Source: Granulicoccus phenolivorans DSM 17626 = NBRC 107789 = JCM 15570
GTDB lineage: Bacteria > Actinomycetota > Actinomycetes > Propionibacteriales > Propionibacteriaceae
Direction of reading: 5' to 3'
DNA: 39,617 nucleotides
Assembly (NCBI RefSeq): GCF_000423085.1
Contig: NZ_AUHH01000043.1
Location: forward strand, 1 to 39,617
Below, piece after piece: positions 1 to 39,617 of the stretch (position 1 is its first letter; each line of letters begins with the position of its first letter). Made by a program: the position numbers and the translations under genes. The notes under the pieces were generated by a model that was not told the origin of the DNA, made no database searches, and worked only from the letters and a program-made list of their open reading frames with translations.

Positions 1-1
1 C

Positions 2-823
2 GCGCGCGAGAAAGCCCGCCAGGCGGCGCGGGCCCGGGATGTGCGTGTGTTCGGGATCATCGATGGTCACACCGACGTGTGGGGCCGCCTCGACCCCGGC
101 GACGGTGTCGCCCTGGACGAAGCCCTCGCCCGAATCGCTGCCGCCCTGCCGGAATCCGAAGGCGACCACGGACAACGCCGCGCCAAAGCGCTCGGCTGGC
201 TGGCGCGCAACGCGAACGGCGAAACCGTTCCCGACCACCTCCCCCTCGGCACCACCCACCCCGACCCCGAGATCGGGGACGGGCGCCGGTTCCGCCGGGG
301 CCGTAGTGCGGAACTGGTCGTCCATCTCACCGGGACCGCCGGCCAGAGTGGGGTCGAGTTGAGTCCGGTTGCCCGGGTCGACGGGTACGGCCCGGTCCTC
401 ACCGACCAACTCGGGACGGTGCTGGCCGGGTGTCAGGTCAAGGTCCATCCGATCCTGGACACCGCCGATGTCGTCCCGGTGGACGGGTACCAGGTGCCGG
501 AGCGGATGCGGCGCATCCAGGAGGCACGCAACCCGAACTGTGTGTTCCCCTACTCCGGGATCTCCAGCCGGTACTGCGACCTGGACCACACGATCCCGTT
601 CGATCACCAGGCACCGGCCGGGGCCGGGCAGACCAGCCTGGCCAACACCGCCCCGCTGAGCCGGAAAGCCCATCGCGCCAAAACCCACGCCGGCTGGCGA
701 CTCGACCAACCCGAACCCGGCCTCTACCAATGGACCTCACCGGCCGGCTTCGCATACACCGTCACCCCCCACGGCACCATCGCCCACCCGGCCCCCGCCC
801 AGGACCACCAGGCAGCCGCCTGA
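2..823 (+). CDS. DUF222/13E12-family HNH endonuclease, C-terminal part (5' end outside window)
   Basis: The reading frame is open to the left edge, so the start lies outside the window and only about 273 residues are visible. The C-terminal part carries an HNH nuclease signature: a CVFPYSG segment, then YCDLDHTIPFD, with the conserved D-H and a following N and H in NTAPLSRKAHRAKT. The upstream half is the charged, proline-rich linker typical of actinobacterial DUF222-HNH proteins (the 13E12 repeat family). These proteins are abundant, often multicopy and poorly characterised. The metal-dependent DNA-cutting role is inferred from the HNH fold. A strong GC-rich stem-loop follows the stop codon. 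The family call is firm; the physiological role is unknown. Confidence 0.85.
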   Translation, partial: AREKARQAARARDVRVFGIIDGHTDVWGRLDPGDGVALDEALARIAAALPESEGDHGQRRAKALGWLARNANGETVPDHLPLGTTHPDPEIGDGRRFRRGRSAELVVHLTGTAGQSGVELSPVARVDGYGPVLTDQLGTVLAGCQVKVHPILDTADVVPVDGYQVPERMRRIQEARNPNCVFPYSGISSRYCDLDHTIPFDHQAPAGAGQTSLANTAPLSRKAHRAKTHAGWRLDQPEPGLYQWTSPAGFAYTVTPHGTIAHPAPAQDHQAAA

Positions 824-842
824 ACCCACCCCCACGCCCAAA

Positions 843-867
843 CCCCGCCGGCCCCCGGCCAGCGGGG
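843..867 (+). terminator. GC-rich stem-loop after the HNH gene
   Basis: CCCCGC and GCGGGG arms with an inner GGCC/GGCC pairing form a strong hairpin 20 bp after the HNH stop. There is no U-tract. A second hairpin (CTGCCC at 876-881, GGGCAG at 897-902) follows. Together they probably end transcription before the flavin reductase gene. Confidence 0.45.
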
Positions 868-964
868 CCCGCAGGCTGCCCTGACCCTGGGGTGACGGGC
901 AGGTCTAGGGTGGGCAGTAGTCCGTCGCAAGGACGCGGCGGCCGAATCGGCGGAGGGAAAGCGC

Positions 965-2191
965 GTGTCCAACAACCTTGCGGAATCCTACGAGTACGTC
1001 ATCATCGGCGGCGGGACCGCGGCCGACAAGGCGGCCCGAGCGATCGTGAAGGGAGCTCCCGGCGCCTCGGTGCTGATCCTGTCGTCCGATTCGGACGGGC
1101 CGGTCTACCGTCCGGACCTGTCCAAGACGCTGTGGAAGAAGTCCGGCGACCAGGCCCGGGTGGAGAACTCGCTGCTCGGCACCGGTGACCTCGACGACGT
1201 CACCCTGGCCCTGCAGACCACCGTCACCGCGCTGGACCCGCAGGCGCACACCGTCACCGCGACCACGGCGTCCGGCTCGCAGACCATCGGCTACCGGAAG
1301 GTGCTGATCGCCACCGGCGCCACGCCGAACAAGCCGCTGGCCATCGACGATCCGCGCGTGGTCTACCTGCGCACCAGCGCCGACTACCGCGCTCTGCGCG
1401 AACGCGTCACCGACGGCACCCGGGCGGTGGTTGCCGGCGGTGGCTACATCGGTTCCGAGATTGCCGCCGCGCTGGCCAACAACGGTGCTCGGACCACGAT
1501 GCTCTACCTGGAGCAGCGGCTCCTCGAGCGGATGTTCCCCGAATCGATCACCCAGCATCTGGAAGAGACCTATCGCGCCCACGGTGTCGAGTTGCACCCC
1601 GGCTTCAAGATCTCTGAGATCACTGTTGACGGTGATCACCTCGTGGTCACCGATGGTGCGAAGAGCTTTGACGCCGATGTCGTGGCGGTCGGGTTCGGCG
1701 TACATCCGAACCTGGAACTGGCCGAGGCGGCCGGGCTGACCCTCGACGGCGGCGGGATCCTGGTCGACGCGCAGTTGCGTACCTCCGCAGCCGATGTGTA
1801 CGCCGCCGGCGACGTGATGGTCTTCGACGATCCGCTGTTCGGGCGTCGCCGGGTCGAGCACGTCGACAATGCCGAACACTCCGGTTCGGTCGCCGGTGCC
1901 AACATGGCCGGCGGCGAGGAGTCCTACGACTACACCCCGATCTTCTGGTCCGACCTGTTCGATGACGGCTACGAGGCGATGGGGTCGTTGGATGCCCGCG
2001 CGGAGGTGATTGAGCGCTGGAACGACGACCGCACCGCGGCCGTGCTGCACTACGTCCGCGACGGCAAGCCGATCGGAGTCCTGTTGTGGAACACCTGGGA
2101 CAGCACCGGCAAGGCCAAGCAGGTGGTGGCCGACGTGAATGCCGGCACCATCTCCGTCGCTGACCTCGCCGGCACGATCCAACCGGGCTGA
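965..2191 (+). CDS. AIF-like FAD/NAD(P)H-dependent oxidoreductase
   Basis: This 408-aa protein belongs to the pyridine nucleotide-disulphide/ferredoxin reductase-like superfamily and is closest in layout to apoptosis-inducing-factor-type reductases. Near the N-terminus VIIGGGTAADKAARAI is the FAD-binding Rossmann loop. A second dinucleotide-binding motif, VVAGGGYIGSEIAAAL, lies near residue 160, and DVYAAGDV near residue 280 is the conserved FAD-contacting motif. The C-terminal domain is the short AIF/reductase type. It probably passes electrons from NAD(P)H via FAD to an unidentified acceptor. The GTG start is supported by GGAGGG at 952-957, a few bases upstream. It converges on the transporter gene with 9 bp between stops. 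No ferredoxin or oxygenase partner lies beside it. Confidence 0.85.
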   Translation: MSNNLAESYEYVIIGGGTAADKAARAIVKGAPGASVLILSSDSDGPVYRPDLSKTLWKKSGDQARVENSLLGTGDLDDVTLALQTTVTALDPQAHTVTATTASGSQTIGYRKVLIATGATPNKPLAIDDPRVVYLRTSADYRALRERVTDGTRAVVAGGGYIGSEIAAALANNGARTTMLYLEQRLLERMFPESITQHLEETYRAHGVELHPGFKISEITVDGDHLVVTDGAKSFDADVVAVGFGVHPNLELAEAAGLTLDGGGILVDAQLRTSAADVYAAGDVMVFDDPLFGRRRVEHVDNAEHSGSVAGANMAGGEESYDYTPIFWSDLFDDGYEAMGSLDARAEVIERWNDDRTAAVLHYVRDGKPIGVLLWNTWDSTGKAKQVVADVNAGTISVADLAGTIQPG

Positions 2192-2200
2192 GCCTGCAGA

Positions 2201-3556
2201 TCAGCCCTGGAACGCCTCGGACTCGGTGAAGGTCTCGGCCGCGGTGTGCTGGCTCTGCCGGGACGCGTGCGAGCGCGACAGGATCACGGCCAGGGCGGAG
2301 ATGAGGAAGGCGATGATGATGTAGATCGCCAGCTTGGTCGTGTCGGAGCTCCCCTTCGGCACGACCAGCCACTGACCCACGATGGGGGCCAGGCCGGCGC
2401 CGAGCACTGAGCCGAGCTGGTAGGTGGCGGAGACGCCGGAGTACCGGGAGCCGGTGTCGAACAATTCGGACAGGTACGCCCCGACCGGGCCGTACATCGA
2501 GGCCTGCATCAGCGGATTACCGACGATGAAGCCCAGCGCGACCAGCCAGAAGTTCCCCGAGTTGAACAGGGCGAACATCGGGAAGACCAACACGATGCAC
2601 AAGGCCGCACCGGCCAGCATGACCTGTTTGCGACCGAACTTGTCCGACAACCACGCGAAGAAGGGGATGGCAAACACGTGGAGCACGTTGCTGGCGGTCA
2701 GCATCAGCAGGGTTTCCGACTGCGTGGCCACGCCGGTGGCGACCACGTGCGGCACCATGAAGGAGGCCAGCAGGCCCTGGATGAACAGCGACGCCATCAC
2801 CGCGAACGAGCCGAGGAAGACCTGGCCCCCGTGCTCCTTGAACAGCTTCGCGATCGGCAGACCGGTGTGCAGCTTGCCCTCGCGGCGCGCCTGTTCGAAC
2901 TCCGGGGACTCGGTGACCCGGGTGCGCATGAACAGGCCGATGATCACGATGACTGCCGACAGCAGGAACGGGATCCGCCAGCCCCAGCTCAGGAACTGAT
3001 CCTGCGGCAGGGTGGAGAACAGCGCCAGAACCAGGGTGGACAGCACCGCGCCGAACGGTGCACCTGCGACCGAGATGGACGCGCCCAGGCCCTTGGAGCC
3101 GGACTTCGAGTGCTCCATCGACATCAACATCGCGCCGGCCCACTCGCCTCCGACGGCGAAGCCCTGGATCACCCGGAGGACGGTCAGCAGAATCGGTGCG
3201 GCCACGCCGATGGTTTGTGCGGTCGGCATCAGGCCGACTGCGATGGAGACCAGACCCATCATCAGCAGGGTGATCACCAGCATGTTCTTGCGCCCGAACT
3301 TGTCCCCGAAATGACCGAACAACATGCCGCCGAGAGGCCGCGCCAGGTAGCCGGTGAACAGGGTCAGGTACGACAGCATCGTCGCGACTCCGGGCTCGAC
3401 GCCCTGGAAGAACAGTTTCGGGAAGACCAGGCCTGCCGCCGCGGCGTACAGCAGGAAATCGTAGTATTCGACCGTGGAGCCGAGAAAGCTCGAGGCAATC
3501 GCGCGTCGGCGTTCGGCGGGTGTGCTGGTGACAGGTTGGCTCGCAGCAGGGGACAT
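2201..3556 (-). CDS. MFS transporter, metabolite:H+ symporter (MHS) family
   Basis: The 451-aa protein has about 12 hydrophobic segments and the MFS loop 2-3 signature GHFGDKFGRKNML. The early motif FLGSTVEYYDFLLYAAAA is characteristic of the metabolite:H+ symporter subfamily (ShiA/ProP/KgtP-like), which imports carboxylic acids with protons. An upstream in-frame ATG adds 15 residues, but the start at 3556 is preferred because AAGGAG precedes it at normal spacing. It is transcribed divergently from the MhpA-like hydroxylase gene, so a phenylpropanoid or other aromatic acid is the likely substrate (inference from context). The shared 267-bp region carries two copies of a 17-bp palindrome and one 14-bp palindrome that could co-regulate both genes. 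Confidence 0.88.
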   Translation of the reverse strand: MSPAASQPVTSTPAERRRAIASSFLGSTVEYYDFLLYAAAAGLVFPKLFFQGVEPGVATMLSYLTLFTGYLARPLGGMLFGHFGDKFGRKNMLVITLLMMGLVSIAVGLMPTAQTIGVAAPILLTVLRVIQGFAVGGEWAGAMLMSMEHSKSGSKGLGASISVAGAPFGAVLSTLVLALFSTLPQDQFLSWGWRIPFLLSAVIVIIGLFMRTRVTESPEFEQARREGKLHTGLPIAKLFKEHGGQVFLGSFAVMASLFIQGLLASFMVPHVVATGVATQSETLLMLTASNVLHVFAIPFFAWLSDKFGRKQVMLAGAALCIVLVFPMFALFNSGNFWLVALGFIVGNPLMQASMYGPVGAYLSELFDTGSRYSGVSATYQLGSVLGAGLAPIVGQWLVVPKGSSDTTKLAIYIIIAFLISALAVILSRSHASRQSQHTAAETFTESEAFQG

Positions 3557-3620
3557 CGAGACTCCTTCGTCGGTGGATGTGGCATCGCACCTGCGGGACA
3601 CGGACCAGTAGTGGTGTACG

Positions 3621-3634
3621 TGTCGGGCCCGACA
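3621..3634. promoter_or_regulatory. 14-bp perfect palindrome in the transporter/hydroxylase divergent region
   Basis: TGTCGGGCCCGACA is a perfect palindrome 65 bp upstream of the transporter start. It may be an operator or a cruciform-forming site. Its sequence is unrelated to the two larger palindromes nearby. Confidence 0.35.
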
Positions 3635-3683
3635 GGTGGCGCTCAGAAGTGTGAGATGTCCGGAATCCCGTCAGCCAGCAGCG

Positions 3684-3725
3684 GTGCCATGATGTGGCAC
3701 GCCCCCCAGTGCCATGATGTGGCAC
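3684..3725. promoter_or_regulatory. Duplicated 17-bp palindromic operator
   Basis: GTGCCATGATGTGGCAC occurs twice without mismatch, at 3684-3700 and 3709-3725. Starts are 25 bp apart. Each copy is an inverted repeat (GTGCCA, 5-bp spacer, TGGCAC). The pair lies in the divergent region between the MHS transporter and the MhpA-like hydroxylase, about 100 bp upstream of the latter. An IclR-family regulator is encoded just downstream of the hydroxylase and is the obvious candidate to bind here (inference). Tandem operators about two to three helical turns apart would suit the dimer-of-dimers binding known for IclR proteins. Confidence 0.6.
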
Positions 3726-3823
3726 CCGCCGTGGTAGCGGAATCGGCGGGGCCGTAGTTTCGTCATTGTTCGGTTCGGTCCGATCTTCCCCTGCACATCA
3801 ACCACCACAACAGGAGAACAGCA

Positions 3824-5554
3824 ATGTCGCTGGACACAGATGTCATCATCGCCGGAGCCGGGCCCGTCGGGCTCGCGCTGGCCAACTTGCTCGGTACTTA
3901 CGGCATCAAGGTCATCCTGGTCGAGGCCCGCTCTGAGTTGATCGACTACCCGCGAGGCGTGGGTATGGACGATGAATCGATGCGCAGCCTGCAGACCATG
4001 AACCTGATCGAGGAGATCACACCGTTCACCATTCCCCACCACGTGATGCGGCTGGTCAATGGGCACGGCGAGGTCATCCTGACCAACGATCCCAAGGGGG
4101 AGCCGTTCGGTTGGCCGCGCAAGCACGGCTTCATCCAGCCCCTGGTGGACAAGGCCATGTACGAGGGCCTGGCTCGCTTCGACGGCATCGATGTCCGGTT
4201 CAACCACCGCCTGACCGGGATCACCGACCACGGCGATCACGTCGAGGTCGACATCCAGATCGGCGGGGGAGCGGACGGGCAGGCCGACCTGGCCGAGTCC
4301 GGGGAAGCAGCGACCGGTTCGACCAAGCTCACCGCGCGCTACCTGGTCGGCACCGAGGGCGGCCGCTCGTTCACCCGTGGCTGGATGGGCGTCACCTTCG
4401 AGGGTCAGTCCCCGTCCACCCGCTGGGTCGTGGTCGACGTCCGCAACGACCCGCTGGGCCTGCCGAACGTGTACCTGGGCGCCGACCCGGCCCGCCCGTA
4501 CGTGTCGATCGGTCTGCCGCACGGGATCCGTCGCTGGGAGTTCATGCTGTTCGACGACGAGCCCTCGGAGAAGGTCGAGGACGACGCCTTCGTGGCCGAA
4601 CTGCTCAAGGAGCACGTCCCGGACTCCTCCAAACTGGACGTCATCCGCCGCCGCGTGTTCACCCACCACGGCCGGATCGCGGGCAACTTCCGCAAGGGCA
4701 ACGTGATGATCGCCGGCGACGCCGCGCACCTGATGCCGGTGTGGATGGGCCAGGGCTGGAACTCCGGCATGCGCGATGCCACCAACCTCGCCTGGAAGCT
4801 GGCCACCGTGCTGCGTGGTGACGCCACCGAGCAGCTGCTGGAGACCTACACCGCCGAGCGGCACGAGCACGCCAAGGCGATGATCGACCTGTCGATGACC
4901 TTCGGCACCATCATCAAGCCGACCGACAAGGTAATCGCCGGCCTCCGCGACGGGCTGTCCAAGGTGCTCAACCTGTCCCCGCAGATCAAGGAATACTTCA
5001 CCGACATGCGGTTCAAGCCGATGCCGCGGTACTCCACCGGCGTGGTCGTCAACGCCGACTCGCTCGAGCCGGGTCGCTCCGACGCCAAGCGGGCCAGCCG
5101 CTTCATGACCGTCCGCAACGCCGTGGACAAGATCACCCCGGTCGGCAAGCAGTTCATTCAGCCGCGGGTGCGCACCGCGCAGCACGACAACGCCCTGCTC
5201 GACGACGTGATCGGTCCGTGGTGGAGCGTGCTGGTCTGGGGCAACGACCCGGCCCTCCTGTTCAACGAGCAGGATCGCCAGACCCTGGACCGACTCGGCT
5301 TCCGGCTGGTCGCCCTGGTCTCGGAGACCCAGCGGGACTGGGCCGAGAAGGAGTACGCCGGGTCCGGGTCGCTGGTCATCGGGGATGTCGACGGCAGCCT
5401 CAAGGGCTGGTTCGACACCCGCGCCTACGGCATGGTCTTCCTGCGACCGGACCGCTTCGTGGCCGCCGCCTGCCTGTCCCAGGTCGGCCCCGAGGCGCTG
5501 CGGGCACTGCTCACCTCGATGAGCGCGTCCCCGGCACTGGCCGCCGTGCGCTGA
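3824..5554 (+). CDS. mhpA: MhpA-like FAD-dependent aromatic monooxygenase (3-(3-hydroxyphenyl)propionate hydroxylase family)
   Basis: This 576-aa group A flavoprotein monooxygenase opens with the FAD-binding VIIAGAGPVGLALANLLG. Later it has GDAAHLMPVWMGQGWNS, the motif that binds the FAD ribityl/phosphate region in this family. The length and the RGVGMDDESMRSLQ segment match MhpA-type enzymes, which use NADH and O2 to ortho-hydroxylate 3-(3-hydroxyphenyl)propionate or 3-hydroxycinnamate before ring cleavage. The C-terminal thioredoxin-like domain is present. A small insertion rich in Gly/Ala/Glu lies near residues 145-165. AGGAG at 3811-3815 supports the ATG. No ring-cleavage dioxygenase is in view, so the exact substrate stays open. 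The neighbouring transporter and IclR regulator support an aromatic-acid catabolic unit. Confidence 0.83.
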   Translation: MSLDTDVIIAGAGPVGLALANLLGTYGIKVILVEARSELIDYPRGVGMDDESMRSLQTMNLIEEITPFTIPHHVMRLVNGHGEVILTNDPKGEPFGWPRKHGFIQPLVDKAMYEGLARFDGIDVRFNHRLTGITDHGDHVEVDIQIGGGADGQADLAESGEAATGSTKLTARYLVGTEGGRSFTRGWMGVTFEGQSPSTRWVVVDVRNDPLGLPNVYLGADPARPYVSIGLPHGIRRWEFMLFDDEPSEKVEDDAFVAELLKEHVPDSSKLDVIRRRVFTHHGRIAGNFRKGNVMIAGDAAHLMPVWMGQGWNSGMRDATNLAWKLATVLRGDATEQLLETYTAERHEHAKAMIDLSMTFGTIIKPTDKVIAGLRDGLSKVLNLSPQIKEYFTDMRFKPMPRYSTGVVVNADSLEPGRSDAKRASRFMTVRNAVDKITPVGKQFIQPRVRTAQHDNALLDDVIGPWWSVLVWGNDPALLFNEQDRQTLDRLGFRLVALVSETQRDWAEKEYAGSGSLVIGDVDGSLKGWFDTRAYGMVFLRPDRFVAAACLSQVGPEALRALLTSMSASPALAAVR

Positions 5555-5570
5555 TCCGACGCCGGATCTG

Positions 5571-5601
5571 ACGGGTCGGTCCCCACGCGGGGCCGGCCCG
5601 T
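5571..5601. terminator. Stem-loop between hydroxylase and IclR genes
   Basis: ACGGG ... CCCC, a 4-nt loop, then GGGG ... CCCGT form an imperfect long stem 16 bp after the hydroxylase stop. There is no U-tract. It probably separates the hydroxylase transcript from the iclR-type gene, which has a TACTAG -10-like hexamer (5601-5606) right after it. Confidence 0.4.
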
Positions 5602-5615
5602 ACTAGCGTCCCCTC

Positions 5616-6398
5616 ATGAGCTCTACCTCGGAGGGGACCGCCCGGCGCACGGCGGTCGACAAGGCCTGCGAACTGCTCTGGGCGGTCGTCGAACGCGACA
5701 TGACCGGCGTCGGGCTGACCGACCTCGGCCGGCGCCTGAACCTGCCGAAATCCACCACCTTCCGACTGCTGAAGACCCTCGTCCGCAACAACGTGCTCGA
5801 ACAGTACGGGGATCACTACCGACTCGGGGGACTGTTCGCCGAGGCTCTGCCGACCGGACCGCAGGTCGAGCTGATCCAGATCGTGCTGACCGGCTACTTG
5901 GCCAAGCTGTACGAGTTGACCCGCTGCACCGTGCAACTGGCCGTGCTCGACGACGCCGATGTGGTGTTCCTCAACAAACTGCACGGCATCCAGCGGTTTC
6001 CGTCCCCCTCCCGGATCGGCGGGCGCGCCCCGGCGCACTGCACCTCGATCGGCAAGGCGATGCTCGCGTTCGACCCGGTCAGCACGGAGAAGGTCTGCGC
6101 CCGCGGACTGGATCAGTGGACCGCGCGGACGAACACCGATCCCGACCGGTTGTGGGCCGAGCTGGCGCGCGTACGCAAGACCCGGATCGCGATCGACGAC
6201 GGGGAATACGTCGATGCGGTCGCCAGCATCGCCGCTCCGATCCTGGTGGACAACACCCCCGTCGCGTCGCTGTGCGTCACCGGGGCCCGGGAGGACATCC
6301 TCGCCGCCGGGTACGAGCCGATCCTGCTCCGGGTCTGTGCCGAGGCGCAGCGGGCCTACCTGGCCCGACTCCGGCCCCCCCAGGTTAGGTCAACCTAA
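5616..6398 (+). CDS. IclR-family transcriptional regulator
   Basis: The 260-aa protein has an N-terminal winged helix-turn-helix (about residues 10-70) with the recognition segment LNLPKSTTFRLLKTL. The C-terminal IclR effector-binding domain contains the conserved HCTSIGKAMLAF stretch and the late ASLCVTGAR strand. IclR proteins bind small aromatic or organic acids and act as repressors or activators. No good Shine-Dalgarno precedes the ATG. A TACTAG -10-like hexamer ends 9 bp before it, so the mRNA may be leaderless (inference). It lies 61 bp after the MhpA-like gene in the same orientation and probably controls that gene and the MHS transporter through the duplicated palindrome at 3684-3725. 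Confidence 0.9.
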   Translation: MSSTSEGTARRTAVDKACELLWAVVERDMTGVGLTDLGRRLNLPKSTTFRLLKTLVRNNVLEQYGDHYRLGGLFAEALPTGPQVELIQIVLTGYLAKLYELTRCTVQLAVLDDADVVFLNKLHGIQRFPSPSRIGGRAPAHCTSIGKAMLAFDPVSTEKVCARGLDQWTARTNTDPDRLWAELARVRKTRIAIDDGEYVDAVASIAAPILVDNTPVASLCVTGAREDILAAGYEPILLRVCAEAQRAYLARLRPPQVRST

Positions 6399-6414
6399 TC
6401 CGGCAGGGTAGACT
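6385..6414 (+). promoter_or_regulatory. TTAGGT/ACCTAA palindrome over a promoter
   Basis: TTAGGTCAACCTAA at 6385-6398 is an inverted repeat with a 2-bp centre and overlaps the stop codon of the IclR gene. A TAGACT -10-like hexamer sits at 6409-6414. A -35 element at 17-bp spacing would fall inside the palindrome, as expected for a repressor site. The TTAGGT half-site resembles half of the DtxR/IdeR iron box, but the spacing is shorter than that consensus, so the regulator is unknown. Confidence 0.45.
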
Positions 6415-6441
6415 CCTCCGGAACAGGTGGGGGGACCAGGT

Positions 6442-6987
6442 TTGCAGGGCTTCGTGAGCGGATTCACCGCGCTGGTGGAGTGGGTGCTCGCGCTGCCCTG
6501 GTACATCGTGATCCCGACGCTGTGGGCCGGCGCCATGCTCCGCTCCAACGCCACGCACTGGCTCGGCCGCGGAACCCGGCACGGTGCCGGCGCGCTGTGG
6601 CGCCGGGTCCGGCCCGGGCGTGGGACCGAAGCCACCCAGCGCCGCCGCCCGCTTGCCGAGCGGTTGGTGCGTACGCTCGGTCCGCTCGCGGTCGTGATCG
6701 GCTTCTTCACCGTGGGCCTGCAGAGCGCGATCATGTTCACCTCCGGCGTCGCCCGGATGCCGCTCAAGCGCTTCGTGCCCGCCACCATGATCGGGTCGCT
6801 GGGGTGGGCCCTGATCTACGCCACGATCGGGATGGCCGCGCTGGAGGCGTTCGTCCTGGCGCTGACCGGTTCCTGGTGGGGAGCGCTGTTGCTGCTCGGC
6901 ATCGTCGCGATCGCGGTGACGGTGCTGCTGCTGGCCGATCGACTGCTGGACCGGTGGCGGCCCCACGAAATCGTGACCGAAGGGTGA
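6442..6987 (+). CDS. Short DedA/VTT-like membrane protein
   Basis: This is a 181-aa integral membrane protein if it starts at TTG 6442, which follows a GGGGGG run at 6429-6434. GTG at 6427 or 6454 are alternatives. The segment FTSGVARMPLKRFVPATMIG, followed by a Trp-rich transmembrane stretch, matches the signature half of DedA/SNARE-associated (VTT) proteins. ATHWLGRGTRHG resembles their GDxxxYxxGRxxG segment. The region before that is shorter than in a normal DedA protein, so this is an N-terminally reduced or divergent member. DedA proteins are linked to undecaprenyl-phosphate or lipid flipping. A palindrome over the promoter suggests specific regulation, perhaps shared with the His-rich membrane protein downstream. 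Confidence 0.6.
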   Translation: MQGFVSGFTALVEWVLALPWYIVIPTLWAGAMLRSNATHWLGRGTRHGAGALWRRVRPGRGTEATQRRRPLAERLVRTLGPLAVVIGFFTVGLQSAIMFTSGVARMPLKRFVPATMIGSLGWALIYATIGMAALEAFVLALTGSWWGALLLLGIVAIAVTVLLLADRLLDRWRPHEIVTEG

Positions 6988-7070
6988 GACGATAAACCCC
7001 CGGCCCGTATTGTGCCCTCTAGTCTCCGGGCATTGAGCGCTATTCTGGCGTGGCTGAGCGAGAGGCCGCT

Positions 7071-7823
7071 GTGTTCACCCTGACCGAATCACCCGGAAAA
7101 TTCGTCATTCTGCTGATCCTGTTCGCCTTCTGCATTCTGTGGGAGACGGTGGAACTCGGCCGGGCAAAGACCGTGCCCCAACGAGTATCGGTCGGCCTGC
7201 ATTGGGTGATGGCCGTGGTGATGTTCCTGATGATTCCCGGCCCGACCTGGCAGGCGCTCATCGCGGTGATCCCGATCCCGGCGCTGACGGTGCTGTTCGG
7301 GCTGGCCGCGGTCTGGTTCACCGTCCGCCTGGTGATCGACGTACGCCGGGAGGGCACCGCACACCTGGGCCACGCCCTCAGCCACACCGTGATGTTTTGG
7401 ACGATGACCTGGCACCTCGGCGCGATGGCGGTCCACCGATCGTTGCGGACGGCCTCCTCGAGCGCCATGACGACCGGACACAATCACGGCGGCCACGGCA
7501 TGGCCCACGGCCACGGGCACGGCACCGCGATGTCGGCAATGCAACAGGCCGCCGCACCCGGTGGGACGTTGTGGGTGCTCGCGCTGATCGGCATCTTTCT
7601 GCTCGGGTTCCTGCTGTGGGCCTCGATCCGCGACCTGATTGCCGCTGTCCGCGGGATCCCCGGGGCCAGTCACGCCACGGTGGACGCGGCCGAGGGAGGC
7701 CGGGGCACGCTGTACTACCGGCTCTCGGCGCTGTCCTCGTTCGCGATGAACTTCGGCATGGTGCTGATGAGCCTGGGGCTGCTCGCACCGATCGTGCCGG
7801 TCCTGGGGCGGCTCAACTTCTGA
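7071..7823 (+). CDS. His-rich polytopic membrane protein, DUF5134-like
   Basis: The protein (250 aa from GTG 7071) has about five to six hydrophobic helices. A cytoplasmic or external loop near residues 140-165 is dense in histidine (HNHGGHGMAHGHGHG), with further Met and His nearby. This layout resembles the actinobacterial DUF5134 family, whose members often accompany copper or iron handling genes. The metal-binding role is inferred from the His cluster. GTG at 7071 has GAGAGG just upstream. An in-frame GTG at 7050 is possible, but a TATTCT -10-like element at 7041-7046 argues for the later start. It converges on the aldo/keto reductase gene with one base between stops. Confidence 0.6.
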   Translation: MFTLTESPGKFVILLILFAFCILWETVELGRAKTVPQRVSVGLHWVMAVVMFLMIPGPTWQALIAVIPIPALTVLFGLAAVWFTVRLVIDVRREGTAHLGHALSHTVMFWTMTWHLGAMAVHRSLRTASSSAMTTGHNHGGHGMAHGHGHGTAMSAMQQAAAPGGTLWVLALIGIFLLGFLLWASIRDLIAAVRGIPGASHATVDAAEGGRGTLYYRLSALSSFAMNFGMVLMSLGLLAPIVPVLGRLNF

Positions 7824-7824
7824 G

Positions 7825-8736
7825 TCAGCTGGCCGAGGAGCGGCTGGGGATGCGTTGGTCGGTGTGCCCGCCGAGCATCTCCAGATCCTCCTCGGTCAGT
7901 TCCAGCTCGGCGCCGGCCGCGGAATCCCGGATCGTCTCGGGCCGGCTCGCGCCGACCAACGGAATCACATGCTCGCCCTGGGCCAGCGCCCACGCGACCG
8001 CGACCCGGGCCGGGCTGACCCCGTGCCGCTCGGCGACGGTCGCGAACGGCGGCACCTCGCTGGCCAATTGCCGGGCGGTCGCCGCCCCACCCAGCGGACT
8101 CCAACTGAGGAAAGCCACCTTGTTCTCCCGACACAACTCGAGTTCGGGAAAACTGCAGCGATACGTGGGGGAGAACTGATTCTGCACGCTCGCCAAACCA
8201 TTGGGGCCGAGCAATTCGATCGCGATCTCGATCTCGTCACTGATCACATTCGACAGCCCGACCGCCCGGATCAGGCCCTCCATCTGCAGAATCTTGAACG
8301 ACTCGATCACGTCGGCAAACACCTGCCAGCGGTCCGGGCGATGCCACTGATACACGTCGATCACATCGCGGCCCAGATTGGTCAAGGAGGCCTCCACGGC
8401 CGAACGCAGATGACGGTACGACCCGTTGCGGCTCCACCGACCGTCCATGGTGCGGACCAGCCCGCCCTTGGTCGCCACCACGACCCGGGACGCGTCGCCG
8501 GACCAGGAGCCCAGCGCCTCGGCGATCAGCCGCTCGTTGTGCCCGACGGTGTCCCAGGAGGGGGCGTACACATCGGCGGTGTCGATCAGCGTGATCCCGG
8601 CATCCAACGCCGCGTGCACGGTCGCGATCGCTTCCTCCGGCGTACGCTGCGGCCCCTCGGGCAGTGACAGGATGGACGCGCCATAACCGACGGCGGAGAC
8701 GGAGAACGGTCCCAGGGCTCGGTGCGGCATCGGCAT
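7825..8736 (-). CDS. Aldo/keto reductase
   Basis: The 303-aa protein has the whole aldo/keto reductase barrel. The catalytic tetrad can be read in order: Asp and Tyr in IDTADVY, Lys in VVATKGG and His in VYQWHRPD. The NADPH-binding C-terminal segment (IPLVGASRPETI) is present. It would reduce an aldehyde or ketone with NADPH; the substrate cannot be told from sequence. The gene is divergent from the alkyltransferase-like gene across only 32 bp, so the promoters overlap. Confidence 0.9.
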   Translation of the reverse strand: MPMPHRALGPFSVSAVGYGASILSLPEGPQRTPEEAIATVHAALDAGITLIDTADVYAPSWDTVGHNERLIAEALGSWSGDASRVVVATKGGLVRTMDGRWSRNGSYRHLRSAVEASLTNLGRDVIDVYQWHRPDRWQVFADVIESFKILQMEGLIRAVGLSNVISDEIEIAIELLGPNGLASVQNQFSPTYRCSFPELELCRENKVAFLSWSPLGGAATARQLASEVPPFATVAERHGVSPARVAVAWALAQGEHVIPLVGASRPETIRDSAAGAELELTEEDLEMLGGHTDQRIPSRSSAS

Positions 8737-8768
8737 ATCAACACGTTACCGGCAACTATGGGGGCACC

Positions 8769-9101
8769 GTGGAGAACAGCGCGGAATGGACCGTGGAACA
8801 GGTGCTGCGGGCCGTCGACCTGGTCCCGCCCGGGTGCGTGGTCAGCTACGGCGACATCGCCGATCTGATCGGCAGTACGCCGCGGCGGGTCGGCACGATC
8901 ATGGCCCGGCACGGCGCCGCGGTCGCCTGGTGGCGGGTCACCAATGCCGCCGGGGCGCTGCCGCCCGGCCTGTTGCCCCGGGCGCGCGAACACTGGGCCG
9001 CCGAGGGACTGACCACCGATCCGGACGCGACCCGGGTCCGGATCGCCGCGCATCGGGCGGACCTGGTGGCCTGGGCCGCGGCGTACGACCGGGACCGCTG
9101 A
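8769..9101 (+). CDS. MGMT-family alkyltransferase-like protein (ATL), no active-site Cys
   Basis: This 110-aa protein is the DNA-binding domain of the O6-alkylguanine-DNA alkyltransferase family. VPPGCVVSYGDIADLIG and the winged-helix segment RRVGTIMARHG are clear. Where MGMT/Ogt have the alkyl-accepting PCHR, this protein reads AVAWWRVTNAAG, so the reactive Cys is replaced. That is the hallmark of alkyltransferase-like proteins, which bind O6-alkylguanine and hand it to nucleotide excision repair. The GTG start at 8769 follows a GGGGG run. An upstream in-frame extension to 8664 lies inside the divergent reductase gene and is not believed. Confidence 0.85.
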   Translation: MENSAEWTVEQVLRAVDLVPPGCVVSYGDIADLIGSTPRRVGTIMARHGAAVAWWRVTNAAGALPPGLLPRAREHWAAEGLTTDPDATRVRIAAHRADLVAWAAAYDRDR

Positions 9102-9111
9102 GCCCGTCGGC

Positions 9112-9819
9112 TCAGCCGCGCACCGCGGCCAGCCGCTGCCGGCGCAGTTCGTCGTGCTCCCAGCGCTCCAGCGGATCGAGTCCGTGACCCAACGCCTGCT
9201 CCAGCAGATGATCGGCCAGGGCCGGGTTGCGGGCCAGCACCGGACCGTGCGGATAGGTGCCCAGCACCTTGCCCTGGACCGCGCCCTCGGTGCCGTCGCC
9301 GTTGCCGATGCCGACCTCGACGGTGGCCAGCGGGGTGGCCTGCGGGCCCAGCGCGGTGTAGCCGCCGTGATTCTCGAACCCGGTCAGCCAGGCCTGCTCA
9401 CCCTCGTGGCCGTTCCAGTGGGTCAGGATCTCCCCGACCGCCCGCTCGGGCCCGCGGGTGGTGGTCACATCGAGCAGTCCCAGCCCCTCCCGCAGATCGT
9501 CGGCGTCCCCGACCCCGAAGGAGTGCCCCAGGATCTGGTACCCCGCGCACACCGCGAAGACCACCGCATCGCGGTCCACCGCCCGGTGCAGGCCGCCGTC
9601 GGCCTTGAGCAGCCGGACCGCGGAGGTCTGGGCGCCGTCCTCGCCGCCGCCGAGCAGAAAGATGTCCCCGGAGTCCGGCAGCGCATCGCCGGGTTCGACC
9701 TGGGTGAGGGTGGCATCGATGCCGCGCCACTGGGCCCGCTTGAGCAACACCTTGGCGTTGCCCTGGTCGCCGTAGATCCCCAGCAGGGACTGATAGACCA
9801 ACACGATCTCCAGGCTCAT
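9112..9819 (-). CDS. gatD: GatD, glutaminase subunit of lipid II isoglutaminyl synthase
   Basis: This 235-aa class I (cobyric-acid-synthase-type) glutamine amidotransferase starts at 9819 with GGGAGG upstream. The nucleophile Cys is in VFAVCAGYQILG and the catalytic His lies in GTYPHGPVL. The N-terminal YGDQGN segment is typical of GatD. It supplies ammonia to MurT, which amidates the alpha-carboxylate of D-Glu in the lipid II stem peptide to D-isoglutamine. The start ATG overlaps the murT stop by 4 bp (9816-9819), so the two subunits are translationally coupled. This pair is standard in Gram-positive bacteria with amidated peptidoglycan. Confidence 0.93.
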   Translation of the reverse strand: MSLEIVLVYQSLLGIYGDQGNAKVLLKRAQWRGIDATLTQVEPGDALPDSGDIFLLGGGEDGAQTSAVRLLKADGGLHRAVDRDAVVFAVCAGYQILGHSFGVGDADDLREGLGLLDVTTTRGPERAVGEILTHWNGHEGEQAWLTGFENHGGYTALGPQATPLATVEVGIGNGDGTEGAVQGKVLGTYPHGPVLARNPALADHLLEQALGHGLDPLERWEHDELRRQRLAAVRG

Positions 9820-11144
9820 GCGAGGCCTCCCATCTTGCGCAGCTTCTGGAACGGGGTGTACGTCGCCAGCACGTCGACCGGATTCGGATGGCCGGCCAGC
9901 GCCTCGGCGAGGTCCTGCTTCACGGTGAAGTCGACCTCGGCATAGCTGAGCCGGACCGCCAGGTCCAGCGCCCGGGGGCCGGCGGCGATGACGTTCTTGC
10001 CGGCCAGCTGCTCGAAGTCGACGTCCCACAACCAGGACACGTCGCGGCCGTCGGCAGCGACCGAGTCGATCGCCAGGACCACGGTGTCGGTGTTGATGAT
10101 CGGCAGCGCCTCCGCCCACCCGGCCGGGTTCTTGGCCAGCAGCAGCCGCACGGTGGTGTCACCGATCGTCGTGGTAGCGAACCGGCCCGCCGGTGCGGTC
10201 ACCTTCCGCATGCCCCGGATCGCGGTCCCCGCCGGTACGCCGAGCTCGGCCGCGGCCGCCATGGCCAGGGCGGCGTTGGAGACGTTGAAGGCACCCGGCA
10301 CCTGCAGCTTCGGCTCCCACACCGTTCCCTCGGGATCGATGATCGTGTCCCCGGAGACCGACCAGGCCGGTTCCGGTTCGGCCAGATCGCATCCGGTGCA
10401 GTGCCAACGCTGCGCGGTCTGCTCGCCGGGGGCGTCGTGGCCCCGCAGTTCGGAGCCGCAGGCCGGGCACAGGGCCGAGTCCTGCGCCCAGACCGAGCGG
10501 GTCTCGACCCAGACGACCCGCTTGGCGGTCTGGGCGGCCCACACGATCATCGGCTCCTGGGAGTTGGCGATGACCACCGGGCCGTCGGCTCCGGCCGCTT
10601 CCAGCGCGGTCCGCCAGCTGCGCGCCAGGGACTTGATCTCGTGGTGGCGGTCGAGTTGGTCGCGGCTGAAGTTCAGCAGGACCAGGACCTCGGGTTTGCC
10701 GAGCCGGATCACGTCGGCCACCACGCGTTCGTCGGTTTCCAGGACGGCGAGATCGGCGTACGGGGCGGTGCTGAGGGCCGAGGCGATGCCGTAGTGCAGG
10801 TTGGCCCCGTCGGCGTTGGTGACCAGCCGCTGGGTGTCGGCGCCGAGGCCGGCGCGGACCGCCGCGGCCAGCAGATGGGTGGTGGTGGTCTTGCCGTTGG
10901 TGCCCGAGACCGCGGCGATCCGCCGGCCCTGGAGCAGCTTCGCCAAGGCGTCCTTGTCCAGCTTGGTCATCAGCTGACCCTTGATCGATGCCCCGGAACC
11001 CCGCCCGCTGATCCGCGACGCGAAGGCCGCCAGATTCCCGGCGGCCACCGCGGCGTTCAGGTGCAGGCGCTGGCCGCGGGTGATCCGGGCGGGGGCGGCC
11101 CGGCGTGCCAGCTCAGGTGTCATCGACTCTGCCATAGCGGCCAT
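9816..11144 (-). CDS. murT: MurT, Mur ligase-like subunit of lipid II isoglutaminyl synthase
   Basis: The protein has 442 aa from ATG 11144. It has a Mur ligase central domain with the P-loop VSGTNGKTTTTHLL, then a four-Cys zinc ribbon (CPACG and CTGC, about 25 residues apart) that is specific to MurT, and a DUF1727 C-terminal domain. With GatD it forms the ATP-dependent complex that amidates lipid II. Alternative starts at 11135 and 11123 are possible; none has a strong ribosome site. The frame stays open 104 codons further upstream into the neighbouring intergenic region and gene. That extension is rejected because it lacks family similarity. The gene is divergent from the DUF4386-like gene. 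Confidence 0.92.
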   Translation of the reverse strand: MAAMAESMTPELARRAAPARITRGQRLHLNAAVAAGNLAAFASRISGRGSGASIKGQLMTKLDKDALAKLLQGRRIAAVSGTNGKTTTTHLLAAAVRAGLGADTQRLVTNADGANLHYGIASALSTAPYADLAVLETDERVVADVIRLGKPEVLVLLNFSRDQLDRHHEIKSLARSWRTALEAAGADGPVVIANSQEPMIVWAAQTAKRVVWVETRSVWAQDSALCPACGSELRGHDAPGEQTAQRWHCTGCDLAEPEPAWSVSGDTIIDPEGTVWEPKLQVPGAFNVSNAALAMAAAAELGVPAGTAIRGMRKVTAPAGRFATTTIGDTTVRLLLAKNPAGWAEALPIINTDTVVLAIDSVAADGRDVSWLWDVDFEQLAGKNVIAAGPRALDLAVRLSYAEVDFTVKQDLAEALAGHPNPVDVLATYTPFQKLRKMGGLA

Positions 11145-11271
11145 TGTTCCGCATCGGTCGCGGGAATCCCCAAGTCGACCACGCCGGGCGGGGCGATGTG
11201 AGGTTGCGCACGTGGTGGGTCCGGCCCGGCGCGGCGGTCCTAGAATTTTGTTGTACCGGGCGGTGAGGGAC

Positions 11272-11943
11272 ATGAGCACACAGTGGCGGGGAATGATCCG
11301 GCTGGCCTCGATCAGTGCCATCGTGGTGGCCTGTTTGATCCCGCTGCAGGCGGCGGTGTTCCTGCTCAGCCCACCGCCGAGCACCGTGCTGGGCTTCTTC
11401 GACCTGTTCCAGCGCAACCCCGGGTTGGGGCTGCTCGATCTCGACCTGCTGCTCACCCTGGATTACCTGGTGATGCTCCCGCTGTACTTGGCGCTGTATC
11501 TGATCATCCGGCATCGGGCGCCCTCGGCGGCGCTGCTGGCCGTGCTGCTGGGCCTGTTCAGCGTCCTGCTCTTCCTGGTGACCCGCGAGGCGACCTTCTC
11601 GATGTGGATCCTCAGCGATCAGTACCAGCACGCCGATCCGACCCAGCAGGCGGCGCTGCTGGCGAGCGGGCAGTCGTTGCTCACCTGGTACAACGGCGGC
11701 ACCTTCGGGCTCAGTTATGTGTTGGGGGCGATCAGTACGCTGCTGTTCTCCGCAGCGCTGTTGCGGCACCGGATCTTCGGCCGGGCGCCCGGCGTGGTCG
11801 GCCTGATCACGGGGGTGACGATGCTGGTCCCGGCCAACGTCGGCATGGTCGGGCTGGTGGTGGCGATGCTGTCGCTGATCCCGACGATGCTCTGGCTGAT
11901 CCTGCTCGCCCGCGCCTTCCACCGGCAGCTGGCCGAAACCTAG
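11272..11943 (+). CDS. DUF4386-like integral membrane protein
   Basis: This 223-aa protein has about six hydrophobic helices. Conserved-looking stretches between helices 3 and 4 (TQQAALLASGQSLLTWYNGG) resemble the DUF4386 family of unknown function. GTGAGGGA immediately precedes the ATG and a TAGAAT -10-like hexamer lies at 11241-11246. A longer in-frame reading back to 10981 overlaps murT on the other strand and is not supported. Its stop overlaps the stop of the convergent XRE regulator gene (CTAG, 11940-11943). No function can be assigned. Confidence 0.7.
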   Translation: MSTQWRGMIRLASISAIVVACLIPLQAAVFLLSPPPSTVLGFFDLFQRNPGLGLLDLDLLLTLDYLVMLPLYLALYLIIRHRAPSAALLAVLLGLFSVLLFLVTREATFSMWILSDQYQHADPTQQAALLASGQSLLTWYNGGTFGLSYVLGAISTLLFSAALLRHRIFGRAPGVVGLITGVTMLVPANVGMVGLVVAMLSLIPTMLWLILLARAFHRQLAET

Positions 11944-12143
11944 GCGGCGGGGGAGTCGGGGAAGAACACGTCCTCGATCCGGCACTCGAAGACCCGTGCG
12001 ATGGTGAACGCCAGCGGCAGACCGGGATCCCAGCGGCCGGATTCCAGGGCACTGACGGTCTGTCGGGACACGTCCAGGGCGCGGGCGAGATCGGCCTGGG
12101 TCCAACTGCGCTCGGCCCGCAGGACCTTCAAGCGGTTGCGCAT
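11940..12143 (-). CDS. Small XRE-family HTH regulator
   Basis: This 67-aa protein is almost entirely a Cro/cI-type helix-turn-helix (LKVLRAERSWTQADLARALD then VSRQTVSALESGRWDP), followed by the short FECRIEDVFF tail typical of YozG-like regulators. Its ATG overlaps the stop of the upstream membrane protein gene (TGATG, 12141-12145), so it is the last gene of a three-gene operon with that protein and the CPBP protease. Small regulators of this kind often repress their own membrane-protein operon. Here the inverted repeat at 13362-13388 in front of the CPBP gene is a plausible target (inference). Confidence 0.88.
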   Translation of the reverse strand: MRNRLKVLRAERSWTQADLARALDVSRQTVSALESGRWDPGLPLAFTIARVFECRIEDVFFPDSPAA

Positions 12144-12550
12144 CAACGGTACTTCCGGTTCGCCAGCAGGCTGCCGATCCCGAGCCCGATGGCCCAGACC
12201 GCGGTCACCCACACCATGCTGAGCCGCGGCGCGCCGACCAGTTCCCACATGCCATAGGTGAAGGTGACCAGCACCGTCAGCGCGATCGAGAAGGCGAGTG
12301 CTTCCAGGAGTTTGCGGACCTGGAACTCGTCGGCCTCGCGCAGGTAGCTCCACAGCGCCCAGATGCCGCCGGCGATGCCGATGATCGGCAGGGAGACGAT
12401 CACGAAGCGGACAGGGGAGTCCCGGAACTGCTCGGCGAGGGGAATTGAGACCAGGATCAGCACGGTGTAGACCAGCGCGGAGCCGCCGAAGCGTACGCCG
12501 TAGTTGCGGTTGGATCGCTGCTGGCGGGTGCGTCGCTTCGCTGCGGACAT
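12143..12550 (-). CDS. Membrane protein co-transcribed with the XRE regulator
   Basis: The 135-aa protein starts with a basic leader (MSAAKRRTRQQRSNRNYG) followed by four hydrophobic helices and a short basic tail. The start at 12550 is chosen because ACGGAGA lies just upstream; the 25 residues before it are low-complexity and probably not translated. It belongs to the loosely defined group of small four-helix membrane proteins encoded next to YozG-like regulators. Function is unknown. It lies 40 bp after the CPBP gene and overlaps the regulator start by 3 bp. Confidence 0.75.
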   Translation of the reverse strand: MSAAKRRTRQQRSNRNYGVRFGGSALVYTVLILVSIPLAEQFRDSPVRFVIVSLPIIGIAGGIWALWSYLREADEFQVRKLLEALAFSIALTVLVTFTYGMWELVGAPRLSMVWVTAVWAIGLGIGSLLANRKYR

Positions 12551-12590
12551 GTCTGTCTCCGTTCGGGTCGGGGTGAGCGTACGGGTCGGC

Positions 12591-13328
12591 TCACAGCAGG
12601 TTCGGCAGCCCGAGGAACAGCACATCGAGCAGCCAGTGGGCGATGATCAGGGGTGCGAGCCGGCGGAAGCGCCAGTACAGGGCGCCGAAGACCAGACCGC
12701 ACAGGAACATGGCGAGAAACCGGGCCACGGCCGCTTCCGGCGAGGTCAGCGACAGGGCGATGTGCTGGGCACCGAAGGCGAGGGCAACCACGATCCAGGC
12801 GATCCACCGGCCCCATCGCTCGGTCAGCGCCGGCTGCGCCCAGCCGCGGTAGAGGTACTCCTCGGCGAGCGCGATCGTCACCGGCATGATCAGCAGGGTC
12901 CACAGCCCGTACCACAGCGGTGGCTGCGCACCGGCGGGCGGAATCGGCGGAGCGCCCCCGTAGACGATCAGGTTGGCCAGGTAGCTTGTCGCGAAGAGCG
13001 TGACGGTCAGGATCACCAGGACCAGCAGGCTCCAGCCCAGGTCGCTGATCCCCCAGGCGAACAGCTCACGGAGCGTGCGTCCCTCCCGGTGGAGTACGCG
13101 GGTGACCGCGGCCAGGGTGATCAGGTCGACCGCGACGATCGCGATATTCAGCCAGATCATCGGCCGGGGCCACGGATCCAGTACGCCGGCCGCGGCGAGG
13201 GCGTACAGCACGCCCGCGGTCAGGAGCAGCAGTGCGGTCCGGCCGAACAGGAGGGTCAGGGTGAGCGGCATACCGGTCCTGGCGCCCCCGGACACGGTGG
13301 TGGGTGCTGCAGTGGCGGTCCGATCCAT
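12591..13328 (-). CDS. CPBP-family intramembrane metalloprotease
   Basis: The 245-aa membrane protein carries the three CPBP (Rce1/Abi) motifs: EEYLYRG with the paired glutamates and Arg, then GAQHIAL with the metal-ligand His, then HWLLDVL. It would be a membrane-embedded protease. In bacteria such proteins are linked to peptide or bacteriocin self-immunity, but the substrate here is unknown. The ATG at 13328 follows a TACATT -10 element by only 6 bp with no ribosome site, indicating a leaderless mRNA. It is the first gene of a CPBP, membrane protein, XRE regulator operon. Confidence 0.88.
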   Translation of the reverse strand: MDRTATAAPTTVSGGARTGMPLTLTLLFGRTALLLLTAGVLYALAAAGVLDPWPRPMIWLNIAIVAVDLITLAAVTRVLHREGRTLRELFAWGISDLGWSLLVLVILTVTLFATSYLANLIVYGGAPPIPPAGAQPPLWYGLWTLLIMPVTIALAEEYLYRGWAQPALTERWGRWIAWIVVALAFGAQHIALSLTSPEAAVARFLAMFLCGLVFGALYWRFRRLAPLIIAHWLLDVLFLGLPNLL

Positions 13329-13334
13329 ACCTCA

Positions 13335-13363
13335 AATGTAAAGAAATATAGACATCAAGTCAA
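13335..13363 (-). promoter_or_regulatory. Near-consensus promoter giving a leaderless CPBP mRNA
   Basis: On the minus strand TTGACT (13363-13358), a 17-bp spacer and TACATT (13340-13335) form a near-consensus sigma-A promoter. The A of the start codon at 13328 sits 7 bp after the -10, so it should be the first base of the transcript. Confidence 0.7.
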
Positions 13364-13388
13364 GATTGCTTGTCATATGTGCAATCTT
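13362..13388. promoter_or_regulatory. Inverted repeat overlapping the CPBP -35
   Basis: AAGATTGC, an 11-bp spacer and GCAATCTT form an 8-bp-arm inverted repeat. The inner half overlaps the -35 of the CPBP promoter. The other half lies beside a TTGACA (13391-13396) pointing toward the divergent gene. It is a likely repressor site, perhaps for the operon's own XRE regulator. Confidence 0.5.
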
Positions 13389-13436
13389 TCTTGACATCTG
13401 TGGTTGCGGGGCGCCGGCGTGTGTCAGTCTCGTGTC

Positions 13437-13949
13437 ATGTCGCAGGAGGGCGAGGCCGAGCAGCCGAGTGGTGAGCACGTTGTCCATCACGTCCGGGAAA
13501 TGTTGTACGCCTCGATCACCGGCGTGGCGACCCTGCTGGCGCTGTATGTCCACGCGGAGAACCTGACCGGACGGGCGGCCGCGGCCAGCCTGGCGACCAC
13601 GATGGGCGGGTTGTTCCTGGCCAGCCTGGTGGCCGACACGCTCGCGTACGCCCACGCTGGGTCGGGGGCACCCAAACCTTCGGTGCTGCGGCGGATCCTG
13701 AGCGTCGCCGGCCGGGCGCTGGAGGTCGCAGTCGTGCCCGGGGTGATCCTGCTCCTGGCCGATGCCGGTCTGTGGTCGGTCCGGACGGCGATCATCATTG
13801 CCGTCGTGGTGCTGTCGGTGACTCAGTTCATCCTGGTGCTGCTGGGGCTGCGGGGCGCGGGGTCGACCCCGGCGCAGAAGCTGTGGTACCTGCTGCTGCA
13901 GGCTGCGGCCATCGTGGCGGTGGTGTTGTTCAAGGTCCTGGTGAAGTAA
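13437..13949 (+). CDS. Four-helix membrane protein of unknown function
   Basis: The 170-aa protein has a polar N-terminus (MSQEGEAEQPSGEHVVHHVR) followed by four hydrophobic segments. ATG 13437 is chosen; an upstream start at 13404 would add 11 residues with no better support, and neither has a clear ribosome site. It is divergent from the CPBP operon across a 108-bp region that carries the inverted repeat at 13362-13388. Its 3' end overlaps the MarR gene on the other strand by 20 bp. No family is recognised. Confidence 0.65.
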   Translation: MSQEGEAEQPSGEHVVHHVREMLYASITGVATLLALYVHAENLTGRAAAASLATTMGGLFLASLVADTLAYAHAGSGAPKPSVLRRILSVAGRALEVAVVPGVILLLADAGLWSVRTAIIIAVVVLSVTQFILVLLGLRGAGSTPAQKLWYLLLQAAAIVAVVLFKVLVK

Positions 13950-14370
13950 GCAGGATCCGGGCCAACAGTGCGCGCAGTTCTCGGGCGCCCGCCTCGCCGA
14001 CGATCGGGTGCAGAAGTGCGTCCTCGGCTGCCCGGATCTCCTGTTTGACCCGGCCGAAGGTGTCCTGGCCGGTGGGTGTGAGGGCGACGGTGAGTTGGCG
14101 CTGGTCGCCGGCCCGGGTGCGAGTGATCAGCCCGCGGGAGTCCAGTTCGGTCAGGTGTCGCCCGAGGCGGGTGGGATCGCGACGAGTGCGTTGGGAGAGC
14201 TCGGCCTGGGATACCACCTCGCCGGACGCGAGCTCGGTGATGATCGCGTACTCCCACATTGAAAGGCCGGCCCGGCCGAGGATCGGCTCCTCCAGGGCAA
14301 TCAGGTGCGGCAGGAGCCGGGCCACCAGGGCACCCAGGTCCGGTTCGTCGGCGCTTCGATCGATCACCAT
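13930..14370 (-). CDS. MarR-family transcriptional regulator
   Basis: The 146-aa protein has the MarR winged helix: LSMWEYAIITELA, the recognition part SQAELSQRTRRDPTRLGRHL, and the wing GLITRTRAGDQRQLTVALT. The start at 14370 is chosen because AAGGGTGGGAG lies directly upstream. The earlier in-frame ATG at 14391 falls inside the operator palindrome. MarR proteins repress nearby genes and release DNA on binding small, often phenolic, ligands. The 24-bp palindrome at 14386-14409, between this gene and the divergent DinB/MDMPI-fold gene, is its probable operator, giving autoregulation and control of that neighbour. Confidence 0.9.
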   Translation of the reverse strand: MVIDRSADEPDLGALVARLLPHLIALEEPILGRAGLSMWEYAIITELASGEVVSQAELSQRTRRDPTRLGRHLTELDSRGLITRTRAGDQRQLTVALTPTGQDTFGRVKQEIRAAEDALLHPIVGEAGARELRALLARILLTSPGP

Positions 14371-14385
14371 TGACTCCCACCCTTC

Positions 14386-14409
14386 AATCATCTACCGTGG
14401 TAGATGATT
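14386..14409. promoter_or_regulatory. Perfect-arm MarR operator palindrome
   Basis: AATCATCTACC and GGTAGATGATT are 11-bp perfect arms separated by GT. The site lies 15 bp before the MarR start and 54 bp before the divergent gene. Size, symmetry and position fit a MarR dimer site. Confidence 0.75.
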
Positions 14410-14463
14410 TAATTTCGCAGCTCGCGCCCCAGGACGCCACCACACCGGAAGCGAGGACACGCG

Positions 14464-14952
14464 ATGAACGTATCCACTTTGCACACAGTGACTGAAGATC
14501 TCGCCGGACTTCTTTCCGAGGTCACCCCGGGGGACCTCGGCCTGCCGATCTTCGGCACCGGCGAAGATGTGGGCGACCTCTATCTCTCCCTCGTCCAGCA
14601 GACCCTGGCCGCGGCCGCGGCCCTGGCGGGTCCGGCGAACGCCGGCGACACGTGGCCCGAACTGCGCAGTCGGGCCGACCTTGCGGCGGTGGACGTGTCC
14701 GGGACCTGCGGCCTCGACGTGGGGTACCGCGAATCGGCCCGAGTGCTGCTGGCCGCCTTTGCCGCAGCGGAACTGCCGGACGAGATCATCACGGCTCGGT
14801 ACGAGGAGCAACTCGCCACCACGGTGCTGCGGACCTGGGACCTCGGTGAGGCGCTCGGCCTCCCGTATCAGCCTGATGCAGCGATCGCGCGGCGCGTCCT
14901 GCGCCACCTCACCGCAATCCTGGAGCCGGCGCAGGGTGCTGGCCGAAAATGA
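14464..14952 (+). CDS. DinB/MDMPI-fold protein (TIGR03086-like) without the usual His ligands
   Basis: This 162-aa protein has the order of segments seen in TIGR03086/maleylpyruvate-isomerase-N-domain proteins of actinomycetes: an early VTPGDLGLP, a helix in the metal-site region, YRESARVLLAAF, then VLRTWDLGEALGLP. Family members normally bind a divalent metal through three His residues, one in the first long helix and one in an H-x-WDL motif. Here those positions read DLYLSLVQQ and RTWDL, so the metal site looks lost. It may be a non-catalytic binding protein. GCGAGGA precedes the ATG. It is divergent from the MarR gene and probably repressed by it. Confidence 0.55.
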   Translation: MNVSTLHTVTEDLAGLLSEVTPGDLGLPIFGTGEDVGDLYLSLVQQTLAAAAALAGPANAGDTWPELRSRADLAAVDVSGTCGLDVGYRESARVLLAAFAAAELPDEIITARYEEQLATTVLRTWDLGEALGLPYQPDAAIARRVLRHLTAILEPAQGAGRK

Positions 14953-15012
14953 TGGTCACGGCCACTCGCCGGACCAGGGAGTTCGACCCGTAGCGGTAGA
15001 CTTCGCCCTTGT

Positions 15013-16104
15013 TCACCCGGCCAGGGCTCGCCCGGCCGCCTGCAACCAGCGGGCCGGGTCGGCCAGGGCCGCCGCGGTGCCGCCGGCCAGGTCGGTCAGC
15101 GAGAGTGCGGCGACGTACGGGGTCAGGTCCGCGTCGGGAGCGATGCGGCCGGCCACCAGTGCCACCGGGACGCCGGCCCGAGCGGCCAGCGATGTCACCA
15201 GGGCCGGGGCTTTTCCGTGGCCGGACTGGGCGTCGAAGCTTCCCTCGCCGGTGATCACCAGAGCGGCGCCGGCGAGCGCCGCGGGCAGCCCGATCAGTTC
15301 GGCCACCGCGGCGGCCCCGGGAACCAACCGGGCGCCCCAGGCCTGCAGCGCAAAACCGGTACCGCCGGCCGCGCCCGCGCCCGGGACGGTGGGGTCGGCC
15401 GCCGGTAGCGCGGCGCCGACGACCTCGGCCCAGTGCGCCAGTGCGGCGTCCGCCTCGGTCAGGTCCGCCACTTGCAGGCCCTTCTGCGGACCGAAGAGGT
15501 GGGCGGCCCCGTGCGGGCCGAGCAGGGGAGCAGTGACATCGGACAGCACCCGTACGCCGCCGGGCGGGGGAGCTGCGAGCCCGGTGGTGTCCAGCACCTC
15601 GATCCCGGCCAGGCCGCGCAGCCCGTCCGGACCGGCGTACCGGGCACCCAGGGCGCGCAGCATTCCGGCCCCACCGTCGGTGGAGGCGCTGGAACCGATG
15701 CCGAGGACCAGTCGGTCCACGCCGTGCTCGAGTGCTGCCGCAATGGCCCGGCCGAAGCCGCGGGTATGCGCGTGGTGGGGCAGGCGACGTTCGCCGAGCA
15801 GCTCGATGCCGCTGGTCGAGGCGAGTTCGACCACCCCGGTCCCGTCCGGGAGAAGCAGCCAGCTGGCCTCGACAATCCGATCGTCGGGTCCGGGGACGCG
15901 TACCGGCATCGCGCGGGCTCCGGGCACAGCCGCGGCGAACGCAGCGAGCGTCCCTTCGCCACCGTCGGCCATCGGGCGCGTGATCACCTCGGCGCCGGGA
16001 TCGACTTCGCGCCAGCCGGCCGCCAATGCCGCGCAAGCGTCGGCTGCGGTCAGCGAGCCCTTGAAGCTGTCGGGCGCCAGGACGACTCTGCGGGCAGCGG
16101 TCAC
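15013..16104 (-). CDS. Glycerate kinase
   Basis: The 363-aa protein matches the GarK/GlxK glycerate kinase family over its full length. Seen are VVLAPDSFKGSLTA at the N-terminus, RPMADGGEGTL, the glycine-rich LGIGSSASTDGGAGM and the late ITGEGSFDAQSGHGKAP. These enzymes phosphorylate D-glycerate to 2- or 3-phosphoglycerate with ATP, feeding serine/glyoxylate or glucarate breakdown into glycolysis. The start is GTG 16104, which overlaps the TGA of the racemase gene (16101-16104), so the pair is translationally coupled. A reading frame continuing upstream through the racemase gene is a shadow. Confidence 0.92.
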   Translation of the reverse strand: MTAARRVVLAPDSFKGSLTAADACAALAAGWREVDPGAEVITRPMADGGEGTLAAFAAAVPGARAMPVRVPGPDDRIVEASWLLLPDGTGVVELASTSGIELLGERRLPHHAHTRGFGRAIAAALEHGVDRLVLGIGSSASTDGGAGMLRALGARYAGPDGLRGLAGIEVLDTTGLAAPPPGGVRVLSDVTAPLLGPHGAAHLFGPQKGLQVADLTEADAALAHWAEVVGAALPAADPTVPGAGAAGGTGFALQAWGARLVPGAAAVAELIGLPAALAGAALVITGEGSFDAQSGHGKAPALVTSLAARAGVPVALVAGRIAPDADLTPYVAALSLTDLAGGTAAALADPARWLQAAGRALAG

Positions 16105-16814
16105 GGCAGCCGGCCCGGTGGGGTCAGGCCCAGGGCTCGGTCGACCGCGGCCGCGACGTGGATCTGCGTACTCGCGAAGACCGGGACCGGACTCTCGCCG
16201 GGCGAAATCAGCAGTTCGATCTCGGTGCAGCCCAGGATGATCCCTTCCGCGCCGTCGCGGAGCAAGCGGTCGATGATGTCGCGGTACGCCAGCCGGGATT
16301 GCTCGTCGACGATGCCGCGGACCAGTTCGTCGTAGATGACCCGATGGACGGTGTGGCGATCCTCGGCACCGGGGATCAGGGTCTCGATGCCGTGGGCGGC
16401 GAGCCGGTCCCGGTAGAACGGCTGCTCCATGGTGAACGCGGTGCCCAGCAGACCGACACGGAAGACCCCGGCCCGGCGAACCGCCGCGGCGGTGGCGTCG
16501 ACGATGTGCAGCACCGGTTTGTCCACCGCCTCGGCAATCCGGTCGAACACCAGATGCATGGTGTTGGTGCACAGGATCAGCAGGTCGGCACCGGCGGTGG
16601 CCAGGGCGCGGCCTCGCGCGGCCAACAGGTCGCCGGCCCGGGACCATTCGCCGTGCCGCTGCAACTCCTCGATCTCGGCGAAATCGACCGAATCGAGCAG
16701 AATGCGCGCCGAGTGGACGCCGCCCAGGACCTCGCCGACCCGAAGATTGGCGAGCCGGTAGTACTCGAGCGTGGACTGCCAACTCATTCCGCCGAGCATG
16801 CCGATCAGCTGCAT
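16101..16814 (-). CDS. Aspartate/glutamate racemase family protein
   Basis: This 237-aa protein belongs to the PLP-independent Asp/Glu/hydantoin racemase superfamily (YgeA-like). IGMLGGMSWQSTLEYY opens it, and both active-site cysteines are present, in LILCTNTMH and in LGCTEIELL. Such enzymes interconvert L- and D-amino acids by a two-base mechanism. It is the first gene of a coupled pair with glycerate kinase. That link is unusual and may point to breakdown of a hydroxylated or D-amino acid to glycerate (inference). The last backbone gene before the accessory region begins here. Confidence 0.9.
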   Translation of the reverse strand: MQLIGMLGGMSWQSTLEYYRLANLRVGEVLGGVHSARILLDSVDFAEIEELQRHGEWSRAGDLLAARGRALATAGADLLILCTNTMHLVFDRIAEAVDKPVLHIVDATAAAVRRAGVFRVGLLGTAFTMEQPFYRDRLAAHGIETLIPGAEDRHTVHRVIYDELVRGIVDEQSRLAYRDIIDRLLRDGAEGIILGCTEIELLISPGESPVPVFASTQIHVAAAVDRALGLTPPGRLP

Positions 16815-16988
16815 GCGCCCCAGCGTACTGAAACCCCGGAAGAGGTCTCGTAACTATGCGTGACGCCACTGATCAGATCGGGCAGACCGCCGGGCGGATT
16901 GTCACGCCACCAGATAAGTCGAGCGGGGATCCAGGGCCCGTCCTTGATCGGGCGAAATGTGACGCCGGGCCGCGCATGATGGTGCGCC

Positions 16989-17537
16989 GTGGCCGATGAT
17001 ATCGCCGAGTCGACGAGGGAGGTGTCGACAGGAGGCCCAGCGGGAACCGCGACCAAGGGCGGACTCTTGGTCGCAAGTTCACACCTGACCCGTTTGGGGT
17101 GCCTGGATAGCACGTTCGGCAACATTACCCCCAAGACAAAAACCCTTGTCAACCGCATGAAGCGAGGAGTCTACGAGGTCTCCCGTCGACCTCAGGACGC
17201 TGCTCCGAGGGATGATCGGGGGCCAGTGGCAAGGACTGTCGAGACGGCTCAAACTTTCCTCACGGCATCGGAGATCGATGCTCTGGTGGGTGACTACCTG
17301 GCCGGAGCAGGGGTCCAAGAGTTGGCTGACCGGTACGGCATCCACCGCGCAACAGTGTTCGCGCATCTCCGTCGCCGCAACGTGCCGGGTCGGCGGCCCG
17401 GCCTGAGCCTCAACGAGAAGGCCGAGGCCGTCCGCTTAGCACGGGCGGGCATCTCGATGCGAGCGATCGGCCGCAGGATGGGAGTGGATCGCAAGGCTGT
17501 GCGGGCGGCGCTGGTCGAGGTAGGCCTCTTGATCTAG
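16989..17537 (+). CDS. Double-HTH protein at the left edge of the accessory region
   Basis: The 182-aa reading has two helix-turn-helix units in its C-terminal half: VQELADRYGIHRATVFAHLR and then MRAIGRRMGVDRKAVRAALV. Such paired HTH modules are seen in recombinase or transposase C-termini and in small island-borne proteins. No catalytic domain is present. The N-terminal 56 residues are less convincing, and an internal ATG at 17157 (MKRGVYEVSRR) is a credible alternative start; neither start has a good ribosome site. It may be a remnant of a site-specific recombinase or a stand-alone regulator. Its position marks the probable left border of the mobile region. Confidence 0.55.
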   Translation: MADDIAESTREVSTGGPAGTATKGGLLVASSHLTRLGCLDSTFGNITPKTKTLVNRMKRGVYEVSRRPQDAAPRDDRGPVARTVETAQTFLTASEIDALVGDYLAGAGVQELADRYGIHRATVFAHLRRRNVPGRRPGLSLNEKAEAVRLARAGISMRAIGRRMGVDRKAVRAALVEVGLLI

Positions 17538-17638
17538 GGGGTCGGGACGGACGCCTGCTGGCGGTGACCAGGGACAAGCGAAGTCAGCGGACCCTTTTGA
17601 GGCGACAGTGGGGCCGGTAGTTCGAACTCAAGGACGGA

Positions 17639-17659
17639 GTCAACGATTTCGAAGTTGAC
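17639..17659. promoter_or_regulatory. Inverted repeat upstream of the SPARSA operon
   Basis: GTCAAC, a 9-bp spacer and GTTGAC form an inverted repeat that contains a TTGACA -35-like hexamer (17655-17660). No good -10 is visible at standard spacing. It may control the SIR2-APAZ/Argonaute operon. Confidence 0.35.
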
Positions 17660-17743
17660 ATGCTGAGTGCGCTGCTGGCGCGTCGAAGTCCGGGCAGTGC
17701 GTGTCAGGCATGGATCGGTCATGACCCCGTGCGAGCATTGAGC

Positions 17744-19546
17744 GTGGATACTCTAGATCAGGGAGACTTCGTGCGGGCCTGGGCTGTTCAGCCTCGGCGG
17801 TTCGCATGGCTCCTTGGCGCGGGTGCGAGCGCGTCGGCCGGTTTGCGGACCGCGAACCAGGTCCGCGACGACCTCCTACTGCGGGTGTACGCGGAGCGGC
17901 ACGGGCTCATCCGTCAGAACCTAAACGCTAATGACCCGAACGTCCGTTCGGTGTTGACAGCCTACTTCGACGGCCGCAACGGCATGGTTCCGTTCGGTTC
18001 CGCGGATGATTACTCGTGCGCGTTCAAGCTGGCTCTGCCAGACGAGTCGGCTCGTCGCTCGTACCTGCAAGGCATCTTGAAGGGCTGCCGGCCTAGTTTC
18101 GGTCAGAGGGTCTTCGGAGCGCTGATGACCGCTGGCTTCATCGACATCGTCACCACGACCAACTTCGATGACCTGATCGAGCAAGCGGCAGCCGAGTCCT
18201 ATACGGCCGTCAACGATGTCAGCGATCCACGGCGCCTCTACGTTGCCGCCTTGAACAGTGTCGACCGTGCGCGCCGCATCCTGTCCGCCGAGAGTCACCC
18301 GCTGCTGGTCAAGCTCCATGGCGACTTCCGTGAGTCGTCGCTGAAGAACCTGACCGAAGAGTTGGTCGTGCAAGACCAGGTGCTGCGCCAGTCCGTGCAG
18401 GACGTCAGCAGGAGTGTGGGGCTGGCTGTCGTGGGCTATAGCGGTCGTGACGAGAGCGTCATGGAGATGCTGGAGAGCTCCACACTTCTTGATAGCGCAT
18501 GGCCTGCTGGTCTGTGGTGGTTCACCAGGGAACCAGGTCGGCTGCCCGAACGGGTGCGTCGCCTTTTGGAGATAGCAGCCGAACGCGGGGTCGCCTCCTA
18601 CCTGGTGGCGTTGGAGACCTTCGACGAGCTGATGGCCAGCCTCGTCCTGCAAGCCGAACTCACCGACGATGCCCGCACGTATATCAACGGTCTTCAGTCG
18701 GCGTCACGGGTCGCCGACGCCTCTCCGCCCGTGGCGAGCAAGCGCAGCTACCCGATTATTCGCTACAACGCGCTCCCTGTCTTGGCCGCGCCGACCTCGG
18801 TCCTGCACGCTTCACTGTCCGGCATCGACAACGAGGAGTTCCGCCGACGATCCAAGGAAGCCGGATGGCGCGGAGTCGCCGTCCAAGCCGGCGGAAGCGT
18901 ATGGGGCTGGGGTGACCCCGAGCAGTTGGCGCGCATCGTCGGCACCACCCCCGAGAACGTCGACATCGACCTGCTCAGCGGTGACCTGGAGCCGGGCCTG
19001 CACGCTCTACTCGTCCAAGGCCTGGCCCGGTCGGTCGCATCCTGGCTACCGGCACGAGCCAGAACAACTCGCCGCGACGCTCTGGTGTTGTTGCACGAGT
19101 GGGATGACCTCAGCGAGTCGCGTCAGCTTACTCTTCGCCGCTTCAAGAAGGCCTACGACGGCCAAGTGACCGGCCATCTAGGTAAAGGTCGTGGACAGAA
19201 CCGGCTAGCAGAGCAACGTGCCTGGGCCGAGGCAGCACGCCTCCACGTCGAGTGGCGCTGGGGTGCTCCGTGGATGATTTTTACCCCGTTTACCTGGGTC
19301 GAGCGCCTCGAACGCGACGAGGACGACGATAGTCCGGTTGTGGACCCAGCAGCGGATTGGCGTCGGGAACGCTGGGTGCAACGCAAGCAGAACGAGAAGT
19401 GGGCAAGCATCATCGATGTCTGGGCTACTTCGATCGCGCCACAGCGCAAGGACGTCTCATTGCGCCTTCCCCGTACCTGCGACCCTGACACTTTCGGTGG
19501 TTTCACTCTCGGTGCGTTCTCCGCACATAGTTGGAGGTCAGCATGA
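17744..19546 (+). CDS. SIR2-APAZ effector of a short-Argonaute (SPARSA-type) system
   Basis: This is a 600-aa protein if it starts at GTG 17744; GTG 17771 has a better ribosome site (GGGAGA at 17761) and ATG 17660 is also in frame. The N-terminal SIR2 domain has GAGASASAG (about residues 25-33), TTNFDD (137-142), KLHGD with the catalytic His (189-193) and GYSGRD (230-235), so NAD+ cleavage should be intact. The C-terminal part, from about residue 320, is an APAZ region (YNALPVLAAPTSVLH, then a WGWGDPEQL segment), which stands in for the N/PAZ side of Argonaute. In known SPARSA systems the complex uses a guide to detect plasmid or phage nucleic acid and then depletes NAD+. The stop overlaps the Argonaute start (ATGA, 19543-19546). 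Confidence 0.9.
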   Translation: MDTLDQGDFVRAWAVQPRRFAWLLGAGASASAGLRTANQVRDDLLLRVYAERHGLIRQNLNANDPNVRSVLTAYFDGRNGMVPFGSADDYSCAFKLALPDESARRSYLQGILKGCRPSFGQRVFGALMTAGFIDIVTTTNFDDLIEQAAAESYTAVNDVSDPRRLYVAALNSVDRARRILSAESHPLLVKLHGDFRESSLKNLTEELVVQDQVLRQSVQDVSRSVGLAVVGYSGRDESVMEMLESSTLLDSAWPAGLWWFTREPGRLPERVRRLLEIAAERGVASYLVALETFDELMASLVLQAELTDDARTYINGLQSASRVADASPPVASKRSYPIIRYNALPVLAAPTSVLHASLSGIDNEEFRRRSKEAGWRGVAVQAGGSVWGWGDPEQLARIVGTTPENVDIDLLSGDLEPGLHALLVQGLARSVASWLPARARTTRRDALVLLHEWDDLSESRQLTLRRFKKAYDGQVTGHLGKGRGQNRLAEQRAWAEAARLHVEWRWGAPWMIFTPFTWVERLERDEDDDSPVVDPAADWRRERWVQRKQNEKWASIIDVWATSIAPQRKDVSLRLPRTCDPDTFGGFTLGAFSAHSWRSA

Positions 19547-20961
19547 CCCTCGACTTTGACTCTCGCCAGCCCTGGGCACCGCACACGATTCTTCAGGAAC
19601 CGATGCTGAAGTTTGACAGCAGCCCGACCCCGGCAACCGCGGGTCACCCGCTCGTCGGACTGCTCGACCACGGCCCCTACGCCGGACCGCCGACCGCTAG
19701 CGTGCGACTCGCCACGATCACCCTCAACGGTGACAAGCCGAAGCTCTACGACTTCCTCCGCGGTGCCACCCAGGCACACGAACCCAGCGACCGTCTGGCA
19801 TACGTGCCGCGATATCCGGGGTTCGAGGCGCTGTTCAAGGCCGAGCTTCTTCCTCAGTCCGACGCCCACGTCGACATCCGGAGCGCCGAGATCGGCACCG
19901 GTGCTGACGCGCACGACCGACTCAGCGAGGCGCTTGCCCGTGCGGTGCGGCACCTCCACACCGTTCGCGACTCCTGGGACGTCATCGTCTTCCTACTCCC
20001 TGCAGCCTGGGAGCCTCTGAGGCTCAGCGCCGACGGTGCGCTGGACCTGCACGACCGGTTGAAGGCGACGGCCGCGCTGCTGGGCTGTCCTATCCAGATG
20101 ATCCGCGAGACCTCCGCGCTGCAGTTCAGGTACAAGTGCTCCATGTACTGGCGGCTGTCGATTGCGCTGCTGACGAAGGCTGGCGGCGTGCCGTTCCGGA
20201 TGATGCGTCCCACTGAGTCCGACACTGCCTACCTCGGGCTGGCCTACGCGATTCGCGGCGGGACCGCCAACGAGTTCGTCACCTGCTGCTCGCAGGTCTT
20301 CGACGCCGAAGGCGGCGGCTTCGAATTTATCGCCTACAACGTCGGCGCCGACCGTGACCTGGAGAACCCGCATCTGACCCGCGACGAGATGCGCACCGTC
20401 ATGGCGCGCAGCGCTCGCCTCTACCAGCGGCGCAGGGCCGGGTCTCTGCCCCAGCGGCTTGTGATCCACAAGACGACAACCTGGCGTGAGGAAGAAGTCG
20501 CAGGGGTCTTCGACGCGTGGAGCCCGGCCGTTCCTGACATCGAGTGCCTCCAGGTACGTCTAGACACACCCTGGACCGGGGTTGCCCTCCGCGGCGGCAA
20601 GGGCAACTCGGCGGTCGCCAACGAATGGCCTGTGGGCCGCGGGTCTCTTCAGTATCTCTCTGGGCGGGAGGCACTCCTGTGGATCGCCGGTACGGCGAAG
20701 GGTGTCGCGCTGACGGGTGAGAACTATAATCAGGCAGCCAAGGCTCTACCGACCCCGATTGCGTTCAAGCGTGACGCGGGTGCTGGCCCCCTGGAGATTC
20801 CTGCCAGCGAAATCCTTGCCCTGTCGAAGCTCGACTGGAACAACGACGCCCTTTACGGTGTGACCCCCGTGACTATCTCCTACAGCCAGCGGCTGGCACG
20901 AATCATTAGCAGGGTGCCAGCGCTCCCGGACGACAGCTATCAGTTCCGACTATTCATGTGA
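19543..20961 (+). CDS. Short prokaryotic Argonaute (MID-PIWI), catalytically inactive
   Basis: The 472-aa protein is a MID-PIWI-only Argonaute; GGAGG at 19533-19537 fixes the ATG at 19543. The MID/PIWI junction reads WRLSIALLTKAGGVPF, the conserved guide-5'-end region. PIWI begins with YLGLAYAIRGG (230-240). The C-terminus (DWNNDALYGVTPVTISYS ... FRLFM) is typical of PIWI domains. Positions that hold catalytic Asp in cleaving Argonautes read Ala in YLGLAY and Lys-Thr-Thr in VIHKTTTW (307-314), so target cutting is not expected. This agrees with short pAgos, which sense targets and activate a partner effector. The coupled SIR2-APAZ gene is that partner. Confidence 0.9.
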   Translation: MTLDFDSRQPWAPHTILQEPMLKFDSSPTPATAGHPLVGLLDHGPYAGPPTASVRLATITLNGDKPKLYDFLRGATQAHEPSDRLAYVPRYPGFEALFKAELLPQSDAHVDIRSAEIGTGADAHDRLSEALARAVRHLHTVRDSWDVIVFLLPAAWEPLRLSADGALDLHDRLKATAALLGCPIQMIRETSALQFRYKCSMYWRLSIALLTKAGGVPFRMMRPTESDTAYLGLAYAIRGGTANEFVTCCSQVFDAEGGGFEFIAYNVGADRDLENPHLTRDEMRTVMARSARLYQRRRAGSLPQRLVIHKTTTWREEEVAGVFDAWSPAVPDIECLQVRLDTPWTGVALRGGKGNSAVANEWPVGRGSLQYLSGREALLWIAGTAKGVALTGENYNQAAKALPTPIAFKRDAGAGPLEIPASEILALSKLDWNNDALYGVTPVTISYSQRLARIISRVPALPDDSYQFRLFM

Positions 20962-21059
20962 CCGGCTCGGCCAACTGGCATCCAAGTCTCAAGCCTTCCG
21001 CCACACACCATGGCCGCCGGAACCGGCCGCAGCGACACCGCGTTATAGGCCGTCTAGCA

Positions 21060-21077
21060 ATTGCCAGAGCCGGCAAT
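21060..21077. terminator. Hairpin between the convergent Argonaute and gajB genes
   Basis: ATTGCC, a 6-nt loop (AGAGCC) and GGCAAT form a short symmetrical hairpin about 100 bp after the Argonaute stop and 30 bp beyond the gajB stop. It may act as a bidirectional terminator. There is no clear U-tract. Confidence 0.4.
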
Positions 21078-21107
21078 GACCCACTCGCGCTCCGGCCATC
21101 GCGACAA

Positions 21108-22709
21108 CTATGTCAGGCCAGCGATGTGCTTGGCAGTCGTCGACTTGGCGGTCTTGCCTGCCGCTCGTTTGCTTGGCGGTGGTGGCGCCGACATGACCTC
21201 GATTGTGCGGTAGCGGGCTCTGGTAGTGGCAACGTAGATCTTGCGGTGCGTGTCCTGGGTGACTGAGAGGCCGACGCCGAGGGAGCTGCGTTCGGTGTCG
21301 CTCAAGACGACGCCAACGATGTCCCACTCGCCCCCTTTGGCCTGGTGTGTGGTGAGACCAGGAACTGGGCGGCCGGAGTGGGTCAGACGTGACTGGAGCA
21401 TGGTGAGCCGTTTGGTGTGGGCTGCGTGGGGCGGCCGCAGGTAGCGCGCGGAGACGGCGCCAACAACAGTGACAAGTTGGTTGTATGCGGCCTTGATGGC
21501 CGCGGGTGTGCCGGGCTGGAGCGTCTCGATCACGCCCTGCAACTGGGGTTCAAGTTGCCTCGGTATGTCTCGGTCTTGGATGTTCAGTGCGGCAAGAGCA
21601 TCGCCGAGGTAGGTGGCGTCGAGGTCCAGGATGTTCCGGGTGGCGTGGTTGAGCAGCAGGGTCGCAGCGGCTTCTTCGTACCCGCCTTTGAACGAGTGGT
21701 AGGCGAGGGGGAGGACGCCGCCGCCCACCGCCCAGAGGTCCTTCCAGTACAGCGCGATAGCGACGTCGATGTCGTCGGAATCGATGGGCAGTGTGACTCT
21801 GGCGCCGTTGCGAAGGTTGGTGGCGAGCTCGGCCTGTTCTTCCGATTGCCAGCGGAACGATTGCGTGAGGCGCAGCGTCGGGATGCCGTTCCGATCCAGG
21901 AAGTCGCGCACGACCTGAGGCTTGGCGCCTCGGAAGAGGTAGAGCGCTTGCCAGGGGTCGCCGACAAGGGTAACTGCGACGCCAGCGGCGATGGCCGATT
22001 CGAGGATGGCGATGTCGAGCTCGTTCGCGTCGAAGACCTCGTCGACCACGAGTGCGCGGATCTGCTGTCCGAGGCGCGCCTGAATGCGTGCGGCGCAATT
22101 GGGGCGGTGAAGGGCGTGTTCAAGGATCGTCCGGACATCGTCGTGGGTGCAGATGCCCTGGCGCATGTGCGGCAAGATGCTGACCGCCGGGACACGGTTC
22201 GCGTAGTCCTCCGCGAATGCCGACCTGAACGTCACAGCCTTGCCATTCAGCCCTAGTTCGTAGATGGAACGAGTGGAGGACGTACCGCCGCAAGATGCCC
22301 AGCTGTCGCGGACGTCAAGTTTCACATCGCCGCCGGGCCACAACTTCTTCGCGTCAGGCCACTCGACTAGCTCCTCACGAAGGAGGTCGTGAAAGAGGTC
22401 GGACATGATCGTGTCGAGGGTGACGACTCGGTGGGGCCAGGCGAGAGCTTCCGTACCCCAGAGGCGCTGCACGCGGCGGCGCAGGTTGAACGTGGCCGCA
22501 CGCGTGAAGCTAACGGCGACGACGGCACGTGCGTCGTGCCGGTATCGGGCTGCGAACCTGTGCACACCGAATCGCTGAGCGGAGACAGTCGTCTTCCCTG
22601 TACCGGGGCCAGCTTCGATGAAGATATTCTTCTCACCGGTGGCCGCAGCGTGCCGTTGCTGCGCAGTCAGCGTGTTGATCGCGCCCGCGTGAGCGAGAGC
22701 CCCGGTCAC
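21108..22709 (-). CDS. gajB: GajB-like UvrD-family helicase of a Gabija system
   Basis: The 533-aa SF1A helicase has all the core motifs: [10 protein letters not shown] (32-41), VVDEVFDAN (motif II, about 221-229), [14 protein letters not shown] (motif III), QSFRW (motif IV), [14 protein letters not shown] (motif V) and VATTRAR (motif VI). It is shorter than PcrA/UvrD (about 700 aa or more) and has the VDEVFD variant often found in GajB. Its GTG overlaps the stop of the GajA gene (GTGA, 22706-22709). In Gabija, GajB joins a GajA tetramer; falling nucleotide levels during phage infection release the nuclease. It converges on the Argonaute gene, leaving 146 bp between stops. Confidence 0.88.
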
Positions 22710-24745
22710 GACAGTCCGAAGTCTTTCATGAGTTCGTCGATGTCGACGTCAGCGGGCCCGGTCGTGACGCCCTGGTCTGCCCCGTCGGTTACCGGGCCGT
22801 CCCCCGGTCCCGCATCCTCCGATGTCGAGCCCGAGAAGGGCGGCGACGAGGGGTCGGCGTACAGGAACTCGAAGATGTTCACGTAGGGAGCCGGCACGTG
22901 AACGTCGATGCTTCCTGCGTATCGGGCGTCGCGAAGCCGCCCGGCGAGCGCTTCGGCGAACTCGCCCTTTTTCGATGCGCCTGGCCCGGCCTTGACCGAC
23001 TCGCCGTCTTGCTTGTGCTTGCCGCGGAAGATGTCGCGCACCGCCTCAGGGGTCACTTCGTCGGGCACGTCTAGGCCGATGTCCTGAAGGGCCTGCTTGA
23101 TCTGGTCTTCGTTGAGTTTGGTGAGTTGCGGCTCCAACGTGGGATGGCTGTGTTCGACGAGCAGCACGTCAGGGTCGTGGTCCAGAGCCCAGCTCGGCTG
23201 TTCGGGCGCGTCATCGAAATCCGTGTCGCTGTCTCGGAGGACCGCTAAACGACTGCAGAGCTCATGGTCTCGGGTGGCGAGAAGCCTTACGGCCCAAGGT
23301 CCAACCTTGGTGCCCATCGGAACAATGCTGAGCGCGTCGACAAACGCTTGCTTGTCCTCGTCGTCGCCGGCCCACGCCCATCCAAGCTCACGAAGTACGG
23401 CTGCTTCAGTGACTCCCTCAACGAGCAGAACGCGATTGGCAAACAACGCAGCCGATCGGCTGGCGTCCAGGTGCAACCTCGCCTTCCGTAGAACCTCGTC
23501 TCGTGCCGTGAGTGGAATATCGGCGACAGCCCGCGCGATAGGGCGGCCCAGCTTGTCGTGGCGGATAATGATCAGCTCGGTCGGGTCGCAGGAGGTGATG
23601 ATGTCGGTTGCGTGGCTGGACAGGATGACTTGGAGTTCAGGACGGAGTTCCACCTGACGCCGCAGGTACCGCACCAGCGAGTGCTGCAGCTGCGGGTGCA
23701 GATGGGCCTCGGGCTCCTCAATGAGAAGGGTCACGTGGAACGCACTGTCCGGGAAGAACGAGTCCTCGACACTCTCGCTCTCGGCCCTCGCCTGGGCCAG
23801 AACACGGTCAGCTTCGGCAAGATCCTCCTCAGTTGGCTCGGACGGCGTAACTGCCAGCGGGGCCTCGTCCGGCGCTGGGCCGACGGGGTGACCCCGGGGT
23901 GCCTCTGCGGCAGCTGCTGCTATCTCGGTGGCGTCGGGGATGGCGGCAAGCGTGACCGCTATGTGAAGCAGGTTCACATAGCCAAGGGCAACGATCTCCA
24001 AGGGCAGCGCGCCGACGCGACCCTCGATGGTGGCGAGCATTAGCTCCAGCACTCTAGCCAGGTAGCGGTCATCGACTACCTGACCGCGAATGTAGGCCCA
24101 GTTGCGCGACACGCCGGCCGAGAGAGCCCGGAGCTTGTCGCCCACCCGAGCTTCCAGCCCGTCGAGAACCTCGTGCGTCGCGAGCTGTTCGAGCAGTCGG
24201 GACGCGTGCGCTCGCAGGTCCGACAAATCGCGGCCGCGGCCGCGGTTCTGCTGCTGCGCACGCAGGAGTTCCACCAAGACTCGGGTCTTGCGCCGCGAAA
24301 GCTCATCGAGCGGGTTGCGCCACGCTGGCAGGTGCACGAGCAGGATCTTGTCCTCAACCCCGCTCACGGACGCTGACAGGACTTTGGTCGTTATGCTCCC
24401 CATACTCCGGTGCAAGGTTCGCGCCCAGTCCGCCGCGACTGTACCCGGCACCGAACGGCCGCTCTGTAACTGTAGCTGGAGGCCAAGCGGACCTTCCTTC
24501 GCTGCATCCGCCTCAAACCTGTAGGCCACCTCGATGTCCCGGTCGCCCGGTCCGAGGGCAGCAGCCGAGTGGCGCGGCAAGTGTGGGAACCGCTGTGGGT
24601 GGCCCAAGTACACCGCGTCGCTGAACGTGGTCTTTCCACCACCATTCGCGCCTGCGATCACCGCGAACCGCCCGGGAAGCGACACCTCCAATGGGTGGTC
24701 GACCGAGCCCCGCAAGCCCCGCACTCGCACACGGCTCAAGTACAC
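22706..24745 (-). CDS. gajA: GajA-like OLD-family ATPase-TOPRIM nuclease of a Gabija system
   Basis: The 679-aa protein starts at GTG 24745, supported by GGGAGGG just upstream; an ATG 27 bp earlier is less likely. The N-terminal ABC-type ATPase has the P-loop GANGGGKTT (32-40) and a Walker B/D-loop [12 protein letters not shown] with LSSHATD after it. The C-terminal TOPRIM domain has VLLVEGVTE (439-447) and RDSDTD (504-509), the acidic metal-binding residues. This is the GajA architecture, a sequence-specific DNA endonuclease held off by ATP. An acidic, proline-rich linker lies near residues 280-325. The last 60 residues are low-complexity and Asp/Gly rich, which is unusual. It is the first gene of the gajA-gajB operon. 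Confidence 0.88.
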
Positions 24746-24838
24746 AGAACACCCTCCCGGAACGGGCGGCATCCAACGGCCGCGTCACCACTGATGCGAG
24801 CCTAGCGAAAGTCCACCGGCTCAACCGCTTGAACTGGC

Positions 24839-24861
24839 TTCGACGACTGGATCGAGTCGAA
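24839..24861. promoter_or_regulatory. Inverted repeat in the gajA/unknown-gene divergent region
   Basis: TTCGAC, an 11-bp spacer and GTCGAA form an inverted repeat centred between gajA and the divergent gene at 24904. It is the only clear symmetric element in this 158-bp region and could coordinate both. Confidence 0.35.
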
Positions 24862-24903
24862 CGTGTGTGAGCCTGGAGACAGCTGAGTCGATAGCCTTAG
24901 CGG

Positions 24904-25968
24904 GTGCCTGACGTTGACCGCGCATCGAACCTTGTCCAGGAGACGCTGGACCAGTTTGATGCGCCCGGCATGACGGTCGCTGCGCTCACGCGGCGTTGTC
25001 AGCGGATCGCATCCTTGCGGGGCGATGGTGTGGCGCTCTCCTGGTTGACGATGGAGTCGACTGATGTAGCCAACCAGTTCACGAACCAGTCAGAAGCCTC
25101 ACGAGCCTCGCGTGAGTCCCTGGCGGCGCGCCTGCTCACGACGATCCCAGGCGACGAGGCCAACGCGAAGTGGACTGCGGAATACGACGGCTACATCAGT
25201 CGGCGGCGGACGGAGTCTGGCGCGCAGGAGGCGAACCTTCGCAGCGTTCAACAGATCGAGGAGTTGGCGCAGACGCTGCGGGAGCAGGAGGCTGCGACAC
25301 TCATCTCGCCGCCTCCGGGGATGCACAGCTACGACCTCGGCAAGCACGTGTCCGACCAGGAACGGGCTCGTACGCAGCTTGTCGCATCGCGCATGACGCT
25401 TGAGAATGTGCTTGCCCGCATCAAGGCCCGGCTCTGGGAGTTCTTGACCGAAACCGAGTACGAACTCACGTTCGGCGAGGCTACAGCGGAGACCTTTCAC
25501 CGACTGAGGGCGTACGTCGACAAGCAGCTCACGACGATATCGCCACCGGCTCTTGAGCAATTTCAGACCGCCTACCGGCGGCTGAAGGACGGCGGCGACG
25601 AAGACCGAGCGCACGCCTTGACGTCCTGTCGGCGAGTGCTGAAAACGTTGGCGGACCAGCTCTATCCGGCCAGGTCAGAACCAGTGACGGGCGTCGACGG
25701 GAAGTCCCATCGGCTCGACGATGCGGCGTTTGTGAACCGGCTCTTGCAGTACGTAGCCGAGACGGTCGGCAAGCATGAGAACGGCGCCGTAGTGCAGGCT
25801 GCACTCAAAGATGTCGACGCACGGCTCCGCGCGCTGAACGATCTCGCAAGCAAGGGCGTGCACGGCGACGTGACCACGTACGAAGTCGACACGTGCGTCG
25901 TTCAGACATACCTGGTCGTCGCGGATCTGCTGCGCATCCGTGAACGTGCCGCTCCGACGGGCGACTAG
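24904..25968 (+). CDS. Unrecognised 354-aa island protein with an Abi-like C-terminal segment
   Basis: The protein is soluble and largely helical, with long charged stretches, including a probable coiled coil around residues 95-135 (Gln/Glu/Arg rich). The C-terminal segment LNDLASKGVHGDVTTYEVD, followed by a hydrophobic helix, resembles the C-termini of some abortive-infection-associated proteins of the AbiTii type, but the N-terminal part does not look like a standard AbiTii domain. The start is GTG 24904 with a TAGCCT -10-like hexamer about 6 bp upstream, so it may be leaderless. It is divergent from gajA and lies among defence genes. A role as an accessory or independent defence gene is inference from position only. 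Confidence 0.6.
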   Translation: MPDVDRASNLVQETLDQFDAPGMTVAALTRRCQRIASLRGDGVALSWLTMESTDVANQFTNQSEASRASRESLAARLLTTIPGDEANAKWTAEYDGYISRRRTESGAQEANLRSVQQIEELAQTLREQEAATLISPPPGMHSYDLGKHVSDQERARTQLVASRMTLENVLARIKARLWEFLTETEYELTFGEATAETFHRLRAYVDKQLTTISPPALEQFQTAYRRLKDGGDEDRAHALTSCRRVLKTLADQLYPARSEPVTGVDGKSHRLDDAAFVNRLLQYVAETVGKHENGAVVQAALKDVDARLRALNDLASKGVHGDVTTYEVDTCVVQTYLVVADLLRIRERAAPTGD

Positions 25969-25990
25969 GCGTGACGGAACAGATTCAGGA

Positions 25991-26302
25991 CTACGCTGTG
26001 CCGGAGTAGCCTCCGAGGTGCTGGCGTTGCGTCATGGGGTCGCGGTAGAAGTCGGCGACGGCGTTGACTCTCTCGTCGAAGCTGGTGGTTCCTTCAAGCC
26101 TGTACTCCCGCCCGTTGTGGGGGTGGATGCCGGTCGCGAAGTAGAACAAGGTGTGACCCTTGCCGAGATGGGCTTCGACCCAGCCAATGACCTGCCCTTC
26201 TGCGCGAACCTCCCAGCGAGGTTCTTCGCTGCGTCGGAGGGTGGCCGGCGGCAGCCTGTGAACTGTGACGTGGCTGGTGTCTACCTTCTGATCCGATGTC
26301 AT
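25991..26302 (-). CDS. Small protein of unknown function
   Basis: The 103-aa protein has alternating hydrophobic residues that suggest a beta-rich fold (RWEVRAEGQVIGWVEAHLGK, then HTLFYFATGIHPH) and a C-terminal helix with FDERVNAVADFYRDP. No family is recognised. AAGGAG lies about 9 bp before the ATG. A 13-bp tandem repeat sits in its upstream region. It converges on the 354-aa gene with 22 bp between stops and is divergent from the DprA homologue. Homologues in other mobile elements would be expected if it is part of the island cargo. Confidence 0.5.
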   Translation of the reverse strand: MTSDQKVDTSHVTVHRLPPATLRRSEEPRWEVRAEGQVIGWVEAHLGKGHTLFYFATGIHPHNGREYRLEGTTSFDERVNAVADFYRDPMTQRQHLGGYSGTA

Positions 26303-26317
26303 GACGACTTCTCTCCT

Positions 26318-26352
26318 TGGGGACTCTCCCTGGGGACTCTCCCTGGGGACTC
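26318..26352. repeat. 13-bp tandem repeat, 2.7 copies
   Basis: TGGGGACTCTCCC is repeated exactly at 26318-26330 and 26331-26343, with a third partial copy (TGGGGACTC) to 26352. The array begins 16 bp upstream of the small unknown gene at 26302, in its leader or promoter. Each unit is partly self-complementary (GGGGA/TCTCC), so it could fold in RNA or bind a regulator. Confidence 0.8.
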
Positions 26353-26447
26353 ACTACGCAACTCAGTATCGAACACACGTTCGAGTCGTTGAGTGTAGCT
26401 TGACGCGGACCGCTGGGGAAGGCCGCTGGATGGTGCCGTGCGCACCT

Positions 26448-26468
26448 TCTCGGTGACGATCACCGAGA
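26448..26468. promoter_or_regulatory. Palindrome covering the dprA-like ribosome site
   Basis: TCTCGGTGA, a 3-bp centre (CGA) and TCACCGAGA form a 9-bp-arm palindrome. Its right arm ends in the GAGAGG that serves as the ribosome site of the gene starting at 26476. As DNA it could be an operator. As RNA the hairpin would hide the ribosome site. Confidence 0.6.
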
Positions 26469-26475
26469 GGAACCG

Positions 26476-27483
26476 ATGATGGATGGTCTGAGTGACGTGG
26501 CCCGTGACGAGCGGACGGCACGGATCGCGTTGTCGATGCTTGTTGAGCCGAACGATCCGGTGACCGGCCGGTTGGTGGCGCATCTGGGCGCCGTCAAGAC
26601 GCTGTGGCTTGCTGAGCGCGACGATGCTGTGGTGGGTCTGCGTCCGCTGAATGCCCAGGTGTGGCGCGACCATCTCACTCGGCTCGACGTTCAGCAGCTA
26701 GCCGGACGTATCGACCAGGTACAGCAGCTGGGGTTCGGCGTCCTCATCCCCGGAGATCGGGACTGGCCCGCTGCCCTCAACGATCTCGGCGACTTTGCCC
26801 CGTATGTGTTGTGGACGCGTGGTGCATCCTCGTTCTTGTCCCGTCCACTGCCCGACCAAGTGACGATCACCGGAGCGCGGGCGGCGACATCCTATGGGGA
26901 GCACGTCGCCGGCGAACTCGCGGGCGCTGTCGCTCGCGATGAGCGCGTGGTCGTGGCGGGTGGAGCCTATGGGATCGAGGGCGCTGCTCATCGCGCCGTC
27001 CTGGCAGCCGGGGGAGACACCATCGCTGTTCTTCCCTGCGGTGTTGACCGGCTCTACGCGACCGGTCACAGCGACCTCCTCGAACGAGTCGCTGATGTCG
27101 GTCTCCTCGTCAGCGAACTGCCGCCGGGTACTATGCCGACGAGACACCGGTTCATGGCCCGGGCGCGGATCATGGCCGCATTGTCGTCGGCAACGGTGAT
27201 CGTGGAGGCCGCTTGGCGTTCGGGTTCGCTGGCGGTGGCGCATCGGGCTCAGGAGCTGGGACGCGCCGTCGGTGCTGTGCCCGGTCCGGTGACGAGCGCC
27301 ACGAGCGTCGGCACGCACGGTCTCTTGCGCGAGGGGACCGCATCGCTGGTGGCAGACTCCTCAGACCTCGCTGTCCTACTCGAACACAACCCGGATGCCG
27401 GCTCATCGAGGTCGATCGCCCGCGAGCCGCTCGATGCAGCTCAGATCCGGGATCGGCAGACAGATTCGTCACGGACGCTGTAG
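26476..27483 (+). CDS. DprA/Smf-family DNA-processing protein homologue
   Basis: The 335-aa protein has the DprA Rossmann-like core: ITGARAATSYGEHVAGEL, VVAGGAYGIEGAAHRAVL, TIAVLPCGVDRLY, SELPPGTMPTRHRF and VIVEAAWRSGSLAVAHRAQ, ending with VPGPVTSATSVGTHGLL. DprA binds single-stranded DNA and loads RecA during transformation. The usual R-N-R motif after the SELPPG loop is ARARIM here, a divergence. Its setting among defence genes and a MobF relaxase, rather than beside topA or rnhB, suggests an element-borne copy that may handle incoming single-stranded DNA in conjugation (inference). GAGAGG precedes ATG 26476 and lies inside a palindrome. Confidence 0.85.
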   Translation: MMDGLSDVARDERTARIALSMLVEPNDPVTGRLVAHLGAVKTLWLAERDDAVVGLRPLNAQVWRDHLTRLDVQQLAGRIDQVQQLGFGVLIPGDRDWPAALNDLGDFAPYVLWTRGASSFLSRPLPDQVTITGARAATSYGEHVAGELAGAVARDERVVVAGGAYGIEGAAHRAVLAAGGDTIAVLPCGVDRLYATGHSDLLERVADVGLLVSELPPGTMPTRHRFMARARIMAALSSATVIVEAAWRSGSLAVAHRAQELGRAVGAVPGPVTSATSVGTHGLLREGTASLVADSSDLAVLLEHNPDAGSSRSIAREPLDAAQIRDRQTDSSRTL

Positions 27484-27519
27484 TCCACCGCCCGATGCAC
27501 GGCGGACCTCTCCCAGCAG

Positions 27520-27539
27520 GCCGCTCGGATTACAGCGGC
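27520..27539. terminator. Hairpin between convergent dprA-like and membrane genes
   Basis: GCCGCT, an 8-nt loop and AGCGGC form a GC-rich stem-loop in the 80-bp gap between two convergent genes. It is followed by a T/G-rich stretch. It is probably a shared terminator. Confidence 0.45.
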
Positions 27540-27563
27540 TTGCTTGTGCTGCCTCTGCGGGGT

Positions 27564-27941
27564 TCAGTGGATGGTCCGGCCGACTTGGGCCGTGCTGCCG
27601 GCTAGCTCGGTGTTGCTCTGCTGGTGCTGGCGGCGTGCGCTACGCTCTCGGACTCGGGCTCCCACGAGTAGTGCGACGCTGACCGGGCCGATCAAGATCA
27701 TCTTGAAGGCGTTCCAGATGCAGACGAGGACGATGAGGTGGACCCAGCCAGGGCCACCGTTTTCGATCACGGTGGTGCACCAGTAGGCCACCATCAGATA
27801 CGGCGCGGCGAGCAGCATGGCAGGCACCCCCCACTTCAAGCCCTGCCGGGTGCGGATCAGATCGAGCACGATGTTGCTCGGCATGTACCGACGCAGGAAG
27901 TAGCGGGTCTCGACGCTTGCGGTCCATAGAAGGCCGATCAT
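27564..27941 (-). CDS. Small membrane protein of mobile-element type
   Basis: The 125-aa protein starts at 27941 with GAGAGGAG upstream. It begins MIGLLWTASVETRYFLRRYM, an amphipathic segment, then LIRTRQGLKWGVPAML and two or three hydrophobic helices (AAPYLMVAYWCTTVIENGG and LIVLVCIWNAFKMILIG), and ends in a basic Gln-rich tail. Proteins of this kind recur on actinobacterial plasmids and integrative elements, and some are auto-labelled as permeases without evidence. No function is assigned. It lies between the DprA homologue and the TIGR02391 gene, and the frame upstream of 27941 is not believed to be coding. Confidence 0.65.
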   Translation of the reverse strand: MIGLLWTASVETRYFLRRYMPSNIVLDLIRTRQGLKWGVPAMLLAAPYLMVAYWCTTVIENGGPGWVHLIVLVCIWNAFKMILIGPVSVALLVGARVRERSARRQHQQSNTELAGSTAQVGRTIH

Positions 27942-28247
27942 GGCGGGGCTCCTCTCAGCGCATGAACATCTCGTGAGACGGTGCGTGGAGAGTGACCGGA
28001 AGGTCTGCCGCGAGCGGCCCAAAGGGAAGGAGAAATCCGCCTCACGGTCCAGGCTACGCCACGCCGGCTGCGCATGGAAGGTCCACGATGGACTGTCAAC
28101 CACACTCGGCGGTGCGTCCCGCCCTATCCCGGCCGACCAACACGGACGCCCACGCATGGCGGCCTGGCGCGATTGCGGGCTGTGTGGGGGTTGCTGCCGA
28201 TTGGTTGAGTTTGATCCGACCGGCCCGTTGCCTCGGAATGTCTTCTC
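27942..28247. other. 306-bp non-coding gap upstream of the small membrane gene
   Basis: No convincing gene is seen. The region holds the ribosome site of the membrane protein (27943-27955) and an inverted repeat GTCCA-CGA-TGGAC (28081-28093). Next to the repeat, a TTGACA -35-like hexamer on the minus strand (28099-28094) lacks a matching -10. The open frame on the plus strand here has no family resemblance or ribosome site. Confidence 0.5.
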
Positions 28248-29054
28248 CTAGCTCGCGGTGACCGTTGCTACGTCTAGACGCCGGTGGATGACCGAGAGAG
28301 TGCCGAGGACGTCGAGGGCGTCTTGTTCGGACAGAGACCACTCGATCCGTGGCTCGTGCGCTGCGGGGTTGCGGAATGCGCTGAACAGTCCTTTGGCGAG
28401 GTTGGCGAGGCCGAGTTGTTCGTCACGTTGTGTTCGCGTTCCTAGCGGGTTGATGCGTAGCCGAGGAGAGCTGCCGGCCATTGTTGCTTCCACCAGGCCG
28501 TAGCCATCACCATCGACACCAGTCAACTGCCGCAGCCTGCTGCCAAGGCCCTTGATGGCTTCGAACACAGCTTCGTAGTAGTCCTTTCTTAGTAGTTCTG
28601 GACGGCAGTAGGCGAGGACCTCGGGATGAGCGCCTCGGTGTTGGAGAAGGCCGCGAAGGTGCTCGGTTCGAGCTTGAGCCTCGTCTGTGGTTCGGGCCTG
28701 ACTTGTGCGACCAACGCGCCCATCGTCGCGGACCTGCAGCGCAACGAGTGAGAGTGCTTGGTTCAGCTGGTCGCGGGTCTGACGCGCTGCATCCGCACGG
28801 TCAAGAGTTCGCTCCGGTCGCATCGATGCAGTGATGAGCGCGATGAGGGCGTTGCCGGTCTGGGTATGCGCCTGGTTAGTGCTGACGGCGTGCGCAAGGC
28901 GTCGCCACTTGGTGTGGCCCTCACCTGGGTCGGTCCGGAGTGGGATTTCGGCCAGGATGCGTGTGAGTTCGGAGCCGCTATACAACTCAGCGACGATCTT
29001 GCATGTGTGCTCAAGGGTCCCGGCGGGAAATGGCGGATGCCGCGGGGTGGTCAT
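28248..29054 (-). CDS. TIGR02391/Ymh-family protein with an HEPN-like motif
   Basis: The 268-aa protein matches the TIGR02391 (Hypoth_Ymh) pattern along its length: an N-terminal TKWRRL region (AbiJ-NTD-like), then VLAYCRPELLRKDYYEAVFEA, GLANLAKGLFSAFRNPAAHE and a C-terminal DALDVLGTLSVIHRRLD. The segment RNPAAH is an R-x4-H motif of the sort that forms the RNase active site in HEPN toxins, so an RNA-cleaving effector role is plausible (inference). The ATG at 29054 overlaps the stop of the helicase-nuclease gene (ATGA, 29051-29054), so the two are coupled. TIGR02391 proteins are seen near defence and mobile genes, but their function is not established. Confidence 0.8.
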   Translation of the reverse strand: MTTPRHPPFPAGTLEHTCKIVAELYSGSELTRILAEIPLRTDPGEGHTKWRRLAHAVSTNQAHTQTGNALIALITASMRPERTLDRADAARQTRDQLNQALSLVALQVRDDGRVGRTSQARTTDEAQARTEHLRGLLQHRGAHPEVLAYCRPELLRKDYYEAVFEAIKGLGSRLRQLTGVDGDGYGLVEATMAGSSPRLRINPLGTRTQRDEQLGLANLAKGLFSAFRNPAAHEPRIEWSLSEQDALDVLGTLSVIHRRLDVATVTAS

Positions 29055-31642
29055 GGCTGTCCGCCCTTCGATGCAACAGGATCGCGGGTGAGTCGCTCGT
29101 GAATCTGTGACGGGAGCACTCCGCGGGAGCTGAACTTCTCGGCCACCAACTGGCGCAGCTGCGGGAGCGTCCAAGCTGTGGTGCTCTTCGTCAGAAGCTC
29201 ATCCCAGACGGATGCAACATCAAGGGCGAGCTCGGACATCGTCGTCGGTGCGACGAGATGCACATGCGGTTCCGCCCCCGCAACTCCGTCGTCATGGATG
29301 GCGGGCTTCGACGAGATGACGACGGTTGCACTCTCCGGCGGGACAGCGTCCACCCCGCGATCCGCAGCAAGCAGCCTGAGTTGGTCGTTCGCTTGTCGGA
29401 TGTCCTTATGCGGGACAACGCCAGTGGGCTCATGGTCGCTCTTGGCCTCTAGCGCGAGCCAGAGTTCGTTCCCCCAGCACCAGGCGGAGTCGCATCGACC
29501 AGTGCCGGGCGGCTTGGACGCGTCCGCACCCACGAGCTTGCCCAACTCGGTAAGTGCGGGCTCGTACTTGCTTGGGGCGCGTTCTGCCAGACCAGCGCGT
29601 ATCTCACCGATGCGTCGGCGGACCTTGCCCTGATTAGCGCCTGAGTCCAGTACTGAGGCCACCGCATTGACGGCATTCGCATCGATGGCGCTGAGCGCGG
29701 ACCGTTGCATAGTCGGGAATGGTGCCATTTGGCGGACCCATGACCCAAGTCCCATGATCGTTTCGGCGAGCCGCACTAGCCCCTGTGCCGCAGTCCTGCC
29801 GGCGGCGTCGCCGGTCTGATCGGCGGCTTGATCGGCCCAGGCGGCTTCCAGATAGGTCCAGAATGCTCGATAGCCCTTGGTGGCGGAACCCGCCGCGCCC
29901 GTGACTCGCGCAACTTCGTGGGCATGCCTGGCCGCGTCGTCCCAGGCGCCGATATTGGCCGCAGCCCAGGCCCTTATTTCGTGCTCCACACAGGCTGACA
30001 AGGCTGCGGTGCCATCGGGTGCCTGTTGAGTCATTTCGCGGCGGTAGTCGGTCAAGGCAGGCTCGGCTTCGGCGCGCCAGCTTTCATCGCTGTCCTGGTT
30101 GAGGAAGGCGTGGAGATTGCTGAGCATGTCACCGGCTGTGCCGGCCTGAGAGTTCTCGCGGCCGAAGCGGATTTCGGCCTGGAGTTCAGAGTCAAGTGCC
30201 GCGACGATCTCTGGTCGAGTAAGGTAACGCGAGAGATCAGGACCGAGAACGAGCACGACCGCCGTGTCTCCGGGACCTCTTGTGCACCGACCAGCGCCCT
30301 GGATCACACGCGTGCGCACCCGAGCCGCCAGGGCAGCGCCGGCCCGAGCGCGGGACTGCAGGAACCGTTCTTGAAGATTGTCTTGGTCAGGGACCCCATC
30401 GAGGGCGACGAGGCGGCACGCGTCCCCCGGGAGATCGAGCCCGTCATAGCGAGCGGCGAGTCCGCAGACGCCATGCGGCAGCTTGGCGAACGGGGCCATG
30501 CTCTCAGCAACCTGGTCGATCCCCCACACAGGCCATCCTGGCTGCGCGAGCGCGCTGGCGTCGCTCATGGCAGCCTCGGTGCGAGGTGCCAGGATCAGTG
30601 CTTTGCCCGCGGCTGCGACGATCGCCCGGTTGAGGTCGGTCGTGTCGGCGCCTTCGACGAACTCGGGGAACACGAAGAACCGTCGTCCGTACCGTGGTGC
30701 GGTGCTCTCATCCGGCTGCTGGAGTCGAAGGATTCCCGGGCGTCCAAACGCACGTTCAAGCTCGCCCCCTTCACCCAGCGTCGCGGACAAGTAGACCCGC
30801 TGCCGTGCACCAGATAGCAGCCCGTTCTGATGGGTGGGTGGCACGTATGGACGGACCAAGATTCCTGAGTAGGCCACATACACCAGGCACGAGGCTAGGC
30901 CGGCGCGGATCATCGCGTAGCGGTAGGTATGCGGCGCCCGGAGTGAACCCAATACGCCGTCGAGCTTGGCGATCAAGCCGCTCTGTCGAAGCGGCACTAC
31001 CATCCGCACGTCACTACCGATCCCAGGGTCAGGTTGGGAATCGCGTAGGCGCTCAAGGAACACGCCATCAAGGGCGGGAGCGAGTGTGTCGAGCACGGCC
31101 GTGTACTCTGCCGGAGACTTCCATCGGTTTATGTCGACGCTATAGGCCTCGCCGACATACTGTTCACCGGCGTGTGCGTCATCGAACAGGATCAGGTCGG
31201 CATCGGCCAGGCGAGGGTTGCTGTTGAAGATGCTGCTGTACGTCGTGACGGCGATCGCCTCGGCTGCTTCGTACGCTACGTGTGCGCCGGTGGGCCAGTC
31301 AGAGTGCCGACCCACGAGCAGCGCCGTGTCTATCCCTTCTCGGTAAGCAGCGTCCGTCACCTGGCGCGCAAGCTGTTGGGTTGGGCACGCGTAGATCACT
31401 CGCGAGCGTCGCTTGCGTCGCGTCCACTCCGCAACAAGCAGCCCTGTGAGTGTCTTGCCAGTGCCAGTGGGGAGTTCCAACGCGACGTCGGGACTGCTGG
31501 CTTTCGACGTGAATGTCTTCAGCATCTCCGACTGGTGCGCCCACAGCCCGGGAACAGCGCCTGGACGTCGAGGGAGATCGCGATACAGCTCACCAGGGGA
31601 GGCGTAGTCCGTCCCGCCCGTCCTAGTTCGAACGAACGCCAC
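29051..31642 (-). CDS. SF2 DEAD/DEAH-type helicase with C-terminal PD-(D/E)XK-like motif
   Basis: The protein has 863 aa from GTG 31642, which has GAGGGG five bases upstream. The frame is open a further 117 codons into the IS21 element, but that part is a shadow of istB. The helicase core has LWAHQSEML, LELPTGTGKT (about 55-64), a DDAH box in ILFDDAH (151-157), an SATLGEGGEL motif III and VIQGAGRCTRGPGD (motif VI). Near residues 717-734 CDSAW ... LALEAKS, followed by DIRQANDQL, fits the D, ExK and Q residues of a PD-(D/E)XK nuclease (inference). The downstream TIGR02391 gene is translationally coupled. The IS21 element lies 18 bp before the start, so the native promoter is displaced. Confidence 0.82.
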   Translation of the reverse strand: MAFVRTRTGGTDYASPGELYRDLPRRPGAVPGLWAHQSEMLKTFTSKASSPDVALELPTGTGKTLTGLLVAEWTRRKRRSRVIYACPTQQLARQVTDAAYREGIDTALLVGRHSDWPTGAHVAYEAAEAIAVTTYSSIFNSNPRLADADLILFDDAHAGEQYVGEAYSVDINRWKSPAEYTAVLDTLAPALDGVFLERLRDSQPDPGIGSDVRMVVPLRQSGLIAKLDGVLGSLRAPHTYRYAMIRAGLASCLVYVAYSGILVRPYVPPTHQNGLLSGARQRVYLSATLGEGGELERAFGRPGILRLQQPDESTAPRYGRRFFVFPEFVEGADTTDLNRAIVAAAGKALILAPRTEAAMSDASALAQPGWPVWGIDQVAESMAPFAKLPHGVCGLAARYDGLDLPGDACRLVALDGVPDQDNLQERFLQSRARAGAALAARVRTRVIQGAGRCTRGPGDTAVVLVLGPDLSRYLTRPEIVAALDSELQAEIRFGRENSQAGTAGDMLSNLHAFLNQDSDESWRAEAEPALTDYRREMTQQAPDGTAALSACVEHEIRAWAAANIGAWDDAARHAHEVARVTGAAGSATKGYRAFWTYLEAAWADQAADQTGDAAGRTAAQGLVRLAETIMGLGSWVRQMAPFPTMQRSALSAIDANAVNAVASVLDSGANQGKVRRRIGEIRAGLAERAPSKYEPALTELGKLVGADASKPPGTGRCDSAWCWGNELWLALEAKSDHEPTGVVPHKDIRQANDQLRLLAADRGVDAVPPESATVVISSKPAIHDDGVAGAEPHVHLVAPTTMSELALDVASVWDELLTKSTTAWTLPQLRQLVAEKFSSRGVLPSQIHERLTRDPVASKGGQP

Positions 31643-31659
31643 GTCGTCCCCTCTGAGTA

Positions 31660-31681
31660 TGTCAACTCGACTTGGCCCCAC
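31660..31681. repeat. IS21 left terminal inverted repeat
   Basis: This end reads TGTCAACTCGACTTGGCCCC plus AC. A second, weaker box (TTGGCTCCAC) follows near 31694-31703, as is common in IS21 ends, which carry multiple transposase sites. The istB stop codon (31662-31664) lies inside the repeat. Confidence 0.75.
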
Positions 31682-32459
31682 CATGGCGGCTTGAGTTGGC
31701 TCCACCTGCTCGGGTGTGGGCGAGGCGGTAGCTGGTGGTGCCGGTTTCGATGATGGTGGCGTCGTAGGTGAGTCGGTCGACGATCGCGGCGCAGAGGCGG
31801 GGGTCGGTGAAGGTTTTGGTCCAGCCGCTGAAGGGTTCGTTGGAGGCGATCGCGATGGCGGTCTTCTCTTCGCGTTCGGTGAGGACCTGGAACAGGAGTT
31901 CGGCGCCGCGCCGGTCGAGTTGGAGGTAGCCCAATTCGTCGAGGCAGAGCAGGTCGACCCGGCCGTAGCGGGCGATGACTTTGGTGAGGGCACGGTCGTT
32001 CTCGGCTTCGGCGAGCTCGTTCACGAGCCGGGACGCCAGCACGTAGCGGACCCGGTAGCCGTGCTCGGCGGCGGCGGTCCCGATCCCGATGAGCAGGTGG
32101 GTTTTGCCGGTTCCGGAGTCGCCGATCAGGCACAGCGGTCGGCCTTTGGCGACCCAGTCGCCGGCGGCCAGGGTGTTGATCACCGCGGGGTTCAGGTTCG
32201 GGTTGGCGTCGTAGTCGATCTCGTCGAGGCGTTTGGGTCGGGGGAAGCCGGCGTCGTGGACCCGGCGGGCTCGGCGGCGTTCGTCGCGGTCGTCGCACTC
32301 GGCGAGCAGGAGTTCGGCCAGGAAGCCTTGGTAGGTGTGCTGCTCACGGGCTGCGGTCGCTGCTGCTTGGGCGGCTCGTTCGCGGATGGTCGGCAGGCGC
32401 AGGGTGCGGCAGGCGGTGTCGATCGCGACCTCGACGGCTTGGGTGGTCATGGTGGTCAT
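31662..32459 (-). CDS. istB: IstB, IS21 helper ATPase
   Basis: The 265-aa AAA+ ATPase is related to DnaC. IGDSGTGKTHLLIGIG is the Walker A loop, LLCLDELGYL is Walker B, and IASNEPFSGWTKTF followed by AIVDRLTYD is the sensor/arginine-finger region typical of IstB. It assembles on DNA and directs the IstA transposase to target sites. The ATG overlaps the istA stop (ATGA, 32456-32459). The stop codon is within the left inverted repeat and 20 bp before the start of the helicase gene in the same direction, so transcripts can read through into it. Full length; no lesion seen. Confidence 0.95.
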   Translation of the reverse strand: MTTMTTQAVEVAIDTACRTLRLPTIRERAAQAAATAAREQHTYQGFLAELLLAECDDRDERRRARRVHDAGFPRPKRLDEIDYDANPNLNPAVINTLAAGDWVAKGRPLCLIGDSGTGKTHLLIGIGTAAAEHGYRVRYVLASRLVNELAEAENDRALTKVIARYGRVDLLCLDELGYLQLDRRGAELLFQVLTEREEKTAIAIASNEPFSGWTKTFTDPRLCAAIVDRLTYDATIIETGTTSYRLAHTRAGGANSSRHGGAKSS

Positions 32460-34036
32460 GTGGGGGTTCCTCCGGTGAGCAGGGTGTCGTAGGCGTCGAC
32501 GCTGGGCAGGGGCCTGGTGTCGGTCGGGTAGGTGACCTGACCGTCGGCGCCGACCAGGCCGAGTTGGGGCCGGGTTTCGCCGGCGCGGCGGACCTCGACG
32601 GCGACCGCTTCCGGGGACAGCGCCCCCACCTGGAGTGCGGCCTCGAGGCCGGCCAGGACCTGGCTGTGGGGATAGCTGCGGTGCAGCAGCAGCGCCTCGA
32701 CCAAGGCCTGGGTGCCGGCCTTGTCGCCGTAGCGGGCCTTGGTCGCGCTCCAGTACCGCTCGTGGACCGCGGTGAACGCTCCGCTCTTGCGGGCCTGGAC
32801 CAGGGCGGTCGCCCCGGGCAGTGCCCCGGGCTTATAGGCCAGCACCTCCAAGTAGTGATCCAGCACCAAGGTCACCGAGCCGCGGATCGTGGCCCGTTCA
32901 TGCTCGGCGACCAGCCTGGGCCCGTCGTAGATGAGCACCACGGTGGCGCGGAGCAGCACCCGCAGCTGGCGGCCGACGTAGCGGACCGGCACCGAGTACT
33001 GGCATTGCCGCACCGTCACGCGGGCGTGCCGGTCGACCCGAGGCCGCAGGCTGATCCCGGTCTCGAACGGCTCAACCGGCAAAGGCCGCAGCAGCGGCTG
33101 CTCGACAGCGAAGTCGTCACCCACGGTCTTGGTTCGTTGCCCGACCCGCCGGTGATCATCCTTGGCGTCGCACTTGGCGAGGTAGGCGTTCAGCTCGGCC
33201 AACGTCTCGACCTTGGGCATCGGGACGGTGTGGGTGCGGCGGAAGCGGCCACCCTCACCCTCGACGCCGCCCTTCTCGTGGGCTCCTTCGACACCGGGCC
33301 GGCAGTAGAACACGTCGAAGCCGTAGTGGGAACGGAACAGCACCCACCGGTCCGACTCGACCCGGGTCCGGCCCGTCAACACCCGCGACACCGCCGCCTT
33401 CAGGTTGTCGTAGCGGATGTGAACGATCGGGATCCCACCGAGCTGCTCGAACGCGTACCGGTGGCCGTCCAGGAACGCCTCCTGCGAACACGTCGCATAC
33501 GCGCGGTGGATCGCCTTGCCCGAGTAGGACAGCCGTAGCGTGAACAAGAACACCTTGGTCTTCACCCCAGCCCACACGATCCACAGATCGGCGAAGTCGA
33601 CCTCGGCCTCCGCCCCGGCCGGATGGGTTTGCGGCACGAACACCTCGGACAACTGCTTCCCAGCCTCGGCGGCGATCCGGACCCTGGCGTCCCGCACATA
33701 GTCCCGGACAGTGGAATAGGCGACCTCGACCTGGTGCTCATCGAGGAGCCGTTCCCGGACCCGCAACGCGGTGTGACGCTGCTTGCGTGGCGCGTCCAGA
33801 TCCTGCCGGAGCATCGCGTCGATCAACGGCTTCACCGGGTCCAACACCGGCGCAGTCCGGACCGGCACCTTCCGCGGCGGCGGCTCCGCCGACGCCAACG
33901 CTTGCCGGACCGTGCGACGGTGCACACCATGCCGTACCGCCAACTCGCGGATCGACACATCCGGATCATCCCGCCGGTCCCGACGGATCGCTTCAAACAC
34001 CCTGACACGACTCCCAACAGACACCCCGCACCCCAA
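32456..34036 (-). CDS. istA: IstA, IS21-family DDE transposase
   Basis: The 526-aa transposase has an N-terminal HTH (VSIRELAVRHGVHRRTVRQAL) and an rve integrase core. The DDE triad can be read as Asp in AEVDFADLWI, Asp in VHIRYDNLKAAV and Glu in GAHEKGGVEGEGG. The C-terminal beta-barrel region QCQYSVPVRYVG is present. It is full length for the family. With IstB it catalyses cut-and-paste or circle-mediated transposition. The gene starts about 100 bp from the right end of the element, where three repeat boxes are found. Confidence 0.95.
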   Translation of the reverse strand: MGCGVSVGSRVRVFEAIRRDRRDDPDVSIRELAVRHGVHRRTVRQALASAEPPPRKVPVRTAPVLDPVKPLIDAMLRQDLDAPRKQRHTALRVRERLLDEHQVEVAYSTVRDYVRDARVRIAAEAGKQLSEVFVPQTHPAGAEAEVDFADLWIVWAGVKTKVFLFTLRLSYSGKAIHRAYATCSQEAFLDGHRYAFEQLGGIPIVHIRYDNLKAAVSRVLTGRTRVESDRWVLFRSHYGFDVFYCRPGVEGAHEKGGVEGEGGRFRRTHTVPMPKVETLAELNAYLAKCDAKDDHRRVGQRTKTVGDDFAVEQPLLRPLPVEPFETGISLRPRVDRHARVTVRQCQYSVPVRYVGRQLRVLLRATVVLIYDGPRLVAEHERATIRGSVTLVLDHYLEVLAYKPGALPGATALVQARKSGAFTAVHERYWSATKARYGDKAGTQALVEALLLHRSYPHSQVLAGLEAALQVGALSPEAVAVEVRRAGETRPQLGLVGADGQVTYPTDTRPLPSVDAYDTLLTGGTPT

Positions 34037-34066
34037 CCCTTCGACGACAACATCGACCAGCGTGAG

Positions 34067-34156
34067 GTGGGGCCAGATCAGACCGTCACAACCACCCCGG
34101 AGTGTCGAACCCGGGGCCAGATCAGGCCGTCACGGTGGGGCCAAATCAGAGTGTCA
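34067..34156. repeat. Three repeat boxes at the IS21 right end
   Basis: Related boxes of the form GGGGCCA(G/A)ATCAG followed by (C/T)GTCA within a few bases occur at 34067-34088, 34109-34132 and 34135-34156. The outermost is the terminal inverted repeat. Multiple internal boxes are known transposase-binding sites in IS21-type ends and could also influence istAB transcription. Confidence 0.7.
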
Positions 34157-34394
34157 TTTCCATCCCCTCCCTACGCGGAAATGGAGCGCTCCGTGGTTGC
34201 GCGCCGACATAAGTGTCTCATCGGAAGCTCGCTAGGTGAGCAGAAGGGCATGGACTGAGCCATGGACGCAGGAGGTGGCACCCGATCGGTGGTGACAACC
34301 TAGGGCGGGCACCCTACGAGGACCCGATGGAGCCTGGGTGCTGCGGCCCTAGGCCGATGCTCCGACGCCACGGGCTGCCCGTTCTGACGGACGC

Positions 34395-34423
34395 CTGGCC
34401 AATGCGACACTGACCCTGGCCAG
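34395..34423. terminator. Weak stem-loop after the GNAT-like gene
   Basis: CTGGCC and GGCCAG arms enclose a 17-nt loop, just beyond the stop of the GNAT-like gene. The remaining gap from the IS21 end (34157-34394) shows no supported gene; it may hold leftovers of the sequence that originally lay upstream of the helicase gene, including a GGGAGGGG run on the minus strand at the IS border. Confidence 0.3.
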
Positions 34424-34430
34424 CTACGGC

Positions 34431-34943
34431 CTAACGTTTGGGTCGACGGACGATGAGGTCGCGGCCATCGCATTCAGTGCAGTTGCACATCGGCCATCCG
34501 AAGCGAGCCCAGAAGGATGCAGACTGCTGAGTTGGGCCGACATAGATTTCGCGGTCACGGTACTCAGACGCGAGTTGCTGGATGATCGCTGTGCCTAGGT
34601 GGGTTCCATTGCAGCGGAGGTCTTCTCGAACCTCGAAACTCCAGACCATGACTGCTGGGCTGTTAGTGCGGGAAGAGTGGGCGGGGTACCTGAGGTGAAG
34701 AAGAAGCCGGGCGACTTCCTCGCCCCGTTGGATATATGACCGCCACTGATGGTCGGGTGGCCCGAGCCCTCCGTTCGCCCACCACGTTCTGGTGAATCGG
34801 CGGTCATCAGCGTAGTCGGGCCTGCGCCTACCATGCATGACGACCATCTCCGGTTCTTCCCAGGTAATCGCCTCGCCCACGCCGTTGAGTCTCTCAGAGT
34901 CAGGTGGTGGCTGCCCAGTACTGGGTGTTCGTCTCGCGGCCAC
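34431..34943 (-). CDS. GNAT-like acetyltransferase-fold protein
   Basis: The 170-aa protein has a C-terminal half that fits the GNAT fold: VMVWSFEVREDLRCNGTHLG is the beta-4/motif A acetyl-CoA-binding stretch (R-x-x-G/N-x-G/H variant), followed by a helix and YVGPTQQSASFWARFGW, the usual F-W-x-R-x-G-W element. The N-terminal 60 residues are Arg/Trp rich and unassigned. The tail has three cysteines in CNCTEC. The GTG start overlaps the stop of the MobF gene by one base (TAGTG), so it is translated with the relaxase. An acetyltransferase role is inferred from fold only. It could be an accessory or toxin-type function of the element. Confidence 0.6.
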   Translation of the reverse strand: MAARRTPSTGQPPPDSERLNGVGEAITWEEPEMVVMHGRRRPDYADDRRFTRTWWANGGLGPPDHQWRSYIQRGEEVARLLLHLRYPAHSSRTNSPAVMVWSFEVREDLRCNGTHLGTAIIQQLASEYRDREIYVGPTQQSASFWARFGWPMCNCTECDGRDLIVRRPKR

Positions 34944-37900
34944 TAGATTGTCAGGCCGCTCCGCTCTTCCGCGGTGCGGTCAACGGGGTCCTCAGTTCCC
35001 CAGTCGGCAACGGTGAGTTTCCTCGTTCGGCCGAGTTCGGCTCGGGCCCGGGCTGCGTCGATCTTCTGCGCGGTCGAAGTTGGAGGCGCACCTAGGGGTG
35101 ATTCGCCAGCGATCTGGTAGCGGTCCCGGTACGCAGCGACGGTGCGGGCTGACCGTCGCCAGCTTGCGTACCTCCGTCGATCCGTCGGTGGTGTGCCGAG
35201 CGCCTTCGTCCACGGCGCAGCTTCGTTCAGGGAGATGTCTAGGACGGCGTCGGCGCGGGTTTCGATGAGCGAGCGTCGTTGGTCGAGTGCTTCGTGCATG
35301 TCGGTGGCCATAGGGCCGTCCGCGTGCGGGATCAGGCCGGCGATGAGTCGAGGGGCCTTCCTGGCTCGGCCTGCCTGGGCGGGTCGTCGGGTGGCTTGTT
35401 CGACGCGGTAGTGGAGGACGGCGGCGATGTCGTCGGCGTCGCTGAACCCGCGCGCGCCGACGAGACGTGGCAGGAGCGCCTCGACATCGTGATGGTTGGC
35501 TTCGGCGTGGCGGAGTTCGGCAGTGAGCGGGCCGAAGGCGTCGGACTCGATCGCGTTCTCGGCTTGGTCGGTGGTCAGTCCGGAGCCGCGGATGAGGGTG
35601 GCCCAGCGGTCATGCTGGGCTGCGGCGGCCAGGGTCTCGTACTCGGCGGTGAGTTGGGCGATCGAGCCCCACTGGTTCTGTTCGGTGACGATGGTTTCGT
35701 GGGCGGACAGTTCGGCGCCGGTGTGCTGCAGAACGCCGTAGAGGACGCTTCGTGCACTCGCGTCGGGGTTCTCGCCGGGGTGCGGTTCTGCATGATCGTC
35801 GGCGTGGTCGAGGATCACGTAGGCATGGTTGGTGTGGCGGCCGCGGGTCATGGAGACGTAGAAGTTCTCTCTTGTGGAGGTCGGCTCGACGAGGACGTGC
35901 GCGGTGTCGGTGGTGACTCCTTGGGCGCGGTAGGCGGTGACCGCGTACCCGAGATCGACATGCTCGGCCGCATACCCGGCTGGCAGGACGACCGTGCCGC
36001 CGAACCGGCGGCCTGGTTTGCGGATGGTGAGGGTCCCGTCGCCGCGGACGGACGTGATGGTCCATATGTCGCCGTTGCGTACCCAGTCGCGTCCGTTCGT
36101 GGTGCGGAGTCGTCGGTCGTTGCGGCGGGTGATGATGGTGTCCCCGACTCCGGCGGTGGTGCCGTCGTGGAGTTCGATCTCGCGGTTGGGGGTGAGGGTG
36201 CCGTCGAGGATCAGGTCGGCGCGGGCTCGGGTGTTGAGGGCGGTCACGTCCTGTTGGGTTTCGGCGATTAGCACCGACACCAGGCCGGTGTCCCGGTCTG
36301 CCCGCCATGCGGTGTAGGCGGCGTCGGTCATGGTCTCGTGGTCGCCGTCGTGGATGCGGTGGTGGTTGAGGTAGGTGTCGATGACCTGGGTTCGTCCGTG
36401 CCGGAGCTCCAGGGATGCGGTCTTCTCCCACCCGTTCTTGAAGCGGTGGACATCGACCAACTCGGGCGTATCGTGACGGTCGCCGGCGAGCATCGCAAAC
36501 GCCCCGCCGGCATCGACCGATTGCAGCTGGGCGTAGTCGCCCACCAAGAGGACCTTCGCTCCGACCTCCTGGGCGAGGTGGGTGATGCGGTCCAGAGACA
36601 GGGTGCCGGCCAGGGACGCCTCATCGATGATGACAAGCTGACCAGCCTCGAAGGTCGTGCCGTGCAGAAGGTGGTTCTGCCACCACTTCGCGGTGTTCTC
36701 CGTGTCGATGCCGAGGTCGTCGGCGAGGACTTGGGCGGCGACCGCGGATGGTGCGAGACCGACGACGGAGCCGGGACCGTGTTCGGTCTCCCAGGCTCGG
36801 CGGAGCGCGTTCATCGCGGTGGTCTTGCCCGAGCCCGCGGGACCGACCAACACATCGAGCACCCGCCCCGACACCGCGATCCGGACCAGCGCGTCGGCCT
36901 GATCGACACCGAGCAGCCGGCCCTCGGCATCACGCTTGCGGGTGATCTTCTCGACCCTCGCCAACGAGACGGTCGGGCCGGTGAATGTGCGGGAGCGGTC
37001 GAGCAGCCGGTCCTCAGCTTGAAGCAGTACCTCGGAGGAGAACACCGTGGAGTGCTTCGGCCGGAACACCGAGGACCCATCCGACCGGCGAAACGCCGCA
37101 GGGGAGGTGGCCAGATCGGGGGGTGTCAAGCGCAGGGAGGCGTGTTCGGCGGCGTCGGCGACCATGGCGACGATGGCTACGCGGTCGTGGATGGTGGCGA
37201 ATCGCCATCCCATCGTCTGTCGGGAGGCTTCGGCCATCAGGTTCCACCTGCGCCAGGTCGAACGTTTCTCACCCACGGCCTCCACCACGGAATGGCCGAG
37301 TTCGTCGACTACGTCGAGGGGTACATCGTCGGCGCGCAGCAGCAACGGTGTGTCGTTGTCCGTGACCCCGCGCGCCCACAGGGTCGCATCGTGGCCGAGT
37401 GTCTTGGTCGCGCGGGTCCACCACTCGGCGGTCAACTCCGCCAGGGACCGGACGTCCTTCTCAGGGCGGGTGCTGAGGGTGGCTTGGGCTCGGAGCTTCA
37501 TGATCGTCGCTGGGGACGGACGCCGCCCATGCGCCGTGACGTAATCAGCGATGAGGCGGTCGGTCTCGGCATCGATGTGGCGGGCGCGGGTCGAGAACTC
37601 CGCGATCAGTTCCTCGGGGACGCCGGTGATCGCCCAGGCCGGGTTCTTGTCGCGCCCCATATCGCGGGCCTCCCAGGCAACGCCGAAGGTGCGGGTCATG
37701 TGGTCGGCGAACACCGCCTCATGCAACTCCGACAACGCGACCACGGCGGCGTGCATCGGTCGGCCGTCGAGGGAGCGCCACTTGCCGTCGAGCACGGTCT
37801 TGGCCTTGTTGGATATGACCACATGGGTGTGCAGGTGGGGGTCGCCGGCGCGGGAGTCGAAGTGGTCGAACGCCGTCGCGATCAGCCCGGTGACATCGAC

Positions 37901-38503
37901 CTGTGCAACCGCGCCGTCCCCGGCGGTTGCACCGGTGCGGGTGGCTGCAACCTCGCGTTCCATGAACGCAACCACCTCCGCAACCGCACGATGATGCGCC
38001 TCACCGATCAACGCCTGAACCCCCGCATCCGCCACCGCCCACAACACGCTCGCGGACTTCGGGATGCTGAACGTGAAATCGAACCCGGCCACCGCCCGCC
38101 GAGTACCCCGCGCGGCCTCCTCGGCAACGATCTGCGCGACCACCTCACCCTTGCGACCCGGCGACAACGCCGGGTCCAGATCAGCGATCCGGGCCTCGAT
38201 CCGCTCCGCCGGCGTCTTGTAGACCGGGAACGCCAAGCCCAACGGATCGCCGCTGATCGGATCACGGCCCATGCCCATCAACAGCTGAAGCTGCGCCTCC
38301 GACACCACATCCCCGACAGCCAGTTCACCGTCGCCGAGCGAGGCCACGCCGTCACCCAGCCAACGGCCAGGCGGTGTTCCTGCCTCCATGTAGTAGCGCG
38401 TCAATGGCGTCGAAAGCGGACGATCGCCGTCAGCGGCCACGACCGTCCGCAGCAGGTACCTGTAGCCATCGCCCGCCGACATCACCCGCATGGAAACCGT
38501 CAT
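34943..38503 (-). CDS. MobF-family conjugative relaxase-helicase (TraA/TrwC-like)
   Basis: The 1186-aa protein starts at 38503 with GGGAGGTGGG upstream. The N-terminal TrwC relaxase domain has candidate catalytic tyrosines (Y14, Y16 and YY at 37-38) and the metal-binding HxH in DPHLHTHVVISNKA. The central RecD/TraI-like helicase has GPAGSGKTTAMNALR, VIIDEASLAG, VGDYAQLQSVDAGGA and a late YAVTAYRAQGVTTD plus YVSMTRGRHTNHAY. The C-terminal 200 residues are charged and helical. It would nick oriT, stay bound to the 5' end and unwind the strand for transfer. This marks the surrounding DNA as part of a conjugative or mobilisable element. The GNAT-like gene is coupled downstream. No type IV secretion genes are in view. 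Confidence 0.92.
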   Translation of the reverse strand: MTVSMRVMSAGDGYRYLLRTVVAADGDRPLSTPLTRYYMEAGTPPGRWLGDGVASLGDGELAVGDVVSEAQLQLLMGMGRDPISGDPLGLAFPVYKTPAERIEARIADLDPALSPGRKGEVVAQIVAEEAARGTRRAVAGFDFTFSIPKSASVLWAVADAGVQALIGEAHHRAVAEVVAFMEREVAATRTGATAGDGAVAQVDVTGLIATAFDHFDSRAGDPHLHTHVVISNKAKTVLDGKWRSLDGRPMHAAVVALSELHEAVFADHMTRTFGVAWEARDMGRDKNPAWAITGVPEELIAEFSTRARHIDAETDRLIADYVTAHGRRPSPATIMKLRAQATLSTRPEKDVRSLAELTAEWWTRATKTLGHDATLWARGVTDNDTPLLLRADDVPLDVVDELGHSVVEAVGEKRSTWRRWNLMAEASRQTMGWRFATIHDRVAIVAMVADAAEHASLRLTPPDLATSPAAFRRSDGSSVFRPKHSTVFSSEVLLQAEDRLLDRSRTFTGPTVSLARVEKITRKRDAEGRLLGVDQADALVRIAVSGRVLDVLVGPAGSGKTTAMNALRRAWETEHGPGSVVGLAPSAVAAQVLADDLGIDTENTAKWWQNHLLHGTTFEAGQLVIIDEASLAGTLSLDRITHLAQEVGAKVLLVGDYAQLQSVDAGGAFAMLAGDRHDTPELVDVHRFKNGWEKTASLELRHGRTQVIDTYLNHHRIHDGDHETMTDAAYTAWRADRDTGLVSVLIAETQQDVTALNTRARADLILDGTLTPNREIELHDGTTAGVGDTIITRRNDRRLRTTNGRDWVRNGDIWTITSVRGDGTLTIRKPGRRFGGTVVLPAGYAAEHVDLGYAVTAYRAQGVTTDTAHVLVEPTSTRENFYVSMTRGRHTNHAYVILDHADDHAEPHPGENPDASARSVLYGVLQHTGAELSAHETIVTEQNQWGSIAQLTAEYETLAAAAQHDRWATLIRGSGLTTDQAENAIESDAFGPLTAELRHAEANHHDVEALLPRLVGARGFSDADDIAAVLHYRVEQATRRPAQAGRARKAPRLIAGLIPHADGPMATDMHEALDQRRSLIETRADAVLDISLNEAAPWTKALGTPPTDRRRYASWRRSARTVAAYRDRYQIAGESPLGAPPTSTAQKIDAARARAELGRTRKLTVADWGTEDPVDRTAEERSGLTI

Positions 38504-38802
38504 GCCCACCTCCCGGTCCTGCCGGGCAGGTGAGCGCCAGCCTCCTGTGACTTCTGCTGCCACAGGGCCCTAGACCTCGACCTGCAAGAGGCGTGTCAGC
38601 TCAGAAAAGGCAGGGTGTGGCGGAGCTTCCTGAGTGCGGGCTGTCGTGAATGGACGTTGCTGGTCGATGGACTGGATGGCACTGGGCCGGCGACCGCGAG
38701 GACAGGTCAGCACGACGTAGTGGTGCACCTGACAGGTGACCAGCCCGGCGACACGACTCACGCGAGTTCTGGCCGGGGATCATCCCGTCAGCCGGAGCAT
38801 TC
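38504..38802. other. Non-coding region between divergent relaxase and methyltransferase genes; oriT candidate
   Basis: About 300 bp without a believable gene. It holds the relaxase ribosome site and the inverted repeats CCTGTG/CACAGG (38544-38549, 38561-38566) and CACCTG-A-CAGGTG (38726-38738). It also has a direct repeat GACAGGT at 38701 and 38731, 30 bp apart. MobF origins of transfer usually lie just upstream of the relaxase gene and carry such repeats, so this is the best oriT candidate (inference). It should also contain the promoters for both genes. Confidence 0.45.
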
Positions 38803-39303
38803 ATGCACGACACACCGACCGATCCCGCGAGTCCGCTGAGGATCGGTTCGCTCTTCTCGGGATACGGCGGCCTCGACCTCGCTGTCGAACATGTCTTCGG
38901 CGGAGAGACCGTCTGGTTCTCTGAGATCAATGAGCCCGTGGCCAGGGTCTTCGCCCACCACTGGCCCGACGCCCCGAATCTGGGCGACATCACAAGGATC
39001 AGCTGGTCGCAGGTCGAGCCCGTTGACATTCTGATCGGCGGCTTCCCCTGCCAAGACGTGTCCACCGTCGGCAAGCGCGCCGGTCTCGCACCCGGAACCC
39101 GCTCAGGTCTATGGGCGCACATGGGCACAGCCATCGAAGTGCTGCAACCCCAATGGGTCGTCATCGAAAACGTCCGCGGTCTGCTCTCGTCCCCAGCCAT
39201 CCGACCGATCACCGAAGGAGACGACAATGCCCCGCGCAACCCCTGCGCAGCAACCCCCGACGATACAGCCCTGAAGCGCCCTGAGATTGTTGGAGGCTCC
39301 TGA
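38803..39303 (+). pseudogene. DNA cytosine-5 methyltransferase, truncated by an IS3-family element
   Basis: The first ~155 residues are a C5-cytosine methyltransferase: motif I LFSGYGGLDLA, motif IV GGFPCQDVS with the catalytic Cys, and motif VI VVIENVRGLL. After SSPAIRPITEGDD the sequence degenerates and stops at residue 166, just where IS3-type DNA begins. Motifs VIII-X and the target recognition domain are missing, so the product cannot methylate DNA. GGAGC precedes the ATG. On an element this was probably a protective orphan or plasmid methylase against host restriction. The rest of the gene may lie beyond the IS, outside the window. Native coding probably ends near 39271. Confidence 0.85.
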
Positions 39304-39617
39304 CCTTGGAAACGAGGATGGAGTTATGCCGAAGGAACTGGCGTCGGGGAAGCCGACGACGCGTCGCTACTCGAGCGAGGAGAAGGCCGCCGCGGTGCGG
39401 ATGGTGAGGGCGCTGCGCGCCGAGCTGGGCTTCACGCAAGGGACCGTGCAGCGGGTCGCGACGCAGCTCGGATACGGGGTCGAGTCCGTGCGGATGTGGG
39501 TCAAGCAGGCCGACATCGACGACGGCGTCACGCCCGGTATCAGCACTGCGGAGGCGCAGCGGGTGCGAGAGCTTGAGCAGGAGAACCGGGAGCTTCGACG
39601 GGCCAACGAGGTGCTCA
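39272..39617 (+). mobile_element. IS3-family element, left part (continues outside window)
   Basis: The element begins near TGAAGCGCCCTGAGATTG at about 39272, inferred from where the methyltransferase similarity ends and where a TG end precedes the transposase gene. It contains the start of OrfA and runs off the right edge. The exact left end and target duplication cannot be confirmed without the right end. Confidence 0.65.
39326..39617 (+). CDS. IS3-family transposase OrfA (partial, 3' end outside window)
   Basis: The visible 97 residues are a standard IS3 OrfA. RRYSSEEKAAAVRMVRAL leads into a helix-turn-helix with TVQRVATQLGYGVESVRMWV, then a Leu/Glu-rich coiled coil (VRELEQENRELRRANEVL) at the window edge. 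OrfA binds the terminal repeats and normally fuses by -1 frameshifting with OrfB, which holds the DDE core. OrfB and the frameshift site lie outside the window. The ATG at 39326 is chosen; an ATG at 39318 is in another frame. The insertion has broken the methyltransferase gene on the left. Confidence 0.92.
   Translation, partial: MPKELASGKPTTRRYSSEEKAAAVRMVRALRAELGFTQGTVQRVATQLGYGVESVRMWVKQADIDDGVTPGISTAEAQRVRELEQENRELRRANEVL

Follow-up and report, generated by a model that had tools for sequence, protein, structure and literature searches.

A duplicated 17-bp site between a transporter gene and an mhpA-like gene is the probable operator of a neighboring IclR-family regulator

The window (the whole 39,617-base stretch of DNA that was analyzed) carries two identical 17-bp sites in the divergent region between a transporter gene and an mhpA-like hydroxylase gene. 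Together, these sites very probably form a tandem operator of the IclR-family protein encoded at 5616-6398, which would set the transcription of both the transporter gene and mhpA. We consider this reading, predicted from sequence comparison, very probable because other bacteria carry the site next to these three genes as well. The features concerned are the following.

2201..3556, minus strand: MFS transporter gene, metabolite:H+ symporter type (PF07690; NCBIfam TIGR00883, 374.5 bits, below the cut-off of 443.45)
3557..3823, no strand: divergent control region between transporter and hydroxylase, 267 bp
3684..3700, no strand: predicted operator site A, GTGCCATGATGTGGCAC; centered at -132 from the mhpA ATG and 136 bp upstream of the transporter ATG at 3556
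3709..3725, no strand: predicted operator site B, identical to A; centered at -107 from the mhpA ATG and 161 bp upstream of the transporter ATG
3824..5554, plus strand: gene for an MhpA-like FAD hydroxylase (3-(3-hydroxyphenyl)propionate/3-hydroxycinnamate hydroxylase family; PF01494; NCBIfam NF004828, 740 bits, cut-off 853)
5571..5601, plus strand: hairpin between the mhpA stop and the iclR start, 13-bp stem and 5-nt loop
5616..6398, plus strand: gene for an IclR-family regulator, the proposed binder of sites A and B (PF09339 and PF01614)

A scan of the window for the 17-mer GTGCCATGATGTGGCAC returned exact matches at 3684-3700 and 3709-3725 and, across all 39,617 bases, no further match with up to 3 mismatches. 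Dinucleotide shuffles of the window contained a mean of 0.20 such matches, and two were reached in 1 of 100 shuffles. The preliminary description had reported a duplicated 17-bp site between transporter and hydroxylase, and both copies were indeed exact. Its spacing of 25 bp was correct from start to start and from center to center; the gap itself is 8 bp. It had also called the site a palindrome. The copies are inverted repeats whose 6-bp arms (GTGCCA/TGGCAC) flank an asymmetric center, TGATG, so that the full 17 bp are not perfectly palindromic. The divergent setting with an IclR gene nearby was likewise as described, with the MFS transporter on the minus strand, mhpA running from 3824 and the IclR gene at 5616-6398. 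No sigma-70-type promoter match was found in the promoter scan of 3400-3900.

The transporter start was taken as the ATG at 3556 because AAGGAG precedes it; the longest frame begins at a GTG at 3601. Against the aromatic acid/H+ symporter model the transporter scored 65.9 bits (cut-off 418.55). It may carry aromatic compounds, as its earlier label of aromatic transporter assumed; its best model is that of a general metabolite/H+ symporter, at a score below the cut-off. The hydroxylase scored 530.6 bits against NF004831 (cut-off 546). In the regulator, both the IclR helix-turn-helix domain (PF09339, 40 bits) and the C-terminal ligand domain (PF01614, 96.4 bits) were above cut-off; a second Pfam scan of this protein yielded nothing further. 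Solved-structure searches returned only remote relatives of the hydroxylase and the regulator. The iclR gene starts 61 bp after mhpA, and the RNA of this gap (5550-5620) folds to -37.1 kcal/mol (z -2.98). Promoter and terminator scans of 5450-6500 found nothing, and no T-run terminator was called at the 5571-5601 hairpin in that range. The hairpin is a possible terminator or attenuator, and it may separate iclR expression from that of mhpA.

The scan for hydroxylase relatives yielded 40 loci. Five of them keep the MFS, IclR and hydroxylase genes together, namely a Propionibacteriaceae MAG (L011) and four loci of Janibacter (L013, L014, L015 and L048). Their IclR proteins are 47-50% identical to that of the window, and in all five iclR lies between the transporter and hydroxylase genes. 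The palindrome was present in 5/5. In the Janibacter loci, iclR and mhpA are each preceded by one copy; L011 has a 1-mismatch copy before mhpA and a weaker, 3-mismatch copy, GTTCCACTGGGTGGACC, before iclR. Across the window and the 40 hydroxylase loci (557,591 bases), the site occurred 11 times with up to 1 mismatch, always in these control regions. With up to 2 mismatches there were 16 matches; four Paeniglutamicibacter loci account for the five additional ones, of which L038:3208 is the only one that does not lie upstream of mhpA.

When the six control regions were resampled with a first-order Markov model, 300 runs yielded 0.007 matches on average and at most 1. The best match to GTGCCAN5TGGCAC in the 300 bp upstream of mhpA had 0-1 mismatch in 6/6 loci (the window, L011, L013, L014, L015 and L048), and in each of these six none of 200 resamplings was as good. 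When aligned, the control regions shared little apart from the site and the ribosome-binding region.

The consensus GTGCCACN3GTGGCAC was fixed before a held-out search for IclR orthologs. This search covered the family of L015 (the Janibacter family; 186 genomes, 10 with a match), the window's order (391 genomes, 15 with a match), its class (394 genomes, 6 with a match) and its family (198 genomes, 3 with a match); thresholds differed, genome sets overlapped and a subset of the candidates in each genome (6 to 14) was scored. Four new three-gene loci were found, three in the Janibacter-family search (L076, L078 and L079) and one in the window's family (L084). That family is probably Propionibacteriaceae, as the match of one member, G937, is on the contig number of L011. 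Both sites were present in 4/4, with 0 or 1 mismatch. Thus, the site occurred in all 10 loci found with a window-type IclR, an MFS gene and mhpA, that is, the window and nine others: two from the window's family, four named Janibacter and three further loci from the Janibacter-family search. Duplicate loci were not counted (L073, L074, L075 and L077, from the genomes of L048, L014, L015 and L013; L101, with the coordinates and score of L077; L118, with the contig number of L011; and L001-L003, L083 and L117, equal to the window). The usual arrangement in the nine was one copy before iclR and the divergent transporter gene and one before mhpA. In L078, iclR and mhpA are separated by an IS5 transposase gene (L110), and the site remains beside mhpA.

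Among the matches listed for relatives' genomes at up to 1 mismatch, those at the locus were 1/1 in G057, 2/2 in G058, 2/2 in G060, 2/3 in G059 and 2/6 in G061. The extra match in G059 (L114) lies between two convergent genes, is accompanied at a distance of 23 bp by a copy with 2 mismatches, and is more like a terminator. Because only two of the six listed G061 matches are at the locus, the four others may be further targets or chance matches. One exact GTGCCACN3GTGGCAC in G061 (L115, 2553-2569) falls within the predicted reading frame of a regulator and is distant from the mhpA locus.

The regulators were collected with an iterated profile (33 rows in 32 loci besides the window), as a single-sequence search missed distant IclR proteins. 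The tree was built from 32 of 34 rows, after fragments of up to 150 residues (L022 and L046) had been dropped. The window IclR grouped with the five regulators whose loci carry the same motif (clade support 96/96), and the helix residues KST-FRL were identical in all six. A window-type IclR was unseen in 35 of the 40 hydroxylase loci, some of which are cut by contig ends, and in none of these 35 was a site with up to 1 mismatch found anywhere in the locus. The site was absent from L012, where the hydroxylase is 73% identical and no IclR was found; the loci of the distant IclR proteins L080-L082 lacked both the three-gene set and the site. The preliminary description had proposed a specific operator of the nearby IclR, and this prediction is well supported by the presence of the site in 10/10 three-gene loci and its absence, at up to 1 mismatch, from the 35 loci with no window-type IclR in view.

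The site is characteristic of the window IclR type, yet not confined to it, because Paeniglutamicibacter loci with an IclR of another clade also scored 0-1. In five such loci (L033, L034, L035, L037 and L038; ~5859-5882), GTGCCA-type palindromes lie 135-142 bp upstream of mhpA, with 0-1 mismatch to the arms; 0 or 1 of 200 resamplings was as good. These palindromes at the same place suggest that the site predates, or extends beyond, the window clade. In Raineyella (L016), whose only IclR is remote (36% identical to that of the window), the arms are matched with 2 mismatches at 89 bp upstream of mhpA; 9 of 200 resamplings did as well, and we treated this match as chance.

HppR-type loci of Actinobacteria, such as that of Rhodococcus globerulus (L030), likewise have an IclR gene, hppR, near an mhpA homolog. 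The 23 regulators of this type form a clade (100/99) separate from the window IclR, and outside Paeniglutamicibacter none of their loci had a match with up to 2 arm mismatches in the 300 bp upstream of mhpA. An imperfect palindrome (GTGCAACTAACGGTCAC, GTGCAACTACCGATCAC) was seen 93-133 bp upstream of mhpA in L024, L026 and L032 (Rhodococcus/Prescottella and Gordonia). It resembled the present arms no better than chance, L024 and L032 are close kin, and it is perhaps an HppR operator.

Among the alternatives, the one that survives best, although we judge it improbable, is that the sites are operators of another regulator, most plausibly the paralogous IclR of the window's own genome (C2:135640-136389). 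The neighbors of this paralog resemble lower meta-cleavage genes. In one related genus (g22), IclR proteins of the paralog group have GTGCCACNNTGCGGCAC just upstream (L085, L087 and L091; L088, of the same genus, has a 2-mismatch match), and in L091 the site lies between the paralog-type IclR gene and a divergent MFS gene whose product is 56% identical to that of the window. However, the paralog's own locus on C2 has no match with up to 3 mismatches. The window-type IclR has the site in 10/10 loci, whereas at up to 1 mismatch it was present in 3/20 and 0/3 of the paralog and distant-IclR loci, the three positive loci (L085, L087 and L091) all belonging to that one genus. L097 has a 2-mismatch match ~1.3 kb away.

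A role of the repeats at the RNA level, as hairpins of a terminator, attenuator or mRNA element, rather than as protein-binding DNA is far less probable. A 6-bp hairpin is possible in either copy, and for the two together the predicted fold has -31.4 kcal/mol (z -1.98), a weak excess of stability that 6 of 200 shuffles equaled. Yet it is the arm sequence, not merely its pairing, that is conserved: across 20 sites with 7 pairs each there were 1 double change, 4 broken pairs and 3 G-T pairs. We reject this as the main reading because the arms do not covary; in addition, the terminator scan of 3400-3900 found no T-run terminator, and the two copies in relatives precede different genes. Chance, or a recent meaningless local duplication, is the least probable reading: the copies are identical even in the center, which varies in relatives, as after a copy event, but nine other loci have the site ahead of the same genes, which refutes this reading for the site itself, and resampled sequence hardly ever yields it.

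The assembly searched comprised 4,117,723 bases in 74 contigs (98.46% complete), the window being contig C41. GTGCCAN5TGGCAC occurred in it only at sites A and B, as did the consensus GTGCCACN3GTGGCAC with up to 1 mismatch. The exact 17-mer had six further matches with up to 3 mismatches, each with 2 or 3. At up to 2 mismatches the consensus had 21 matches, compared with 27 for the reversed-pattern control. The suggestion that the motif defines a regulon elsewhere was therefore not upheld: only two sites come within 1 mismatch, the reversed pattern is matched no less often, and nothing points to a dispersed motif-defined regulon in this genome. When a pair pattern (gap 1-30) was searched in the 391 genomes of the order, the window's own was the only one to carry it.

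Other probable pathway genes of the genome lie on other contigs. An MhpB homolog is encoded on C36, not on C41, and is 58% identical to the MhpB of L013, whose gene (3-carboxyethylcatechol 2,3-dioxygenase; 450 bits, cut-off 291) follows mhpA. Judged by sequence, the genes on C36 resemble a row of transporter, second flavin hydroxylase, mhpB, hydrolase and GntR-like regulator. One 2-mismatch match of the genome scan falls inside the mhpB homolog on C36 and looks like chance. On C2 (L107, 3730-6572), the paralogous IclR gene is flanked by a 2-oxopentenoate hydratase-like gene (below cut-offs) and a gene for acetaldehyde dehydrogenase (421.6 bits, cut-off 282.25). Upstream of other probable pathway genes (stretches L107 and L113), nothing matched within 3 mismatches. 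L106 (G443) has a gene for a hydrolase of the BphD/HsaD type (242.6 and 229.7 bits, below cut-offs), which adjoins a frame with an mhpB-like start. The gene set fits meta cleavage of the hydroxyphenylpropionate type without proving that substrate; the hydroxylase and the transporter score below the named-function cut-offs. 3-(3-Hydroxyphenyl)propionate would be a candidate ligand of the IclR protein.

In the 20 aligned sites of the 10 loci (the weak L011 site included), the arm positions were nearly invariant and the 3-bp center varied. Arm pairs 4/14 and 5/13 were invariant, and the other pairs varied in 1 or 2 sites. Positions 3/15 were G/C in 19/20 sites; the L011 site before iclR has T/A. 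The published group 1 operators of the IclR family, with the consensus GKTYCRYW3-4RYGRAMC (Suvorova and Gelfand 2021, PMC8222616), are likewise 17-bp palindromes with a 3-bp center. Counted by hand against that consensus, the window site fits at 12/14 arm positions and 2/3 center positions. Both arm misfits are the symmetric pair 3/15, which is T/A in group 1, the form also seen in the L011 iclR site, and G/C here.

According to the same source (PMC8222616), tandem sites are common in the IclR family, many members of which control aromatic catabolism and transport. Tandem sites in 94 orthologous groups have 18-22 bp between centers, compared with 25 bp in the window, and distances of approximately three and four turns are likewise over-represented (PMC8222616). 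The system of MhpR in E. coli shares with the window an IclR-family regulator, a 17-bp palindromic site and an MhpA-family hydroxylase, but its operator, GGTGCACCTGGTGCACA as given in Table 1 of PMC8222616, differs in sequence from the window site. It also differs in that the window has no mhpB or mhpC beside mhpA. Among the papers listed by full-text literature searches, whose scope left out most subscription papers, none described this motif or an operator of the window IclR subgroup.

The comparisons show that the site is conserved, where it lies, that it is specific and that it goes with this IclR ortholog; from them we infer binding by the IclR protein, its oligomeric state and its ligand as follows. 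One dimer would occupy each 17-bp site, and two adjacent dimers may associate into a tetramer of the kind reported for the family. Bound within the divergent region, near its middle, the regulator would set leftward transcription of the transporter gene and rightward transcription of mhpA, in response to an aromatic acid that would be a substrate or product of the MhpA-like hydroxylase. One dimer per palindrome and ligand-dependent control of both genes follow from established knowledge of the family together with the conservation of the site. For mhpA we lean slightly toward ligand-dependent activation, because the sites lie 99-140 bp upstream of the start codon and IclR activators of similar pathways exist; these include MhpR, PcaU and PobR.

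Site positions in relatives were measured from start codons of our choosing. Centers on the mhpA side were at -81 (L011), -86 (L013), -74 (L014), -73 (L015) and -73 (L048) from the mhpA start, which would suit activation from upstream or repression. On the iclR side they were at -22 (L011), -50 (L013), -76 (L014), -18 (L015) and -18 (L048) from the iclR start. Autorepression of iclR is likely in the relatives with a center at -18 to -22, positions close enough to the iclR start to suit it.

Unlike its relatives, the window has its two sites in a single region and its iclR gene on the 3' side of mhpA, where iclR lies behind the strong hairpin and has no site of its own. In the nine other loci the two sites are ~780-2000 bp apart and not tandem, and among the ten loci only the window has the same 17-mer twice. 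The 25-bp spacing corresponds to ~2.4 turns and places the sites ~137 degrees apart on the helix. This spacing, the hairpin and the lack of a separate iclR site count against the IclR reading. One tentative account, to which we give rather low credence, is that of a compacted shared operator: iclR would have moved from between the transporter gene and mhpA to the 3' side of mhpA, turning two promoter sites into one tandem pair 2.4 turns apart, and two dimers on different faces would each serve one divergent promoter, without a side-by-side tetramer. The window copies are identical including the center, and their flanks have no similarity visible by eye; a precise short duplication is one possible origin.

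As a gene switch, the predicted operator is solid but of an ordinary kind, with a modest oddity of arrangement and spacing, and it leaves the understanding of the IclR family unchanged. For this actinobacterial IclR subgroup it supplies an operator sequence that can be tested and ten loci that can be compared, and it is a natural example of an operator pair that is arranged differently where the regulator gene lies elsewhere. The pair could also serve as a candidate part for sensing aromatic acids.

The remainder of the contig carries genes of other kinds. At 17660-20961, a SIR2-domain protein gene is followed by a short prokaryotic Argonaute gene (padloc, 478.6 and 551.7 bits), which looks like a short-pAgo defense pair of the SIR2-APAZ type. 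Genes for a UvrD-type helicase and an OLD-like ATPase/TOPRIM protein at 21108-24772 resemble Gabija (GajB/GajA) in partial matches (120.7 and 146.7 bits), and a weakly AbiTii-like gene adjoins them at 24904-25968. An IS21-type IstB gene, a Mu-type transposase gene and a gene for a TrwC-type relaxase with a helicase domain (31662-38563) give the right part of the contig the look of a mobile island. A short C5-cytosine methyltransferase frame at 38803-39303 matches positions 2-117 of a 324-position model and is apparently truncated.
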